Shown here piece after piece: positions 1 through 64,000 of a stretch of DNA of 64,000 nt (position 1 is the first letter of the stretch; every line of letters begins with the position of its first letter). Under the pieces are notes generated by a model that searched no databases, was not told the origin of the DNA, and worked only from the letters and a program-made list of their open reading frames with translations. A program made the position numbers and the translations under genes. The DNA is from Wenyingzhuangia sp. 2_MG-2023. GTDB lineage: Bacteria; Bacteroidota; Bacteroidia; Flavobacteriales; Flavobacteriaceae. Location of the stretch: contig NZ_JAUOSB010000001.1 of NCBI RefSeq assembly GCF_030548295.1, positions 434,001-498,000 of the forward strand, in the 5' to 3' direction.

Positions 1-134
1 TTATCACCGGCGGAGCTTTTGGTTTCACTATTTAAATCTTCTTGATAATCTTGGATTGCATTCTGAATCTGCTGTAATTTTCCATCAATCAACCGAATAC
101 ATTCTTGTAATATTTCTTGTTTACTCACCTTCAT
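1..134 (-). CDS. GreA/GreB-domain protein, 5' part only
   Basis: Only the first 44 codons lie in the window; the gene continues beyond the left edge. The visible protein is a charged, probably coiled-coil N terminus (starting MKVSKQEILQ) ending in ETKSSAGD, a motif I know from the small Bacteroidota proteins that carry a C-terminal GreA/GreB domain and are sometimes labelled 3-oxoacyl-ACP synthase by mistake. Its ATG overlaps the dinB stop codon (ATGA), so the two are probably translated together. The function is presumably linked to RNA polymerase, but the deciding C-terminal domain is not in the window. Confidence 0.7.
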   Translation of the reverse strand, partial: MKVSKQEILQECIRLIDGKLQQIQNAIQDYQEDLNSETKSSAGD

Positions 135-1222
135 AAATCTAGTTTTAATTGAATGTATTGTTTTATTGTCTTAATTTCTTCATTGTCTAAATTATTGATA
201 GAAATTCCTAAAAGACGAACCGAGTTTTCCAATTCTTGTTGAAACAAAAGTTCTTTTACAATTTCAAAAATCTTGTTTTCATTCTGTACAAAACCTTCCA
301 ACGTTTTGCTACGCGTTATTTGCGAAAAATCGCTGTATTTTATTTTCAAGGTAACAGTTCTTCCTTTTACTTGATTTCTCACCAATCTTTTTTCAATTTC
401 TTGAGATAAGATTTTCAATTTCTCTAAAATAAAAATCTCAGAAGTCAAGTTCTCTAAATACGTATGTTCCGCTCCTACAGATTTTCGGGTTCTAGAAGGG
501 CGAACAGGACTGTTGTGAATTCCTCTTACAATATTATAATAATGTTCCGCCGAACTTTTAAAATGCTCCTCTAAAAACTCTATACTTTTACTTTTTAAGT
601 CAGCACCCGTAAAAATTCCCAAACGATACATTTTTTGAGTCGTTACTTTTCCTACTCCATAAAACTTTCCAATCGCTAATTTTTCTAAAAAAGGAACTAC
701 CTCGTCTGGTGTAATGGTTTTTTGTCCGTTAGGTTTGTTTACATCCGAAGCTATTTTTGCTACAAATTTGTTGGGAGCAATTCCCGCCGAAGCATTCAAA
801 CCTGTTTTTAAAAATATTTCTTGACGAATCAATCTTGCCATTTTACTTGCAGATGTTAGCCCTTTTTTATTCACTGTAACATCCAGATAAGCCTCATCTA
901 GAGACAAAGGTTCTACCAAATCTGTGTATTCATAAAAAACAGCTCTTACCTGATTTGATATTTCTTTATAACGGGCAAAATCAGAATTCACAAAAATCAA
1001 TTCAGGACACATTTTTTTAGCCAAAGAACCTGGCATTGCAGATTTAACTCCAAATTTCCTAGCTTCATAACTTGCTGCAGATATCACCCCTCTTCTTCCA
1101 TCACTACCAACAGCAATAGGCTTTCCTCTCAAATCAGGATTGTCCAATTGAGCAACAGAAGCAAAAAAAGCATCCATATCTACATGAATGATTTTACGTG
1201 TTTTAGATAATGGATTCTCCAA
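131..1222 (-). CDS. dinB: DNA polymerase IV (Y-family translesion polymerase)
   Basis: Y-family error-prone polymerase that bypasses DNA lesions. The palm motif HVDMDAFFASV lies at about residues 14-24 and the catalytic SLDEAYLD at about 107-114; helix-hairpin-helix and little-finger regions follow. The length of 363 residues is normal for DinB. The first in-frame start is a TTG, and it lies inside a good promoter -7 match (TATATTTG, minus strand of 1220-1227). The start is therefore uncertain: the next ATG falls within the palm motif and would remove a conserved strand. It overlaps the downstream GreA-domain gene by 4 bases. Confidence 0.93.
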   Translation of the reverse strand: MENPLSKTRKIIHVDMDAFFASVAQLDNPDLRGKPIAVGSDGRRGVISAASYEARKFGVKSAMPGSLAKKMCPELIFVNSDFARYKEISNQVRAVFYEYTDLVEPLSLDEAYLDVTVNKKGLTSASKMARLIRQEIFLKTGLNASAGIAPNKFVAKIASDVNKPNGQKTITPDEVVPFLEKLAIGKFYGVGKVTTQKMYRLGIFTGADLKSKSIEFLEEHFKSSAEHYYNIVRGIHNSPVRPSRTRKSVGAEHTYLENLTSEIFILEKLKILSQEIEKRLVRNQVKGRTVTLKIKYSDFSQITRSKTLEGFVQNENKIFEIVKELLFQQELENSVRLLGISINNLDNEEIKTIKQYIQLKLDL

Positions 1223-1256
1223 ATATATTACGTTAAATAAGGCTTAGTTTTACAAA

Positions 1257-1297
1257 AATAAAAAATCCCTAAGAGCATTGTCTGCCATTAGGGATCA
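1257..1297 (-). terminator. Rho-independent terminator after the ABC-F gene
   Basis: An 8-bp stem (ATCCCTAA 1265-1272 with TTAGGGAT 1288-1295) is followed on the minus strand by a T-rich run. It sits just past the ABC-F stop and separates that gene from dinB. Confidence 0.7.
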
Positions 1298-1317
1298 TTT
1301 GTTTAAAAACACAGTGA

Positions 1318-3183
1318 CTATCCTTCTAATTTCTCAGACAATTCAAACCAACGCATTTCTTTAAATTCTATATCGTCTATAATTTTTTGAAGTTCTAATG
1401 ATTTTTTATCAACAGCATCTCCTTCTATTTTCCCTTCTGCAAACTCCGCTTCAATCAATGCTTTTTTTCGTTGTAGTTTGGCAATATCACTTTCTAAGTT
1501 GATGTATTCCTTATTTTCTGCATAACTCAGCTTTGCACCTGTTTTTGGTTTTTCTTTGACTGCTTCTATTTTTGTAGGCACAATTTCTTGTTCTTCTGAG
1601 GTATCCGAGTTTTCATAAGCTCTAAAATCTGAATAGTTTCCAGGAAAACTTTCTATCACACCGTTTCCTCTAAAAACAAACAAACTATCTACAATTTTAT
1701 CCATAAAATAACGGTCGTGAGACACTACTACCAAATTTCCAGGATAATCCAACATAAAACTTTCCAATACATTTAGCGTTACAATATCCAAATCATTTGT
1801 AGGCTCATCCAAAATTAAAAAATTAGGATTCTGAATTAAAACGGTACATAAATACAATCGTTTACGCTCTCCACCACTTAATTTTTCTACAAAATCGTAT
1901 TGTTTCTTTTTGTCAAACAAAAATCTTTCTAGCAATTGACTTGCTGATATTTTTTGTCCTTTTGCCAGAGGAATAAATTCCCCAAACTCTTTGATGACTT
2001 CAATAACTTTTTGACCTTCTTTTACCTGAATTCCAGATTGATGGTAATATCCAAATTTAATGGTTTCTCCAACTACAATTTTACCACTATCTACATCCGT
2101 ATTTCCTGTTAAAACATTTAAGAAAGATGATTTTCCTGTTCCGTTTTTCCCAATAATTCCAATACGTTCTCCACGACCAAAGTTGTAATCAAATTGATCC
2201 AACATCACCATGTCTTCCCAAGCTTTAGAAACTTTGTGAAATTCCACAATTTTGTTCCCCAAACGCTCCATATTTATTTCTAACTGCACTTTGTGTTCTG
2301 CACGTCTAGCTCTTGCTTTTTCTTTGATGACATAAAAATCATCTTGTCTAGATTTGGATTTTGTGGTACGTGCTTTTGGCTGACGTCTCATCCAATCTAA
2401 CTCTTTTTTAAATAAATTTTTAGCTTTGGCTTGTACGGTTTGCTCTAGTTCTATTCGCTCTTCTTTCTTTTCTAAATAATACGAATAATTTCCTTTGTAA
2501 CTATACAACTGCCCATTGTCCATTTCTATAATTTCGTTACAAACACGTTCCAAAAAGTAACGGTCGTGCGTCACCATAAACAAGGTAATTTTTTCTTTGG
2601 CAAAGAAAGATTCTAACCATTCAATCATTTCCAAGTCCAAATGGTTGGTTGGCTCATCCAAAATTAGCAAATCAGGTTTGCTAATCAATACGGTTGCCAA
2701 AGCCAAACGCTTTCGCTGTCCACCAGACAATCCACTTACTTTTAAATGTAAATTATCTAATTTTAATTTGGTTAAAATTTGTTTGTATTGTGTTTCAAAA
2801 TCCCAAGCGTTGTATTGATCCATCATGTCAAAAGCCAATTGATATCGGTCTGCATCGTCTGGATTTTCAATAGCCTTTTCGTACTCTTGAACTATTTTTA
2901 AAACCTTACTATCCGAAGCAAAAATTACTTCTTCTACTGTTTGATTTTCGTCAAAAGCATCTTCTTGAGAAAGGTACGAAATGTGTAAATCTTTACGAGT
3001 TACCACTTGCCCCGTATCCGGAACGTCATTCCCTGCAATAATTTCTAACAAACGAGTTTTTCCTGTACCATTTTTGGCTACAAAGGCTATTTTTTGGTCT
3101 TTGTTAATTCCAAATGATAAGTTTTCAAACAATACACGTTCTCCAAAAGCTTTAGAAACGTTTTCTATAGATAAGTAATTCAC
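1318..3183 (-). CDS. uup: ABC-F family ATPase (Uup-like)
   Basis: Cytosolic ABC-F protein with two ATPase domains and no membrane segment. The first Walker A is AKNGTGKT (about 35-42) with LSGGQRKR and LILDEPTNHLD; the second is GKNGTGKS with LSGGERKR and LILDEPTNDLD. The charged linker and the coiled-coil C-terminal extension (about 545-621) fit Uup/EttA-type ribosome-associated factors. The start is a GTG. A -7 box TACTTTTG (minus strand of 3200-3207) lies about 17 bases upstream. The Uup subfamily is inferred from the C-terminal coiled coil; the ABC-F call is firm. Confidence 0.9.
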   Translation of the reverse strand: MNYLSIENVSKAFGERVLFENLSFGINKDQKIAFVAKNGTGKTRLLEIIAGNDVPDTGQVVTRKDLHISYLSQEDAFDENQTVEEVIFASDSKVLKIVQEYEKAIENPDDADRYQLAFDMMDQYNAWDFETQYKQILTKLKLDNLHLKVSGLSGGQRKRLALATVLISKPDLLILDEPTNHLDLEMIEWLESFFAKEKITLFMVTHDRYFLERVCNEIIEMDNGQLYSYKGNYSYYLEKKEERIELEQTVQAKAKNLFKKELDWMRRQPKARTTKSKSRQDDFYVIKEKARARRAEHKVQLEINMERLGNKIVEFHKVSKAWEDMVMLDQFDYNFGRGERIGIIGKNGTGKSSFLNVLTGNTDVDSGKIVVGETIKFGYYHQSGIQVKEGQKVIEVIKEFGEFIPLAKGQKISASQLLERFLFDKKKQYDFVEKLSGGERKRLYLCTVLIQNPNFLILDEPTNDLDIVTLNVLESFMLDYPGNLVVVSHDRYFMDKIVDSLFVFRGNGVIESFPGNYSDFRAYENSDTSEEQEIVPTKIEAVKEKPKTGAKLSYAENKEYINLESDIAKLQRKKALIEAEFAEGKIEGDAVDKKSLELQKIIDDIEFKEMRWFELSEKLEG

Positions 3184-3199
3184 ACAAAAATATTTTGTA

Positions 3200-3207
3200 C
3201 AAAAGTA
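3200..3207 (-). promoter_or_regulatory. Promoter -7 box for the ABC-F gene
   Basis: TACTTTTG on the minus strand matches the Bacteroidota TAnnTTTG consensus and lies 17-24 bases upstream of the GTG start. I found no convincing -33 element at the usual spacing. Confidence 0.45.
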
Positions 3208-3236
3208 GTTGATTAAGTTGAGAGTATGCTAAAAAG

Positions 3237-4091
3237 CTACCAAGCTTGTTCAAAAGTATTTTTATTTGTGTACAAATCTTTTAGCAATTCGTTTGCTCCC
3301 ACATTCTTGTAAATGCTCATCACTTTCTGTGGCCATGTTTTTCTAAAATTGTAAGAATTTGGTCTACCTCCAATAGTGTAAACAAATTTTCTATTAAGAG
3401 AATCGTCAAACAAAATACCAACACCGTGCTCAGCAATCTGTTGATCTAACAAAGCTCTAGCTTCTCTATAAGCTTTAATTCTACTTGTTTCCGAAATAAA
3501 TCTACTCACAAAATCCGTTACATTTTTCAAATTGGCCTGGGTAAGCTCATCCGGACGTCTTATAAAATAATCCAAGTCTTTTGTGGTTCCTGCAATTCCC
3601 TGTGGTCGATAATCTTTTTTTAAAGACGGAGGTCTGTTTTCCCAAACAATACTCGTTTTTGATGTTTTGGCCAACTTGGTTCTATCAATGATTGTTTTTT
3701 TGGTAAAAATGTTCTTTGGCATTTTTAACGCAGGCAATTCAGCTTCATTACCAGAAGCATTCAGACTTAAAAAATTTCCAGTAATTTTTCCCACATAACC
3801 TTGCCCCCATCCAGACTCTAATGACAGAATGCTCAAAACAGCTCCTGGTGGTACACGGTGTTGCACACACAATTCTGTTATGGGCAATGCCAAACGTTTG
3901 TAAAACTCCTTTACGTGGTTGTATTTTCTATACTTAAAATCTTTCCTAACCGTTATCTTTTTTGCCGGCTTTGGATTTAATTCTCTAAGTTTGATTATTT
4001 TAGTTTCTGGAGGTGTTGTAAGTCCTAAACAGACAAAATAAAACATACTCAACACACCAAAAATGAAAAAATATTTTTTAGGGCTATTCAT
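3237..4091 (-). CDS. Glucosaminidase-domain peptidoglycan hydrolase
   Basis: Predicted exported cell-wall hydrolase of the mannosyl-glycoprotein endo-beta-N-acetylglucosaminidase family. A hydrophobic segment at residues 8-24 acts as signal or membrane anchor. The glucosaminidase core begins near residue 75, with SLESGWGQG holding the likely catalytic Glu, then GNFLSLNA and a GIAGTTKDLDYF stretch typical of the family. The gene is monocistronic, with a -7 box TACCTTTG (minus strand of 4113-4120). A role in septal or lateral wall turnover is inferred. Confidence 0.8.
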   Translation of the reverse strand: MNSPKKYFFIFGVLSMFYFVCLGLTTPPETKIIKLRELNPKPAKKITVRKDFKYRKYNHVKEFYKRLALPITELCVQHRVPPGAVLSILSLESGWGQGYVGKITGNFLSLNASGNEAELPALKMPKNIFTKKTIIDRTKLAKTSKTSIVWENRPPSLKKDYRPQGIAGTTKDLDYFIRRPDELTQANLKNVTDFVSRFISETSRIKAYREARALLDQQIAEHGVGILFDDSLNRKFVYTIGGRPNSYNFRKTWPQKVMSIYKNVGANELLKDLYTNKNTFEQAW

Positions 4092-4112
4092 AAAATCTTT
4101 TTAAAAAGAGCG

Positions 4113-4120
4113 CAAAGGTA
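4113..4120 (-). promoter_or_regulatory. Promoter -7 box for the glucosaminidase gene
   Basis: TACCTTTG on the minus strand fits TAnnTTTG exactly and lies about 22 bases before the ATG. Confidence 0.5.
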
Positions 4121-4176
4121 CGGAAAATTGATAAAACACATTTTTAATACTTATCCTTTTGGCTATATTTACATTT

Positions 4177-5859
4177 ATGAAGCCATTAATTTCCGTAGAA
4201 AACCTAAATATCGCCTTTCAGAACCAAGATACTGAGAACCAAGTTGTTTTTGATGTTAATTTTGAAATTTTCCCAAATCAAATTGTGGGTATTGTTGGAG
4301 AATCCGGAAGCGGAAAGTCTGTTACCTCTATGGCAATGATGGGGTTGTTGCCCGAAAAAATTACTCAAGTTTCGGGAACTATTCGATACAACACAATCGA
4401 TTTGACTTCTTTAGAACCCAAAGAACTTAGAAAAATAGTAGGTAAAGAAATTAGCATGATTTTTCAGGAACCTATGACTTCTTTAAATCCAAGTTTGACA
4501 TGTGGAGAACAAGTTGCAGAAGTTCTGGAGCTACACACCAATTTGACCAAAAAAGAAATCAAAGCTGATGTTTTGGAATTGTTTCAAAAGGTAAAATTGC
4601 CTAGAGCAGAAAAAATGATGGGCCAATATCCGCACGAACTTTCTGGTGGGCAAAAACAGCGAGTTATGATTGCCATGGCCATTGCTTGCAAACCAAAATT
4701 GTTGATTGCTGATGAACCCACAACTGCTTTGGATGTAAGAGTACAGCATGAAATTATTTTACTTTTAAAAGAATTGCAGCAAGAAACCGAAATGAGCATT
4801 TTGTTTATTTCTCATGATTTGGCTTTGATGGCTGAAATTGCAGATCAAGTTATTGTAATGCAAAAAGGAAAAATAGTAGAACAAGGAAAAGTACAGGATT
4901 TGTTTTTACATCCAAAAGAGATTTACACCAAAGCATTGCTAAACGCTAAACCCAAATTAAACATCCGACTAAAAGAATTGCCCTCTGTGGCCAGTTACCT
5001 TCAAGAAAACTTTAAAGAAGAAGTGTATTCTGAAACGGAAAGAGCTGTATTTCATAAAAAAATATACAGTCAAAAACCTTTGTTGTCTGTTAAAAACTTA
5101 AAAACCTACTACACCTCTAAAAACAACTGGTTTACCAAAGCCTCTGTTGTAAAAGGAGTTGACGGAGTTTCTTTTGATGTGTACCAAGGAGAAACCATTG
5201 GATTGGTAGGTGAGTCCGGAAGCGGAAAATCTACCATTGGAAGAACTATTTTAGGACTAGAAAATGCCACCGCTGGAGAAATTTGGTACAACGGAATCAA
5301 CTTGCTCTCCTTAAAAAATTCCGAAAGAAAAAAATTCCGACAAGAAATTCAATTGATTTTTCAAGATCCTTATTCCTCCCTAAATCCAATTCTAAAAGTA
5401 GGAGCTGCCATTTTGGAGCCTATGGAAAAACACAACATTCTAAATTCTAAAAAAGAGAGAAAGGCATACATATACAACTTACTAGAAAAAGTAGGTTTAG
5501 AAAAAGAACATTACGATCGTTATCCGCACGAATTTTCAGGAGGACAAAGACAACGAATTGGAATTGCCAGAGCGCTTGCCCTACAACCCAAACTTATTAT
5601 TTGTGACGAATCTGTTTCTGCTTTGGATGTTTCTGTACAAGCTCAGGTATTGAATCTTTTAAATCAACTAAAGCAAGAGTTTCATTTTACTTATATTTTT
5701 ATTTCTCATGATTTGTCTATTGTCAAATTTATGTCTGATCAGTTAATTGTCTTAAATCAAGGAAAAATTGAAGAGATTGGAGATGCAGACCAATTATACA
5801 ACCAACCACAAACAGCCTACACCAAAGCTCTAATACAAGCCATTCCTAAAGGAATTTGA
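4177..5859 (+). CDS. Fused oligopeptide-type ABC transporter ATPase (DppD-DppF / YejF-like)
   Basis: Two complete peptide-transporter ATPase domains in one chain of 560 residues. Domain one has GESGSGKS, LSGGQKQR and LLIADEPTTALDV; domain two has GESGSGKS, FSGGQRQR and a Walker B ICDESVSALDV. The second half lies closer to DppF/OppF. I chose the ATG at 4177; a TTG 18 bases upstream would add MAIFTF. No permease or binding protein is nearby, so it serves membrane partners encoded elsewhere. The substrate is unknown; peptides are the family norm. Confidence 0.9.
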   Translation: MKPLISVENLNIAFQNQDTENQVVFDVNFEIFPNQIVGIVGESGSGKSVTSMAMMGLLPEKITQVSGTIRYNTIDLTSLEPKELRKIVGKEISMIFQEPMTSLNPSLTCGEQVAEVLELHTNLTKKEIKADVLELFQKVKLPRAEKMMGQYPHELSGGQKQRVMIAMAIACKPKLLIADEPTTALDVRVQHEIILLLKELQQETEMSILFISHDLALMAEIADQVIVMQKGKIVEQGKVQDLFLHPKEIYTKALLNAKPKLNIRLKELPSVASYLQENFKEEVYSETERAVFHKKIYSQKPLLSVKNLKTYYTSKNNWFTKASVVKGVDGVSFDVYQGETIGLVGESGSGKSTIGRTILGLENATAGEIWYNGINLLSLKNSERKKFRQEIQLIFQDPYSSLNPILKVGAAILEPMEKHNILNSKKERKAYIYNLLEKVGLEKEHYDRYPHEFSGGQRQRIGIARALALQPKLIICDESVSALDVSVQAQVLNLLNQLKQEFHFTYIFISHDLSIVKFMSDQLIVLNQGKIEEIGDADQLYNQPQTAYTKALIQAIPKGI

Positions 5860-5911
5860 TCGTTATTGTATCCTCCTAATAAATTGTATCTTGCACCCAA
5901 AAAAATAGGAT

Positions 5912-6706
5912 ATGTTATTTAGAGTATTTGCTGTTAGTTTGTTATTTTTCATTGTTTCTTGTCACTCCAACAAAACCGTGACGGGTACTGCCGAAATTTC
6001 TGCTATAAGTCCAGCCTCACTATACAAACAAAACCTCTCTCAGTCCTTTCAAAACTCTTCTATCAAAACGGTAAAAGTGGATGCTAAAATGTATTACAAA
6101 ACTCAAAAATCCTCACAAAAATTAGGATTAAAAATGAGAATTGCCAAAGATGAAAAAATATGGATCAGTGGAGATTTTTTAGGAATTCCCATTGCTAAGT
6201 TATTGGTTGAAAAAGATAGTGTGCATTTTTACAACAAATTTGACAAAACCTATTTTAAAGGATCTTTTGAATTTTTACAACAAATCATTGGTTCTAAAGT
6301 TACTTACGAAACATTAGAACAATTGCTAATGGGAGATTTGATTTTATCCAATCGAAAATTTAAAAACTACGATTTAGAAATAAAAGACAATGCTTATTTT
6401 TTGTCAGAGTCTGAACCTCAAGACTACGCAAAAACAGCAAGTATTTATCCCATCATCTACAAAACCAAATATCAAAGTATAGAAAACAGTCTAAAAAACA
6501 ATTTGTTTCAGGTTTTTTACAACAGTCACCAAAACATAGATAACTTTTTATTTCCTAAAAAATTAGAATTCCAAGCCAATAATCAAGGAAAATATTCTGT
6601 TATTTCTATGGATTACAGCAAAGTTTATGTGAACGAAGATTTGAGTTTTCCTTTTCAAATTCCTGACAGCTGTGACAAGCAAATTATTTTAAAACCCAAA
6701 AACTAA
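5912..6706 (+). CDS. DUF4292 family lipoprotein
   Basis: A 264-residue protein with a lipoprotein signal ending FIVSC (Cys17). The body is a chain of short beta strands with the phrase WISGDFLGIPIAKLLVEKDS, which I recognise from DUF4292, a LolA/LolB-like fold family of Bacteroidota. It lies 3 bases upstream of the EnvC-like gene and is probably cotranscribed. A role in outer-membrane lipoprotein or envelope assembly is inferred from fold only. Confidence 0.78.
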   Translation: MLFRVFAVSLLFFIVSCHSNKTVTGTAEISAISPASLYKQNLSQSFQNSSIKTVKVDAKMYYKTQKSSQKLGLKMRIAKDEKIWISGDFLGIPIAKLLVEKDSVHFYNKFDKTYFKGSFEFLQQIIGSKVTYETLEQLLMGDLILSNRKFKNYDLEIKDNAYFLSESEPQDYAKTASIYPIIYKTKYQSIENSLKNNLFQVFYNSHQNIDNFLFPKKLEFQANNQGKYSVISMDYSKVYVNEDLSFPFQIPDSCDKQIILKPKN

Positions 6707-6715
6707 TTTGTGAGT

Positions 6716-7954
6716 ATGAAGAAACAAATTCTCTTTTTTTGCTACCTATTCTTAGCTTTCTCAACCTTTTCTTTTGGACAAACAGCCGAACAAAAGGAGC
6801 TAGAAAAAAAGCGAGAACAACTGCAACAGGAAATTGCCAGGGTGAACAACCTTTTGTTTAGTACCCAAAAAGAAGGAAAAAATCTACTCGAAACTTTAGA
6901 CGATTTAAACACCAAGATAGACGTTAGATCCAAATTGATTCAAGCCATTGAAAACGAAGTTTCTTACCTAAAAAGTCAAATTTCTAAAAAAGAAAAGGAA
7001 GTTAAAAAGCTAAATGATGAACTTACTGCTTTGAAAAATGATTACGCTGCTATGATTTTAAAATCGTACAAAAGCAAATCAGAACAAAGTAAACTGATGT
7101 TTTTATTGTCTTCTGAAGATTTTTTTCAAGCCTACAAACGCTATCGATACATGCAACAGTATGCAGATTTTAGAAAAAAACAAGGAGATTCTATCATTCT
7201 AAAAACAGAAAAAGTAGCTGCCATTGCCAAAAAACTTGAAGGTCAAAAGTCACAAAAAGAAGAATTGGCTCAAAAAAACAAACAAGAAGCTGACAAAATT
7301 AAAAATGAAAGAGAAAATCAAAAAGATTTGATGCAAAAAATCAAGTCTAAAGAGAAAAAATATCTTTCGGAAATTAAGAAAAAACAAAAAGAAGATAGAG
7401 CTTTAGAAAAGGAAATAGAACGTGTGATTAGAGAAGCAATTGCTGCCTCTAATAAAAAAACAAAAACAACCACCTCTAAAAAAGTGGATGTCAACGCAAA
7501 ATCAGAAGGATTTGCACTAACTCCAGAAGGAAAAGCACTGGCTACAAAGTTTGAACAAAATAGAGGAAATTTACCCTGGCCAGTTACAGAAGGAATTGTG
7601 ACTCGTGCCTATGGAGTTATTCCACACCCTACACTTAGAGGAATTAAAATAGACAGTAAGGGAATTCACATTACCACTCGTAAAAATGCAATTGCCAGAA
7701 GCGTGTTTAAAGGGACTGTTTTGGCTATTCAATCCGTTAGTGGTCGTCATGCAGTATATATTCAGCACGGTAACTATATTTCGCTTTACAACAACTTAGA
7801 CAAAGTGTATGTAAGCAAAGGACAAGAAGTGGTTTTAAAACAATCTATTGGAACGGTTTTTACAGACAAAGTAACCGGCAAAACTATTTTAAAATTTCAG
7901 ATTTGGAAAGATACACAACGACAGAACCCAAAATATTGGCTTGCTAAAATGTAG
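6716..7954 (+). CDS. envC: EnvC-like murein hydrolase activator (degenerate M23 domain)
   Basis: A signal peptide (cleavage near SFGQ) is followed by a long coiled coil to about residue 255 and a C-terminal LytM/M23 domain. The domain lacks the zinc ligands of active M23 enzymes: GIKIDSKGIHI replaces the H-x3-D motif and LKFQIW replaces L-H-x-E/H-I-W. This is the pattern of EnvC-type activators, which switch on amidases at the division site instead of cutting murein. The start is the ATG at 6716; a GTG 6 bases upstream is also possible. It follows the DUF4292 gene closely. Confidence 0.85.
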   Translation: MKKQILFFCYLFLAFSTFSFGQTAEQKELEKKREQLQQEIARVNNLLFSTQKEGKNLLETLDDLNTKIDVRSKLIQAIENEVSYLKSQISKKEKEVKKLNDELTALKNDYAAMILKSYKSKSEQSKLMFLLSSEDFFQAYKRYRYMQQYADFRKKQGDSIILKTEKVAAIAKKLEGQKSQKEELAQKNKQEADKIKNERENQKDLMQKIKSKEKKYLSEIKKKQKEDRALEKEIERVIREAIAASNKKTKTTTSKKVDVNAKSEGFALTPEGKALATKFEQNRGNLPWPVTEGIVTRAYGVIPHPTLRGIKIDSKGIHITTRKNAIARSVFKGTVLAIQSVSGRHAVYIQHGNYISLYNNLDKVYVSKGQEVVLKQSIGTVFTDKVTGKTILKFQIWKDTQRQNPKYWLAKM

Positions 7955-7975
7955 CCTGTTTACAGTAGAAATTTT

Positions 7976-8680
7976 CTAAACAAAAACAACATCTTCATCC
8001 TCTACAGTAGGCTCATTGTTAAACTTTAAATAAACTCTAGACAAAGCCAGCACGTCTTGTTCACAATAACGAACAATTCTTGGCAAATCTTTTTCTTGAT
8101 GATATACCGTTCCTACTTGACTACCGTCTATATCTCCTTTAGGACTAGGAACCTCTAATAAATAAGTTAATAATTTAAGAGATGTATAATGTTTGTAATC
8201 ACCAAATTTCCATAGTTCCAAGGTGTCTAAATGAGGAATTTCCCATGGTTTTTTACCAAATAGATTTAGTTTACTTGGCAAATTTATACCGTGAATTACC
8301 ATTCTACGAGCAATGAAAGGAAAATCAAACTCTTTGGCATTGTGACCACACATTAACTGTTGCGCTTGATTGAAATGTGTTTCTAATAATTTTTTTAAAG
8401 AAAGCAACACTTCTTTTTCATCTTCTGAAGCAAAGGAAGTAATTCTTAGTTTACCCGAAGCAAAATAACCAACCGAAATACAAACAATTTTTCCGAATTC
8501 AGCCCAAATTCCTGCGTTTGTATAAAACTCTTCTGCAGTAACGTCTTCGCCTCTTTTGTAGGCTGTTTTACCCGCAAACAACTCTTTTTCTATTTCCGGT
8601 ACTTCTTGATATGAAGCATATAAAGGAACCGTCTCTATGTCTAAAAACAAGATGTTTTCTTTTGTTACTTTAAAATTCAT
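7976..8680 (-). CDS. 3'-5' exonuclease, DnaQ-like / PolB exonuclease-2 family
   Basis: Ribonuclease-H-fold exonuclease. The first acidic pair is in LFLDIETVP (residues 12-20), the second motif in GHNAKEFDFPFIARR, and the last in YCEQDVLALSRVY, giving the DEDDy pattern. The start was placed at MNFKVTKENI (8680) because the longer version adds only hydrophobic residues read through the upstream terminator. No polymerase domain is attached. A role in DNA or RNA end processing is inferred. Confidence 0.8.
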   Translation of the reverse strand: MNFKVTKENILFLDIETVPLYASYQEVPEIEKELFAGKTAYKRGEDVTAEEFYTNAGIWAEFGKIVCISVGYFASGKLRITSFASEDEKEVLLSLKKLLETHFNQAQQLMCGHNAKEFDFPFIARRMVIHGINLPSKLNLFGKKPWEIPHLDTLELWKFGDYKHYTSLKLLTYLLEVPSPKGDIDGSQVGTVYHQEKDLPRIVRYCEQDVLALSRVYLKFNNEPTVEDEDVVFV

Positions 8681-8718
8681 AAGCTTTATTGCTAAAGTTA
8701 AGAAAGTAATGGGAATAA

Positions 8719-8750
8719 AAAAACCCACCTCTTCTGAGGTGGGTTTTTAA
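8719..8750 (-). terminator. Terminator after the beta-helix lipoprotein gene
   Basis: A perfect 13-bp stem (8720-8732 with 8737-8749) encloses a TTCT loop; a T run follows on the minus strand. It ends the 8769-9983 gene. The hairpin is strong in both directions. Confidence 0.85.
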
Positions 8751-8768
8751 AAAGTTTTATTCTTAAAA

Positions 8769-9983
8769 TTAGTTAATAGCTACAGTAGGTATAGTATAAC
8801 CTGACCATGAAAAGATAGAGAAGTCAGCTCCAATACCAGCTTTAACAACCCCAGTAGCTTCATTAAATATAGTAGTATCTTCAGTTACATCACCTGTAAT
8901 TGTACCTCCTACATTATTATCACCTACAGTACCCATTTTGTATGCGTTAGTTAAAGTTACAGAACCATTCCCAGAAGAATCATCTGTATCAATTAAATTA
9001 CCAAACTGAGCTCCAGTTGTAGCAATAAAAGCAATGTTATTAATAGTTGCTTCAGTTCCTCTACGAATTTCAGCACCTGCTTTTAACTCAGTAGTTGTGT
9101 TAAAGTTTATGATAGTTACTCCTTCAAAAGTTGGAGTTGATCTTGGAGTTGCATTTTCATCAGATTCGTTAGAATCTCCTTCAATACCTCTTGGATCTTT
9201 ACTTGCAGTATCAAAATCAGCTTCTCTTACACCAAAAGCGTTTGTAATAGTTCCTGTAAATCCTCCTGTAAAGTCAAACATATCATCTGCAATGTTTACA
9301 CATAAGATACCGTTTAAATCAACAGTACCTCCAAAGAATTCAACACCATCATCAAAACCATACTTTACAACTAAGTGGTCTAATGTAGTACCAGAACCAA
9401 CAGTGTAAAAAGAGAATCCATTAAATTCTGCATCTCCGTTAATTTTAGCTCCAGTGTACTCAGCAATTACGTAAGATAATCTTCCAGAGTTATCATCAGA
9501 AACTGCTTCAGCAGCTGATTCACCATAATTTAAACCAGCAACTTCAGATTGAACTGAATCTCCTTTGTTAGTTTGTGTTTTTCCAGCAATTACAATACCT
9601 CCCCAATCTCCAGCAGCAGGTGTTGCAGAATTAGAAGTAAAAAGGATAGGTTCAGCAGCAGTACCAACAGCCATAATTTTTGCACCTTGCTCAATAGCTA
9701 CATAAGTATCTGTACGACCAGCATCAACTTTTACAGTAGTACCTGCTTCAATAGTTAATGTGTATCCATCTTTTACTAATAAAGCACCTGTTAATAAATA
9801 ATCTGTACCTTTAGTTAAAGTAATATTACCTTCAACAGTACCATGTAAATCTCCTGCTACAACATCAGCATCTGAAGAAATAATTCCGTCTTTGATAGAA
9901 CCTCCTCCATTACTGTCATCATCAGAACAACTAGTAAAAGTTAAAGCTGCAATTGCTAAAATTGATAAAATTGATTTTTTCAT
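8769..9983 (-). CDS. Beta-helix surface lipoprotein, partner of the adjacent TonB receptor
   Basis: A 404-residue lipoprotein: the signal ends TFTSC (Cys19) and is followed by SDDDSNGGG, the acidic start seen in many Flavobacteriaceae surface lipoproteins. The body shows repeating short strands (LTIEAGTTVKV, GDWGGIVIAGK, GRLSYVIAEYTG) typical of a right-handed beta helix. It lies downstream of a large TonB receptor in the same orientation but has its own terminator-flanked unit and a putative Pho-box array upstream. I infer a surface partner of the receptor. No catalytic motif is visible. Confidence 0.7.
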   Translation of the reverse strand: MKKSILSILAIAALTFTSCSDDDSNGGGSIKDGIISSDADVVAGDLHGTVEGNITLTKGTDYLLTGALLVKDGYTLTIEAGTTVKVDAGRTDTYVAIEQGAKIMAVGTAAEPILFTSNSATPAAGDWGGIVIAGKTQTNKGDSVQSEVAGLNYGESAAEAVSDDNSGRLSYVIAEYTGAKINGDAEFNGFSFYTVGSGTTLDHLVVKYGFDDGVEFFGGTVDLNGILCVNIADDMFDFTGGFTGTITNAFGVREADFDTASKDPRGIEGDSNESDENATPRSTPTFEGVTIINFNTTTELKAGAEIRRGTEATINNIAFIATTGAQFGNLIDTDDSSGNGSVTLTNAYKMGTVGDNNVGGTITGDVTEDTTIFNEATGVVKAGIGADFSIFSWSGYTIPTVAIN

Positions 9984-10058
9984 TTTAATAAAATTTTTAT
10001 TTTGTTTTTGTTATAAATTTTGTTGACACAAAGTAAAGACAGACAATCACTTGTTTGA

Positions 10059-10091
10059 GTTAAGAACTTATTAAGTTCTTGTTAACTCTAT
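10059..10091. promoter_or_regulatory. Putative Pho box: three TTAA repeats, 11-bp period
   Basis: TTAA cores begin at 10060, 10071 and 10082, each 11 bp apart, within 11-mers of form RTTAASnnnnn. Tandem 11-bp repeats are the binding signature of OmpR/PhoB-family regulators, and the TTAAC core resembles the Bacillus PhoP box. The array lies 76 to 108 bases upstream of the lipoprotein ATG and upstream of a -7-like TTACTTTG near 10028-10035. A PhoB-type regulator is encoded 3 kb away. Confidence 0.55.
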
Positions 10092-10114
10092 CCGTATTTT
10101 GTAAAATTATCGTT

Positions 10115-10152
10115 AACCAAAAAAACATACCAAAAGGCATGTTTTTTTGGTT
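10115..10152 (-). terminator. Terminator after the large TonB receptor gene
   Basis: A perfect 14-bp stem (10115-10128 with 10139-10152) with a 10-base loop, in A/T tracts, lies about 25 bases beyond the receptor stop codon. Confidence 0.75.
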
Positions 10153-10176
10153 ATTATAAACGTATAAATTTTTGTT

Positions 10177-12903
10177 TTAAAACTTATACCCTAAAGAAAC
10201 TCCGAAGTCTACACCTCTCTTATATGACACATTTGTTAGTGGAGTATCTAAATTTCTAACTCTTTTAAATGATGGGTTTAAAATATTTTTAAGAGATATT
10301 TTTAAACTCATTTTATCATTAAAACTATGTTTTGCGACAAAGTCTAAAGTAGTAATTGCTTTTTGGATTACATCTTCTAAACCAATGGACCCAGAGTTTG
10401 TACCAATACTATATAGTTTATCTCCTTGATAATTTACAACCAAAGTAGCCATAGATTCTCTATCGTTTTTGGTAAATACATAAGAAATATCTCCATTAAC
10501 AATAATTGGTGATGCTCCTTGTAGTTGTGATGTTGAATTTGTGGGTCTAAACAATCCTCTTGTTTTAAGATCTTGAGTTGTATGCATATAAGTAGCATTT
10601 GCTCCAAATTTAATTTTGCTAAAATCTTCACTTGTATCATCTCCAAAAGTAGCTAATGTTGTTTTGTATTCTACTTCTAACCCTACAACCTTAGCATCTC
10701 CAGTGTTTTCGTAAGAATATGCATTGTCTGATGCAGAATTTATTTCTATACGGTTGATTGAGTTTTGAATCATTTTTCCAAATACAGATGCTGAAATCAA
10801 ACCTCCGTTTTCTGGAAAAAACTCATATTTAATATCTAAATTGTAGTTATCTGATGGTTGTAAGTTTCCATTACCTTGTTCAGTATAGTTAGCTCCTTCG
10901 TACACAAATTCTGCAATTTCTTTAAATTGAGGATATGTATAGGTTTTACTTGCGGAAAACCTAAATTGATTTTCATCGTTTAAACTATACTTTAAATTTA
11001 AAGAAGGTAAAATATATGTATTATTTAAAGTGGTTCCTGAGCTTGATAAGTTCGTGTCCCAATTAACATCCATTGTTATATCTTCTAAACGACCTCCAAT
11101 ACTAATAAAGAAGTTATCTGATAAATTATAATCCAAGTTTACATGGGCTGTGTTTACTGTTTTATCACCATCGTATGTAAAAGGATCTAAAGCATTACTA
11201 GCAAACCCCCTACCAGTTCTTACATCAAAGTCACCTCTATCTAAAGCTTGTTGATTTAACACAGCAGATAAATCATTCGGATCAAATAATTTAGAACTAG
11301 ATAAAGCATTATGATCAAAGTACCAAGCTTTAAAGTCTCTAGTTGTATTTCTATAACTAGCTCCTAAACCTATAGATCCTTTTGTTTCTTCGGCACCTCT
11401 TTTTCCTAGATAAACTTTAGCAGAAAGATTGGCTACTAAATCATTTTCGTTTAAGTTTTGAAAATATCTACTATTTTCTCTTGCTGTACCTGTAGAAAAT
11501 CTTGCTTTACCAGAAGGATCATCAAAAATAAGTACATTCTTTTTTCTATCTGGTTGATCATTTTTAACGTTGTTATATGCCAACCCTAAATCTAAGTCTA
11601 AATATTCACCAAATTCATTTTTAGAAATTAATTGATTTACTAATAATTTATCTTGACTTTCTGTTTGTAGCATTAAATTCACATCATTATTGTCATTAGT
11701 ATCTCCGTAATAATCTTGTATTTTTTGACTATTAGAGTGAATAAAAACAGAGTTGAATAAAATTTTGTGATTAGAATTAAAAGCATATTCAAAATTACCC
11801 ATTGCCAATTTAGAGGCTGAATAACTATATTCCTTAGCATCGTAAAAATTGGAACCTTGAGAAGTTGCATTTCTATGAGATACGTTAATTCCATCTTGAA
11901 ATCTATAACTGTTTCCAAAAGAACCTACTAAAAAATATGAAAAAGAAGAATCATCTTTAAATCTATATTTTTTACCTCCATTTAACGAAAGACCTATTTT
12001 AGGTAAGGCAGTTGAAGCATTTGGAGAAATTTTACTTCCAAAATTATAATTTTTTAAATTAGTTATTGGCTGTTCTGTATTTGTTTGGATTCCTAAATAA
12101 TTAGCTCCATCAATAGTTTTAAAATCTTTAAAAGTAGTTTGAGAATTGGCTCCTGTAGAAATTCCAATAGCAAAGTTAGGTTTAGTAGATGGTTGTTTTG
12201 TTTCTACATTAATGTTTGCCCCTCCTAAATCTCCAGTTACTCCAGACGAAAAAGTTTTACTGATTCCTACATTTTGTAAAACATCTGTAGAAAATAAATC
12301 TAAACTAATATTTTTGTTTGAAGGATTGTTAGATGGTAATGGCAAACCGTTTAATGTTGTACTATTATATCTGTCTCCTAATCCACGTACATAAACATCA
12401 CTAGAACCTTGTTGTTTTGAAACTCCAGTAACTTTCGTAGTTGCCGCCGCCGCATCAGAAACTCCTTGTGATGATAATTGTTCTGCACCAACACTTTCTA
12501 TAACTACAGTAGCTTCTTTCTGAACTTGCATCAAAGCAGATTCACTCTCTTTCGTAGTAACCGCAGTAATCATAACTGTGTCCAAAGCATCTGCTTGCGA
12601 CTCCATTACTATAACAATTTTTTGTGTAACACCTGCTTTAACCACTATAGGTTTTTTTACAGTTTTATATCCTACAAAGTCGTAAACCAAAGTATAACTA
12701 CCTGGATTTAATTGTAATTGATAAATTCCATCAAAATCTGTTGATGTACCCAATTGGGGGTTTCCTTCTACGTAAATACTAACAAGTGGCAATGGTTCTA
12801 AATCCATATCCTTATCTTGTACAGTTCCTGAAATAGTTCCTTTAGACTGAGCATACGTGAACACAGTCAATAAAGTAAAAAATGTAACTAATAAATTTCT
12901 CAT
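10177..12903 (-). CDS. TonB-dependent receptor with N-terminal carboxypeptidase-like domain
   Basis: Outer-membrane active transporter of 908 residues from the ATG at 12903. The signal peptide ends FTYAQ. A CarboxypepD-like beta domain (about 20-110) precedes the plug (GVSDAAAATTKVTGVSKQQG, then DVYVRGLGDRYNSTTLNG) and a long barrel ending in an aromatic-rich C terminus (GVSLGYKF). No SusD gene is adjacent, so it is not a classical SusC. It lies divergent to a PhoB/PhoR-type pair, with TTAA 11-bp repeats in the shared gap, which suggests phosphate-responsive uptake of a phosphate-containing substrate (inference). Confidence 0.88.
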   Translation of the reverse strand: MRNLLVTFFTLLTVFTYAQSKGTISGTVQDKDMDLEPLPLVSIYVEGNPQLGTSTDFDGIYQLQLNPGSYTLVYDFVGYKTVKKPIVVKAGVTQKIVIVMESQADALDTVMITAVTTKESESALMQVQKEATVVIESVGAEQLSSQGVSDAAAATTKVTGVSKQQGSSDVYVRGLGDRYNSTTLNGLPLPSNNPSNKNISLDLFSTDVLQNVGISKTFSSGVTGDLGGANINVETKQPSTKPNFAIGISTGANSQTTFKDFKTIDGANYLGIQTNTEQPITNLKNYNFGSKISPNASTALPKIGLSLNGGKKYRFKDDSSFSYFLVGSFGNSYRFQDGINVSHRNATSQGSNFYDAKEYSYSASKLAMGNFEYAFNSNHKILFNSVFIHSNSQKIQDYYGDTNDNNDVNLMLQTESQDKLLVNQLISKNEFGEYLDLDLGLAYNNVKNDQPDRKKNVLIFDDPSGKARFSTGTARENSRYFQNLNENDLVANLSAKVYLGKRGAEETKGSIGLGASYRNTTRDFKAWYFDHNALSSSKLFDPNDLSAVLNQQALDRGDFDVRTGRGFASNALDPFTYDGDKTVNTAHVNLDYNLSDNFFISIGGRLEDITMDVNWDTNLSSSGTTLNNTYILPSLNLKYSLNDENQFRFSASKTYTYPQFKEIAEFVYEGANYTEQGNGNLQPSDNYNLDIKYEFFPENGGLISASVFGKMIQNSINRIEINSASDNAYSYENTGDAKVVGLEVEYKTTLATFGDDTSEDFSKIKFGANATYMHTTQDLKTRGLFRPTNSTSQLQGASPIIVNGDISYVFTKNDRESMATLVVNYQGDKLYSIGTNSGSIGLEDVIQKAITTLDFVAKHSFNDKMSLKISLKNILNPSFKRVRNLDTPLTNVSYKRGVDFGVSLGYKF

Positions 12904-12984
12904 TATCAATGCTATATTTGTTTAAAAGCTTGGCAAAAATCTATAATTAATACCTTACAGAGCCTAACATATCATTACTTTTGT

Positions 12985-13051
12985 GTTAACATACCGTTAA
13001 ATAGATATGGATATTATGTTAACGAATCCTAAGCATTAAATGATTGTTAAA
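12985..13051. promoter_or_regulatory. Putative Pho boxes between the TonB receptor and phoB-like gene
   Basis: TTAA cores start at 12986, 12997 and 13019 (11 and 22 bp apart, in one phase) and at 13036 and 13047 (11 bp apart). The first group would serve the receptor, the second the regulator gene, whose -7-like TAATTTTG lies at 13078-13085. The motif matches the array at 10059. Confidence 0.55.
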
Positions 13052-13104
13052 AAGTCTTTTGTATATTTAGAAAACATTAATTTTGTGACCTTAATAAAAT
13101 AAAA

Positions 13105-13797
13105 ATGGAAACAAATCAGATTAAGATACTTTTGGTAGACGATGAGCCAGATATTTTAGAAATTGTTGGATACAACCTTAAAAAAGAAGGTTACGATATT
13201 TACACTGCCAACAATGGGTTAGAAGCTGTAAATCAGGCTAAAAAAGTACAACCTCATCTTATTTTATTAGATGTAATGATGCCCGAAATGGATGGTGTAG
13301 AAGCATGTGAAAAGATTCGTGAAATCCCAGAACTAAAAGACGTTATTATCTCGTTTTTTACTGCTAGAGGAGAAGATTACAGTCAGGTTGCAGGCTTTGA
13401 TGCTGGTGCCGACGATTACATCACTAAGCCAATTAAGCCAAAATTACTAACCAGTAAGATTAAATCTTTATTAAGAAGAATCAAAGATGGTGACTCTAGT
13501 ACAAATAGTACAGACTTAGGTGGCATTATTATAGATCGTGATGAATACCTTATTATTAAAGAAGGTAAAAAAATTGTTTTGCCTAGAAAAGAGTTCGAAC
13601 TTTTCTCTTTACTAACCTCTAAACCTGGTAAAGTATTCAATCGTGAGTCTATCATGAAAAAAGTTTGGGGTAGTGATGTTGTTGTGGGAGATAGAACCAT
13701 TGATGTACATATTCGTAAATTGAGAGAAAAAATAGGTGACGATTACTTTAAAACAGTAAAAGGTGTTGGCTACAAGTTTATTTTAAATGAAAATTAA
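13105..13797 (+). CDS. phoB: PhoB/OmpR-type response regulator
   Basis: A 230-residue response regulator. The receiver domain (1-125) has the acidic pair D12/D13, phospho-acceptor D56 in LLDVMMP, FFTARGED and the Lys in YITKPIKP. The C-terminal winged-helix domain (about 135-230) ends RKLREKIGDDYFKTVKGVGYKF. It overlaps the kinase gene by 11 bases. The PhoB assignment rests on sequence type, the PhoR-like partner and Pho-box-like repeats nearby; another OmpR subfamily is possible. Confidence 0.85.
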   Translation: METNQIKILLVDDEPDILEIVGYNLKKEGYDIYTANNGLEAVNQAKKVQPHLILLDVMMPEMDGVEACEKIREIPELKDVIISFFTARGEDYSQVAGFDAGADDYITKPIKPKLLTSKIKSLLRRIKDGDSSTNSTDLGGIIIDRDEYLIIKEGKKIVLPRKEFELFSLLTSKPGKVFNRESIMKKVWGSDVVVGDRTIDVHIRKLREKIGDDYFKTVKGVGYKFILNEN

Positions 13798-14827
13798 AAA
13801 CTTTTTCTTTTTTTCTATCGCCATCGCATTCGTATTAATTGTATGTATAGATATAAGTCTTTTGGTTTTTATGCAAGTAACTTCCTTGACCATAAACTAC
13901 AAAGCTATCTCTGTATTGTCCTTTTTTTTGTTTGTATTATTAGCAATTATTATTAATAGCGGTGTAGAAACCTATATAAATTTTAGGATCAACAAAATTT
14001 ACAAGCAAGTAAGTACTCTTAAAAAGAAACGAATTGCCAACATCAATGTAAATGCAGATGAATTTGACTTTTTAGCTCGTGATATTTTAAAATACACTTA
14101 TAAAAAGAAGAGAGAAATCAGCAAGTTGAATTATCGAGAAAATTACAGACGTGATTTTTTAGGAAATGTGGCTCACGAACTTAAAACGCCTTTGTTTACC
14201 GTTCAAGGTTATCTTTTAACATTGATAGAAGGTGCTGCGGAAAATAGAGAAATTAGAGATAAGTATTTAAAAAGAGCAAACAATGCTATTGAAAGGTTGA
14301 GTGAAATTGTAGGAGATTTAGATTTGATTACCAAACTAGAAACCAACGACTTAAAACTAAACATCGATACATTTAACATCATCAAAGTCATTCAAAAGGT
14401 TTTTGACTTGTTAGAAATGCAAGCCAAAAAGAGAAACATAAAACTAACATTAAACAAGTTTTACGACATTCCCGAATTTGTATTTGCTGATGAAGCCAAA
14501 ATAGAACAGGTATTGATCAACTTGGTCATGAACTCAATCAAATACGGTAAAATTGGAGGAACAACCATTGTTTCTGTAGATTATGTGGATGATGAAAAAA
14601 TTGTTGTAAAAGTTTCTGACAATGGTGAAGGTATTTCAAACACCGATTTGCCAAGAGTCTTTGAACGTTTTTACAGAGTAGACAAAAGTAGATCTAGAGA
14701 CCAAGGAGGATCTGGATTGGGACTTTCTATTGTAAAACACATTATAGAAGCTCATGAACAAACTATAGATGTGAAAAGCATTGTAGGAAAAGGTTCAACA
14801 TTTTATTTCACTCTTGAAAAATCATAA
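13787..14827 (+). CDS. phoR: PhoR-like sensor histidine kinase
   Basis: A 346-residue inner-membrane kinase. Two membrane segments (about 6-30 and 40-60) with a very short loop leave almost no periplasmic sensor domain, as in PhoR-type kinases. The H box NVAHELKTPLF carries His130; the N box is NLVMNSIKYG, followed by DNGEGIS and a GSGLGLSIVKH glycine loop. It is translated from within the end of the regulator gene. The lack of a large sensor domain suggests that the signal comes from a membrane partner (inference). Confidence 0.88.
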   Translation: MKIKNFFFFSIAIAFVLIVCIDISLLVFMQVTSLTINYKAISVLSFFLFVLLAIIINSGVETYINFRINKIYKQVSTLKKKRIANINVNADEFDFLARDILKYTYKKKREISKLNYRENYRRDFLGNVAHELKTPLFTVQGYLLTLIEGAAENREIRDKYLKRANNAIERLSEIVGDLDLITKLETNDLKLNIDTFNIIKVIQKVFDLLEMQAKKRNIKLTLNKFYDIPEFVFADEAKIEQVLINLVMNSIKYGKIGGTTIVSVDYVDDEKIVVKVSDNGEGISNTDLPRVFERFYRVDKSRSRDQGGSGLGLSIVKHIIEAHEQTIDVKSIVGKGSTFYFTLEKS

Positions 14828-14868
14828 AAAAACGCTTAGATTCATTAAAATCTAAGCGTTTTTCTTTT
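14825..14868. terminator. Bidirectional terminator between phoR and purD
   Basis: A perfect 15-bp stem (14828-14842 with 14849-14863) encloses a six-base loop; T runs lie on both strands. It lies between convergent genes and can end both. Confidence 0.9.
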
Positions 14869-14884
14869 AGATCAATCTTAGTTT

Positions 14885-16162
14885 TTACACCAAGTCAAAT
14901 CCGATATCTTTTCTATAATTCATTTTCTCAAAAGAAATTTGATCTATTGTTTTGTAAGATTTATTTAACGCTGATGGAATATCATCTCCAAAAGAAGTTA
15001 CTGCTAACACTCTACCTCCAGCAGATACAATCTCTCCATTTTGGTTGAATGTAGTTCCAGCATGATAGACAATAGAATCAACATCATTTTCTGTTCCTCT
15101 AATTACTTTTCCATTCTCATAAGCTTCAGGATACCCTCCAGAAACTACCACAACCGTAGTTGCCGTTCTAGGATCTACTTCATAAGATTTAGAAGCAATA
15201 GTCTGTGTAGCTACACCTTCAAACAAATCTAACAAATCCGATGTAATACGTGGCAAAACAGCTTCCGTTTCTGGATCTCCCATACGCACATTGTATTCAA
15301 TCACAAAAGGTTCTCCATCAATATTCATCAATCCAATAAAGATAAAGCCTCTATAATCTATTCCATCTTTTTGCAAACCATTAACCGTAGGCTTTACAAC
15401 TCTCTCTTCTACTTTGGTTAAAAAATCTTTATCTGCAAAAGGCACCGGAGAAATAGCTCCCATTCCACCTGTATTCAAACCTTTATCTCCTTCTCCAATT
15501 CTTTTGTAATCTTTAGCAGAAGGTAAAATTTTGTAATCTTTACCATCTGTCAATACAAATACAGACAACTCTATTCCATCTAAATATTCTTCAATCACAA
15601 CCTTAGAAGATGCTGCTCCAAATTTCTCATTGGTCAACATGTCTGCTAATTCCATTTTAGCTTCTTCTAAATTATCAAGAATCAATACACCTTTACCTGC
15701 AGCCAAACCATCTGCTTTTAGCACAAATGGAGGTTGTAGCGTTTCTAAGAACGTTTGTCCTTCTGCTACAGTTTCTTTAGTAAAAGCTTCATATTTTGCC
15801 GTAGGAACTCCATGTTTGAACATGAATTTTTTAGAAAACTCTTTAGAACCTTCCAATTCTGCACCATCTTTTTTAGGCCCAATAACAGGAATATTTTTTA
15901 AATCTGCATCGGCTAAAAAGAAATCATGAACACCCGCTACCAAAGGAGCTTCTGGCCCTACAACTACCATTTCTATATTGTTCTCTAAAACCACTTTTTT
16001 TACAGCTTCAAAATCTGTTGGATTTATCGCAATATTTGTTGCAATTTTAGCAGTTCCTGCATTTCCAGGAGCCAAAAATAATTTTGATAATTTTTTGCTT
16101 TCAGATAATTTTTTTGCAAACGCATGTTCTCTACCTCCAGAACCTAAAATAAGAATATTCAT
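14885..16162 (-). CDS. purD: Phosphoribosylamine-glycine ligase (GARS)
   Basis: Second step of purine synthesis: joins glycine to phosphoribosylamine using ATP. The N domain begins MNILILGSGGREHAFA, and the ATP-grasp core carries KADGLAAGKGVLIL, NTGGMGAISPVP and EYNVRMGDPETEAVLPR. The length of 425 residues is standard. It is the last gene of the leftward operon that starts at porZ, 6 bases after the sugar transferase gene, and ends at the strong terminator near 14850. Confidence 0.96.
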   Translation of the reverse strand: MNILILGSGGREHAFAKKLSESKKLSKLFLAPGNAGTAKIATNIAINPTDFEAVKKVVLENNIEMVVVGPEAPLVAGVHDFFLADADLKNIPVIGPKKDGAELEGSKEFSKKFMFKHGVPTAKYEAFTKETVAEGQTFLETLQPPFVLKADGLAAGKGVLILDNLEEAKMELADMLTNEKFGAASSKVVIEEYLDGIELSVFVLTDGKDYKILPSAKDYKRIGEGDKGLNTGGMGAISPVPFADKDFLTKVEERVVKPTVNGLQKDGIDYRGFIFIGLMNIDGEPFVIEYNVRMGDPETEAVLPRITSDLLDLFEGVATQTIASKSYEVDPRTATTVVVVSGGYPEAYENGKVIRGTENDVDSIVYHAGTTFNQNGEIVSAGGRVLAVTSFGDDIPSALNKSYKTIDQISFEKMNYRKDIGFDLV

Positions 16163-16168
16163 CTTTTG

Positions 16169-16741
16169 TTATTTACCTTTTCCTTTAATGACCACGATTA
16201 CGGTCAGTAATATTATTTTAATATCAGTCCACAAAGATAAGTTATCTAGATAAACTAAATCATAACGGGCTCTAATTTTCATTTGGGCAAATGTATCTGC
16301 ATATCCAAAACGAATTTGCCCCAAAGAAGTAATACCAGGTTTTAATTTTTGAAGCTCTGCGTAATTAGGCATTTCTCTAATAATGTTGTCTAAAAAAATC
16401 TGCCTTTCTGGTCGTGGACCAACAATACTCATATCTCCTTTAAGCACGTTTACAAATTGTGGAAATTCATCAATTCTATATTTGCGCAAAATACTTCCCA
16501 ATTTGGTAATTCTATTTGTTTCTTCGGCAGACAATAAAGGATCGTTTACTGGCGGAACCCCTTTCATGGTTCTAAACTTGTAAATATGAAACAACCGACC
16601 CGACTCACCAACTCTTTCTTGAAAAAAGAAAGGTCTTTCTCCTGTAGTTATAAAAATCAACAATGCTACAATAGGAACCAACCAAACCAAAACAGTGATT
16701 AGAATTAGGAAAGAAAATAGAATATCAAATATTCGTTTCAA
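16169..16741 (-). CDS. Bacterial sugar transferase (undecaprenyl-phosphate type)
   Basis: A 190-residue short-form member of the WcaJ/PglC-type phosphoglycosyl transferases. One hydrophobic segment (about 8-33) is followed by FFFQERVGESGRLFHIYKFRTM, the signature of the family, then RKYRIDEFPQFVNVLKGDMSIVGPRPE and a KPGITSLGQIRFG stretch. It transfers a sugar phosphate to the lipid carrier at the start of O-antigen, A-LPS or capsule synthesis. It shares the operon with porZ, whose product works with anionic LPS in other Bacteroidota. Confidence 0.88.
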   Translation of the reverse strand: MKRIFDILFSFLILITVLVWLVPIVALLIFITTGERPFFFQERVGESGRLFHIYKFRTMKGVPPVNDPLLSAEETNRITKLGSILRKYRIDEFPQFVNVLKGDMSIVGPRPERQIFLDNIIREMPNYAELQKLKPGITSLGQIRFGYADTFAQMKIRARYDLVYLDNLSLWTDIKIILLTVIVVIKGKGK

Positions 16742-16752
16742 TATGTAGTTGT

Positions 16753-18405
16753 TTATCTATTAAAAATTTGTCCTATGATAGCTTCTGTAATCGCATAGGT
16801 TGGTACAACTCCTTTCATTCCCAATCCTCCTGAAGCCAATGTACTTCCTGAGTGAAGGGGATTGTCCGATGCATAATAGGCATATCTTACTTTTACATCT
16901 TTGGAAATATGATTTCTTATTTGCGAAGCTATTTGGATGGCTTTCTGATAATGTGCCCCTTCCATTTCTAAGCCCACAGAATTCCACGTTGTATTTTTAA
17001 AATAGTTTAGGATAAATTTATTTTGCAATGATGTACCCAAAACTGTGATCATATTTCCTGTAAAGGTGGACAAATTTAATTCTTTGAAATCATTTTCACT
17101 CAATTCATTGATAAAAAAATAATTATCTGCTGTTCCTTCTAAAATATGAGCCGTAGGAATCATAATATCTCCTTTTTGACCACATAGAATTCCTGCTTTC
17201 CCCATAATAGAAATAGACCTTACATCTAATTTTCTAGAATTCTCTTTTCCATAATTGTAAGGTTTCAGCAATTCATCCATCGTCTCAAAAGCTTGTTCAC
17301 CAAAAGCGTAATCCATCACAACCAATACAGGAGCTGTTGCTTTCTCTTCTTGTGTAATAAAACTAGTGTCTATAATCTGTACATCTATATTTGCACCAGA
17401 AGTATCGTCTACTTCTATCAATCCTTTTTCCAATGCATAAGCCAAAACTTTACTTCTTTCTTGTTGCATATTAGAATCACTCAGCTTTTCGTACAAAGAA
17501 AAAACATCTTTATCTTGATAGTTTAACGCATCTTTTGCATACAAAACATTTAAAACGGAGTGCATGTTAGAACTTATGATATGAATAGGTCTGTCTAACA
17601 TATTTTGATCATTCAAAACCTTCTTGATTGTTTTTGCCCAAATATTTCCATACACATGCTTCCCAACTTGATCTGCTAACATATCACTAAAACGAATCAA
17701 ACGAAATTCATTGTTCAATTTTTCTTTAGCCGCTAAATTCCCCAACCAATAAATAATATGAAAAAAACGATCTGGGTCTTGGTTTGTTGCCAATTGAACG
17801 TAGGCTCTATTCAACTCATCAAAAGATCTTCCTAACAAATTAGACAAATACACAAACAGCAATTCTCTGTTTTCAGAAGAAATTTCTTGTTCAGACAAAA
17901 CCAATTCTTCTAATTTGTCCCATTCATGAGATATTTCGTTCTTATATCCCACAAACATTCTGTTCAACAACTTGTGCGATTCTAAATATATAAAAGTCAA
18001 ATGAGTCAACACATCATAAATATCAGATCGCCCTCGGGTAATTTCAATATTCATTTGTTCGTTATCTATTCTATAACAATTACGTCTTCTTTTGGGTGGA
18101 ACTATTTTCTTAAAACTTGTTTCACTCAAGCCTTCTGTAGCCGTTAAATTGATAAATCTACACGTTTCAATCCCTTCTGGCAATCGATCTAACACATACA
18201 ACAAACCTTGCAACTCAAACTTTTTTGGATCTGCAATAGATCCATAAATTTCTGGTTGTAGTTCTAGCAATGCATTTCTTAAAGACAAACCTGTAGACCC
18301 CATAGGCTTGTAATCTCCTCTATTAAACAAATGCAACATAGTTATGTACATTGTTTCTATGGCTCTTTTTGATTTTTGAGCTAAAATTCTTTCTTGTCTC
18401 TCCAT
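16753..18405 (-). CDS. DUF6909-type protein with nucleosidase-like C-terminal domain
   Basis: A 550-residue cytosolic protein that I recognise as the Bacteroidota DUF6909 family. The N-terminal two thirds are helical with no known motif. The C-terminal part (about 325-550) looks like a purine nucleoside phosphorylase/AMP nucleosidase fold: GKAGILCGQKGDIMIPT near 402-418, VGLEMEGAHY at 477-486 and ASDNP near 512-516, the last being where the family acid (D514) would sit. The domain reading is my inference from motif order. It lies in the operon with rnpA and purD. Confidence 0.6.
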   Translation of the reverse strand: MERQERILAQKSKRAIETMYITMLHLFNRGDYKPMGSTGLSLRNALLELQPEIYGSIADPKKFELQGLLYVLDRLPEGIETCRFINLTATEGLSETSFKKIVPPKRRRNCYRIDNEQMNIEITRGRSDIYDVLTHLTFIYLESHKLLNRMFVGYKNEISHEWDKLEELVLSEQEISSENRELLFVYLSNLLGRSFDELNRAYVQLATNQDPDRFFHIIYWLGNLAAKEKLNNEFRLIRFSDMLADQVGKHVYGNIWAKTIKKVLNDQNMLDRPIHIISSNMHSVLNVLYAKDALNYQDKDVFSLYEKLSDSNMQQERSKVLAYALEKGLIEVDDTSGANIDVQIIDTSFITQEEKATAPVLVVMDYAFGEQAFETMDELLKPYNYGKENSRKLDVRSISIMGKAGILCGQKGDIMIPTAHILEGTADNYFFINELSENDFKELNLSTFTGNMITVLGTSLQNKFILNYFKNTTWNSVGLEMEGAHYQKAIQIASQIRNHISKDVKVRYAYYASDNPLHSGSTLASGGLGMKGVVPTYAITEAIIGQIFNR

Positions 18406-18430
18406 AATAGATGGAAGTTAAGAATTCTAA

Positions 18431-18814
18431 CTAAGATGGTAAAGAGGTATGCAGAGATTTAAACTTAAAGAACAGTTTTTTTAATCTAGACTCCACTTCC
18501 TCATAATTTGGAATCTTATTCCCCATATAAATAAACATGATATGATAAGATTGAGTATCGTCCTTAAAAAAGTCATGTTGATGCAAACGATAAGCTTCTC
18601 TTAAAAGTCTTTTGATTCGGTTTCTATCTACCGCCAATTTAAAATTTCTTTTGGGTACAGAAAAAGCAACTTTGGTCATTGCATTTTCAGAAGCTTCTAC
18701 AGGAATATAAATCATTTTTATAGGAAAATCTTTGACAGACTTTCCCTCTATAAATAGTTGTGCAATTGCCTTTCTACTTTTTAATTTCTGATTTTTTCCT
18801 AATGTGAATTTCAT
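18431..18814 (-). CDS. rnpA: Ribonuclease P protein component
   Basis: Protein subunit of RNase P, which matures tRNA 5' ends. The 127-residue product starts at MKFTLGKNQKLKSRK; the longer reading would add MYFCSH. The family signature RNRIKRLLREAYR lies near 68-80, preceded by VAFSVPKRNFK. It is cotranscribed with the genes on either side (gaps of 25 and 41 bases). rpmH, the usual neighbour elsewhere, is absent, as is normal for Flavobacteriaceae. Confidence 0.92.
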   Translation of the reverse strand: MKFTLGKNQKLKSRKAIAQLFIEGKSVKDFPIKMIYIPVEASENAMTKVAFSVPKRNFKLAVDRNRIKRLLREAYRLHQHDFFKDDTQSYHIMFIYMGNKIPNYEEVESRLKKLFFKFKSLHTSLPS

Positions 18815-18855
18815 ATGACTGCAAAAGTACACAAAGACGGCATATAAATGTATTT

Positions 18856-21285
18856 TTAAAAAGAATATGCCACCGAAGCAGATACATTTCTACCCGCAGC
18901 ACTTAACGAGGATCCAAATTCTTTGTAATACACATCAAAAATGTTCTGAAGTTGAAATTGTATTCTTAAATCTGACAATAAATAACAGTTAGAATTTAAA
19001 TTGAAAACATACCAAGTTGGAGTCCCTTCTTCGTTAGGAGTTTCATCCAAATTGTCTATTCCTTCTATCTGATTGTACTCTTTCAGCTTTTTCTTACCAG
19101 AAAACCTACATTCCAAAGCTACATTGTATTTGGGTTTGTAAATTCCCATAGACACATTTCCGTATAAAGGGGGAATGGAAGACAAAGGTTGGTGAAAATC
19201 ATAAGATTTTCCTTTGGTATAGGTCAGACTAACGTTGGATTTTAAATCTTTTAAAAGCTCGACAAAGGCACTCATTGTAGATCCGTAAATATATGCTTGT
19301 CCTAAATTGGTATTTGCTAATATTGCTTCATTTTCAAAAACATCTCCGTCATAAGTTATTGTAGTTCCAAATTCTGAAGATGGAAATCTAGAGATATAAT
19401 CGTCCAACAACGTATAATATACGTTGATGTTAAAGTGATTTTTTTGTCTCAGCATTTTTTTAGCGTAACCCACCTCAGCACTGTACAAATGTTCTGGTCT
19501 TAAACGAGTATTAGGAACTGTTAAATTTCCTGATTTTGATCTAATTTTACCAACATCATCTACGTTTGGAGAACGGAAACCTTTGGATAAAATAAAACTA
19601 ATCTTGTCACTTTCTACAGGCATGTAAATATAACCTATAGAACCTGTAAGAGCCGTATTACTCAAAGACAATTTATTGTTAGGAATCTTTACAGAAATGT
19701 TCTGATCCCATTCAGCAGTCAATAACGTACTTGTCAATCTAATCCCTACATTTAGTGTATTCTTGTTGTCTAATTTTTGTCTGTAAGAAGTATAAACCGC
19801 AGCACTACTGTACGTGCTTCCCCCATCAGGATAACGTGTATCAGCATTGTACATTGCTCCCACACCAACAATATTATTTCCAGAAATTTGTAATGTTTCT
19901 CCTTTTGCTTTAGAAGCTACTTTGTTATGTACCAATTCCAAACCATAATACATTTTTCTATCTCCTTTTTTGGTTAGTGATTTGTAAAAATCACTATTTA
20001 AAGAAAACACATCTACGTTTTCAAACCTTGACGTTCTATCCAAAGACCCAAACTGTCTGTTTATTCTAGACTCCGAAATATTTTGATACGCTAGCGTAAT
20101 TGCACCATTTTTAAGGATAGACTTGTAGTCTTTAAAATTTGCTTGTGCAGAAACTAAAAATCTTTCTTGGGGTCCGTAACGCCATTCCGAAAATTTTAAA
20201 TCTCCATCTTTTTCGTCATTCAATTTACCAAAATTAGGAATATCACTAGTTGTGCTGTATTGTCCATTTAGAATAATGTCAATATTTTCATGAAGCGGAA
20301 ACATCAATTTTTGTAAAATATCCAACTGATGATATCCTGTATTTTTTTGAACATTCGGATCTGAATTTACAGAGCTATTCTCATAAAAACGATCTTTTGT
20401 GTTTTCCGAATATCGATATACTTTCCCCCAATCCTCATAACCATGAGTTCTGTTTTTTCCCATTTTAAGATCGTCAAACTTGCTAAAAGAAACATTGGTA
20501 AAAGAAGCCCATTTTTTTTGAGAAGCATATGAGCTAATGCTTGCACTTTGTTCATTGTTAACGGTACTATGTCTGTAAAACAAGTCATTTTTAAAAGTCA
20601 AATTCTTACTATAGTTTAGTTTTTTGGTATAATAATGCACTACTCCTCCTAGAGCATCGGATCCATAAACTACCGAAGTAGGTCCAAAAACCACCTCTGT
20701 CCTGTCCAACACAAAAGGACTCACTGTGATAGAGTTTTGCAAATGTCCTTGTCTGTAAATTGCATTGTTCATCCTCACACCATCCACTACTAACAAAACC
20801 CTGTTGGATTCCATTCCCCTTATAACAGGAGAACCTCCTCCTAACTGTGATTTTTGTACACGAACACCAGGAATATTGTTCAATAAATCTGCAGATGTTT
20901 GAGCAGAAAGATAGTCGATATTTTTCTTTGTTAAAATTTCTATTTGTTCTGGTATTCTTTGTTTTCTTTCTGCAACTCTAGACACCGAAAGCACCACACT
21001 TTCTAAATCTTCATATCTTGGGTTTAACAACACTAATTTATCAATATCTGATGTTGTTATTTGTAGTGTGTCGTAATTTTTATGGTAAACAAGTAACTTC
21101 TCAAGGTTATTCTTAACAGACAATGTAACCTCTCCATAGCAATTGCTAATTTTTTTAGTTCCTGTTTTTTTATTTTCAATGGTCACTCCTTCAATAATTT
21201 CATCGGTATACGCATCTATCACTCTTATTTTTTGCGAAAATAAGCTGATGGTAAAGAAGGACATAAAAAGAAACATTCTTAACAT
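18856..21285 (-). CDS. TonB-dependent receptor, CirA/FepA-like
   Basis: An 809-residue outer-membrane receptor. After the signal peptide (ISLFSQ) a short CarboxypepD-like domain (about 18-90) leads to a plug with IPEQIEILTKKNI, NNIPGVRVQKSQLGGGSPVIRG and VLLVVDGVRMNNAIYRQGH, motifs of haem/siderophore or vitamin receptors. The barrel ends RNVSASVAYSF. The ATG overlaps the recO stop (TAATG), so it is translated in the porZ-recO operon. The substrate is not determinable; no binding-protein gene is near. Confidence 0.88.
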   Translation of the reverse strand: MLRMFLFMSFFTISLFSQKIRVIDAYTDEIIEGVTIENKKTGTKKISNCYGEVTLSVKNNLEKLLVYHKNYDTLQITTSDIDKLVLLNPRYEDLESVVLSVSRVAERKQRIPEQIEILTKKNIDYLSAQTSADLLNNIPGVRVQKSQLGGGSPVIRGMESNRVLLVVDGVRMNNAIYRQGHLQNSITVSPFVLDRTEVVFGPTSVVYGSDALGGVVHYYTKKLNYSKNLTFKNDLFYRHSTVNNEQSASISSYASQKKWASFTNVSFSKFDDLKMGKNRTHGYEDWGKVYRYSENTKDRFYENSSVNSDPNVQKNTGYHQLDILQKLMFPLHENIDIILNGQYSTTSDIPNFGKLNDEKDGDLKFSEWRYGPQERFLVSAQANFKDYKSILKNGAITLAYQNISESRINRQFGSLDRTSRFENVDVFSLNSDFYKSLTKKGDRKMYYGLELVHNKVASKAKGETLQISGNNIVGVGAMYNADTRYPDGGSTYSSAAVYTSYRQKLDNKNTLNVGIRLTSTLLTAEWDQNISVKIPNNKLSLSNTALTGSIGYIYMPVESDKISFILSKGFRSPNVDDVGKIRSKSGNLTVPNTRLRPEHLYSAEVGYAKKMLRQKNHFNINVYYTLLDDYISRFPSSEFGTTITYDGDVFENEAILANTNLGQAYIYGSTMSAFVELLKDLKSNVSLTYTKGKSYDFHQPLSSIPPLYGNVSMGIYKPKYNVALECRFSGKKKLKEYNQIEGIDNLDETPNEEGTPTWYVFNLNSNCYLLSDLRIQFQLQNIFDVYYKEFGSSLSAAGRNVSASVAYSF

Positions 21286-22007
21286 TATTCTAAAACTTTT
21301 GAAAGTATATCTATTGATTTTGGTCTTCTAAAAGAAGGAAGGTGAAGCTGATAATATTTTAACAATAGGTCCAAAACTACACCTCTTTGATTCTTATGAA
21401 ACAAAGTCTGGTCTAATACATCAAATTTTATGCCCAATGCTTTGTTAAATAAAGCTAGGTTGTCTCCCTGCAAAATGTTTGCTCCTTGCCTTAACACGTA
21501 TTTCCCTTCAGACAAATCAAAAAAGTAGCCTTTTTCCATACCCGTTTCATCCGGATAAAACCCCAAACATTTTGTCAGCTCTATCAAAAATTTTAAATGA
21601 AAATTTGCCACCTGATCATGGTGATCCAGCCAAAGTATGGCACTTTCTAAAAATTCAAACAAGACTTGATTCTCTCCTTCTTCTTCCCTTAAAACCGAGG
21701 TCAAAAATTCTGACAAGAAAAAAACAATAGATTGTTTTAAAAAATGTGTGTGCAATGTGTGAAAAAGATGAATCACTTTGGCTTCCAAAATGCTATTCAA
21801 GCTTCCTTTATTGTTATGAGAAGCGTTGATTTGCAAAATGGTTAAAGGAAGAAATTGAGATTTATTGATCTTTCCTTTTTTTTGTTTCAACACACCTCGC
21901 AATATGTACGATTTTACTCCTTCTTCTTCCGTATAGCATTTTACAATCAATCCATGATCGCCATACTTTACAGAATTTATAACAATAGCTTTGGTAGTTA
22001 CTTGCAT
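21285..22007 (-). CDS. recO: DNA repair protein RecO
   Basis: RecFOR-pathway protein that loads RecA on SSB-coated DNA. The N-terminal OB fold starts MQVTTKAIVINSVKYGDHGLI and includes VKCYTEEEGVKSYILRGV; helical middle and C-terminal parts follow. The length of 240 residues is typical. One-base overlaps (TAATG) on both sides tie it to porZ and to the TonB receptor. The usual C-terminal Cys zinc cluster is absent, as in many Bacteroidota RecO proteins. Confidence 0.9.
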   Translation of the reverse strand: MQVTTKAIVINSVKYGDHGLIVKCYTEEEGVKSYILRGVLKQKKGKINKSQFLPLTILQINASHNNKGSLNSILEAKVIHLFHTLHTHFLKQSIVFFLSEFLTSVLREEEGENQVLFEFLESAILWLDHHDQVANFHLKFLIELTKCLGFYPDETGMEKGYFFDLSEGKYVLRQGANILQGDNLALFNKALGIKFDVLDQTLFHKNQRGVVLDLLLKYYQLHLPSFRRPKSIDILSKVLE

Positions 22008-24358
22008 TAATTAACAATTGCTATTTTGGTCGTGGTATTTTCATTTCCATCTGGACTAGAAAGTAAAACAATATAGATCCCAGAAACCACAAAATTACCT
22101 CTTAAGTTTTTTTTGTTCCACACCACTTTACCTCCTACAGATAAATTGTCTGCACCAACATTTGTTTCGTAAACCAATTTACCTGATACTTCCATAATCT
22201 TCACATTAGTACCTTCTGGAATTCCTTCTCCATTTTTTGCTACAATGGTAATTTGTTCGTGACCAATTTTAGAACGAATTGCAGGATTTGGATAGGCTAC
22301 TACTTCTGTAATTTCAGTTCCAAAAGGCTCATTTTGACTATCGTAAGACAAAACACCTTCATCAGTTACTATATATATAAAACCTGTATCTGCATCCAAT
22401 TCCAAATCAATCACATTATTTGATGGTAATGGAGAATTTCCTGTATTAAAAATATCAAAGGTTGTTTGTCCGTCCGAAGAAGTATATACCAAACCAGCTC
22501 CTTCTGTAGCAAACCATTTGTTCCCAGCTTTATCTATCAAAATATCATTCACAGGAGTATCTCCTAAAAACTCTCTTGCTACTCCATTTTCTTCAATAAT
22601 TAATTTAGAAGCTTCTCTTTTGGTGCTATTAAACAGATTGCCATAATCATCAAACACCATCAAACCAATACTTGTTCCTATCCAAACTTTATTACCACTA
22701 TCGGACACCACCGAAAAAACTTCGGTAGAAATCAATCCTCCACTATTAGCTCCTCCATCTATAATTCCTATTGGTACGTCTTCCGTATCATTGGCATTAA
22801 ACGCTAAAACACCACCATCTCTCGAACCTGCAAAAATGACATTATTTTGATCAACAAACATTTTATTAATACCAGAATTTTTTCCGCCGTTACCTGTGTA
22901 ATTAGAAAAAGTTACGCCCGTTGTCCATGCTCCTTCCCCTCCATTTGCTTCACTTTCAAACTTAGAAAACAGCAAATTATCCAAACCTCTTGCATTTGCC
23001 ACCCACACAAAGTCATTGTTATCTACAATTAAATCTGCTTGCCAATTTACTGAAGAGCTACCCCTATTGTAGGGAATAATACCTTCCGTATTGGTATGAT
23101 TCCATGTTTTTTTATAAATTTTATTTTCTAACTCTACCACACCTTTGTCATAGGAAGCTACCAAAACCCTATTTGTGTTTTTTGGATCTACAATTGCCTT
23201 GGTATAGTCTATCAAATTTCCAACATTCAACTTTTCAATAAAGGTCCATTCATTACCATCAAAAAAATCCACCCCTTTACTTGTTTTTAGATTATCATAA
23301 GTTGGTGAAAACCCTCCATATGTCAACCATGTTTGATTTTCATATACACTAATAGACAAAGCATTGTTTTCGGAAGGTCCATCGGGATGAATTTCTAAAT
23401 ATTCTGTTTTATCATCCAAACTAGTTGTCAAAACCCCATAAGAACTTGTATTTACAAACAATGAATTGTCTTTTAAAATTGCTTTGCTCGTTGTAAAAGT
23501 ATGACTTGTAGCTTCTGACAATTTTATTTGATTCATCAATGTAAATGTGCTAACATCATACAATTCAACCAAAGTAGTCATGGTAACTGTTAAGCTTGTT
23601 TCTAAGTCATCAACAGACAAATCTAAAATGGTTCCAGAAGTAGTTTTTAATGCCGTGTTAGGATTGTCTACACTGTAAATATTTTTTGCTATAGAGAAAT
23701 AGATATTTCCATTTGACTGAATTATGTTTTCAATGCTTCCTCCAACTATTTGTGTCCAATTGTTAAAGTTTACAGGGCTCAAGCCAGAATTCAAATCAAT
23801 ACTATAAAGCCCTTTTGCAGTAGCAGCGTACAAAACGCTATTCAACACCGCCACTTCGTTGACCAAGGTAGCCAAACCATCTGTAGACAATTTGTAAGAA
23901 TCTCCAAACTCTGTATTTTCTACATTCAACTCAACAATTCCAAAATCTCCATAAGCAAATTTCAAACCCTCTTTAGCATAAAATCCTTTGACTGATTTCG
24001 TTACTAAAATCAAATTGTCTTTGATTCCCGTAACAGGATAAACATCATCTGAAGGAGAAACCAATTCTATCATTCCACTTTCGTAACCAATAAGAGTATA
24101 GCCAGAATCTCCATCAAAACCAACACTAGAAGTTATTGAACCTGAGAGACCATTTACGGAGGAAAATTTTTGGCTAGAATTGTTATCCAAGTCAGTTCTA
24201 AACATGGCATTTTCTGTAATTGCCACCAATTTATTTCCTACTATTGTAAAATCTTTTACATTGTTATAAGAATAAAGATCTTGCCATTGACTAGAAAAAT
24301 CTTTTTGAGCAAAAACAACACTGCTGATAAATATTAAAATAATATGTAGATATCTCAT
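22007..24358 (-). CDS. porZ: PorZ-type T9SS surface protein
   Basis: A 783-residue exported protein: a signal peptide (ISSVVFAQ), two large beta-propeller regions rich in sensor-like blade repeats (IWIGTSIGLMVFDDYGN, KWFATEGAGLVYTSSDG) and a C-terminal T9SS type A sorting domain (GTNVKIMEVSGKLVYE, ending TTKIAIVN). This layout and the position beside recO fit PorZ, the attachment-complex component that handles anionic LPS in Porphyromonas. The start used gives the cleaner signal peptide; an ATG at 24370 is also possible. A -7 box TACATTTG lies at 24391-24398 (minus strand). Confidence 0.82.
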   Translation of the reverse strand: MRYLHIILIFISSVVFAQKDFSSQWQDLYSYNNVKDFTIVGNKLVAITENAMFRTDLDNNSSQKFSSVNGLSGSITSSVGFDGDSGYTLIGYESGMIELVSPSDDVYPVTGIKDNLILVTKSVKGFYAKEGLKFAYGDFGIVELNVENTEFGDSYKLSTDGLATLVNEVAVLNSVLYAATAKGLYSIDLNSGLSPVNFNNWTQIVGGSIENIIQSNGNIYFSIAKNIYSVDNPNTALKTTSGTILDLSVDDLETSLTVTMTTLVELYDVSTFTLMNQIKLSEATSHTFTTSKAILKDNSLFVNTSSYGVLTTSLDDKTEYLEIHPDGPSENNALSISVYENQTWLTYGGFSPTYDNLKTSKGVDFFDGNEWTFIEKLNVGNLIDYTKAIVDPKNTNRVLVASYDKGVVELENKIYKKTWNHTNTEGIIPYNRGSSSVNWQADLIVDNNDFVWVANARGLDNLLFSKFESEANGGEGAWTTGVTFSNYTGNGGKNSGINKMFVDQNNVIFAGSRDGGVLAFNANDTEDVPIGIIDGGANSGGLISTEVFSVVSDSGNKVWIGTSIGLMVFDDYGNLFNSTKREASKLIIEENGVAREFLGDTPVNDILIDKAGNKWFATEGAGLVYTSSDGQTTFDIFNTGNSPLPSNNVIDLELDADTGFIYIVTDEGVLSYDSQNEPFGTEITEVVAYPNPAIRSKIGHEQITIVAKNGEGIPEGTNVKIMEVSGKLVYETNVGADNLSVGGKVVWNKKNLRGNFVVSGIYIVLLSSPDGNENTTTKIAIVN

Positions 24359-24390
24359 GCTTAAATCCATTTCTTTAAGTTGAATGGTAA

Positions 24391-24398
24391 CAAATGTA
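24391..24398 (-). promoter_or_regulatory. Promoter -7 box for the porZ operon
   Basis: TACATTTG on the minus strand fits TAnnTTTG and lies about 33 bases before the chosen porZ start. I see no clear -33 element. Confidence 0.4.
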
Positions 24399-24433
24399 AA
24401 ACATAAAACATAAACTCAGATTGATTCGCACAA

Positions 24434-24907
24434 ATGAATTACAAAGAAATTGAACGTAAATTTTTAGTAAAAAACCTTGATTTTATAAGCGATAGCTTTG
24501 AAAGCAATCGAATAGAGCAAGGATATTTAAACTCTGACAAAAATAGAGCTGTTAGAATCCGAATTACTAACAACACAGGTTATTTAACCATCAAAGGTGT
24601 TTCCAATAATGCTGGAACCACCAGATTTGAATGGGAAAAAGAAATATCTCCTGCCGAAGCAACACAGCTATTGGCTATTTGTGAACCTGGTGTTATTCAA
24701 AAAACACGTTATTTGGTAAAAAGCAACCAACATACTTATGAAATTGATGTTTTTGATGGAGACAATCAAGGCTTGATTGTTGCTGAGATAGAATTAAATT
24801 CAGAAAATGAGTCTTTTGAAAAACCCACATGGCTTGGTGTAGAAGTTACGGGAGACGTAAAATATTACAATTCTCAACTGAGTAAAAATCCTTACAAAAA
24901 TTGGTAG
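24434..24907 (+). CDS. CYTH-domain protein (triphosphate tunnel metalloenzyme)
   Basis: A 157-residue single CYTH domain. It starts with the ExExK signature (E5, E7, K9 in MNYKEIERKF) and continues with charged strands such as RAVRIRI, GYLTIKG, TRFEWEKEI and VAEIELN that line the tunnel. Small stand-alone bacterial members are usually inorganic triphosphatases or tripolyphosphatases, and few are adenylate cyclases. The gene converges on the PAQR gene with a 3-base gap. Confidence 0.85.
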   Translation: MNYKEIERKFLVKNLDFISDSFESNRIEQGYLNSDKNRAVRIRITNNTGYLTIKGVSNNAGTTRFEWEKEISPAEATQLLAICEPGVIQKTRYLVKSNQHTYEIDVFDGDNQGLIVAEIELNSENESFEKPTWLGVEVTGDVKYYNSQLSKNPYKNW

Positions 24908-24910
24908 AGA

Positions 24911-25552
24911 TTAGACTACATGGTAGTAAATGGTAATAAAATGGCACAGGCTACCTAACAACACAAAAACATGAAAAATTGCATGGTTGAATTTAATTTT
25001 AGTTGCCGCATAAAAATATGCTCCAACAGAATAAAAGATTCCTCCAAAAAGCAACCAACGTTGACCCCAAACAGGTAAATTGAGCATTAACGGTTTTAAA
25101 AAGAAAACAATCAACCAGCCCATTATTAAGTAAGAAAGAATTGAAATTACTTTAAACCTACCAATAAAATACACTTTAAACACAATTCCTAAAACTGCCA
25201 CCAACCAAGATATCCCAAAAACAATCCATCCTACTCTCCCCACTAAAACTACCAAACAAATAGGTGCGTAAGAACCTGCAATCAATACGTAAACAGCAGA
25301 ATGATCTAAAATATTTAAATAATATCTCACTTTTTGATTGATGGCACTATGGTACAAGGTAGAAGATGCATACAAAACAATCATACTTACACCATAAATA
25401 GCATAACTAATAATGGCTGCGGTATTGTGAGAATGGATTGCCTTAAACATTAAAAATGGAAACATCACAACGCTTAAAACAAAACCGAGCGCATGTGTCC
25501 ACACATTCCATTTTTCCTCATCTGCTTCGTAATATGTTACACTGAAATCCAC
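24911..25552 (-). CDS. Hemolysin III / PAQR family membrane protein
   Basis: Seven-helix integral membrane protein. The family motifs are EEKWNVWTHALG near the N terminus, YASSTLYHSA (Ser/His motif) in the middle and the last-helix AIFHVFVLLGSLCHFITIYYHV with the zinc-ligand histidines. There is no ATG start: I used the GTG at 25552, and a TTG at 25606 would add 18 residues. The physiological role of bacterial PAQR proteins is poorly known; membrane homeostasis and hydrolase-like activity have been proposed. Confidence 0.82.
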   Translation of the reverse strand: MDFSVTYYEADEEKWNVWTHALGFVLSVVMFPFLMFKAIHSHNTAAIISYAIYGVSMIVLYASSTLYHSAINQKVRYYLNILDHSAVYVLIAGSYAPICLVVLVGRVGWIVFGISWLVAVLGIVFKVYFIGRFKVISILSYLIMGWLIVFFLKPLMLNLPVWGQRWLLFGGIFYSVGAYFYAATKIKFNHAIFHVFVLLGSLCHFITIYYHVV

Positions 25553-25695
25553 TTGACATCTATTTATCAATAAGTTACAAAAAAACCTCAAATAAACCAA
25601 TGTCAATCTTTAAGAAACGGAAATAAATCAACCATATTTAAGTCTGTTTTTTAACGAAAGTGTACTTTTGTGCAAAACAATATTTTTTAAAGGAT

Positions 25696-26664
25696 ATGGC
25701 AAGAATTTTAACGGGTGTACAAAGTACAGGAACTCCTCATTTAGGAAACTTATTAGGGGCAATTATACCTGCAATAGAAATGGCAAACAATCCAGATAAT
25801 GAATCTTTTTTATTCATTGCAAATTTGCATTCTTTAACTCAAATTAAAGACAAAGAAACATTACGACAAAATACGTATAGCACCGCAGCTGCCTGGTTGG
25901 CTTTTGGTTTAGATATTAACAAGACTGTTTTTTATCGTCAAAGTGATGTACCACAAACCACAGAACTTACTTGGTATTTAAACTGTTATTTTCCATTTCA
26001 GCGATTAACCTTGGCTCATTCTTTTAAAGACAAAGCTGATAGATTAGACGATGTAAACGCTGGTTTGTTTGACTATCCAATGTTGATGGCTGCTGATATT
26101 TTATTATACGATGCAGAAGTTGTTCCCGTAGGAAAAGATCAATTGCAACATTTAGAAATAACTCGTGATGTTGCTAGTAGATTCAACCATCAAATGGGAG
26201 AAACTTTTGTGTTGCCCGATGCTAAAATACAAGAAGGAACCAAATACATTCCAGGTACCAACGGTGGTAAAATGAGTAAATCTCAAGGAAATATTATTGA
26301 TATTTTTCAGGATGACAAAAAATTGCGCAAGCAAGTCATGAAAATTGAAACCGATAGCACTCCATTGGAAGATCCAAAAAACCCAGATACTTGTAATTTA
26401 TTTGCTTTGTACAAAATATTAGCTAGCGATGAACAAATTGCCCAAATGAGAGCTAATTACGAAGGCGGAAACTATGGTTACGGACATGCCAAACAAGCTT
26501 TTTATGAATTACTGTTAGAAAAGTTTGCAACTCAAAGAGCCAAATACAACTACTATATTGAAAACTTAGAAGAAGTTGACAAAATATTAGTCATTGGTGC
26601 ACAAAAAGCTAGTGCTGTTGCCAATAACGTTTTACAAAGAGTAAGAACTACTATAGGTTATTAA
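25696..26664 (+). CDS. trpS: Tryptophan-tRNA ligase
   Basis: Class I aminoacyl-tRNA synthetase. The HIGH-like motif is TPHLGNLLG near residues 12-20 and the KMSKS loop is GGKMSKSQGN; GKDQLQHLEITRDVA is the family dimer/ATP segment. The product is 322 residues from ATG 25696; the longer reading adds 12 residues overlapping the -7 box TACTTTTG at 25663-25670. A terminator follows. Confidence 0.96.
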   Translation: MARILTGVQSTGTPHLGNLLGAIIPAIEMANNPDNESFLFIANLHSLTQIKDKETLRQNTYSTAAAWLAFGLDINKTVFYRQSDVPQTTELTWYLNCYFPFQRLTLAHSFKDKADRLDDVNAGLFDYPMLMAADILLYDAEVVPVGKDQLQHLEITRDVASRFNHQMGETFVLPDAKIQEGTKYIPGTNGGKMSKSQGNIIDIFQDDKKLRKQVMKIETDSTPLEDPKNPDTCNLFALYKILASDEQIAQMRANYEGGNYGYGHAKQAFYELLLEKFATQRAKYNYYIENLEEVDKILVIGAQKASAVANNVLQRVRTTIGY

Positions 26665-26668
26665 ATAC

Positions 26669-26705
26669 AAAAAGGGCTGATAATACATATTACCAGCCCT
26701 TTTGT
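26669..26705. terminator. Bidirectional terminator between trpS and the esterase gene
   Basis: A 10-bp stem (26670-26679 with 26694-26703) is flanked by A and T runs, so it can end both trpS and the P450 operon. Confidence 0.85.
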
Positions 26706-26706
26706 T

Positions 26707-27507
26707 TTATAATTGTTGATTAAAAAAACGCAATGTATCTTTTATGTGTGTTTCCCAATAAACCCACTCATGTTTACCACTAAATTCCTCATAAACATGT
26801 GGAATATTAGCCGTCTCTAATTGTTGATGTAATGTTCTATTGTGCGCTATCAACAGATCATCCACACCACAATCAAAACGAACAGGAGGCAATAAAGTCT
26901 GATTTTTTTCCATCAAACTAAACACAGACTCATTTTCTATATTTTCTTGTTGATAATTCCCCAAACCTTCTTCTACAAACAATGCCATTTGTGGCAAATT
27001 TGTAATAGAACTATGTCCTGAAATCCCTTTAAATGTTTCTGGATATTTTGCTCCAATTCTTAACGCTCCATACCCTCCCATAGAAAGCCCTGAAATAAAA
27101 ACAGGTGAATTGACTGTAACTACATCTATATTTTCTCTAACAGCTGTAATCACGTCTTCTGCAATCCATTTTTCAAAGTCTAAACTATTGTGAGGTAGGT
27201 AAGCCGAACCATCACCCCAAAGACCATCAGAGGGCATGGCAATAATCATCGGTTCAATTTCCTTATCCTCTATCATTTTTTGAGCAGTTCTATGAACTCC
27301 TGCTTTTTGAGACCAAATCCAAGCACTTCCATACACTCCGTGCATTAAAACAACCAACGGAGTATCTTTTGACAATGTTACATTAGGCACAAACAAACAA
27401 ATGTCTCCTCTCCCTTTTAAATTGGATGTTTTTACTGTGATAAATCTTAAATTATCCGATTCGAATCTAGGATCTGATATTTCCGTTGTTTTAAATTTAG
27501 AATCCAT
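26707..27507 (-). CDS. Cytosolic esterase D / S-formylglutathione-hydrolase-like protein
   Basis: Alpha/beta hydrolase of the esterase D family (PF00756 type), 266 residues. The nucleophile is Ser142 in GLSMGGYGALR, the acid is in FDCGVDD (about 216) and the base is His246 in SGKHEW. There is no signal peptide, so it acts in the cytosol, unlike secreted carbohydrate esterases. It is the last gene of the P450 operon, 4 bases after GH2. Because the P450 should release formaldehyde, an S-formyl-thiol hydrolase role next to the dehydrogenase is attractive. Deacetylation of sugars is the alternative. Confidence 0.78.
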   Translation of the reverse strand: MDSKFKTTEISDPRFESDNLRFITVKTSNLKGRGDICLFVPNVTLSKDTPLVVLMHGVYGSAWIWSQKAGVHRTAQKMIEDKEIEPMIIAMPSDGLWGDGSAYLPHNSLDFEKWIAEDVITAVRENIDVVTVNSPVFISGLSMGGYGALRIGAKYPETFKGISGHSSITNLPQMALFVEEGLGNYQQENIENESVFSLMEKNQTLLPPVRFDCGVDDLLIAHNRTLHQQLETANIPHVYEEFSGKHEWVYWETHIKDTLRFFNQQL

Positions 27508-27511
27508 TTTT

Positions 27512-30013
27512 TTAGTGTATTTCTAGTGCTGTACTTATTGCTTTTAACTTTTTTGTGGTTGTTTTTAATGTCACTACTCCTTTTTGATTGGATTGCACAA
27601 AAATTACTGCCTGACCATTAAAAAACTTACGTTTGGGTTTTGACAAGTTTTGCATGTTTACAGGATCTCCATTTCCTGAAGCTAAAAATGTAGCAGCTCC
27701 ACTTACTTCTATGTCCATATTTTCATTAAAGTGAGGACACAAATTTCCTTCTTTATCAACTACAGAAACTACATACACGCCTACCTCACCATTTTTAATC
27801 GTCTTAATTTCTGGCTGAATGGTAATATGATGTGGAGCACCAGCAGTAACTCTTATCGTTTCGGCTACTTTTTTACCTTTTTTGTTATAAGCTACTATTT
27901 TTGCTTCTCCTGGTTCGTAAACTACATTGTCCCATACAATTGCATAAGCCTTGGTTAAATCCCAGTTACCACCTCCAGAAGCTTCTACAGCAATATCTGT
28001 ATTCTCAAAATTTAATTTCGCCAATGGTTTTTTAGTTTGTACTCCATAACTTTTACCATTTACAAACAGCTCTGCTTTATCATAAGATGTGTAACAAACT
28101 ACTGGAAAAGAGGTTACATTTAGCTCTGGCCAAGTCCAATGTGGAAAAAAGTGTAATACTTCTTTGTCTTTTCTCCATTGTGTTTGATACAAATAAAATT
28201 TATCTTTTTCCAAACCAACAAAATCAACGGGGGCAAAATAAGAACTTCTAGATTTTGCTTCATGATAAGGAGAGGGTTCACCTAAATAATCATAACCCGT
28301 CCAAACAAACTCTCCGTAAACGGTTGTGTTTTTTTCTTGAGATGCAAATTCCTTAAACGGAGGATATCCCCAAGGAACTTGAGTTGTTTCATAATTCCCA
28401 GGATGTCCATCTGCATATACTTTGGTGTTTAAAGAAGCCCCTCTTTTATTATGTAGTGTATCAAAAAAAACTGGAAATTTATAAGCATTACGAACACTTA
28501 CCGTTCCTCCTGTTTCACTAGCAAAAAACTTTAAATTAGGATATTCCTTTCTAATTTGTGCATAAATTCCAGGTTTGTAATTAAACGCGGCTACATCTAC
28601 TGTTAAAGCCATTCCACTTTTTAACGCGTTACCTGCCGAATTGAATCCAGCTGTTGTAGCACGTGTGGTGTCTAATGTCTTTACAATGTCATTTAAATAC
28701 TTGGTAATATGGTTAGGATCGTGTTTGTACTGCTCCATAATTTCGTTTCCAATACTCCACATCATCACACCTGGATGATTTCTATCTCTTAAAATCATAT
28801 CTGTCAAATCGGTTTTTGCCCACTTGTCAAAATGTTTAGAGTATCCGTTTATTACTTTACCAAGTTGCCATTCATCAAAAGCTTCATCAATAGCTAACAA
28901 ACCTAAAGAATCACACACATCTAAAGCCTCTGGTGCTGGTGGGTTGTGAGAAAAACGAATGGCGTTTACACCCATTTCTTTCATTTTAAGCATTTGTCTT
29001 ACAAACAATTCTTTGTGAAACGCTGCTCCTGTAGGTCCTAAATCATGATGCATGTTTACTCCTTGAAATCTTATTTTTTTATCATTCAAATAAAACCCAT
29101 CTACTTCATAACGAACAGTACGGATTCCGAACACTGTTTTGTAGGTATCAATTTCTGAATCTCCTTTAAAAATAGTTGTTTTTAAAGCATACAAATTCGG
29201 ATTTTCTAGACTCCACAAATCTGGTCTTGAAATTTTAAATTCTTCTTTTAACGTTTTTTTATTTTTGATAGTGATTTCTTGACTTTTAGCAGCAACCACC
29301 TTTCCTTTAGTATTGACTATTTCATTTTTAACGGTATAAGTTCCATTTCCTAACACCTCTACTCTTAAATTAGCAATGGCTTTTCTTTTACTAACTACAG
29401 GAGTGGTTACAAAAGTTCCCCACGTTTTTACATGTGTATTGTTGGTTTTAATAACTGATACTTTTCGGTACAAACCAGCTCCTGGATACCAACGAGATTG
29501 AGAGTTGTAATTTTCTAATCTTACAGCAATAGAATTATCACCAGGCTTTAAAAACTGAGTAATATCAAAATGAAAAGAAATATAACCAAAAGGTCTTTCT
29601 CCTACATAATGTCCATTAACGTAAACCTTGGCATTGCTCATTGCTCCATCAAATAACAACTGAACTTTTTCTTTTAAATCTGCTGATGAAACTTGGTGTT
29701 TGGTTCTGTACCAACCTACCCCAACATATGGCAAAGCACCACTCCTACCGTGGCGATATCTTGGTTTTGATTCCCCATCCTGAATTACCATAGTTAATTG
29801 TATATCGTTGGCAAAATCAAAATCTCCATGAGCAGCCCAGTCGTGAGGTACGGTTACATTTTCCCAATCCGCATCGTTAAATTTTTCTTGAAAAGCTGCA
29901 CCATAATCATAATTGGTAAATTTCCAGTTTTTTAACAACTCAACAGTTCTACTTTGAGCCATCATTAACTGGAAAGAAGAAATTAAAAGAATTATTGATA
30001 TGTATTTTTTCAT
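27512..30013 (-). CDS. Glycoside hydrolase family 2, beta-galactosidase-like
   Basis: An 833-residue exported GH2 enzyme with signal peptide (QLMMAQ). Sugar-binding and immunoglobulin-like domains (about 22-300) precede the TIM barrel. The acid/base is Glu424 in WSIGNEIME and the nucleophile is Glu500 in FFASETGG; RFSHNPPAPEALDVCDSLG is the usual barrel start. C-terminal beta domains follow, as in the DUF4982-containing group. In an agar/porphyran setting it would release galactose from oligosaccharide ends. It lies 21 bases after GH16. Confidence 0.9.
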   Translation of the reverse strand: MKKYISIILLISSFQLMMAQSRTVELLKNWKFTNYDYGAAFQEKFNDADWENVTVPHDWAAHGDFDFANDIQLTMVIQDGESKPRYRHGRSGALPYVGVGWYRTKHQVSSADLKEKVQLLFDGAMSNAKVYVNGHYVGERPFGYISFHFDITQFLKPGDNSIAVRLENYNSQSRWYPGAGLYRKVSVIKTNNTHVKTWGTFVTTPVVSKRKAIANLRVEVLGNGTYTVKNEIVNTKGKVVAAKSQEITIKNKKTLKEEFKISRPDLWSLENPNLYALKTTIFKGDSEIDTYKTVFGIRTVRYEVDGFYLNDKKIRFQGVNMHHDLGPTGAAFHKELFVRQMLKMKEMGVNAIRFSHNPPAPEALDVCDSLGLLAIDEAFDEWQLGKVINGYSKHFDKWAKTDLTDMILRDRNHPGVMMWSIGNEIMEQYKHDPNHITKYLNDIVKTLDTTRATTAGFNSAGNALKSGMALTVDVAAFNYKPGIYAQIRKEYPNLKFFASETGGTVSVRNAYKFPVFFDTLHNKRGASLNTKVYADGHPGNYETTQVPWGYPPFKEFASQEKNTTVYGEFVWTGYDYLGEPSPYHEAKSRSSYFAPVDFVGLEKDKFYLYQTQWRKDKEVLHFFPHWTWPELNVTSFPVVCYTSYDKAELFVNGKSYGVQTKKPLAKLNFENTDIAVEASGGGNWDLTKAYAIVWDNVVYEPGEAKIVAYNKKGKKVAETIRVTAGAPHHITIQPEIKTIKNGEVGVYVVSVVDKEGNLCPHFNENMDIEVSGAATFLASGNGDPVNMQNLSKPKRKFFNGQAVIFVQSNQKGVVTLKTTTKKLKAISTALEIH

Positions 30014-30034
30014 ACTTTGATTTTTTTGAAATGA

Positions 30035-30901
30035 TTATTTGTTACTATCCTCTAATTTGTACGTACGGATGTAATCTATATATGCTGTTCTATCTTTTTT
30101 ATTTGCACTTGCTACCTTTCCTCCGTCTTTAGGAATAGGATTCCAATCATAACTTTCTATAGAAAAATGCAAAAATAATTGTTGATCAAAATCTACAGGT
30201 GGTTTTAAAGTATACTGATATTCACCATCCAGATAAAAAAGTAATTCGGTGGGACTTTTCCACCAACACCCATAAGTATAAAACTTCTCTGAATTTTTTA
30301 TTTCGGGAATTTTCATCCCCTGACTTCTGGTTGATTCATTACATGTAGTCTTTCTATGAATGGTATTAGAATGCATTATTTTATTCCAATTCTTTCCCCA
30401 TTCTTCTGCCAAAGGAGATACAGAACCTATAGATTCTGTAATATCTATTTCGTGTTTTTTTCCACAAACACCTCTAGACATCAACCAAAAACCACCTCCC
30501 ATTTCCGTTTTGCTCATCTTAAATTTACTTTCAAAATAATGTCCATACGAAACAGCTTCTTTGGCACGAATAATTCCCCCGTAATAATTATACGTAGCAG
30601 GTGTTTTGTATTTGTGACTTACAAAAGTTTGATCTAATTGACCTACCTCTATGGTCATGTAGCCTTTTTTTATTGCAATTGAACTTTCTTTGAACAATGC
30701 TGGAGGTCTACCAATCCAACCAAAATCTGGATGTTTTTCTGGATCTGCTATCCATTTCTTTTTATCTAATTTTTCTCCTTTAAATTCATCCGAAAGATTT
30801 TCCATCAACTTCCATGATTTTCCTTTGGGAGCTTTTATTTGAGCTATAGACACACTTGATAACAAAACAAAAACCAAACCTAAAACAGCTATATTTTTCA
30901 T
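30035..30901 (-). CDS. Glycoside hydrolase family 16 (agarase/porphyranase-like)
   Basis: A 288-residue exported beta-jelly-roll enzyme with a signal peptide (SSVSIAQ). The GH16 active site is HEIDITES, giving nucleophile Glu151, Asp153 and acid/base Glu156. LSDEFKGEKLDKKKW and GRPPALFKESSIAI resemble the beta-agarase and beta-porphyranase branch more than laminarinases. There is no carbohydrate-binding module or T9SS tail. Agarase versus porphyranase cannot be settled by eye. It lies 4 bases after the dehydrogenase gene. Confidence 0.88.
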   Translation of the reverse strand: MKNIAVLGLVFVLLSSVSIAQIKAPKGKSWKLMENLSDEFKGEKLDKKKWIADPEKHPDFGWIGRPPALFKESSIAIKKGYMTIEVGQLDQTFVSHKYKTPATYNYYGGIIRAKEAVSYGHYFESKFKMSKTEMGGGFWLMSRGVCGKKHEIDITESIGSVSPLAEEWGKNWNKIMHSNTIHRKTTCNESTRSQGMKIPEIKNSEKFYTYGCWWKSPTELLFYLDGEYQYTLKPPVDFDQQLFLHFSIESYDWNPIPKDGGKVASANKKDRTAYIDYIRTYKLEDSNK

Positions 30902-30905
30902 GAAT

Positions 30906-32033
30906 TTAGTTTTTAAAAGTAATCACTCCTTTGGCATTTTTACCACTTAACATATCTGCAAAAGCTTGTTCTAAATTATCTAACGTATAGGTATTGGTAA
31001 TCATTTCATCCAACATCAAATCTCCTTTGTCATACAAAGCCTCTAATTTTGGAAAATCTATTTCTGGTCTTGCTGCACCATACAATGGGTTGATGTATTT
31101 TTTATCCCACTCAAACAAACGCATATCTACGGTAATTTCTTCTTCAATTCCGCTCACTTGAACCGCAGTACCTGCATTACGAATCATTGCCAAAGGAGCA
31201 ACTCCCAAAGCAGGAACGGCAGTACATTCAAAAGCAAAATCTGCTCCTCTTCCTTCTGTCATCGTTTTCACTATTTCAGCTGCTTGCATCAAACCTTTGT
31301 CCTTTTTATCAGCTAAAATCACATCTGTAGCTCCAAATTCCTGAGCCATTTTTAGACGATTTTCGTTAATATCTATCGCAATAATTTTTGCAGCTCCCGA
31401 AATTCTAGCCGCCTGAATTACATTTAATCCAACACCACCTGTACCTAAAACAACTACCGAACTACCGAACGTTACTTTTGCCGTGTTAAATACCGATCCA
31501 CAACCCGTCATTACTCCACAACAAACAATAGAGGCCGACTCAAAAGACAATTTTTTACTCTGCTTTTTTACCACTGCTGATGAGCGTACCAGAGTATATT
31601 CTGATAACGTTCCAATATTAAAAGAACGCTCAATAGGTTCTCCATTCCAAGTAGTTCCTTCTATTGCTACATGTCCGCCTGGCAATTTACCAGCATGATT
31701 TGCAATTACAGGAGAATTATTTTCACAAATATGTTGGTTTCCTTCTTGACACTGAAAACAGCTATAACAAGGAGTTGCCCAATTTAAAATTACCTCATCC
31801 CCCACTTTAACATTTTCTACAGCCTCACCAACAGCAGTCACAATACCTGCACCTTCATGCCCTAAAACAATAGGCATTCCCCAGGTTAACGAATCATGGT
31901 CAGTATGACACAAGCCAGAGGCCATCATTTTAACCAAAACCTCGTCTCCTTTAGGTTGATTTACTTTTATATTTTCTATTGTAAATTTCCCATCTCCTAT
32001 AGAAATGGCTGCTTTGCATTCAATAACACTCAT
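30906..32033 (-). CDS. Zinc-dependent class III-like alcohol dehydrogenase
   Basis: A medium-chain dehydrogenase of 375 residues. Catalytic zinc ligands are Cys42 (GLCHTDHD), His59/Glu60 (GHEGAG) and probably Cys172; the structural zinc site is Cys89, Cys92, Cys95 and Cys103. The nucleotide fold has GTGGVGLN near 197-204. The form is near the class III (formaldehyde-active) branch. Dehydrogenases beside the P450 of porphyran-degrading Bacteroidota have been tied to use of 6-O-methyl-galactose. It lies 13 bases after the reductase gene, so a role in formaldehyde or sugar oxidation is inferred. Confidence 0.88.
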   Translation of the reverse strand: MSVIECKAAISIGDGKFTIENIKVNQPKGDEVLVKMMASGLCHTDHDSLTWGMPIVLGHEGAGIVTAVGEAVENVKVGDEVILNWATPCYSCFQCQEGNQHICENNSPVIANHAGKLPGGHVAIEGTTWNGEPIERSFNIGTLSEYTLVRSSAVVKKQSKKLSFESASIVCCGVMTGCGSVFNTAKVTFGSSVVVLGTGGVGLNVIQAARISGAAKIIAIDINENRLKMAQEFGATDVILADKKDKGLMQAAEIVKTMTEGRGADFAFECTAVPALGVAPLAMIRNAGTAVQVSGIEEEITVDMRLFEWDKKYINPLYGAARPEIDFPKLEALYDKGDLMLDEMITNTYTLDNLEQAFADMLSGKNAKGVITFKN

Positions 32034-32046
32034 TTTCTGATTTTTT

Positions 32047-33279
32047 TTAGTTTACAACTATCGTTTTTAAATCTGACTCTGCATTGGCTAATTTTTCTTT
32101 ATCTAAAATTGCATTTGCTTTGATGTACTTAGTTCCAAAAACATAACTTTTTGCATTGTTGATGGAATCTACAGCCAACAACCTGTCTCCTTTAAAATAC
32201 CAAATAGAAAATTTATTTTCATCTTCAAACCTTACGACAGAATTATCAAAACCTTGAGACAATCCCACAATTTGTAATTTGATATCGTATTGATCTGACC
32301 AAAACCAAGGCAAAGCATTATAAACTGTTGGTTTTCCACAAATATTGGCTGCGGCAACTTTAGCCTGATCCACAGCATTTTGCACCGATTCTAATCTTAC
32401 AAAAGCATTGTACAATTTGTTATAATGATAGGTACAATCACCAATGGCATACACCCCCTCTTCAGATGTTTTGGCTGTTGGATCTACTTCAATTCCATTA
32501 TTTATAACAATCCCTACTTCCGAAGCCAACTCTGTATTTACTTTAATTCCAACTCCAATAATAATTACATCCGCCTCATAAGAAGAACCATCTGCACAAA
32601 TTACCGTGTTTTTATTTCCGTTTGTTTTTATTTCTGTAACCCCTTTATTTACACAAATATGCACACCATAATCCGTATGTATTTTTGTGAAAAAGGTTGA
32701 CAAATAAGGAGTCGTAACACGTGCTAATATTCTTTCTTCACGCTCTAAAACCGTAACATTTGCACCCAGTTTTTTTAATGATGCTGCTGTTTCTAAACCA
32801 ATATACCCTCCTCCAATAACTACAATTTTCTTTTGCTCACTTGCATGAAAAGCTTTTCGGATGTTTGCAACATCCGTAGCGTTACGTAAAGTAAACACGT
32901 TTTTTGCTTGTTGAATTCCTTGAATTGGTGGCACAAAAGCTCTTGCTCCAGTAGCTAAAACCAACACATCATAAGATTGAATGGTTCCATCATTTAGCTC
33001 AATCGTTTTAGCCTCTTTATCTATTTTAGAGACTACTTTTCCTAAAGACAACGTAATATTATCTTTCTCGTAGCTCTCTATAGGTTTTAGCAAATTGTTT
33101 TGAATGCTATCTTCTAGCTCCAAATATTTTTTGGATAACGGAGGTCTGTGGTAAGGAATGGTTTCATCTTTATCAAACAAAACAATGTTTCCTTGCCAAC
33201 CTTCTTTACGCAATGCAAAAGCAAAATTTACTCCAGCATGACTTGCTCCAATAACAACACATGTTTTGGTGTTAGACAT
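32047..33279 (-). CDS. Ferredoxin reductase (putidaredoxin-reductase type)
   Basis: A FAD- and NAD(P)H-dependent reductase of 410 residues. The FAD-binding motif is VIGASHAG at about 9-16, the NAD motif is VVIGGGYIGLETAASLKKLG near 150-170, and the second FAD motif is GVYAIGDCTYHYN. The form matches class I P450 electron-transfer reductases. It lies between the ferredoxin (16 bases) and the dehydrogenase, so it feeds electrons to the adjacent ferredoxin and P450. Confidence 0.93.
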   Translation of the reverse strand: MSNTKTCVVIGASHAGVNFAFALRKEGWQGNIVLFDKDETIPYHRPPLSKKYLELEDSIQNNLLKPIESYEKDNITLSLGKVVSKIDKEAKTIELNDGTIQSYDVLVLATGARAFVPPIQGIQQAKNVFTLRNATDVANIRKAFHASEQKKIVVIGGGYIGLETAASLKKLGANVTVLEREERILARVTTPYLSTFFTKIHTDYGVHICVNKGVTEIKTNGNKNTVICADGSSYEADVIIIGVGIKVNTELASEVGIVINNGIEVDPTAKTSEEGVYAIGDCTYHYNKLYNAFVRLESVQNAVDQAKVAAANICGKPTVYNALPWFWSDQYDIKLQIVGLSQGFDNSVVRFEDENKFSIWYFKGDRLLAVDSINNAKSYVFGTKYIKANAILDKEKLANAESDLKTIVVN

Positions 33280-33295
33280 TTTTATGAAGTTTTAA

Positions 33296-33604
33296 TTATT
33301 TAGCAACAGTTAACTCTATTCCATCAATAGCTTCTGAAATTTCAATTTGACAACACAAACGACTGAATTCATTTGCTTCATCGGCCAATTCTAACATGTC
33401 TGTCTCTATCTCGCTTGCATCCCCAACTTTTTCTAAATCTTTTTCTGCCACAAATACATGACAAGTAGCGCAAGAGCACACACCTCCACAATCTCCATCA
33501 ATTCCACTTACTCCATTGTTTACTGCCAATTGCATTACACTTCCAGAAGCTCCTTCTAAAGTTACTTTTTCATTATCGCTAGTGATAAAAGTTATTTTTG
33601 CCAT
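33296..33604 (-). CDS. [2Fe-2S] ferredoxin (putidaredoxin/adrenodoxin type)
   Basis: A 102-residue ferredoxin. The cluster ligands are Cys39, Cys45, Cys48 (C-x5-C-x2-C in DGDCGGVCSCATCHVF) and one of the tandem Cys84/85 in SRLCCQI. This spacing defines the vertebrate/putidaredoxin class that serves P450 monooxygenases. It sits between its reductase and the P450 in one operon. An extra Cys43 inside the loop is also present. Confidence 0.95.
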   Translation of the reverse strand: MAKITFITSDNEKVTLEGASGSVMQLAVNNGVSGIDGDCGGVCSCATCHVFVAEKDLEKVGDASEIETDMLELADEANEFSRLCCQIEISEAIDGIELTVAK

Positions 33605-33632
33605 AATCTTTATTTTTTATTGTGTTGTATTC

Positions 33633-34796
33633 TTAGTATTTATTAAACTTAACGGTGATAGCATTGTACCCTACTTTTCTATCAAACTCTCCCAATTCTT
33701 CTATATTTTCATCTGTATTGATGATATCCATAGAGGCTACCTTTTCTGCTAAAATTCCTAAAAGTGTTCTCATAATCTGACGAGCATGTGTAGCCCCCAA
33801 ACAATTATGTGTACCAAAACCAAAACTTACATGTGGATTCATTTTTCTATCAAAATCTACTTCGTTTGGATTTTCAAATACCGCAGCATCTCTGTTTGCT
33901 GAAGCCCAACATAAAGAAACTCTTGTGTCTGCTTTAATTGCATGTTCACAAACCTGTGTATCTTCCGTAACTACTCTACCCATGTGTGTTAAAGGAGCAA
34001 AATAACGAATCAACTCCTCTACAGCATTGTTGATCATTTCTGGATTTTCTTTAATTGCATGTAACGATTTAGGGTGTTCTGAAAAATAAGCGATGGAATT
34101 TGTCAATGCATTGATAACCGTATCTCTACCTCCTGCAAAAGTTAAAATCATGATTCCTTTTACTTCTTCATGCGTTAATTTTTTTCCGTTTACCTCGGAA
34201 CCTAACAACACTGAATACAAATCTTCTCCAGGATTTTTTGCTGCTTCTATAATTCGTTCATCAATGTAATTGTATAGAATATTTGCTTTGTCAGCATCCA
34301 AACTTTCACCTTCACTTCTAAACACATGCGTTCCCCAAGAAATCCAAGTTTCAGATTCTGAAAAAGGAGTATTTAACAAAAGGGTCAAGGCTCTAGATTG
34401 TAATTTCAAAGAAAAATCTCTTACGACCTCTACCTCATCCTTATTTAGAACTTCATCAACCAAAGCTGAAATTTGTTTGTGCAGTTTTTCTTGATATGCT
34501 GGTTCATTTGGTCTTTTAAACCATCCATCTAGCAAGCTTCTAAACTCTTTATGCAAAGGAGGATCTACTTCAAAAGGAATTTGTCTAGTATCTCTAATTT
34601 TTACTTCTGATGGAATTACAATACGTCCTACTTCTTCTCCACCCGACTGAAAGGTTTTCCAATTGTGTGCTGTTTTTCTAACATCTTTGTGACGTAGTAA
34701 AATAGTAACTGGATCGTTCTGATCGTCCATATGCCCATAACCCTTTTCTACTCTTGCTTTTTCAAAAGGATCTGAAAGTTTGCTTTTATCCATCAT
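33633..34796 (-). CDS. Cytochrome P450, probable 6-O-methyl-D-galactose demethylase (CYP236-like)
   Basis: Soluble bacterial P450 of 387 residues. The I-helix motif is AGGRDT (221-226), ExxR is E261-R264, and the haem loop is FGFGTHNCLG with the Cys332 ligand. With its ferredoxin and reductase it forms a class I system. The setting with GH16, GH2 and a zinc dehydrogenase is that of the CYP236 enzymes of agarolytic marine Bacteroidota, which oxidise 6-O-methyl-D-galactose to galactose and formaldehyde. It is the first gene of the seven-gene operon. Substrate assignment is by context. Confidence 0.85.
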   Translation of the reverse strand: MMDKSKLSDPFEKARVEKGYGHMDDQNDPVTILLRHKDVRKTAHNWKTFQSGGEEVGRIVIPSEVKIRDTRQIPFEVDPPLHKEFRSLLDGWFKRPNEPAYQEKLHKQISALVDEVLNKDEVEVVRDFSLKLQSRALTLLLNTPFSESETWISWGTHVFRSEGESLDADKANILYNYIDERIIEAAKNPGEDLYSVLLGSEVNGKKLTHEEVKGIMILTFAGGRDTVINALTNSIAYFSEHPKSLHAIKENPEMINNAVEELIRYFAPLTHMGRVVTEDTQVCEHAIKADTRVSLCWASANRDAAVFENPNEVDFDRKMNPHVSFGFGTHNCLGATHARQIMRTLLGILAEKVASMDIINTDENIEELGEFDRKVGYNAITVKFNKY

Positions 34797-34854
34797 ATCA
34801 TCAAAATATTTTTCACAAAATTGATATTATTATTCCTTGCATATTTTTCTAATA

Positions 34855-34884
34855 TTGTCTATTATTTGAACTATATTAACTTTG
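34855..34884 (+). promoter_or_regulatory. Promoter of the AraC-type regulator
   Basis: TTG (34855-34857) is spaced by exactly 19 bases from TAACTTTG (34877-34884), a match to the Bacteroidota TTG-N19-TAnnTTTG promoter. It lies about 39 bases upstream of the TTG start codon, in the divergent gap with the P450 gene. Confidence 0.65.
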
Positions 34885-34922
34885 TGGTAGGTTTTAATAA
34901 CAATCCTGTGAATTAAATTGAT

Positions 34923-35777
34923 TTGAAAGCAATAAAACAACAAATATCTCAACAAGCCAATCAATCATTTACCGTAAGTGAATTTGAAAAACCTTATTTT
35001 GATTCTCCTTGGCATTTTCATACAGAATACGAACTTACCTACGTACATAAAGGTTACGGAACTCGATTTGTAGGTGCTAGTGCAGAATTGTTTCAAGAAG
35101 GGGATATGGTTCTAATTGGTACCTGTGTTCCTCATTACTGGAGGTGTGACGAAGATCATTATCAAGACAACGGATTGTCCGCTCACAGTATTGTAATTCA
35201 GTTCAAACCCGAATTGTTTTTTCACACAGAATTACCCGAAATGGATGCTATTAGATTGTTGCTAAAAAAATCTGCAAGTGGTGTAGCCTTCCAATTTTCT
35301 AAAACTTATCAAGATACTTTTTTTGCTATTTTAAAAAAGACTGGATTTGAACAATTGATGGAATTTTACAATTTGTTACATCAAATGAGTAAAGATAAAA
35401 GTCAAAGACTGCTGTCCATTTCTTTTGATTCACAATTGTATCAAGCCAAAGACAGTAAAATATTTCAAGAAGTCATCAACTATATTTTTACGCACTTTAA
35501 AGACGAAATATCATTGATAAAAGTTTCTGAAAAAGTACACATGTCTACTCCCGCTTTTTGTAGGTATTTTAAAAAGAGAACTCAAAAAACTTTTACAGAA
35601 TATGTGAACAATCTTAGAATAGCACAGGCATCAAAATTATTGATAGAAACAGACATGAGTATTTCTCAAATTTGTTTTGAATGTGGCTATAATAGTTTGA
35701 GTTATTTTAACAGACAGTTTAAAAAACACAAGAAAATTGGTCCTAAAGAATACAAAAAACTTCATATTATTTCATAA
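34923..35777 (+). CDS. AraC-family transcriptional regulator
   Basis: A 284-residue regulator with an N-terminal cupin (SPWHFHTEYELTYVHKGYGTRFVG, a sugar-binding beta barrel) and a C-terminal double helix-turn-helix (about 185-284; ISLIKVSEKVHMSTPAFCRYFKKRTQ and ISQICFECGYNSLSYFNRQFKK). A TTG start is forced: an in-frame stop lies 9 bases upstream and no ATG is near. It is divergent from the P450 operon and most likely controls it in response to a sugar such as methyl-galactose (inference). Confidence 0.9.
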   Translation: MKAIKQQISQQANQSFTVSEFEKPYFDSPWHFHTEYELTYVHKGYGTRFVGASAELFQEGDMVLIGTCVPHYWRCDEDHYQDNGLSAHSIVIQFKPELFFHTELPEMDAIRLLLKKSASGVAFQFSKTYQDTFFAILKKTGFEQLMEFYNLLHQMSKDKSQRLLSISFDSQLYQAKDSKIFQEVINYIFTHFKDEISLIKVSEKVHMSTPAFCRYFKKRTQKTFTEYVNNLRIAQASKLLIETDMSISQICFECGYNSLSYFNRQFKKHKKIGPKEYKKLHIIS

Positions 35778-35813
35778 AAAAAACAGCTATAAAATCATAG
35801 CTGTTTTTTTTTA
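35776..35813. terminator. Bidirectional terminator between araC-type and aldo/keto reductase genes
   Basis: A perfect 15-bp stem (35777-35791 with 35798-35812) with a 6-base loop and 8-base A/T tracts lies between convergent genes. Confidence 0.9.
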
Positions 35814-35828
35814 TGTTTAAACGTTAAA

Positions 35829-36866
35829 TTAAGGTGCCGGATTGGGTTGCAACTTATGAATTCCGTCTATTTCTTTTAAAATTTCTTCTGATAACGTTAC
35901 CTTGACAGAAGCTATATTTTCTTTTAACTGATCCATTTTTGTAGCTCCAATAATAGTAGACGTTACAAAAGGTTGTTGCTCTATAAAAGCCAAAGAAAGA
36001 TCTACCAAACTTACATTGTATTTTTTAGCCAAATCATTGTATTGTTCTGCCAAAAACATTGCTTGTTTGTTGCTATATCTGTTATAGTTTGGAAATAATT
36101 TTATACGAGAACCTTCTGGCAAATTGTCGTCAAAATACTTTCCTGATAACACTCCAAAACCTAAAGGAGAATACGCTAACAAACCAACATTTTCTCTCAT
36201 GCTAACTTCTGCCATTCCTACTTCATAGCTTCTATTCAACAAAGAATATGGATTTTGCATGGTTTTACAACGAGTTAGACCGTTTTTGTCTGCTTCATTC
36301 AAATGTCTCATCGTTCCCCATGGAGTTTCGTTAGACAAACCGTAATGACGAATTTTACCTGATTTTACCAAACTATCCATCGCCTCTACCAACTCAGCTA
36401 TTTTATCATCCCATTTTTCTTCTGGGTTGTGCTTGTAATTTAAATTTCCGAAAAAGTTTACATTTCTATCTGGCCAGTGCAATTGATACACATCTATATA
36501 GTCTGTTTGTAAACGTTTCAAGTTATCTTCAATCGTTTCTAAAATCAATTTTTTGGTAAACTGCTGAGGTTCTCTTATATAAGACAAACCAGGATTAGGA
36601 CCTGCAATTTTACTTGCAATAACCAACTCTTCCCTTTTTTGATTTTTCAACCAAGTACCTATCACTCTTTCAGAATTTCCCTGAGTTTCTTTTCTACCTG
36701 GTACAGAATACAACTCTGCTGTATCAATAAAATTTACTCCCTGTTCAAAAGCATAATCTAATTGTTCATGTCCTTCTGCTTCGGTGTTTTGTTCTCCCCA
36801 AGTCATACTTCCTAAACAGATTTTAGACACTTTAATATCTGTATTTGGTATATTGGTATATTTCAT
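35829..36866 (-). CDS. tas: Aldo/keto reductase, Tas-like
   Basis: A 345-residue TIM-barrel NADPH oxidoreductase. It follows E. coli Tas closely along its length: LGSMTWGEQNTEAEGHEQLDYA, IDTAELYSVPGRKETQG, QLHWPDRNVNFFG and NPYSLLNRSYEVGMAEVS; catalytic Tyr53 is in AELYSVP. It lies next to the P450 regulator but is a separate unit transcribed toward it. A role in reducing an aldehyde or sugar from the pathway is possible but not shown. Confidence 0.85.
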   Translation of the reverse strand: MKYTNIPNTDIKVSKICLGSMTWGEQNTEAEGHEQLDYAFEQGVNFIDTAELYSVPGRKETQGNSERVIGTWLKNQKREELVIASKIAGPNPGLSYIREPQQFTKKLILETIEDNLKRLQTDYIDVYQLHWPDRNVNFFGNLNYKHNPEEKWDDKIAELVEAMDSLVKSGKIRHYGLSNETPWGTMRHLNEADKNGLTRCKTMQNPYSLLNRSYEVGMAEVSMRENVGLLAYSPLGFGVLSGKYFDDNLPEGSRIKLFPNYNRYSNKQAMFLAEQYNDLAKKYNVSLVDLSLAFIEQQPFVTSTIIGATKMDQLKENIASVKVTLSEEILKEIDGIHKLQPNPAP

Positions 36867-36898
36867 GACGTGTTGTTTTTTTGGCTGATAAAATTACA

Positions 36899-36932
36899 TA
36901 AAAAAAGTGTCTTATAATTATAAGACACTTTT
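36899..36932 (-). terminator. Terminator after the NifU-like gene
   Basis: A 30-bp perfect palindrome (36903-36932) forms a 15-base arm hairpin with T-rich flank on the minus strand, between the aldo/keto reductase start and the mrp-nifU unit. Confidence 0.8.
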
Positions 36933-36989
36933 GATTTTTGAATGGTAACATCGTTATAAAACAATGATTATTTTTAAGATGAAAAGTTT

Positions 36990-37226
36990 TTAACTTACAT
37001 CTATAACACTTTCTATTTGTGGTGCATGCTTCTTAATCATAGCTTCTACACCATTCTTTAACGTCATTTGATTTACGTTACATCCTACACAAGCACCTTC
37101 TAATTTTACCTTAACGATATTATCCTCAATTGTAATCAAAGAAATATTTCCTCCATCTGCTAATAAAAAAGGGCGAATCTCTTCCAAAGCTATTTCTACA
37201 TTCTTTTGTAAATCTTCTGCACTCAT
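36990..37226 (-). CDS. NifU C-terminal-domain Fe-S scaffold protein
   Basis: A 78-residue protein made only of the NifU C-terminal domain, with the cluster-binding C-x2-C (Cys46, Cys49) in EGACVGCNVN and the preceding IRPFLLADGGNISL. It carries or delivers Fe-S clusters (Nfu type). It follows the mrp gene by 37 bases, so the two Fe-S assembly proteins are made together. Confidence 0.9.
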   Translation of the reverse strand: MSAEDLQKNVEIALEEIRPFLLADGGNISLITIEDNIVKVKLEGACVGCNVNQMTLKNGVEAMIKKHAPQIESVIDVS

Positions 37227-37263
37227 AATTCTCTATTTGTTATCTGTCTAAATATACTATTTA

Positions 37264-38400
37264 TTATTTGGTAGAGCAACCGCTCATTGTTGTAATTTTA
37301 ACAACTTCTGTTGGTGGCAAGTCTTCATTTCTTTTCAACAATTGAGTTGCCATATTTTTAGCTATCTCTTTAAAAGCCAATTCTTGTGGTGTTCCGTTTT
37401 GCAAAGCAACAGGATGTCCTACATCTCCAGCTTCTCGAATACTTTGTACCAATGGAATTTCTCCCAAAAAGGCTGTTTCTATATCTTCTGCCAAATGTTT
37501 TGCTCCGTCTTGTCCAAAAATATAATATTTGTTTTCTGGCAATTCAGCAGGAGTAAAATAACTCATATTCTCTACAATTCCCAATACTGGAACTTTGATG
37601 TTTTTTTGCTCAAACATAGCCACTCCTTTTTTAGCATCTGCCAAGGCAATATGTTGCGGAGTGCTTACAACTACAGCACCTGTAATAGGCAACGCTTGAA
37701 CTATTGACAAGTGAATATCTCCTGTTCCTGGAGGCAAATCAATCAACAAAAAGTCTAATTCTCCCCAAGCTGCATCAAAAATCATTTGGTTCAATGCTTT
37801 AGAAGCCATAGGTCCTCTCCATATTACAGCTTCATTAGGATTTGTAAAAAAACCTAAAGACAATAATTTTACACCATAACTTTCTATAGGCTTCATTTTA
37901 GAACGTCCGTCAACATCTACAGAAATTGGTTTTGCTTTTGCTACATCAAACATCAAGTGCATAGAAGGTCCGTAAACATCTGCATCCAACACCCCAACTT
38001 TAAAACCCATTTTTTGCAACGTTACTGCTAAATTTGCAGTTACTGTAGATTTTCCTACTCCACCTTTACCAGAAGCAACAGCAATGATGTTTTGAATGCC
38101 AGGTATTTTTTCTCCTTTGATTAAATTTGGATTAGCTTTAGGCTCTTCCTTTTTAGTAGCAACAGTCAAATTTACTTTTACCTTTGCTTCAGAAAATTGA
38201 GCTACGATAGCTTTTTCAATTTCCGTTTCTGTTTTCTTTTTTGCTTGCAACGTAGGGTTGCTTATTTGCACATCTACAACAACCTCATCACCAAAAATAA
38301 CAATGTTACTTACATTGTTACTCTCTACCAAACTCTTTCCTTCACCAGGTGCCGTAATGGTTTCTAATACTGCTTTTATCTCTGATTTTGTAATACCCAT
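37264..38400 (-). CDS. mrp: Mrp/ApbC-type P-loop ATPase, Fe-S cluster carrier
   Basis: A 378-residue protein with an N-terminal MIP18-like domain (1-90) and a ParA-type ATPase with deviant Walker A GKGGVGKSTVTANLA near 111-125. The C-x2-C after the NMSYF motif, present in ApbC/NBP35, is replaced here by TPAELPENKYYIF, a form I associate with Bacteroidota Mrp. A single Cys lies in the last five residues. It is in the operon with the NifU-like gene. Confidence 0.9.
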   Translation of the reverse strand: MGITKSEIKAVLETITAPGEGKSLVESNNVSNIVIFGDEVVVDVQISNPTLQAKKKTETEIEKAIVAQFSEAKVKVNLTVATKKEEPKANPNLIKGEKIPGIQNIIAVASGKGGVGKSTVTANLAVTLQKMGFKVGVLDADVYGPSMHLMFDVAKAKPISVDVDGRSKMKPIESYGVKLLSLGFFTNPNEAVIWRGPMASKALNQMIFDAAWGELDFLLIDLPPGTGDIHLSIVQALPITGAVVVSTPQHIALADAKKGVAMFEQKNIKVPVLGIVENMSYFTPAELPENKYYIFGQDGAKHLAEDIETAFLGEIPLVQSIREAGDVGHPVALQNGTPQELAFKEIAKNMATQLLKRNEDLPPTEVVKITTMSGCSTK

Positions 38401-38532
38401 TTGATTGTATTTATTTGGAGCGTAAAGATACGCTATTTAGTCTAATCCTAAGAAACTGAAATCCATAGTCTTGATATATAGTAAAATCTTACACACATTT
38501 AAAATTCTTGTGATTAGAGTCTTTACTTTCTT

Positions 38533-39090
38533 TTACAATTTGTATCCTATTCTTACGGTAAAACTACCTACGAAAGGAGAATCTTGAGTTAGAAAACCAT
38601 CTGTTTCTTTGTACAAAACATCTGCTCCCAAACCAACTCCCAACTCGTAATGCCAATTTGCATTCAAATTTCTTTTCAATCCCCAATTTACAGTTACATT
38701 CAAGTTATTTCTTTCTAACTCTGCATTGTTGGTTGCTATGATAAAAGCATCAGAAACATAAAACGCTTTTACAGACCAGTAATTAGCACAGTTGAACGCA
38801 ACATCTTTCCCTTCTTGGTATCTTTTTTTAAGATTAAAATACCAACGTGGTTCAACAGAAACTCCAGGCACAAAAGCCAATACAGATTCTCCAGATCTTT
38901 TTTGATAAGCTCCACTCAAACCTAACTCACTTCGTAAAGCTACTTCTTGTGTCAACTTGGTTTCATTATTTACCCACAACCCAAATCCTGTTTGGATATT
39001 GTACAAATTCTTGACTACAGACACCTTTTCTACTTGAGCATTTACAGTTAAAGAAACTAAAGCTACTACGGTTAAAAAACACTTTTTCAT
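38533..39090 (-). CDS. Small exported outer-membrane-barrel-like protein
   Basis: A 185-residue protein with a signal peptide (TVNAQ). The mature part is made of alternating aromatic/polar strands and ends FTVRIGYKL with a terminal hydrophobic residue pattern expected of an 8-strand outer-membrane barrel. I do not recognise the family. It stands alone between mrp and the ECF sigma gene; the 247-base gap upstream carries no gene I can see. Confidence 0.65.
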   Translation of the reverse strand: MKKCFLTVVALVSLTVNAQVEKVSVVKNLYNIQTGFGLWVNNETKLTQEVALRSELGLSGAYQKRSGESVLAFVPGVSVEPRWYFNLKKRYQEGKDVAFNCANYWSVKAFYVSDAFIIATNNAELERNNLNVTVNWGLKRNLNANWHYELGVGLGADVLYKETDGFLTQDSPFVGSFTVRIGYKL

Positions 39091-39262
39091 TCAGATTTTA
39101 TTTAAATTGTTGTACTTATTTATCTTCACAAAGGGAACAATCTAGTTGCGAAAAAAACACTTTCTGTACTTTTACACCACAAACTTAGTTCCTTTTCTAC
39201 AATTTATTGCCTCAAGATTCTAGAAACTACGCAATCAAAATAAAGGCAGATTGTAGCTACAA

Positions 39263-39287
39263 AAACATCCTTAACAATTGCCCCGTA
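39263..39287 (+). promoter_or_regulatory. Putative ECF-sigma promoter of the sigma/anti-sigma operon
   Basis: AAAC (39263-39266) and CGTA (39284-39287) are separated by 17 bases, 50 bases upstream of the sigma ATG. The same AAAC-N17-CGTA arrangement lies upstream of the DUF4331 unit (45608-45632, minus strand). AAC/CGT boxes are typical of ECF promoters, so self-activation is inferred. Confidence 0.45.
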
Positions 39288-39337
39288 TAAGTCATTAATT
39301 ATTGTTATTTTTCATATCCTAATTATGATACTAAACT

Positions 39338-39871
39338 ATGGATGCAGTAGATGTTTTGGTAAAAAAATTTCAAGAAGAAAAAGATCTTAAAGCGTATGAA
39401 CAACTATACAATATGTATCATAAAAGCATGTTGGGGGTGATTTATAACATTTTACAAGATGAGGATTTGTCTAAAGATATTTTACAAGAAGTATTTTTAA
39501 AAGTTTGGAATAACATTGAAAGCTATTCTTCTAAACGAGGACGTTTTTTTACTTGGTTGCTCAACATTTCAAGAAACGCAGCTATTGACAAAACACGATC
39601 TAAAGAATATAAAGAGCTTAAAAAGAACCAAAGCATAGATATTTTCGTAAATATATCACAGCCAGAAGAAAAGGAGATTAGTGATGAGGAAAAAACACTC
39701 TATACTAAAATTCAAAAACTATCTGAAAACTGTAGAAAACTAATCGACTTGATTTTTTACAAAGGATATACACAAAAAGAAACATCGGAAGAATTAGACA
39801 TTCCTCTAGGTACGGTAAAGACTAGAAGCCGTAGTTGTTTAAATAGTTTAAAATTAAGTATCAATCAATAG
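39338..39871 (+). CDS. ECF RNA polymerase sigma factor
   Basis: A 177-residue sigma-70 of the ECF group. Region 2 holds DILQEVFLKVWNNIESYSSKRGRFFTWLLNISRNAAIDKTR (core and -10 binding) and region 4 holds YTQKETSEELDIPLGTVKTRSRSCLNSL (-35 binding). Four bases separate it from the RskA-type anti-sigma gene. It probably controls the DUF4331/TPR/TonB genes transcribed toward it. Confidence 0.92.
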   Translation: MDAVDVLVKKFQEEKDLKAYEQLYNMYHKSMLGVIYNILQDEDLSKDILQEVFLKVWNNIESYSSKRGRFFTWLLNISRNAAIDKTRSKEYKELKKNQSIDIFVNISQPEEKEISDEEKTLYTKIQKLSENCRKLIDLIFYKGYTQKETSEELDIPLGTVKTRSRSCLNSLKLSINQ

Positions 39872-39875
39872 GATT

Positions 39876-40682
39876 ATGATAGACGTAAAAGAATACATAG
39901 ATTCTGGAATACTTGAACTATATGTGGCAGGTACCCTTAATAGAGAAGATAGCTATGAGGTATACACATACATACAACAATATCCAGAAATAAAAGAGTA
40001 TGTTAAAAACATTGAACATACCGTTATAAAAATAGCAGAGATTAGCAATCACCAAGAAATGAAAGCTCATCCGTTTGCTAAATTGATGAATTCCATCAAC
40101 AAAAAAGAAACCAAAGTAATTCCAATTCAATGGTACAGTTATATGGGATGGGCTGCTAGTGTGGTACTTACTATAGGTATTTTTAGTTTGTACACCAGCA
40201 ACAATTCTCTTAAAACCAACTTGACAAAACAGATTGCAACGAATCAAACATTAGACAATCAAAAAAGCACTATTCAACAAGATTTGATAGCTACCAAAAT
40301 AGCACTAGACACCAAAGATGAAGTAATTGCTTTTATGGCTTCTAAAAAAACTTTAAAAATAGATTTGGCAGGACAGACAATAGCTCCAGAAAGTTATGCA
40401 GCAATTTATTGGGACAAAGACACCGATGAAATGTATGTGGATTTGAATGGTTTACCGCCAGCTCCTGAAGGAAAAGTATATCAATTATGGTCGTTAACAT
40501 TAAATCCTTTAACACCTACAAGTTTAGGAACCTTAGATGCTTATAACAATGGAGATAGGTTTATTAAAGTATCGAACAGCAATACATCACAAGCATTTGG
40601 AATTACACTAGAACCTGTTGGTGGTAGTGCATCTCCAACATTGGATCAATTGTATACGTTAGGAATGACAAAGATCTCTTAA
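39876..40682 (+). CDS. RskA-type anti-sigma factor
   Basis: A 268-residue single-pass membrane protein. A cytosolic N terminus (anti-sigma part) is followed by a membrane helix at about 90-107 (GWAASVVLTIGIFSLY), a coiled stretch, and the RskA domain with LPPAPEGKVYQLWSL and AFGITLEPVGGSASPT, both family signatures. It is paired with the ECF sigma gene, which it should bind and hold inactive. A terminator follows. Confidence 0.88.
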   Translation: MIDVKEYIDSGILELYVAGTLNREDSYEVYTYIQQYPEIKEYVKNIEHTVIKIAEISNHQEMKAHPFAKLMNSINKKETKVIPIQWYSYMGWAASVVLTIGIFSLYTSNNSLKTNLTKQIATNQTLDNQKSTIQQDLIATKIALDTKDEVIAFMASKKTLKIDLAGQTIAPESYAAIYWDKDTDEMYVDLNGLPPAPEGKVYQLWSLTLNPLTPTSLGTLDAYNNGDRFIKVSNSNTSQAFGITLEPVGGSASPTLDQLYTLGMTKIS

Positions 40683-40703
40683 TTTCACAAAACACAATTG
40701 TAT

Positions 40704-40745
40704 AATTAGAAAGAGCCACCTCTATAGAGATGGCTCTTTCTAATT
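40704..40745. terminator. Terminator between the anti-sigma and TonB receptor genes
   Basis: Two 20-base arms (40704-40723 and 40726-40745) pair with one mismatch, between convergent genes. The stem is long and could act on both strands. Confidence 0.8.
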
Positions 40746-40761
40746 TAAGATTTCTTTGAAA

Positions 40762-42966
40762 TTAAAACTTGTAACGAATACTCGTTTTTAGGAAAAAAGG
40801 AGTTCCTGGTGTAAAATGTATTTCTTCTACAGAATTTACCTCTCCTGCCAATCTTGATTCTGTTGCAAATTGTGTTTCGTTCCAAGCAACATCAAATAAG
40901 TTTTGAATTTGAACCCCTAAAATTATTTTATCCCATTCATAACCTACATTCAAATTGGTTAATGTATATCCTTTTGCTACAATAGAATTATCTTCATTTG
41001 CTGGTCTATTTTTCAAATGTAAAAAATCAATCCCTCCATAAAACCCAGATTCTTTTTTATAATTTACTCCTCCTTTTAGAGTAAAATCTGGAGCTAAAGG
41101 CACGTAATCTTGTCCATTAGGTTCATCTCTAAATCTTGCATGTGTATAATTTGCATCTAAGTTTACAAATAACGAGTTTACAGGTTGATACCTAGTGCTT
41201 AATGAAACACCTTTTCTAATAGAAGCTCCATTAGGTTCAACAACTCCTGCATCACCTACATAAACAAATTCTTGCTCCGATAGCATACCCCACGCAGTAA
41301 ACCCAACTAACAAATCAGGTACTGCTTTCCATAAAAACCCTACATCTGTAGTATAAGCCTTAGGAATATCATTACCCAAAGAACTCAAAACCAACCTACT
41401 GTCATTGGTATGAAATCCTTGACCAACTTTTGCATAAGTTTGAAATAGGTTATTTGGTGTATAGGTAACACTCAATTTAGGACTTACCACCAATGCATTT
41501 TGCTCTTTTAATTTATTGTCTGTTCCTAAAAAATCTTGATAACCAAAGTTAAAACGATCCAATCTTACAGAAGGCGTAAGGTTCCATTTTCCAATCTCAA
41601 AGTTGGCACTGATGTAACTAAAAAAGTTAGTTTCATTTACATCTCCGTATTGAATTCTCTCTAAAATTTCCGATTTATTCTTGGTACTAGACAATTCAAC
41701 CTTGTCAGCTCTATCAGCTCTAACACCTATCCCCGCATTTAAAACCACTTCCGAAGTTCCCAAATCAAATTTCTCTTGATAATCTGACTGGTAACCAAAT
41801 AAGTTTCTACTTTCTTTTTGATGAATTTGATCTCCATCAACAGGATTGTTTAAGAAAAAAGTAAAGTTGGAATACAAGTCAAAATTATAATTAGTATAGT
41901 ACAACAAGTGCTTAAAGCGAGACTCATCGTTTTTATTTTTGATGATATTTAAAGATACATTGGTTCTAGAAGTTTCTCCTCCTTCAGTATCATCAATAGA
42001 TCCAAATCTTGAAATTGTTCCGTCTGCCACCGCTCTTTCTGGAATTTGACCTGAAGCATTCCAATTACTCACAAAATGAGAAAATGAAAACACAATTTTA
42101 GAATCTTCTGTAGTTTTAGAATATTTGCTATTGATGTTTATTCTTTTAAAATTCTGTGGACTCTCAAAAGGCCCATCAGAATTGATATACTCTGTAGCAA
42201 TGTACGCATGCTCATTGGCTTTTTTAAGAAATGAATTTAAAAACACCAAACGTTGCGTATTGAACTGACCTACCTCTAGCTGTATAGAGTTGTTTTTTAA
42301 TGTTTCTTTGCTAATAACATTTACCGTACCTGTGGTCGCAAAATTTCCTTGACTATAGTCATAAGTTCCTGCTTTAAAATCTAGCTTGTCAATAGTTTCT
42401 GGAATTACAAAATGCAAATCCGCATATCCCTGCCCATGTGCATGAGAAACCATGTTAACCGGCACTCCATCTACATTTACTTGCAAATCTGTTCCGTGAT
42501 CAATATCAAAACCACGATAAAAAATTTGTTCTGCTTTTCCTCCTCCTGCATGTTGTCCAATAATCAACCCTGGCACTTTTGTCAACAATTCTTGTGAAGA
42601 CTTTACAGGATTTTTCTGAACATCTACTTCTGTTAAAAGACTAGAAGTATTCACTCCGTTAAACAACACCACCTGCTCCAAAGCAACCGTAGTATTCGCT
42701 ACCAAAATAGTAATATTGTTTTTTTTGTACACTATTTTCTTTTTATCATAACCTAACTTTGTAAAAACAATTGTGTCTCCAACTCTTGTATTTTCTAATT
42801 CAAAACTACCTCCAAAATTGGTGTGTGCATGTGCTTTGGTTCCTGTGTTATATACCAACATATAGTCTACAGGAACATTGTTTGTATCTAAAACTTTTCC
42901 CTTCAATACTTGCGCAAAACTAAAACTGCATGAAAGCAGTAAAATCAGTGATGTGATTTTTCTCAT
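40762..42966 (-). CDS. TonB-dependent receptor of the ECF/DUF4331 cluster
   Basis: A 734-residue outer-membrane receptor. The signal peptide (CSFSFAQ) precedes a CarboxypepD-like domain (about 19-95), a plug (ELLTKVPGLIIGQHAGGGKAEQIFYRG, then VNVDGVPVNMVSHAHGQGYADLHF) rich in His, and a barrel ending FFLKTSIRYKF. The His-rich plug segment could hint at a metal substrate (weak inference). It lies 4 bases after the TPR lipoprotein gene, so it shares that unit. Confidence 0.87.
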   Translation of the reverse strand: MRKITSLILLLSCSFSFAQVLKGKVLDTNNVPVDYMLVYNTGTKAHAHTNFGGSFELENTRVGDTIVFTKLGYDKKKIVYKKNNITILVANTTVALEQVVLFNGVNTSSLLTEVDVQKNPVKSSQELLTKVPGLIIGQHAGGGKAEQIFYRGFDIDHGTDLQVNVDGVPVNMVSHAHGQGYADLHFVIPETIDKLDFKAGTYDYSQGNFATTGTVNVISKETLKNNSIQLEVGQFNTQRLVFLNSFLKKANEHAYIATEYINSDGPFESPQNFKRININSKYSKTTEDSKIVFSFSHFVSNWNASGQIPERAVADGTISRFGSIDDTEGGETSRTNVSLNIIKNKNDESRFKHLLYYTNYNFDLYSNFTFFLNNPVDGDQIHQKESRNLFGYQSDYQEKFDLGTSEVVLNAGIGVRADRADKVELSSTKNKSEILERIQYGDVNETNFFSYISANFEIGKWNLTPSVRLDRFNFGYQDFLGTDNKLKEQNALVVSPKLSVTYTPNNLFQTYAKVGQGFHTNDSRLVLSSLGNDIPKAYTTDVGFLWKAVPDLLVGFTAWGMLSEQEFVYVGDAGVVEPNGASIRKGVSLSTRYQPVNSLFVNLDANYTHARFRDEPNGQDYVPLAPDFTLKGGVNYKKESGFYGGIDFLHLKNRPANEDNSIVAKGYTLTNLNVGYEWDKIILGVQIQNLFDVAWNETQFATESRLAGEVNSVEEIHFTPGTPFFLKTSIRYKF

Positions 42967-42970
42967 ATTC

Positions 42971-44251
42971 TTATAATTTTAAAACTTGATTCGTTTTTAC
43001 TGGACCTAACTCAAAACTAGCTTCTAACAATTCTTGTTTGATAATTTCCAAAGCATCTCGTCTTTCGTTCATTTCATACACTTTTGCTACTCTTAACAAA
43101 ACTTCTGGCTCATAAGATTCTACAACTTGGTTTGTTTTTAAAATATGCATCCCTTCATAAGGATCTTTAAAACAAGCAGTTGCTAATGCCAACATAGAAT
43201 ACGATGCTGCTGTTGGTCTATTATTCACCTCTCTTAGCGCGGTTTGGTAGGCTTCTTTGTAATTTTTAGTATCTATCAAGATGTCAAAGTTATACTTATT
43301 ATACATTTCTCCATACTTAGCATCTTTAACTTTTGACCAATATTGAGTTAATTTTTCTGACACTTCTTTATACTCATAGGTTGCAATTTCGTACGCAAAT
43401 AAATCCACATCTACTCCTTTGTATCTTTCATCTAACACCTTCAATATTTTTTTAGCTTCTAAAATATCTTTATCATTGGAAAAAGAAATCCATGCAATTT
43501 TTTTTAATGCGTAATGATTGTTTGGATCTTTTTCTAAGGTTTTTAAATAATATTTATACGATTTTTCAATGTCTCCATGATGTCCGTAATAATCTGCTAA
43601 ATTGGTAATACACCACAATTCTAACTCTTCGTATTCTTTTTTTTGCGCACCTGCCAACGCTTCTTCCATATAAGAAATGGTTGCTTCCAAATCTCCTTTG
43701 TGATCTTTCCATTTGGCAATTCTAATCAAGTAATCAAAAGATCTTTTATTTTCTATTTTTCTTAAATATTCATAAGCAATTTTCTCTTTCCCTAATTCTA
43801 AATTTACGTCAAACATCATTTTTATGGTTTCTTGTTTCTGATCACCATTCATTTCTGCCTTTTGCAACAATTCCAACGCTTTTTTAAATTGATGTTGAGA
43901 AATATAATTTCTAGCCAACGATCTTAAATAACCCGATTGTTTCCCTCCTGATTTTTCTACAGCAAGTACTAATAAATTTTCAGCTTTTTTTAAATGTTGA
44001 ATGTCTCCTGTTTTAGAAAACAATTGAGTTTCTAAACCTGCTATTTTTGCTCCATAAGGAAATTGATTGGGATTTTTCACTAACTTTTCTTCCCAAAAAG
44101 AAAGATTGGTGTGTATTCTTTCAGAAGCATCATTTTCTTGCGTTTGTAAATAAGTTGTCAAGTCTTTTAAATCAACCACATCTTGAACCTTCTTTTCACA
44201 AGAAATAAAGACAAGAGCTAGGGTAGCTATAAATATGTAAGTGTTTTTCAT
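42971..44251 (-). CDS. Tetratricopeptide-repeat lipoprotein
   Basis: A 426-residue lipoprotein whose signal ends VFISC (start MKNTYIFIATL at 44251; the longer reading is unlikely). The mature part is all helical, with TPR-like pairs (DIEKSYKYYLKTLEKDPNNHYALKKIAW is the clearest). It lies between the DUF4331 unit, which ends at a hairpin, and the TonB receptor. I infer that it is a periplasmic or surface scaffold for the receptor. Confidence 0.78.
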   Translation of the reverse strand: MKNTYIFIATLALVFISCEKKVQDVVDLKDLTTYLQTQENDASERIHTNLSFWEEKLVKNPNQFPYGAKIAGLETQLFSKTGDIQHLKKAENLLVLAVEKSGGKQSGYLRSLARNYISQHQFKKALELLQKAEMNGDQKQETIKMMFDVNLELGKEKIAYEYLRKIENKRSFDYLIRIAKWKDHKGDLEATISYMEEALAGAQKKEYEELELWCITNLADYYGHHGDIEKSYKYYLKTLEKDPNNHYALKKIAWISFSNDKDILEAKKILKVLDERYKGVDVDLFAYEIATYEYKEVSEKLTQYWSKVKDAKYGEMYNKYNFDILIDTKNYKEAYQTALREVNNRPTAASYSMLALATACFKDPYEGMHILKTNQVVESYEPEVLLRVAKVYEMNERRDALEIIKQELLEASFELGPVKTNQVLKL

Positions 44252-44279
44252 AATTTGGGAAAGTTTTAGGTCATAATTA

Positions 44280-44317
44280 AAAAACAAATGCTGATATAAA
44301 TTCAGCATTTGTTTTTA
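44280..44317 (-). terminator. Terminator after the DUF4331 unit
   Basis: A perfect 14-bp stem (44281-44294 with 44302-44315) lies just past the second DUF4331 gene and before the TPR gene; it may reduce, not abolish, transcription of the TPR and receptor genes. Confidence 0.75.
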
Positions 44318-44329
44318 TAAAATCTTGTA

Positions 44330-44881
44330 TTACCAAGGGGATGCTAAGTAAGGAAAAGATGTTGAAAAATCTTTGTCATTAGCACTCACGTTGTCGTCAG
44401 ACAATGTTGGATTTTCAGAAAAATCTTCACCTCCAAAAATCAACAACAATTCTACTGTAATCACATCATCTGCCAAAGCTCTACCTGATAATGTATTCTC
44501 AGCAACACCATCATAAAAAGTAGTTTTACCGTCTAAACTAACATTCAATACATCTGTTGCTAATAAGTTTGTGAAAGCAGTAGCATCTTGCCCTAAAGCG
44601 TTCATATCAGTAGACTGGGTAAAAGCAGGACTTAATGCTTCTAAATTGGTTTTAAACTTACTTGCAAAAGCAGCTGCTTGCTCAGAAGGAATTGTCATAT
44701 TAAAAGTATCCTTATCTTCCGAAGCAACAAAAACTGTATTTACTGCGGGTCTTCCCATTTGATCTTCTAAAACAAAAACAGCTTCTGTTTCCATTTTCAT
44801 ATCGTTATCATCATCAGAACAGTTAAAAGAAACTGCTGCAATTAATAACATGCATCCTATAGTTGTTATTTTACGTATCAT
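44330..44881 (-). CDS. DUF4331 C-terminal-half-like lipoprotein
   Basis: A 183-residue lipoprotein (signal ending SFNC, Cys21, followed by SDDDND). The segment MGRPAVNTVFVASEDKDTFNM resembles the latter half of DUF4331 proteins, where a similar G-x-P-x-V-N motif occurs. The other half is encoded as a separate protein immediately upstream, 19 bases away. I therefore read the pair as a split DUF4331. The molecular function of the family is unknown. Confidence 0.65.
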   Translation of the reverse strand: MIRKITTIGCMLLIAAVSFNCSDDDNDMKMETEAVFVLEDQMGRPAVNTVFVASEDKDTFNMTIPSEQAAAFASKFKTNLEALSPAFTQSTDMNALGQDATAFTNLLATDVLNVSLDGKTTFYDGVAENTLSGRALADDVITVELLLIFGGEDFSENPTLSDDNVSANDKDFSTSFPYLASPW

Positions 44882-44900
44882 AATTTTCAGTTTTTAAAGT

Positions 44901-45566
44901 TTATTGTTTTCTTTTTGTAGTTACCCAAGTGTTGATTGTTCCTGATCCGCCAATCATAGATTTTGGAACTTCTACCACAATGGATTTTACATTTGTTCCT
45001 GCAAAAGTATCTGCTCCAGGATTGTTAAACTCCGTTGCTGTTCCGCCAACAATTGCAGAATATTGAGCAAAGTCCATAAAGAAAGGGTCATCTCTCAACC
45101 CTGCAAATGCTTTAACTCCAGAAACAGAAGAAGCGTTTGTGGTAGCTGTAATTGCAGTAGTACCATAAGGAGTAATAGCAACACTACTTTTGTACATGTC
45201 TGATAAAAGTGTACTATTAGCACCCGTTTCATTTGGAGTAGCAGGTCCGTAGATGTACATTTTATCGTTACTTGGGATAGCTTGGATAACATAGTCTTCA
45301 ACAAAATCACCATCAGTATCAATGTTAAACTCTACCAGTACATTTTCATCAAAACTTGCCGTTTGTGAATCTGTTGGTGAAATTAAACCTTGCACATTTG
45401 CAACAAATACTAAATTGTCTGTGTCCTCTCCTTGAAATGCATAAAAATCTGTGATGTCACTTGTACCACCTTTTACTGCTGGTGCATCAATGTGATCTGC
45501 TGCGATAATTGCACCAGATACAAGGGCTATGGATGCCAACCCTAATAAAATTTTACTTGTCTTCAT
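44901..45566 (-). CDS. DUF4331 family exported protein (N-terminal half)
   Basis: A 221-residue protein with signal peptide ending GAIIAADHIDAP; the mature N terminus ADHIDAP is the hallmark of DUF4331, followed by DITDFYAFQGEDTDNLVFVANVQG. It ends after VEVPKSMIGG, about where the N-terminal half of longer DUF4331 proteins ends. It is first in the unit behind the putative ECF promoter at 45608-45632. It is secreted to the periplasm or beyond. Confidence 0.82.
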   Translation of the reverse strand: MKTSKILLGLASIALVSGAIIAADHIDAPAVKGGTSDITDFYAFQGEDTDNLVFVANVQGLISPTDSQTASFDENVLVEFNIDTDGDFVEDYVIQAIPSNDKMYIYGPATPNETGANSTLLSDMYKSSVAITPYGTTAITATTNASSVSGVKAFAGLRDDPFFMDFAQYSAIVGGTATEFNNPGADTFAGTNVKSIVVEVPKSMIGGSGTINTWVTTKRKQ

Positions 45567-45607
45567 AATTGTGTGTTTTTAGTTATTAAAACGATTACAC
45601 AATTACT

Positions 45608-45632
45608 TACGATAGAAAGTTCAACTTGGTTT
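45608..45632 (-). promoter_or_regulatory. Putative ECF-sigma promoter of the DUF4331 unit
   Basis: On the minus strand AAAC (45629-45632) and CGTA (45608-45611) are 17 bases apart, 42 bases upstream of the DUF4331 ATG. The spacing and boxes equal those upstream of the ECF sigma gene. Confidence 0.45.
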
Positions 45633-45723
45633 TAAAAAAAGTTTGTTTTTGTGAAAAAATCTACACAAAACAACACAACACACTAAACAACAGTCTATTA
45701 AAAAAAATGTTTTTTTGTGATTT

Positions 45724-46056
45724 TTACAATTCCTCACAAGGATTCCAATAAATTTGTTCTAAGTTTTGAACTTTATTGTCTTTTACTATTACACCTTCAC
45801 TTTCTAAAAGCTGTTGCATTAGGTTTGTACCTTCAAAATGATGTTTTCCACTCAAAAGCCCAACTCTATTTACAACACGGTGTGCAGGAACACTCATATC
45901 TCCATGAGAAGCATTCATAGCCCAACCTACCACTCTTGCCGATGATTTTACACCTAAGTATTGTGCAATAGCTCCGTAAGAAGTTACACGCCCTTCTGGA
46001 ATTTGTTTGGCAACTTGGTATACTCTTTTAAAAAAATCTTGCTTTTCTTCTTTCAA
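45724..46056 (-). CDS. Alkyltransferase-like protein (MGMT family, Cys to Ala)
   Basis: A 110-residue protein that is only the DNA-binding C-terminal domain of O6-alkylguanine methyltransferases. The active-site PCHR motif reads PAHR at residues 57-60, so the acceptor Cys is Ala58. Such ATL proteins bind alkylated guanine without repairing it and route it to nucleotide excision repair. The start is TTG; no ATG is near. uvrC lies in the same window but not adjacent. ATL status follows directly from the motif. Confidence 0.88.
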   Translation of the reverse strand: MKEEKQDFFKRVYQVAKQIPEGRVTSYGAIAQYLGVKSSARVVGWAMNASHGDMSVPAHRVVNRVGLLSGKHHFEGTNLMQQLLESEGVIVKDNKVQNLEQIYWNPCEEL

Positions 46057-46083
46057 AATAGAGTTTCAATTTTATTCTATAAA

Positions 46084-46113
46084 AAAACCTCATTATTGCT
46101 AATGAGGTTCCTT
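46084..46113 (-). terminator. Terminator after trmB
   Basis: A 10-bp stem (46086-46095 with 46100-46109), loop TTGC, followed by a long T run on the minus strand. Confidence 0.85.
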
Positions 46114-46114
46114 A

Positions 46115-46786
46115 TTAATATTTTAATTTAAATTTTAGATAGGTAATTGCTTTTCCCTTTTCTAAATATTGTGACTCATAATAAGTCTGAACTTGTGTTA
46201 CTTCTTCTGGTGCACCTTCTTGCCTATACACATCATGATTTGCATACAAAACCTCTTGTCCTTGCCCATGCAAAATACCAATGGTATAACCATGCATAAA
46301 CTCACTATCGGTTTTTAAGTGCATAATACCTTGCTCGTTTAAGATTTTATGATAACGTCTTAAAAAAGCATCACCCGTCATACGGTGTTTGGTTCTTTTG
46401 TATTTGATTTGTGGATCTGGAAACGTAATCCAAATTTCACTAATCTCATTTTCTGCAAAAATAAAATCAACCAACTCTATCTGTGTACGAATAAAAGCTA
46501 CATTTGGCAGGTTGTCTTCTATTGCTGTTTTGGCACCTCTCCAAAAACGAGCTCCTTTGATATCAATTCCTATGTAGTTTACCTTTGGATTTCTTCTGGC
46601 TAAGGCAACCGTATATTCACCTTTTCCACATCCTAGTTCTAAAACTATAGGATGATTGTTCCCAAAATATTCACTCCACTTTCCTTGATGCACAAAGCCA
46701 GAAACCACTTCTTCTCTTGTCGGCTGTATGACATTGTCAAACGTTTCATTTTCATTGAAACGCTTCAATTTATTTTTACTTCCCAA
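46115..46786 (-). CDS. trmB: tRNA (guanine-N7)-methyltransferase
   Basis: Methylates G46 in the tRNA variable loop. The SAM motif is VLELGCGKGEYT (about 48-59), followed by YIGIDIKGARFWRGAKTA and the tRNA-binding FPDPQIKYKRTKHRMT. The length of 223 residues is typical. The start is TTG in the usual position for the family (MGSKNKLKRF). It follows the small DUF6341-type gene by 10 bases. Confidence 0.94.
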   Translation of the reverse strand: MGSKNKLKRFNENETFDNVIQPTREEVVSGFVHQGKWSEYFGNNHPIVLELGCGKGEYTVALARRNPKVNYIGIDIKGARFWRGAKTAIEDNLPNVAFIRTQIELVDFIFAENEISEIWITFPDPQIKYKRTKHRMTGDAFLRRYHKILNEQGIMHLKTDSEFMHGYTIGILHGQGQEVLYANHDVYRQEGAPEEVTQVQTYYESQYLEKGKAITYLKFKLKY

Positions 46787-46796
46787 TCAGTATTTT

Positions 46797-47006
46797 TTAT
46801 TTTGGTAAATCTTCTGTTCCTTCGTCTTTAAACTTTTTAGATTCTTTCATCCAGTAACCTAAATAAACCAACAATACAATTACAAACCCAAAGTTGATTG
46901 CGTTAGATAACCACCAGTTACCACTAAAACGTAGTGCTTTAAAAGGCAATAAAATTCCATTTGTAAATAAATCATCAATTGCGTGAAAGATGTTCAATGC
47001 TGTCAT
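46797..47006 (-). CDS. Small single-helix membrane protein, DUF6341-like
   Basis: A 69-residue protein with one strong membrane helix (about 33-52, NAINFGFVIVLLVYLGYWM) and a charged tail. I recognise it as a small Flavobacteriaceae protein (DUF6341), often mislabelled in databases. It is probably cotranscribed with trmB. The function is unknown. A -7 box TACTTTTG lies at 47032-47039 (minus strand). Confidence 0.7.
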   Translation of the reverse strand: MTALNIFHAIDDLFTNGILLPFKALRFSGNWWLSNAINFGFVIVLLVYLGYWMKESKKFKDEGTEDLPK

Positions 47007-47031
47007 AATATTTTATATTGTATTAGCTATG

Positions 47032-47039
47032 CAAAAGTA
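47032..47039 (-). promoter_or_regulatory. Promoter -7 box of the DUF6341/trmB unit
   Basis: TACTTTTG on the minus strand fits TAnnTTTG, 26 bases before the ATG. A palindrome (CAGATT-3-AATCTG, 47051-47065) covers the place where the -33 element would be. Confidence 0.45.
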
Positions 47040-47081
47040 ATAAAAGTAATCAGATTAAAAATCTGAAACCTGTTTTTTATA

Positions 47082-47807
47082 TCAATTTCTCCCTTTTTCA
47101 TTTGGATACAAACTTGGCAAAGGATCGCTCTGCCAAAATTCTTTGGAATCAATGTCCATAATAGTCAACGGATTGGTAAAAGCTGCTCCCGTATCTACAT
47201 TCCAAACACCAGACGCAAAGAAAGGCTCATCCCTATTTATTTTAGATAGTGGTGTATGTCCAATATAAACTTCTTTGTATAACTTTAACCTTTCTGGATA
47301 AAATTCGTCGTCTTTTGACAACTCTCTAGCAGCTAAAGCTGTTTCCCACAAAGACCTATCCCAATAAAATAATTTTGAAAAATGTTCTTGTTCTATCCCT
47401 TTTACGTTGGTAAAGCCAGCATGCAAGAACAGTCTGTTTTCAGTATCTAAATAGTAATTATCTAAATTTTCCAGAAAGAAAGAGTGTATTTTTATAAAAT
47501 TATAAGATCTGTCTTTGTATGAATCTATTGTAGCTTGTCCTCCGTGCAGTAACCAATTAGGATTGTCTTTCCCTTTGTGCAACCACTCATAAAACAATTC
47601 ATCATGATTTCCTTTTAAGAAAATACAGTTGTGAGAATATTTCAAAGAAATCAACAAATTGATCACTTCAAAAGATTCGCTCCATCCATCTACATAATCG
47701 CCTAAAAAAATCAACTTATCATCTGTGGTGACCTCTGCTCTTTCTAATATTTGTTCCAAAGCTTTAAAACCACCATGTATATCTCCAATTACTAAAGTTC
47801 TACCCAT
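47082..47807 (-). CDS. Serine/threonine-type metallophosphoesterase
   Basis: A 241-residue calcineurin-like phosphatase, started at MGRTLVIGDIHGG (47807). Metal-site motifs are GDIHG, GDYVDGWSES and GNHDE, with later histidines in LFLHAGF and YIGHTPLS. The order matches the PrpA/ApaH-like protein phosphatases. It is a single gene between pyk and the DUF6341/trmB unit. Target unknown; phosphoprotein or dinucleotide cleavage is possible. Confidence 0.87.
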   Translation of the reverse strand: MGRTLVIGDIHGGFKALEQILERAEVTTDDKLIFLGDYVDGWSESFEVINLLISLKYSHNCIFLKGNHDELFYEWLHKGKDNPNWLLHGGQATIDSYKDRSYNFIKIHSFFLENLDNYYLDTENRLFLHAGFTNVKGIEQEHFSKLFYWDRSLWETALAARELSKDDEFYPERLKLYKEVYIGHTPLSKINRDEPFFASGVWNVDTGAAFTNPLTIMDIDSKEFWQSDPLPSLYPNEKGRN

Positions 47808-47845
47808 CTTAATTGTTTTTAACAAAAAAAAATTGTGTCACAAAA

Positions 47846-47882
47846 TAAAAAAAGGAACTGAAAAAACAGTCCCTTTTTTTAT
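47846..47882 (-). terminator. Terminator after pyk
   Basis: A 14-base arm pair (47847-47860 with 47867-47880) with one mismatch and a T7 tail on the minus strand, just beyond the pyk stop codon. Confidence 0.85.
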
Positions 47883-47903
47883 TTTATATTAATTTTTCTT
47901 AAA

Positions 47904-49361
47904 TTATTTTTTCAAATTTACTTTTGAAATACGAAGTGTGTTTACATCTCCTTGTTCCATAATAGGTGTAGAAGTTAGGTTGATCACCACATCATCATCT
48001 TGTAAATAACCACTTTCTAATGCAATGTTATTGACTTCTCTAATAATATCTGTAGAAAAAGGTGTGTTTGGCTCATAGAACCTACCTTTTACACCCCACA
48101 TAATATTCATCATACCCAAAGTTCTTTTGTCATTAGAAAAGGCTAAGATTTGAGATTTTGGTCGTAAAGCAGAAATTTGTTGAGCTGTATAACCTGAGTT
48201 GGTAATGGTAGAAATTACTTTTGCATTGATATCTTCTGCAACCAATGCTGCTTGATGACATAGAGCATTTGTAATAGCTCTATCAGAATCAGTATCTGGT
48301 TTTGGTGATTTTCTAGGAACTTCAATCAAGCTAGAGTTTTCAACATCTAAAATAATCTGTCTCATTACCTTGATTACTTCATTAGGAAATGCTCCAACAG
48401 AAGTTTCTCCAGACAACATTACTGCATCTGCTCCATCCATAATAGAATTGGCAACATCGTTTACTTCTGCACGAGTTGGTACAGAATTTTCGATCATTGT
48501 CTCCATCATTTGTGTAGCAATTACTACAGGAATTTTAGCTTCTTTACATTTTCTTACCAACATTTTTTGAGCCAATGGTACTTCAGACATAGGAATTTCA
48601 ACACCTAAATCTCCACGAGCCACCATAATTGCATCTGTATTGGCTATAATTGCATCAATATTGTCTAACGCTTCTGGCTTTTCAATTTTAGAAATTACTC
48701 TTGTTCTGTAAACTGAGATGTCAGAATTTTCTGCAATTAATTTATGAATATCATCTAAATCCGCTGGATTTCGTACAAAAGACAATGCCATCCAATCTAC
48801 TTTTAATTCTAAAGCAAATTTTGCATCTTTAATATCTTTTTCTGTCAATGCAGGTAAAGAAACATTTGTATTTGGTAAGTTTACTCCTTTTTTAGATTTT
48901 AATGGACCTCCTCTTAAAACCTTAGTTGTAACTAAATTTTCGTTATTAGTTGCTGTAACTTCAAATAATAATTTTCCATCATCTACTAAAATCTTTTCAC
49001 CAACTTTTACATCTTTTGGAAACTGCTTGTAAGTCATAAAGGCTTTCTCTTGAGTTCCTTCACACTTGTCAGTTGTAAAACTGAAAACATCACCTGGAGC
49101 CAACTCTACACCTTCTGCCATTACACCAACACGCAATTTAGGCCCTTGTAAATCCGCTAATATCGCTACATTAAAATCTAACTCTTCATTTAACTCTCTA
49201 ATAATTTTAACATTATTAGTTACATCATCATAATCAGCATGTGAAAAATTAATTCTGAAAACATTTACTCCAGAGATCATTAATTCTTTTAGTATTGCTT
49301 TATTCCCTGATAAAGCAGGACCTAAAGTAGCAACAATCTTGGTTTTTTTAGTCTGTGACAT
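47904..49361 (-). CDS. pyk: Pyruvate kinase
   Basis: Last step of glycolysis: phosphoenolpyruvate plus ADP to pyruvate plus ATP. The N terminus TKIVATLGPAL, ADLQGPKLRVG, the signature ISKIEKPEALDNIDAI, and MVARGDLGVEIP with the MLSGETSVGAFP loop are all present. The length of 485 residues is usual. It lies 3 bases after the IPExxxVDY gene, in the order acpP-fabF-rnc-IPExxxVDY-pyk conserved in Flavobacteriaceae. Confidence 0.97.
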   Translation of the reverse strand: MSQTKKTKIVATLGPALSGNKAILKELMISGVNVFRINFSHADYDDVTNNVKIIRELNEELDFNVAILADLQGPKLRVGVMAEGVELAPGDVFSFTTDKCEGTQEKAFMTYKQFPKDVKVGEKILVDDGKLLFEVTATNNENLVTTKVLRGGPLKSKKGVNLPNTNVSLPALTEKDIKDAKFALELKVDWMALSFVRNPADLDDIHKLIAENSDISVYRTRVISKIEKPEALDNIDAIIANTDAIMVARGDLGVEIPMSEVPLAQKMLVRKCKEAKIPVVIATQMMETMIENSVPTRAEVNDVANSIMDGADAVMLSGETSVGAFPNEVIKVMRQIILDVENSSLIEVPRKSPKPDTDSDRAITNALCHQAALVAEDINAKVISTITNSGYTAQQISALRPKSQILAFSNDKRTLGMMNIMWGVKGRFYEPNTPFSTDIIREVNNIALESGYLQDDDVVINLTSTPIMEQGDVNTLRISKVNLKK

Positions 49362-49364
49362 ATT

Positions 49365-49850
49365 TTAAAAAATTAAGTATTCTTTATGGTTTAGTTTTTT
49401 TATATCTACTGTATAGGATGTAATTACACCTTCTACTTGATTTATTTTTTTTAAAAGTTGCTTTATTTCTAGTTCCTCAAAATCTCCTTGAGCTTTTAGA
49501 ATATAATCCGCATCTTTCAACTCTGATTGCAAATATACATAAGTACTACTAAATGAGGACTCTGTATCAAACAATCCTAACGATTTCACCTCTAAAGATT
49601 GGATTTCAAATTTATTTCTAACCAAATACCAATCTATTAAATTCTTTTTATCCTGATATTCAAAAGCAGAAAAACAAGCTTTCTTGCCTTCTATTACATA
49701 ATCTAAATCTGGTGAAATTCTACCAAATTTAAAATGCAAATGACTATTTAATAAATACGCTAATTTAAAATCTTGTAATACCGAATGAACAGCAATTATA
49801 TAATAATTTTGTTCCTCAAAATCACATAGAGTTAAATGATTAGCCGCCAT
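49365..49850 (-). CDS. IPExxxVDY family protein
   Basis: A 161-residue cytosolic protein. The position between rnc and pyk and features such as DFKLAYLLNSHLHFKFGRISPDLDY are those of the Bacteroidota IPExxxVDY family. The name-giving motif is only weakly kept. Function unknown; gene-order conservation suggests a link to RNase III or pyruvate kinase expression (weak inference). Confidence 0.75.
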   Translation of the reverse strand: MAANHLTLCDFEEQNYYIIAVHSVLQDFKLAYLLNSHLHFKFGRISPDLDYVIEGKKACFSAFEYQDKKNLIDWYLVRNKFEIQSLEVKSLGLFDTESSFSSTYVYLQSELKDADYILKAQGDFEELEIKQLLKKINQVEGVITSYTVDIKKLNHKEYLIF

Positions 49851-49940
49851 ATATACAATATTAAATAGGTAATCGTTCCATGACGAATTTAATTAATAGT
49901 AATCAATGCTAAAAAATATTATAACAATAAAACGCAAACG

Positions 49941-50678
49941 TTATAGTTTAGCAATATCTGATTGAAAAACATAATATGCTCGCTTTGCTGCCATTTCTTC
50001 AGCTCTTTTTTTAGAAGTGGCTCTTCCTTTAGAAATTACTTTTCCGTCTACTAATAACTTTACACTAAAGTGTTTTACTTTTTGATTCCCTGTATCTTCA
50101 TAAACATCAAAAACTAAGTTTCTTTTGTTTTTTTGTGACCATTCAATCAACACCCCTTTGTAACTTGTTATTTTCCCTTCTAGCTTTTCAATATCTACAT
50201 AAGGACCAATTACTTTTTTGTAAATAAACTTTACACAATAACCGTACCCTCTATCTAAATAAACAGCACCAATTAGTGCTTCAAACAAGTTTCCGTGTAT
50301 ATTATTTCCTATTTTGGATTTAGAAGTACTAGTACTTAAGAAAGACAACAAGTCTAAATCTTTCCCCAACTCATTTAAATGCTCTCTACTTACTATTTTA
50401 GACCGCATTTGAGTTAAATAACCCTCATTAGCATCAGGCACTTGATTGTACAAATAAGCAGCAATGATAGATCCCAACATTGCATCTCCTAAATATTCCA
50501 ATCTTTCATAGTTTACAGACCGACCTTCTTTGTCCTTTATTTGCAAAGAAGCATGTGTAAACGCATTTTTATAAAAAGACAATTCCTTGGGCACAAACCC
50601 AATTACATTTTTTATTTGTTTATAAAAAATCTCGTCCGATTTCGAACGAGATTTTTTTATATTTTTAAAGAACTTCAA
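49941..50678 (-). CDS. rnc: Ribonuclease III
   Basis: Double-strand RNA endonuclease of 245 residues. The catalytic signature is ERLEYLGDAML (about 64-74) with the second acidic cluster NLFEALIGAVYLDRGY (about 131-146); a C-terminal dsRNA-binding domain ends GRATSKKRAEEMAAKRAY. It starts 6 bases after fabF stops. A perfect 12-bp terminator-shaped hairpin lies within codons 8-18 of this gene, which suggests attenuation or self-regulation (see findings). Confidence 0.95.
   Translation of the reverse strand: MKFFKNIKKSRSKSDEIFYKQIKNVIGFVPKELSFYKNAFTHASLQIKDKEGRSVNYERLEYLGDAMLGSIIAAYLYNQVPDANEGYLTQMRSKIVSREHLNELGKDLDLLSFLSTSTSKSKIGNNIHGNLFEALIGAVYLDRGYGYCVKFIYKKVIGPYVDIEKLEGKITSYKGVLIEWSQKNKRNLVFDVYEDTGNQKVKHFSVKLLVDGKVISKGRATSKKRAEEMAAKRAYYVFQSDIAKL
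50624..50657 (-). terminator. Terminator-shaped hairpin inside the 5' end of rnc
   Basis: Perfect 12-bp arms (50624-50635 and 50646-50657), with a further CGA/TCG pairing in the loop, followed by a T6 run on the minus strand. It lies 27 bases past the fabF stop codon but within codons 8-18 of rnc, so it could end fabF transcription or regulate rnc. Confidence 0.7.
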
Positions 50679-50683
50679 AAGTC

Positions 50684-51937
50684 TTAAGCTTCTAATTTTT
50701 TAAACAATACACACGCATTGTGTCCACCAAATCCAAAAGTGTTACTCATTGCAATTTTTACATCTCTCTTTTGAGCTTTGTTAATTGTCAAATTTAATTT
50801 TGGATCAATATTTTCATCTAATTCTTCATGATTTATAGTAGGTGGTACCATTCCATATTCAATTGCCAAGATAGATGCAATTGCTTCAACTGCTCCTGCA
50901 GCTCCTAACAAATGCCCTGTCATTGACTTGGTTGAATTGATGTTTAAATTATACGCGTGCTCTCCAAACACATTTTGTATTGCTTTTAATTCAGCAACAT
51001 CTCCTAAAGGAGTTGATGTTCCATGTACATTTACTGTATCAACATCGTTAATTGTCAATCCTGCATTTTGCAAACAGTTCAACATTACTTTTGTAGCACC
51101 TAATCCTTGTGGATGTGGAGCCGTTAAGTGATGTGCATCGGCAGACAAACCACCTCCAACAACTTCACAATATATTTTAGCACCTCTAGCAACAGCGTGC
51201 TCATATTCTTCAAGAATAAGTGCTCCTCCTCCTTCTCCCATCACAAAACCATCACGGCTTTTGTCAAAAGGACGAGAGGCAGTAGCCGGATCTTCATTTC
51301 TTTGAGACAGTGCATGTAAAGCATTAAAACCTCCCATAGCCGCTCCTGTAACAGATGCTTCTGAACCACCCGTAACAATTACATCTGCATGTCCTAAACG
51401 AATATAGTTTAAGGCATCAATAATTGCGTTTGAGGAAGATGCACAAGCAGAAACTGTTGTAAAGTTAGGCCCTCTAAAACCGTATTTGATAGAAATATGC
51501 CCAGGAGCAATATCTGCAATCATTTTTGGGATAAAGAAAGGATTGTACTTTGGTGTACCATCACCATTAGCATAATTTACTACTTCTTGTTCAAAAGTAT
51601 CAATTCCTCCAATTCCACATCCCCAAATTACACCAACTCTATCTGGATCTGTAGTTTCTAAATCTAGTTTAGAATTTACAATTGCCTCATCGGCAACCAC
51701 CATTGCAAATTGTGTAAATTTGTCCATTTTACGGGCTTCCTTTCTGTGAATAAAATCATTCACATCAAAACCTTTTACCTCACAAGCAAAACGAGTTTTG
51801 AACTTGGCAGCATCAAAGTGTGTTATAGGTGCAGCACCGCTTTTACCATTCACTAAACCATCCCAATACTCTTCTATATTGTTACCGATTGGTGTCAATG
51901 CACCAAGTCCAGTTACTACAACTCGTTTCAATTTCAT
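50684..51937 (-). CDS. fabF: 3-oxoacyl-ACP synthase II
   Basis: Condensing enzyme that extends acyl-ACP in fatty-acid synthesis. The catalytic Cys165 is in VSACASSSN; the two histidines are in VNVHGTSTPLGD and SMTGHLLGAAG. The length of 417 residues fits. It lies 18 bases after acpP, whose product is its substrate carrier, and 5 bases before rnc. Confidence 0.97.
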   Translation of the reverse strand: MKLKRVVVTGLGALTPIGNNIEEYWDGLVNGKSGAAPITHFDAAKFKTRFACEVKGFDVNDFIHRKEARKMDKFTQFAMVVADEAIVNSKLDLETTDPDRVGVIWGCGIGGIDTFEQEVVNYANGDGTPKYNPFFIPKMIADIAPGHISIKYGFRGPNFTTVSACASSSNAIIDALNYIRLGHADVIVTGGSEASVTGAAMGGFNALHALSQRNEDPATASRPFDKSRDGFVMGEGGGALILEEYEHAVARGAKIYCEVVGGGLSADAHHLTAPHPQGLGATKVMLNCLQNAGLTINDVDTVNVHGTSTPLGDVAELKAIQNVFGEHAYNLNINSTKSMTGHLLGAAGAVEAIASILAIEYGMVPPTINHEELDENIDPKLNLTINKAQKRDVKIAMSNTFGFGGHNACVLFKKLEA

Positions 51938-51955
51938 AAATAGATAATTTTCTAA

Positions 51956-52192
51956 TTACTTTTTTGCTGCTTCGATAAAGCTTACAGCCTGACCTACTGT
52001 TCCAATGTTCTCAGCTTGATCATCTGGGATTTGAATATCAAATTCTTTTTCAAACTCCATGATTAATTCTACAGTATCTAAAGAATCTGCTCCTAAATCG
52101 TTTGTGAAGCTTGCCTCAGCATTTACTTCGTTTTCGTCAACTCCTAGTTTATCAACGATAATTGCTTTTACTCTTGCTGCAATGTCTGACAT
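51956..52192 (-). CDS. acpP: Acyl carrier protein
   Basis: A 78-residue acidic four-helix carrier. The phosphopantetheine site is Ser37 in [13 protein letters not shown]. It carries the growing chain for FabF. It is first in the acpP-fabF-rnc unit, with a promoter TTTG-N17-TATTTTTG at 52226-52254 (minus strand). Confidence 0.98.
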
Positions 52193-52225
52193 AGTATTAT
52201 AATTTAATTAAGTTTAAAACCGGGA

Positions 52226-52254
52226 CAAAAATAAAAAACTTTTGTTTGCACAAA
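52226..52254 (-). promoter_or_regulatory. Promoter of acpP
   Basis: On the minus strand TTTG (52251-52254) is followed after 17 bases by TATTTTTG (52226-52233). Both elements match the Bacteroidota primary-sigma consensus; the ATG is 34 bases downstream. Confidence 0.65.
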
Positions 52255-52325
52255 CAATGTTTCAGGCAAATATATTCACTAAGATAAAAAAAAATATCAC
52301 ATCTTTGTAACTTGTTTCACTAGAA

Positions 52326-52339
52326 CTAACTCAAGTTAG
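52326..52339. promoter_or_regulatory. Palindrome in the purN leader
   Basis: CTAACT-CA-AGTTAG forms a perfect two-arm palindrome, flanked by direct repeats TTCACTAGAA at 52316-52325 and 52351-52360. It lies downstream of a -7-like CATCTTTG (52300-52307), a position suited to a repressor site. No regulator is identified. Confidence 0.3.
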
Positions 52340-52372
52340 GTCTCTAAAAATTCACTAGAAAGTCAATAAAAC

Positions 52373-52942
52373 ATGATTAAAATAGCCATTCTTGCTTCAG
52401 GATCGGGATCCAATGCAGAGAACATTTCACGTTACTTTTACGACCATAAAAATATAAAAATCTCCTACATTTTAAGCAACAAAAGGGATGCTTTTGTGCT
52501 TGAAAGAGCTAAAAAACTAGGAATTCCGAGCAAAGTTTTCTCTAATAAAGAGATGAAAGAGCAAGTTGACCTCTTAAACTTATTAAAAGTTGAGGCCGAT
52601 TTTATTGTACTTGCTGGTTTTTTATTAAAAGTTCCTGAAAACATTATTGAAGCTTTTCCTAACAAAATCATCAACATCCATCCGGCTTTGCTACCCAATT
52701 ATGGAGGAAAGGGAATGTATGGTATGCATGTACACCGAGCGGTTAAAGAAAATAAGGAAAGTGAAACAGGAATTACCATTCATTTTGTGAATGAAAACTA
52801 TGATGAAGGAGCTATTATTTTTCAAGCAAAAACCAGTTTAACAGCAGAAGACAGCCCAGAAACTATTGCTGAAAAAATCCACACACTAGAACAAGAGCAC
52901 TTTCCTAGAGTTTTAGAAGAAGTTATTAGCAAAGCGATGTAA
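52373..52942 (+). CDS. purN: Phosphoribosylglycinamide formyltransferase
   Basis: Third step of purine synthesis, formylating the product of PurD with 10-formyl-tetrahydrofolate. It starts MIKIAILASGSGSNAENI and has the catalytic region NIHPALLPNYGGKGMYGMHVH. The length of 189 residues is standard. It is divergent from acpP; the leader holds a palindrome flanked by TTCACTAGAA repeats. It is one base from the RNase H gene. Confidence 0.96.
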   Translation: MIKIAILASGSGSNAENISRYFYDHKNIKISYILSNKRDAFVLERAKKLGIPSKVFSNKEMKEQVDLLNLLKVEADFIVLAGFLLKVPENIIEAFPNKIINIHPALLPNYGGKGMYGMHVHRAVKENKESETGITIHFVNENYDEGAIIFQAKTSLTAEDSPETIAEKIHTLEQEHFPRVLEEVISKAM

Positions 52943-52943
52943 A

Positions 52944-53582
52944 ATGGCAAAAAACAAAAAGTATTATGTTGTTTGGAATGGTAAAACCAAAGGTGTTTTT
53001 AACAATTGGGGTGATTGTAAAAAAAATATTGATGGTTTTCAAGGAGCACAATACAAATCTTTCACTTCTAAAGAAGAGGCGGAAATTGCTTTTACCAAAT
53101 CATACAACGATTATAAAGGTGTAAACACCCAAAAGCCAGTAATAGACAAAGCATTATTAGCTAAAATAGGACAGCCCAATATAAACTCTATTAGTGTAGA
53201 TGCTGCCTGTAGTGGAAATCCTGGATTGATGGAATATAGAGGAGTAAACACCCAAACCAAACAACAGCTATTTATTCAAGGTCCTTTTAAGGATGGAACT
53301 AATAATATAGGAGAGTTTTTAGCTTTGGTTCACGGATTGGCCTATTTGCAAAAAGCAGGAAAATTTGAATTGCCTATTTATTCAGATTCCAGAACAGCAA
53401 TCGCTTGGGTAAAAGCAAAACAATGCCGAACCAAAATAATGCCGAACGAGCACAACAAAATATTGTACGATTTGATCAAACGTGGCGAAAAATGGTTGCA
53501 AGAGAATACTTTTAAAAACCCTATTTTAAAATGGGAAACCAAAGTTTGGGGTGAAATTCCTGCTGATTTTGGGAGAAAATAA
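52944..53582 (+). CDS. rnhA: Ribonuclease H with viroplasmin-like N domain
   Basis: A 212-residue RNase HI form. The N-terminal domain (about 1-50; KYYVVWNGKTKGVFNNW, FKSF-like strand) is the viroplasmin/RNase H1 hybrid-binding fold. The catalytic domain begins with SVDAACSGNPG (Asp), has NIGEFLALVHGL (Glu) and IYSDSRTAIAW (Asp). It removes RNA from RNA-DNA hybrids. It is cotranscribed with purN. Confidence 0.9.
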   Translation: MAKNKKYYVVWNGKTKGVFNNWGDCKKNIDGFQGAQYKSFTSKEEAEIAFTKSYNDYKGVNTQKPVIDKALLAKIGQPNINSISVDAACSGNPGLMEYRGVNTQTKQQLFIQGPFKDGTNNIGEFLALVHGLAYLQKAGKFELPIYSDSRTAIAWVKAKQCRTKIMPNEHNKILYDLIKRGEKWLQENTFKNPILKWETKVWGEIPADFGRK

Positions 53583-53594
53583 TATATCAAAGAT

Positions 53595-53732
53595 ATCGTT
53601 CTCGACTTCGCTCGAACACCTATAACCTCGAAAGAACGTCAAGCAGAATCAAAATGTAATAACATGATTATTTAGTCAAATAATTACATTGAAACAAACT
53701 CAAAAAGTCATCAAGCGAAGTCGAGATGCAAC
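53595..53732. repeat. REP-like inverted-repeat element
   Basis: CTCGACTTCGCT (53601-53612) is inverted exactly as AGCGAAGTCGAG (53714-53725), 101 bases apart, with an internal ATTATTT-agtc-AAATAAT hairpin and a partial internal copy near 53628-53645. It fills the gap between two convergent genes. The TCGACTTCGCTCGA core is a repeat that I know from many Flavobacteriaceae intergenic regions. No coding capacity. Confidence 0.65.
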
Positions 53733-53751
53733 ATCAACAATAATTATCTCT

Positions 53752-54633
53752 CTATTCCAATCCCAACTCTTTTCTTAAATATGCATCCGAATTGCTATTC
53801 TTTTCCCAGTAAGCAATATTCAAACTCTTTTTTAAAGTAGCTTTTGTGGTCAACACTTTTTCTTTAGCTCCCCAACCACTTTTATACGTATCCGTCCATT
53901 CTAAAATTTTGTATGGAAAAGTATTTTCAAAAGTAATTTTTAAAGTTCTGTTTAAAGCGGGGTATTTTAATTGATAAACCGTAGTCATTTCTCCTTTGAT
54001 TATTTTTCCCTCTGCCTGGTATGCTTTCACCTCATGATGAGAAAATCTTAAATACACAAAGTCGGGTACTATTTTAAAACTTCCTTGCGGAAGTGCTTTA
54101 GGAGTTAACCTTATTTTAGACCAAATATCATTTTCTAAAACAATATTTTTATCTAATTTTTTATCTTTAAATGTAGCTCCTTGAAAATAAGATGAATTGT
54201 TAATTTTAAAAACACCTTCATCATTTTTCAACTCTATATACTCTTGCCCACACCATTCTTGGGTAGAAGTACTTATTTTTAAAGAAGCATTAGGACTAGA
54301 AACAGGCATAAAACTACTCGTCATTACAGAATAAGGATAAATACCTGTATTAAACTTTCTTGTGGCGTTTAACTTTAACACACTTATATTTTCTGAATTT
54401 TGTTCGTCGGCCTTGGTATTGTACTTTTTAGAAAAAGGTTCGGTTACAAAAATATTTACTGCATTCCCTTTTCTTATTTCTCCATATCGTTCTTGTTCCA
54501 AATCATAACTTGTAATCTCTGCTTTACCAGCATACCAATACTCTTTAAATTGTTGATTAACTTCTGTTTTTACAGAATTTTGCGCACAAGCCGATGTTAT
54601 AATTAACAGGCTTAAATATATAATATGTTTCAT
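53752..54633 (-). CDS. Exported lipoprotein of unknown function
   Basis: A 293-residue lipoprotein (signal ending ITSAC, Cys16). The mature part is mostly beta, with conserved-looking phrases EYWYAGKAEITSY, SSTQEWCGQEY and ILEWTDTY. Relatives in Flavobacteriaceae are sometimes called septum formation inhibitor Maf, but no Maf nucleotide pyrophosphatase motif is present, so I do not use the name. Function unknown. Confidence 0.75.
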   Translation of the reverse strand: MKHIIYLSLLIITSACAQNSVKTEVNQQFKEYWYAGKAEITSYDLEQERYGEIRKGNAVNIFVTEPFSKKYNTKADEQNSENISVLKLNATRKFNTGIYPYSVMTSSFMPVSSPNASLKISTSTQEWCGQEYIELKNDEGVFKINNSSYFQGATFKDKKLDKNIVLENDIWSKIRLTPKALPQGSFKIVPDFVYLRFSHHEVKAYQAEGKIIKGEMTTVYQLKYPALNRTLKITFENTFPYKILEWTDTYKSGWGAKEKVLTTKATLKKSLNIAYWEKNSNSDAYLRKELGLE

Positions 54634-54715
54634 GAAATAGATTTTTTAATAGGTCGATACGATTTGAAATAGGTTACACCACGAATTTAATTATTTTTGC
54701 AACAGATTTATTGCC

Positions 54716-55690
54716 ATGCACACATTCGATTTTTTAAGCACTACTCCAAAAAACTTTGAAAAACAAGCGTTAACTGTCTTTCAATATCAAGCTGTGCATT
54801 GTAAGGTTTACAAAGATTTTATCCATCTTTTAAATATAGATGTTAAAAGTATCCAACATGTAAATAAAATTCCCTTTTTACCTATTCAGTTTTTTAAAAG
54901 TCATTCTATTGTTAGCAATACCAATCCTATAGAAGAAATTTTTTTAAGTAGCGGAACAACAGGAATGAGTCAGAGTCAGCATTTAGTTGCAGATGTTTCT
55001 TTGTATGAAAAAAGCTATTTAAAAGCTTTTGAGCAATTTTACGGAGATATTACAGAATATACAGTTTTAGCTTTGCTTCCTTCTTATTTGGAACGTAACG
55101 GGTCTTCACTCATTTATATGGTAGAAGACCTCATCAACAAATCTAACAACCCAAATAGCGGATTTTATTTACACAATCATCAAGAACTTTATGATAAGTT
55201 ACAAGAACAAGAAAGCAAACAAGCCAAAACTATTTTAATTGGGGTTTCTTTTGCTTTGTTAGATTTTATTGAAAAGTTCAATTGCAATCTAAAACACACC
55301 ATTGTAATGGAAACTGGTGGAATGAAAGGAAAACGTAAAGAAATGATTCGTGAAGAATTGCATGCAGAACTTAAAAAAGGGTTTGGAGTACAAAATATTC
55401 ATTCGGAATACGGAATGACTGAATTGTTAAGTCAAGCTTATTTTAATGATTCACAAAAATTTAATTGTCCACCTTGGATGAAAATTCTAATTCGCGATAC
55501 CGAAGATGCTTTGTCTTTATTACCTATTGGAAAAAGTGGTGGAATTAATGTGATTGATTTAGCCAACGTAAACTCTTGTTCTTTTATTGCTACACAGGAT
55601 TTAGGAAAAGTGTATAACGATGGAACTTTTGATGTGTTAGGTAGATTTGACAATTCTGACATTAGAGGTTGTAATTTATTGATACAATAA
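54716..55690 (+). CDS. LuxE-like acyl-protein synthetase
   Basis: A 324-residue adenylate-forming enzyme of the LuxE/PaaK type. The ATP motif is LSSGTTGMSQSQH (about 77-89); the core includes LLPSYLERNGSSLIYMVEDL, METGGMKGKRKEM and HSEYGMTELLSQAY. LuxE activates fatty acids to acyl-AMP and passes them to a protein Cys. No lux genes are near; in Flavobacteriaceae such genes stand alone. It converges on the GNAT gene with a 4-base gap. Confidence 0.85.
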   Translation: MHTFDFLSTTPKNFEKQALTVFQYQAVHCKVYKDFIHLLNIDVKSIQHVNKIPFLPIQFFKSHSIVSNTNPIEEIFLSSGTTGMSQSQHLVADVSLYEKSYLKAFEQFYGDITEYTVLALLPSYLERNGSSLIYMVEDLINKSNNPNSGFYLHNHQELYDKLQEQESKQAKTILIGVSFALLDFIEKFNCNLKHTIVMETGGMKGKRKEMIREELHAELKKGFGVQNIHSEYGMTELLSQAYFNDSQKFNCPPWMKILIRDTEDALSLLPIGKSGGINVIDLANVNSCSFIATQDLGKVYNDGTFDVLGRFDNSDIRGCNLLIQ

Positions 55691-55694
55691 GCTA

Positions 55695-56132
55695 TTATAA
55701 ATCTAATTGCATATCTACATGGTTTATTCCATAATCTAAATAAGGACTTCCTGTTTCTTTGAACCCAAATAATTGATAGAACCCTGTTAAATGTTCTTGT
55801 GCAGATATTTTAACAATTCTATTTGACTTAGAATTATTAATAAAATTGATTGCTTTTGATATTATTTCTTTTGCATAACCTAAACCTCTATGTTTTTCTT
55901 CAATCAAAATCCTTCCTATTTTAACAACATTTTTACTATCAGTATATATTCTTAAATAGCCAACAAGTTCTCCATCTTCAAAAGCCAATAAATGATTTGA
56001 TAATTTGTCGATAAAATCAATATCTGGATAGATACAATTTTGCTCTACAACAAATACATCTGATCGTAATTTTAAACAATCAAACAGTTCTAAAGTTGTC
56101 ATTTTTGAAAAAGATACAATCTTAATATTCAT
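55695..56132 (-). CDS. GNAT N-acetyltransferase, ElaA-like
   Basis: A 145-residue GNAT. VFVVEQNCIYPDIDFID is the ElaA-group N motif, and the acetyl-CoA loop is RILIEEKHRGLGYAKEII; GFKETGSPYLDYGINHVDM is the typical ElaA end. I start at MNIKIVSF (56132); an ATG 9 bases upstream is possible. The substrate is unknown. Confidence 0.83.
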   Translation of the reverse strand: MNIKIVSFSKMTTLELFDCLKLRSDVFVVEQNCIYPDIDFIDKLSNHLLAFEDGELVGYLRIYTDSKNVVKIGRILIEEKHRGLGYAKEIISKAINFINNSKSNRIVKISAQEHLTGFYQLFGFKETGSPYLDYGINHVDMQLDL

Positions 56133-56278
56133 TTTTCTCATCTACTTAAATTCAACACTAAATTACTCAGCTTTAAATATAGAAAACAATAACCCACAAA
56201 CATTGTAAGCAAACTAAAATTGCTATTCTTTGTAATTCTTCAATCTCCTTTTCGACTACATTTCTATAAAAGCCTATT

Positions 56279-56719
56279 ATGAAACAACTTATCATTTTAT
56301 TCACCTTATTAATAAGTACCGTTTTTTACGGGCAAGAAAAAGATTACAATCTAAAAAAAGGATATATAGCCGAAGGTTACGACGTAGTTTCTTATTTTAA
56401 CAACAAAGCCGAAGAAGGAAAAAAGGAATTCACCACTACGTATGATGGTGCTAAATTTAAGTTTGTGAGCAAACACCATTTAGAAACCTTTAAAAAGAAT
56501 CCTAAGAAATATATTCCGCAATATGGAGGATGGTGTGCTTATGCTATTGGTGCTAACAACACAAAATATGACATCAATCCAAAAACTTTTGAAATTAGAG
56601 ACGGAAAATTATACTTGTTCTACAATGCTTGGGGAACCAACACCTTGTCTAAATGGACAGATGAAGGACCAGACAAATTAAAAGAAAAAGCAGACCAAAA
56701 TTGGTCATCCTATAAATAG
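56279..56719 (+). CDS. Exported YHS-domain protein
   Basis: A 146-residue protein with a signal peptide (STVFYGQ) and a YHS domain (AEGYDVVSYFNNKAEEGKKEF, then FKFVSKHHLETFKKNPKKYIPQYGGWCAYAIG). YHS domains occur in metal-handling and heavy-metal ATPase proteins; metal binding here is inferred. Single gene with its own terminator. Confidence 0.87.
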   Translation: MKQLIILFTLLISTVFYGQEKDYNLKKGYIAEGYDVVSYFNNKAEEGKKEFTTTYDGAKFKFVSKHHLETFKKNPKKYIPQYGGWCAYAIGANNTKYDINPKTFEIRDGKLYLFYNAWGTNTLSKWTDEGPDKLKEKADQNWSSYK

Positions 56720-56738
56720 TTTATTTTAGTTAAATATC

Positions 56739-56779
56739 AAAAACCTCTCAGGCATTTACAAAGACAAGAGAGGGTTTTT
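56739..56779 (+). terminator. Terminator after the YHS gene
   Basis: AAAACCTCTC pairs with GAGAGG(G)TTTT across a 20-base loop, followed by a T6 run, 20-60 bases past the YHS stop codon. Confidence 0.6.
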
Positions 56780-56854
56780 TGTAATTAATCCTGATTGATA
56801 AAGTACATTTTTTCAGTAGAAGTTGCTTTGGAAAAAATGGTTTGATAAATATAT

Positions 56855-57703
56855 TCACAAATCAATGGTATCTTCTGGAGTGTGATATTGTTCATGTCCA
56901 CCCGTATGCAATCCCATTACGGAAATATCTTTTTTGTAAAAAGACACATGGTCAGATCCTCCAACAGAACCTTTAAAAACAATAGGATTCAATCCTAAAG
57001 ATTTCCCTAAATCTTTCATAAAGTCCTTTCCTCCTGGAAAAGTCCCTGCTCCATTTACATACACATGTTTTTTGGCATTTAGCCTCCCCACCATATCCAT
57101 ATTCATCATTAATTTTATTTGATTTAATGGCACTAATGAGTGTTCTACAAAATATTTACTTCCTAACAAACCTTGTTCTTCTGCACCAAACGCTATAAAA
57201 AGTACACTGCGTTTTAATTCTTTTTTATGATAAGATAATTTCTCTGCAATTTCTAACAAAGCAGAAACTCCACTAGCATTGTCATCAGCACCATGGTATA
57301 CGACACCTCTCTTATCAGACTTTGCCGAAGGTCCTCCTAATCCTAAATGGTCGTAATGTGCTCCTAAAATAATGTATTCGTTTTTTAGTTCCGGATCATT
57401 TCCTTCTATAAACCCAACTAAATTCCACGTTTTAACACTAGGCTTCTCTCCTTGATCTACCTTAAGATCAGCATTAAATTCTTGTTTGTATTTCTTCGTA
57501 AAAGACTGTAAGCCTACTTTCTTAAACTCTTTTATCAAGTACTTCACCACTCTTTTATTTTCTTTTCCTCCTGGAATTCTACCAGCATTTTTATCAGAAA
57601 CCAAAAACTGAATGTGGCTTTTAATTTCTTGGGTGGTAATTTCCTCTTGTGCAAAAATTTGAATGCTAAAAACTGCAAATAGTACTAATAAAACATTTTT
57701 CAT
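56855..57703 (-). CDS. M28 family zinc peptidase, C terminus probably damaged
   Basis: A 282-residue exported aminopeptidase-like enzyme: signal peptide (FSIQIFAQ), metal ligands in LGAHYDHLG, GADDNASGVSALLEIAE, FGAEEQGLLGS, MNMDMVGRL and the last His in GGHEQYHTPEDT. Translation stops right after TPEDTIDL, where related enzymes continue with a terminal helix. In the next frame, 56862 down to 56785 encodes ICEYIYQTIFSKA and twelve more residues, a plausible lost tail. All catalytic ligands remain, so activity may survive. Confidence 0.85.
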   Translation of the reverse strand: MKNVLLVLFAVFSIQIFAQEEITTQEIKSHIQFLVSDKNAGRIPGGKENKRVVKYLIKEFKKVGLQSFTKKYKQEFNADLKVDQGEKPSVKTWNLVGFIEGNDPELKNEYIILGAHYDHLGLGGPSAKSDKRGVVYHGADDNASGVSALLEIAEKLSYHKKELKRSVLFIAFGAEEQGLLGSKYFVEHSLVPLNQIKLMMNMDMVGRLNAKKHVYVNGAGTFPGGKDFMKDLGKSLGLNPIVFKGSVGGSDHVSFYKKDISVMGLHTGGHEQYHTPEDTIDL

Positions 57704-57828
57704 ATCGGGGTGTCTTTTTAAATAATTAGATTAAAGTACACCGTCAAAAATAACAAAGGTGTCATTCAACATTCATTTTATTCGACCAACGAAAGGTTTA
57801 CTTCCCTAAAAGTCAAACATTCAAAAAA

Positions 57829-57863
57829 CAAAAAGCCTTTTGCTGTTGCAAAAGGCTTTTTAT
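57829..57863 (-). terminator. Terminator after tyrS
   Basis: A perfect 14-bp stem (57830-57843 with 57848-57861) with a four-base loop and T5 tail on the minus strand, about 20 bases beyond tyrS. Confidence 0.9.
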
Positions 57864-57882
57864 ATATGGTTCAAAAAACTAC

Positions 57883-59184
57883 TTAAGAAACTACTTTTAA
57901 TAAGTAATAATTTTTCTTTCCTCTTTGTAACAATACATAAGCTCCTGCAATTAAATCAGCCTCTGTAACCTTATAATCTTCTTTTACTTTTTCTTTATTC
58001 ACAGAAATAGCGTTTTCTTTTAACGCACGTCTTGCATCCGAATTAGAATTTAAGAAATTGGTTTTTGCTGCCAAAGCACCAATCATATCCAATCCTTCTG
58101 TTAAATCTTCTTTACTAACTTCCGCTTGAGGTACTCCTTCAAACACGTCTAAAAAAGTTTGTTCGTCTAAAGATTTTAAATCCTCAGCAGTAGATTTTCC
58201 AAATAAAATATTAGATGCTTTTACCGCATTGTCTAAATCTTCTTGAGAATGCACCATTACAGTTACCTCTTCTGCCAATCTTTTTTGTAACAGACGTAAA
58301 TGTGGAGCTTCGTTATGCTCAGCAATTAACGTTTCTATTTCTTCTTTGGTTAAAAAAGTAAACTTTTTAATAAAATTCTCTGCATCTTCATCAGAAGTGT
58401 TTAACCAATATTGATAAAACTTATATGCCGATGTTCTATTTTTATCTAACCAAATATTTCCTCCTTCAGATTTTCCAAACTTAGTTCCATCTGCTTTGGT
58501 AATTAACGGACAAGTCATGGCATAGGCTTTTCCTTGTGCTTTACGTCTTACCAATTCTGTACCTGTAGTAATGTTTCCCCATTGGTCAGAACCTCCCATT
58601 TGTAATTTACAATTCTTGTTTTCGTACAAATGCAAGAAATCGTATCCTTGAAACAATTGGTAGGTAAACTCTGTAAAACTCATTCCATCTGCACCATCAT
58701 CACCAGTAATACGCTTTTTTACAGATTCTTTGGCCATCATGTAGTTGACCGTTAGGTGTTTTCCAATATCTCGAACAAAATCAATCAAAGAAAATTCTTT
58801 CATCCAATCGTAATTGTTCACCAATTCTGCAGCATTTTCTGCATCTGAATTAAAATCTAAAAAACGCTCTAGTTGACCTTTTACTCCAGCAACATTTTTA
58901 GCCAACGCTTCTTCATCTAACAAATTACGTTCTGCCGATTTTCCCGATGGATCTCCAATCATTCCTGTAGCACCACCAATTAAAGCAATGGGTTTGTGTC
59001 CTGCTTTCTGAAAATGCATCAATACAATAATCGGAATCAAACTTCCAATATGTAAAGAATCTGCCGTTGGATCAAAACCAATATATCCAGAAGTTACTTC
59101 TTCTGCTAATTGTTCTTCAGTTCCGGGCATGATGTCATGCATCATTCCTCTCCATTTCAATTCTTCTACAAAGTTGTAAGCCAT
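57883..59184 (-). CDS. tyrS: Tyrosine-tRNA ligase
   Basis: Class I synthetase of 433 residues from [10 protein letters not shown] (59184); the open frame upstream is not conserved-looking and crosses the promoter. HIGH is HIGS (45-48) in [11 protein letters not shown], the KMSKS loop is KFGKS in [13 protein letters not shown], and a C-terminal S4-type RNA-binding domain ends the protein ([11 protein letters not shown]-like stretch to KNYYLLKV). The promoter lies at 59201-59231. Confidence 0.96.
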
Positions 59185-59200
59185 TTTTAAAAATTTTGAG

Positions 59201-59231
59201 CAAAGATACTTTTTCAAATGACAATTTGCAA
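59201..59231 (-). promoter_or_regulatory. Promoter of tyrS
   Basis: On the minus strand TTG (59229-59231) is followed after 20 bases by TATCTTTG (59201-59208), 17 bases before the tyrS ATG. Both elements fit the Bacteroidota consensus. Confidence 0.6.
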
Positions 59232-59350
59232 TGTACAAACGGCAATTACCCATCAACAACCCGTAATTATACAAACTTGAGCATTCCCCTATCGGGTCAT
59301 TTGATTTTATCAAACACAAAAAGATATCACTGCAATTCCTAATGCAAAAC

Positions 59351-59779
59351 TTACCAATGAATGACAAAGGCCGACGGATACTCTTCTTTATCTATTGTTA
59401 TACTTTTCTTTAAAATCATTAGTGTATCTAATGTTTTACCATTCGTTTCTACCGCATACGAAGGGGATTGTATACTCTTTTTAGTTAACATAAACGTAGA
59501 TAAAATAGCAATTACCAAAACAGCTGCTACTTGATAAGTAGGTATTTTATAATTCCACCATTTTCTTTTTCCCAAAGTCTTTTCCTTAAATGTATTTTTG
59601 GATGTTATCAACTCAATCTCATCATCTTTTTCTTTAAAACCTTCAACAACATCTCTAAAGTCATTATATTCTTGTTTGCTTAATTCTTTAGCTACCATTT
59701 CTCTTTCTAAATCATTCAGTTCTTCGTAAGATTTTATGGCTAGTAAATCAAAAATCTTCTCATTATTTATTTCTTTCAT
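59351..59779 (-). CDS. Probable anti-sigma factor (small membrane protein)
   Basis: A 142-residue protein with an acidic cytosolic N-terminal half ([21 protein letters not shown]) and one membrane helix (about 83-99, [16 protein letters not shown]). It follows the second ECF sigma gene by 6 bases, the normal place of an anti-sigma factor, and its short external tail resembles the small Bacteroidota types. No zinc motif is seen. The call rests on position and topology. Confidence 0.65.
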
Positions 59780-59785
59780 AATAGT

Positions 59786-60361
59786 CTACTGATTTTTTAC
59801 ATTCATGATTTCTTTTATCTTTTTCATCGCGTAAAACAATCTAGATTTTACAGTTCCTTCGCTACATTTGTATATTTCACTAATTTCTTTAATGCTTAAA
59901 TTAGAAGAATACTTTAGTACAAACACATCTTTATGACTCTCTGACAAATGTTTTAAGGCCTCAATTACCTTCAGCATTTTAGAATCATCTGTTGTAACAG
60001 AAGAAGTTGTTTGATCTAAAAATTGTGATTCACTTAAAATACGATCTCTATTTTTAACATTTCTCCACTCATTTTTTAATTTGTTTTTAGCCGTAACATA
60101 CACCCATGTTTTAAAATTTTCATCTGCATTATACAATTTAGGATTGCTATATAATTTACTAAAAACCCCCTGTACAATATCCTTGCTCAAATCTATATCT
60201 TTAGCCATCCAACCTATGTATTTCGTTAACGGATTGAAATATCTTTTATACACTTCTTCAAATGCTAATTCGTTATTTTCCAATGCAAAAAGTTTCATGA
60301 GCTCTTCATCTGAAAAACTCACAAACTCTTTTGCTTTCTGTTTAGAAATCTTTTTACTCAT
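59786..60361 (-). CDS. ECF RNA polymerase sigma factor (second system)
   Basis: A 191-residue ECF sigma started at MSKKISKQKA (60361). Region 2 has EEVYKRYFNPLTKYIGWM and DIVQGVFSKLYSN-FKTWVYVTAKNKLKNEWR; region 4 has LSIKEISEIYKCSEGTVKSRLFYAMKKI. It overlaps the upstream exported-protein gene by 8 bases, so the three genes form one operon with tight coupling. The targets are unknown. Confidence 0.9.
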   Translation of the reverse strand: MSKKISKQKAKEFVSFSDEELMKLFALENNELAFEEVYKRYFNPLTKYIGWMAKDIDLSKDIVQGVFSKLYSNPKLYNADENFKTWVYVTAKNKLKNEWRNVKNRDRILSESQFLDQTTSSVTTDDSKMLKVIEALKHLSESHKDVFVLKYSSNLSIKEISEIYKCSEGTVKSRLFYAMKKIKEIMNVKNQ

Positions 60362-61529
60362 ACCAAGATAGAATCTCTTGTTTACGTCCGCTATCATCCA
60401 AAATCTTAGTTATTAAAGCATCGCACTTCTTCATCATTTTTTGATTGTTGGTAGCTGTATAATGCTTTTTTAATTTCATCAAACCAGGAATATAGCTAAT
60501 ATTTAGTGTTTTTTTAACCATGTCTGATTGTGGATGATTTTGAAAATCTGAAAACAAATAATCTAAATACAGCACTTCTTCAAAATTATGTTTTGTAAGT
60601 ATTAAATTATCAATCACCTCATCGCTATAAGTAAAAGAAACTCCTGTTAAATACATTTTTTCTTTAATCTGTAATTCCTCAAATAATTTAATATCTGTAC
60701 CACAATCAAAATGAATCGCCCTAGTTTTACCTACTTGCTCAATAATATAGCTCAGTAATTTATTTTTATAAACTTCTTTGTCTTTGAAACCTGAAACAGA
60801 TCTATAAAACGGATTTATATTCAGCTTAAAAAAAACTCCTTTTCTATATTCGTCACTATCCACCATCAACCATTCATTAATAATCAATACATCGTTTCTT
60901 ATCGATGAACCTGTTTGCAAAACCCATTTTGGTAAGGTATCTAAATCCCCATGAGTAATTATAATAGACTCCGGATTAGCAACATTTAAAGAATTTAAAT
61001 TCCATTGATACAAAGCATTTGCATAAAGGTTAGATGATAGAATTTTATTAGCAATTACAGCTGCTTTTTCTGTTTGCCATTTGGTTATATAATAGATAAG
61101 CAACTCTTCATATGTCTCTTTTCTTTCGGGAGAAATACTGTAGGCTTTTGAGGCTAACTTAAAAGCTTCTTTTTTATTTATTGTGTTTGTTGATTTTAAC
61201 CAATAGTACTCAAAACTATTGGGGAGGTTTTTATGTAAATTTTCTAAAATTGGATCTAATTTTCTAAATACTTCTGCTCTATTCTCTACCCAAAACTTAT
61301 AATCTTCTTTTTGATAAACAGCCCTTTTAGCTTTGTAATAATTAACCCAAGCTTTTTTATCTTTTGGATTGTTAGCCAATTTTTCTTTCCACAGCTCACT
61401 CTGAGTTTTATAATATTGTAGCCCTTTTTGTTCGTTAGCAATTCCTAATATTTCTTTGGCTTGTTGTGCATTGCTTTCAAAACTTAAAAAAGAAATAGTT
61501 AAGAAGATGAATAATTTTAATGTTTTCAT
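60354..61529 (-). CDS. Exported helical (TPR-like) protein at the head of an ECF operon
   Basis: A 391-residue protein with a signal peptide (SFESNAQ). The first half is helical with TPR-like spacing (EAFKLASKAYSISPERKETYEELLIYYI). Near residues 190-220 it has ITHGDLDTLPKWVLQTGSSIRNDVLIINEWL, in parts like the soluble domain motif THGDNDTFPLWYLQ..RTDV of DUF2723 glycosyltransferase-type proteins. Its stop lies inside the sigma gene start. Function unknown; a signal-sensing role for the sigma system is inferred. Confidence 0.7.
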   Translation of the reverse strand: MKTLKLFIFLTISFLSFESNAQQAKEILGIANEQKGLQYYKTQSELWKEKLANNPKDKKAWVNYYKAKRAVYQKEDYKFWVENRAEVFRKLDPILENLHKNLPNSFEYYWLKSTNTINKKEAFKLASKAYSISPERKETYEELLIYYITKWQTEKAAVIANKILSSNLYANALYQWNLNSLNVANPESIIITHGDLDTLPKWVLQTGSSIRNDVLIINEWLMVDSDEYRKGVFFKLNINPFYRSVSGFKDKEVYKNKLLSYIIEQVGKTRAIHFDCGTDIKLFEELQIKEKMYLTGVSFTYSDEVIDNLILTKHNFEEVLYLDYLFSDFQNHPQSDMVKKTLNISYIPGLMKLKKHYTATNNQKMMKKCDALITKILDDSGRKQEILSWYE

Positions 61530-61542
61530 ATTTTTATTTAAT

Positions 61543-61585
61543 GGTTCAATATTACTACACTTAAAAAATCTAAAGGTTCAATATT
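61543..61585. repeat. Paired direct repeat upstream of the second ECF operon
   Basis: GGTTCAATATT occurs at 61543-61553 and 61575-61585, 32 bases apart. On the minus strand it reads AATATTGAACC, with GAACC resembling an ECF -35 element, just before the operon start at 61529. Confidence 0.4.
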
Positions 61586-61690
61586 TTCATTTATTTATTT
61601 TTTGCTGTTGTAATTTCTAACTAAATATTTTACCAAGCATCCATCCCAATCTTAGTAAACTCAATCAACATTATTGTTTAAATTTACCAT

Positions 61691-63484
61691 GTGAATAGCA
61701 ATATAAAACTTAAAATAGCCGTTTTACCTTCTACCCCTGGAGTATATCAATACTTTGATAAGGAAGGAACCATTATTTATGTAGGTAAAGCCATCAATCT
61801 AAAAAAAAGAGTCAGTAGTTATTTTACCAAAAAGCACGAAGATGGTAAAACACGAATTCTAGTATCTAAAATTGTAGACATCAAACACATTGTAGTAGCT
61901 ACAGAAACAGATGCGCTTTTACTAGAAAACAATCTAATTAAAAAATACAAACCCAAATACAACGTATTATTAAAAGACGACAAATCTTACCCTTGGATTT
62001 GTATTAAAAAAGAACGTTTTCCTAGAATTTTTGTTACCCGAAGAATGATCCGTGACGGATCTGAATATTTTGGTCCTTACACCAATGTAAAAACTGCTTA
62101 TGCTTTGTTAGATTTAATCAAGGAGCTTTATCAAATTCGTAGTTGTATGTTTGATTTGAGTCCTGAAAACATCAACTCTGGAAAGTTTAAGGTTTGTTTA
62201 GATTATCATATTAAAAAATGCAAAGGTCCTTGCGAAGGTTTGCAGTCCGAAAACGCTTACAACGCACAAATTTCTGCCATTAAAAACATTATTAAAGGGA
62301 ATTTTAAAGAATCTATAAAAGCTTTTAATAACATGATGCATGAATTTGCTGCCAACATGGAATTTGAAGAAGCTCAAAAAATTAAAGAAAAAATGGATTT
62401 GCTTGCTAATTATCAGGCAAAATCTACCATTGTAAATCCTACCATCAACAATGTTGATGTATTTTCTATTTTATCTGACGATGCTGCCGCATATATCAAC
62501 TTTTTTAAAATTTCTAACGGATCTATCATTCAATCTCACACCATAGAAATCAAGAAAAAACTAGAAGAAACAGATAAAGAACTATTAGAACTAGCCATTG
62601 TGGAATTAAGAGAGAGATTCAATTCTATTAGTCCAGAAATTTTAGTTCCGTTTAAAGTAAATGTGGGTGAACATATAAAAGTGACTGTTCCCAAACAAGG
62701 AGATAAATTACGTGTGGTAGAACTTTCTTTACGCAACGCAAAATACTACAGACAAGAACAATTTAAACAAGTACAAATTGTAGATCCAGAGCGACATACC
62801 AAACGAATTATGGCTCAAATGAAAAAGGATTTACGCTTGAGTGCCGAGCCTAGACATATAGAGTGTTTTGATAATTCAAACATTCAAGGAACACATCCTG
62901 TAGCTGCTTGTGTGGTTTTTAAAGATGGAAAACCTAGCAAAAAAGATTATAGACATTTTAATATTCAAACCGTTGTAGGGCCTGATGATTTTGCTTCTAT
63001 GGAAGAAGCAGTTCACAGACGTTACAAACGTTTACTAGAAGAGGATCAGCCACTACCACAATTGATATTAATTGATGGAGGAAAGGGTCAATTGTCATCA
63101 GCCTTAAAAAGCTTAGATCTTTTAGGATTACGAAACAAAATTGCCATTATTGGTATTGCCAAAAGACTAGAAGAGTTATTTTTTCCAGACGATCCTATTC
63201 CTTTGTATTTAGATAAAAAATCGGAAACGCTTAAAATATTACAACAACTAAGAAACGAAGCGCATAGATTTGGAATTACACATCACAGAAATAGACGTAG
63301 CAACACGGCTTTAAATTCAGAACTAGAAACCATTCCTGGCATAGGGAAACAAAGTGTCGAAAGTTTACTTCAATATTTTAAATCTGTCAAAAGAATAAAA
63401 GAAGCCAATTTAGAACAATTAAGCAGTGTTTTAGGCGTTTCTAGAGCTAAAAAAGTCCAAGCTTATTTCTTGAAAAAAGAGTAA
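61691..63484 (+). CDS. uvrC: UvrABC system protein C
   Basis: Nucleotide-excision-repair nuclease of 597 residues, which cuts on both sides of a lesion. The N-terminal GIY-YIG domain has [19 protein letters not shown]; the UVR motif lies near 215-245 ([14 protein letters not shown]); the RNase-H-like second nuclease has [18 protein letters not shown] and DGGKGQL; a helix-hairpin-helix ([13 protein letters not shown]) ends it. The start is GTG; no in-frame ATG is suitable. The patatin gene follows after 13 bases. Confidence 0.96.
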
Positions 63485-63497
63485 CTTTCGTACTATT

Positions 63498-64000
63498 ATG
63501 TTGAAACACTTTCTAATTCTATTAAGTTTATTTTCCTCATTCGTTTTCAGTCAAAAAAGCGAACAAAAAAACGACTCTATAAAACCCAAAATAGGATTGG
63601 TATTAAGTGGTGGAGCAGCCAAAGGCTTTGCACATATTGGTGTTTTAAAAGCTATTGAAGAAGCTGGTTTAGAACTGGATTATATTGCTGGTACTAGTAT
63701 GGGAGCTGCTGTGGCAGCTTTATACGCAACAGGATATTCCGCTAAACAAATAGACTCTATTATTATGTCTATTGATTTTACCAAAATGCTTACTGATGAC
63801 ATTGACAGAAAATACAATTCCTTTTTTGATAAAAAAAATAATGAAAAATACATTCTAAAACTACCTATCAAAAATTTTAAAATTGGTTTGCCTATTGCAC
63901 TTTCTAAAGGACAAAGCACTTACAATAAATTAAGTGAACTGTACCATCCTGTAGATCATATCACCGATTTTTCAAAACTGCCTATTCCTTTCTTTTGTAT
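63498..64000 (+). CDS. Patatin-like phospholipase, 3' end beyond the window
   Basis: An N-terminal 167-residue fragment. A signal peptide (SSFVFSQ) is followed by the patatin oxyanion loop [18 protein letters not shown] and nucleophile motif [17 protein letters not shown]. The catalytic Asp is outside the window. In Bacteroidota the long version (about 700-750 residues) has a C-terminal surface-antigen-like barrel (PlpD type), which would make it an outer-membrane protein; this cannot be seen here. It is probably cotranscribed with uvrC. Confidence 0.87.

Follow-up and report, generated by a model that had tools for sequence, protein, structure and literature searches.

Demethylation of 6-O-methyl-galactose (G6Me) to galactose and formaldehyde by a cytochrome P450, together with the requirement for an alcohol dehydrogenase (ADH), has been established in Zobellia (PMC10033563, cited here and below from its available sections). 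In the Formosa agariphila cluster described there, the P450, its redox partners, the ADH and an esterase are accompanied by GH2 and GH16 genes sited between ADH and esterase. Knockout of the ADH impaired growth on G6Me and left growth on galactose unaffected, and RuMP genes were induced on porphyran in Zobellia. FoADH and ZoADH favour aromatic aldehydes, and their pocket is narrow. Neither dismutation nor activity on G6Me or galactose was seen, and formaldehyde was not oxidised, whether given alone or together with glutathione, mycothiol, bacillithiol, cysteine, CoA, ergothioneine or two aromatic thiols (PMC10033563). The ADH is a published puzzle: it is required for growth on G6Me, its structure has been solved, and its physiological substrate was not found in that study. 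Among porphyranases, Ser129/Thr137 of PorA/PorB is replaced by Gly132 in BpGH16C and by Gly in two other 6-O-methyl-porphyranases, which gives room for the methyl group (available part of PMC12316285).

The operon in the window

The window analysed here is a stretch of 64,000 nt from Wenyingzhuangia sp. 2_MG-2023 (GCF_030548295.1, NZ_JAUOSB010000001.1, positions 434,001-498,000 of the forward strand). Its seven-ORF operon occupies 26707-34796 on the - strand, with intergenic gaps of 4, 21, 4, 13, 16 and 28 bp from the esterase to the P450. An initial annotation had described a gap-tight leftward seven-gene run with a divergent AraC regulator, and both the run and the regulator were recovered as described. 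The gene families that it named agree with our assignment by Pfam and NCBIfam; the GH16 ORF has no Pfam hit but matches porphyranase B. The features are as follows.

26707..27507, - strand: cytosolic alpha/beta-hydrolase esterase (PF00756), proposed formyl-ester (or S-formyl-thiol) hydrolase
27512..30013, - strand: GH2 beta-galactosidase-like protein with signal-like N-terminus (GH2 domains, DUF4982)
30035..30901, - strand: GH16, porphyranase-B-like, with signal-like N-terminus (3juu at 8.3e-54, then 4awd and PorA)
30491..30493, - strand: codon of GH16 Gly137 (MGGGFW), from alignments and the determinant in the available part of PMC12316285
30906..32033, - strand: Zn-dependent ADH, proposed C1 (hemiformal) dehydrogenase (8h2a 600.9 bits, 8h2b 576.6 bits)
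32047..33279, - strand: ferredoxin reductase (Pyr_redox_2 and Reductase_C), homologue in 35/36 P450 loci
33296..33604, - strand: 2Fe-2S ferredoxin, redox partner (Fer2, PF00111), homologue in 36/36 P450 loci
33633..34796, - strand: cytochrome P450, presumably CYP236A-type (PF00067; 6g5o 632.8 bits), putative 6-O-methyl-galactose O-demethylase by homology
34797..34922, no strand: P450/AraC intergenic region with a conserved core around TTGAACTAT, an invariant block in a four-sequence alignment
34923..35777, + strand: AraC-family regulator with cupin domain (HTH_18 and Cupin_2), divergent from the operon

Given the recurrence of ferredoxin and reductase homologues at P450 loci of other genomes, at the frequencies listed, the grouping is not due to chance. 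With the solved chain 6g5o, which we take to be the Zobellia methyl-galactose P450, the operon P450 aligns over its full length (384 of 387 residues, 2-385), and it carries the heme motif FGFGTHNCLG and the motif AGGRDT. At E ≤ 0.001 the genome of the window yields no further PF00067 match, and the P450s of four Zobellia loci are 71-72% identical to the operon P450. The proposal of a CYP236-type P450 with redox partners is supported by the closeness to 6g5o and by the adjacent ferredoxin and ferredoxin reductase; a literature search found no paper for the name CYP236A.

Control of the operon by one AraC switch was proposed by the initial annotation; an AraC homologue lies directly divergent from the P450 in 13/36 P450 loci and anywhere in the locus in 28/36. 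The four aligned sequences of the P450/AraC intergenic region give a conserved core only, and no operator motif is claimed from them. An AKR ORF at 35829-36866 was left out of the operon, as it sits beyond AraC and an AKR match was found in 0/19 other loci compared; an AKR beside AraC also occurs in G383 (locus L140).

Of ten further large ORFs scanned in the window, three encode TonB receptors or receptor-like proteins and the rest serve general cell functions. In genome coordinates the operon lies at C1:460.7-468.8 kb. Two GH86 porphyranase-type proteins are encoded in this genome, one at C1:46.9 kb near SusC/SusD, ∼0.4 Mb from the operon on the same contig, and one on C2. An L-galactose-type cluster, which includes an alpha-L-fucosidase-family protein, occupies C1:135-148 kb. 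Hence, porphyran capture and L-galactose use are encoded elsewhere in the genome.

Because the same gene set is already in print for F. agariphila (PMC10033563), the operon itself is a known one, and the idea of a genuinely new P450 operon was rejected. Set against the G6Me cluster of F. agariphila and Zobellia galactanivorans (PMC10033563, with Reisky 2018 and Robb 2018 cited there), the gene set is alike and no difference is visible in the available sections. What goes beyond the published cluster is the methyl-pocket glycine of GH16 and the survey of genomes in which this P450 is missing. The main interest is in the ADH–esterase module and in the PhyH oxygenase of relatives, neither of which was raised by the initial annotation.

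Glycoside hydrolases, ADH and esterase

The GH2 protein scored 759.5 bits against NF041463 (GalB), below the cut-off of 900, and 648.5 bits against 5t98. The nearest solved relative of the GH16 protein is PorB (186.1 bits), far closer than BpGH16C (8EP4, 34.8 bits), which leans against membership in GH16 subfamily 14. With the 6-O-methyl-porphyranase BpGH16C it shares, however, the glycine directly before FW: alignments give Gly137 in the window GH16 and Gly132 in 8EP4 at this position of the -1 subsite, where PorB and 4awd have Thr and PorA has Ser, so that the Gly-for-Ser/Thr exchange described in PMC12316285 is present. The same glycine occurs in a 72% relative of this GH16 that stands in the same gene order, esterase-GH2-GH16-ADH, in L208; L208 also encodes a second GH16 with 362.4 bits to 8EP4. 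From this residue we predict that the operon GH16 accepts methylated porphyran; breakdown of the methylated polymer would then be tied directly to demethylation.

Signal-like N-termini were judged by eye to be present on GH16 and GH2 and absent from the esterase, in agreement with the initial annotation. Its view that the operon couples depolymerisation outside with demethylation inside the cell stood in part: GH16 and GH2 fit an external role, and GH16 has the methyl-pocket glycine, whereas uptake genes lie outside the operon.

Over its full length the ADH (ADH_N/ADH_zinc_N) can be aligned with 8h2a and 8h2b, which, partly because of the Phe at position 136 of 8h2a, we take to be FoADH and ZoADH. 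C42, H59 and C172, which are catalytic-Zn positions in this family, and F138 were invariant in 53/53 aligned rows. The Phe of 8h2a matches the Phe136 stated for Fo/ZoADH (PMC10033563), and similarity, Zn ligands and this Phe place the window ADH in the Fo/ZoADH clade. It also matches the C1 dehydrogenase models TIGR03989, TIGR03451 and TIGR02818, all under cut-off, and the FrmA and FghA cut-offs were missed by ADH (226.5 against 543.95 for TIGR02818) and esterase (34.5 against 281.7 for TIGR02821), respectively. Alignments comprised 33 of 49 ADH, 38 of 49 esterase and 28 of 30 PhyH sequences available, with the window protein added for ADH and esterase. Esterase residues S142, D217 and H246 were invariant in 38/38 aligned sequences. 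The best Foldseek matches of the esterase model (pLDDT 94.2) by E-value were ferulic acid esterases, followed by S-formylglutathione hydrolases, the latter with query TM-scores up to 0.81, which was the list maximum and was shared with 3s8y.

Co-occurrence of the ADH–esterase pair with two oxygenases

Four query proteins (P450, ADH, esterase and PhyH) were searched against 397 genomes of the family, apparently the same set for each, with thresholds of E ≤ 1e-80 for P450 and ADH, 1e-40 for esterase and 1e-30 for PhyH. Since these searches score some first-look candidates only, often 4-6 per genome, the resulting sets represent close relatives. Hits were found in 29 genomes for P450, 41 for ADH and 41 for esterase; the ADH and esterase sets are identical, and all 29 P450 genomes fall inside them. 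The remaining 12 of the 41 pair genomes gave no close relative of this P450, and all 12 have PhyH. In a phylum sample the ADH was found in 8/247 genomes, 4 of which were already in the first sample; G334 is the genome of L017 and G544 that of L027, as shown by shared coordinates, and each is counted twice across the samples. The genomes are related, hence these co-occurrence counts are not independent.

The two genes are also linked in position. The esterase lies on the ADH strand in 53/53 ADH loci examined, with a gap of ≤106 bp in 46, and in the other 7 a gap of 2.5-3.5 kb holds GH2, or GH16 and GH2, as in the window. Among 36 P450 loci from named genomes, 27 contain both ADH and esterase, none contains one alone, and 9 have neither in full length. 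For eight of these 9, the genome does have an ADH match, which is full-length and elsewhere in 7 and a fragment only in L002, whose P450 locus ends in an ADH fragment; the remaining locus, L032, comes from a Saprospiraceae MAG. The P450 is sited away from the pair in G540 and G544, and on a different contig in G334. G575 carries the pair, and its P450 (26%) and PhyH (25%, elsewhere) matches are not close ones.

PhyH was found in 40/397 genomes, i.e. in 19 of the 41 with the pair and in 21 of the 356 without it. Either P450 or PhyH is thus present in 41/41 pair genomes against 21/356 others, and PhyH in 12/12 pair genomes without this P450 against the same 21/356. Neighbourhoods were inspected in all 12 of these genomes and in G334: in the 12, PhyH is the direct neighbour of the pair in 7, is 5.6 kb off in one (L136) and lies elsewhere in four (G104, G211, G212 and G247). 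The oxygenase contexts of the pair are interchangeable in this sense. A strict tie of PhyH to the pair was considered and rejected, as 21 of the 40 PhyH genomes are without the pair.

The protein belongs to PF05721 and has the HxD...H and Arg residues of an Fe/2-oxoglutarate oxygenase (seen in two proteins, and in L211); the Fe and 2-oxoglutarate residues H165, D167, H253 and R264/R265 were invariant in 28/28 aligned of 30 available sequences, and the model (pLDDT 77.5) has a PhyH-type fold. In the distant G568, PhyH (23% identity), ADH (55%) and esterase (41%) overlap by 4 bp each when ORFs are taken from first start codons. Judged by its context, PhyH of the relatives may be an alternative sugar O-demethylase; a literature search found no PhyH sugar O-demethylase among the matches listed.

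It could be supposed that the ADH does no more than balance NADH for the P450 system. As a class, PhyH enzymes require no NADH, and 12 of the 41 pair genomes carry PhyH without this P450, both of which argue against this supposition. It was raised, yet doubted, by the authors of PMC10033563, and we regard it as highly improbable.

The sugar contexts of the pair differ. By similarity, L128, L129, L135, L136 and L138 encode a route of the L-galactose or L-fucose type: in L138/L136 the copies exceed the cut-offs of the L-fucose dehydrogenase, FucP and tagaturonate reductase models and stay under those of L-fuconolactonase and galactarate dehydratase, with a PfkB kinase and a KDPG aldolase by Pfam. 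In these five loci the route is probably L-galactose catabolism. L132 and L139 both have GH38, L139 also GH92; their PhyH paralogue shares 50-52% identity with the L128 protein. L131 contains a DHDPS-family protein, GH20, a PIG-L/glucosamine isomerase protein and a GDSL protein, a content that suggests amino-sugar or sialic acid use.

PhyH also adjoins L-galactose-type genes in 4 of the 14 inspected among the 21 pair-less PhyH genomes. In a fifth such case, L187, PhyH was missed by the ORF caller. Seven genomes have both P450 and PhyH. In three of them (G236, G377, G388) PhyH comes after the esterase, in three (G011, G184, G227) it neighbours L-galactose-type genes at a distance from the pair, and in G129 neither placement is seen. 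Hence, PhyH may serve that route without the pair.

These placements would be expected if the pair were a mere part of red-galactan clusters, with the ADH reducing some aldehyde, the esterase deacylating a sugar and the PhyH link due to shared clusters, as would the preference of Fo/ZoADH for aromatic aldehyde reduction (PMC10033563) and the ferulic acid esterases at the top of the esterase fold matches. However, pairs also occur in the mannosidase and sialic-acid-like loci, and no galactan genes were seen in those inspected. The identity of ADH and esterase sets across 41 genomes and the growth defect of the ADH knockout on G6Me and not on galactose (PMC10033563) also count against this explanation, which we consider somewhat unlikely.

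In a quick tree without bootstraps, built from ADHs of 360-400 aa and >300 bits plus that of the window (54) and L211, with the truncated L002 left out, P450- and PhyH-context ADHs cluster but do not each form a single clade, and the PhyH label requires 6 changes, at least 3 of them forced by starred branches. No alignment column separates 31 P450-context from 8 PhyH-context sequences, either by disjoint residue sets or by different residues each in >80% of the group (L211 and L031 omitted for their long branches). Context-specific ADH residues were therefore rejected; a common substrate would predict both the absence of such a column and the lack of separate clades.

The RuMP enzyme hps was over cut-off in 6/41 pair genomes and gave any match in 16/41, where matches under cut-off may be paralogues; the window's genome has no match. 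In the same search of 38 pair-less genomes, hps was over cut-off in 1/21 with PhyH and 0/17 without. Since RuMP genes are induced on porphyran in Zobellia (PMC10033563) and hps is, if anything, commoner in pair genomes, free formaldehyde arises in some of them. RuMP, judged by hps, was rejected as the general formaldehyde sink because of the 6/41 count, and it accompanies the pair instead of replacing it.

Proposed C1 chemistry and comparison with known systems

ADH and esterase have one and the same distribution, and in other sugar loci they stand with a second oxygenase; both observations point to a shared C1 product. One type of ADH–esterase pair accompanies several oxygenases and sugars, and what these reactions have in common is the C1 unit. 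We therefore propose, with slightly less than even confidence, that the operon strips 6-O-methyl-D-galactose of methylated porphyran and that ADH and esterase form a separable C1 module for any sugar O-demethylase, with PhyH as an alternative demethylase. GH16, with its putatively methyl-tolerant glycine, and GH2 would release 6-O-methyl-D-galactose from methylated porphyran outside the cytoplasm, and P450, ferredoxin and reductase would hydroxylate the methyl group of the sugar inside the cell. The ADH would then oxidise a hemiformal with an O- or S-hydroxymethyl group, which could be sugar-O-CH2OH itself or carrier-bound formaldehyde, to a formyl ester, regenerating NADH, and the esterase would hydrolyse this ester to formate. 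In relatives, the PhyH-type Fe/2-oxoglutarate oxygenase may act as the demethylase.

In favour of the C1 module are the identical 41-genome sets, PhyH in 12/12 pair genomes without this P450, the esterase on the ADH strand in 53/53 loci, the overlapping trio of G568, the ADH matches elsewhere in the genomes of P450 loci without a full pair, the ADHs not separated by oxygenase context, the low count of hps over cut-off, the varied sugar loci, the knockout phenotype on G6Me, the S-formylglutathione hydrolases among the esterase fold matches and the below-cut-off resemblance of the ADH to C1 dehydrogenase models. Against it stand the inactivity of Fo/ZoADH on formaldehyde with or without thiols, their aromatic aldehyde preference and narrow pocket, and the RuMP induction in Zobellia (PMC10033563), as well as the 21/40 PhyH genomes without the pair, the PhyH copies beside L-galactose-type genes or away from the pair, G575 with the pair and neither close oxygenase, the slight excess of hps in pair genomes, the scores under the FrmA and FghA cut-offs, and the ferulic acid esterases as best Foldseek matches.

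The two kinds of hemiformal can be weighed separately. In the first, free formaldehyde would combine with a thiol or other carrier, the ADH would form an S-formyl adduct and the esterase would release formate, much as FrmA and FrmB do; this is the carrier half of the proposed module, taken alone. A sugar-free substrate of this kind fits one ADH family in different sugar loci with no context-specific columns, and S-formylglutathione hydrolases are among the fold matches. The authors of PMC10033563 themselves suggested an unknown thiol, but their eight named thiols were negative and the pocket was reported as too narrow for mycothiol or bacillithiol, and we hold this form, by itself, to be unlikely.

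In the second, the ADH would turn the oxygenase-made sugar-O-CH2OH into a 6-O-formyl sugar before it breaks down, and the esterase would deformylate it. ADHs that oxidise hemiacetals to esters exist, which favours this form, whereas hemiacetals are short-lived, which counts against it. It would account for the inactivity of G6Me, galactose and formaldehyde, and in the main text of PMC10033563, as far as available, the word "hemiacetal" is absent and a sugar hemiacetal was not seen among the assayed substrates. However, the reported product is free formaldehyde and the pocket is narrow (PMC10033563), yet one ADH would need to tolerate different sugars, and this form appears rather improbable.

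Extended beyond this operon, the C1 module would be a portable C1-oxidation kit of marine Bacteroidota, which follows two unrelated sugar O-demethylases, a P450 and a hitherto unrecognised one of the PhyH type, into several methylated-sugar loci and converts the methyl group to formate via a formyl ester rather than leaving it as formaldehyde. We consider this wider reading possible and rather doubtful. The sugars would be galactose, L-galactose or fucose, mannose and possibly sialic acid. Should PhyH prove to be a sugar O-demethylase, genomes could be searched for a route of methylated-glycan use that has so far gone unrecognised.

Among known systems, SnoK/SnoN and EvdO2 of the PhyH family are sequence and fold matches to PhyH of the relatives. 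We presume that SnoK and EvdO2 act on antibiotic sugars, EvdO2 in antibiotic biosynthesis; by their titles, SnoK/SnoN act in antibiotic biosynthesis too, unlike the sugar demethylase role proposed for PhyH of the relatives. The closest parallel for the pair is FrmA-FrmB. The operon proteins fall far under the TIGR02818 and TIGR02821 cut-offs, and glutathione was inactive with Fo/ZoADH (PMC10033563), but FrmA-FrmB likewise consists of a Zn-ADH of the same superfamily adjoining an alpha/beta hydrolase of the PF00756 family.

Other genes in the window

35829-36866, aldo-keto reductase, convergent to the AraC gene
39338-45566, region with a leftward run of a TonB receptor (Pfam), a TPR-like protein and small secreted proteins (both by eye)
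39338-40682, rightward sigma-factor/anti-sigma-like pair adjoining the receptor run (by eye)

The aldo-keto reductase scored 408.9 bits to NCBIfam PRK10625, slightly below the cut-off of 415, and in genome G383 an aldo-keto reductase adjoins AraC as well.

The alcohol dehydrogenase (ADH)-esterase pair in other neighbourhoods

L132, 11569-12519, paralogue of the PhyH oxygenase
L139, 8093-9049, PhyH paralogue
L131, 7423-19587, PhyH-ADH-esterase locus
L211, 8592-11244, PhyH, ADH and esterase ORFs, each overlap 4 bp
L210 (genome G575), 8431-10359, ADH-esterase pair

Across L132 and L139 the paralogues share 50-52% identity with the PhyH of neighbourhood L128, and both are accompanied by ADH-esterase; GH38 alpha-mannosidase genes lie in both loci and a GH92 alpha-mannosidase in L139, gene content that suggests use of methylated mannose. 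L131, with DHDPS-family, GDSL, PIG-L/glucosamine isomerase and GH20 neighbours, is possibly an O-methyl sialic acid or amino-sugar locus. The L211 set, from a distant Bacteroidota genome, lies below a WD40-like/amidohydrolase gene. Neither P450 nor PhyH was seen near the L210 pair, and no close homologue of either was found anywhere in G575.

A second GH16 in L208

L208, 12108-12974, GH16, 362 bits to 8EP4

This enzyme is a close relative of the 6-O-methyl-porphyranase 8EP4. A few genes away lies another GH16, which is PorB-like and shares the glycine before FW with the GH16 of the window's operon.
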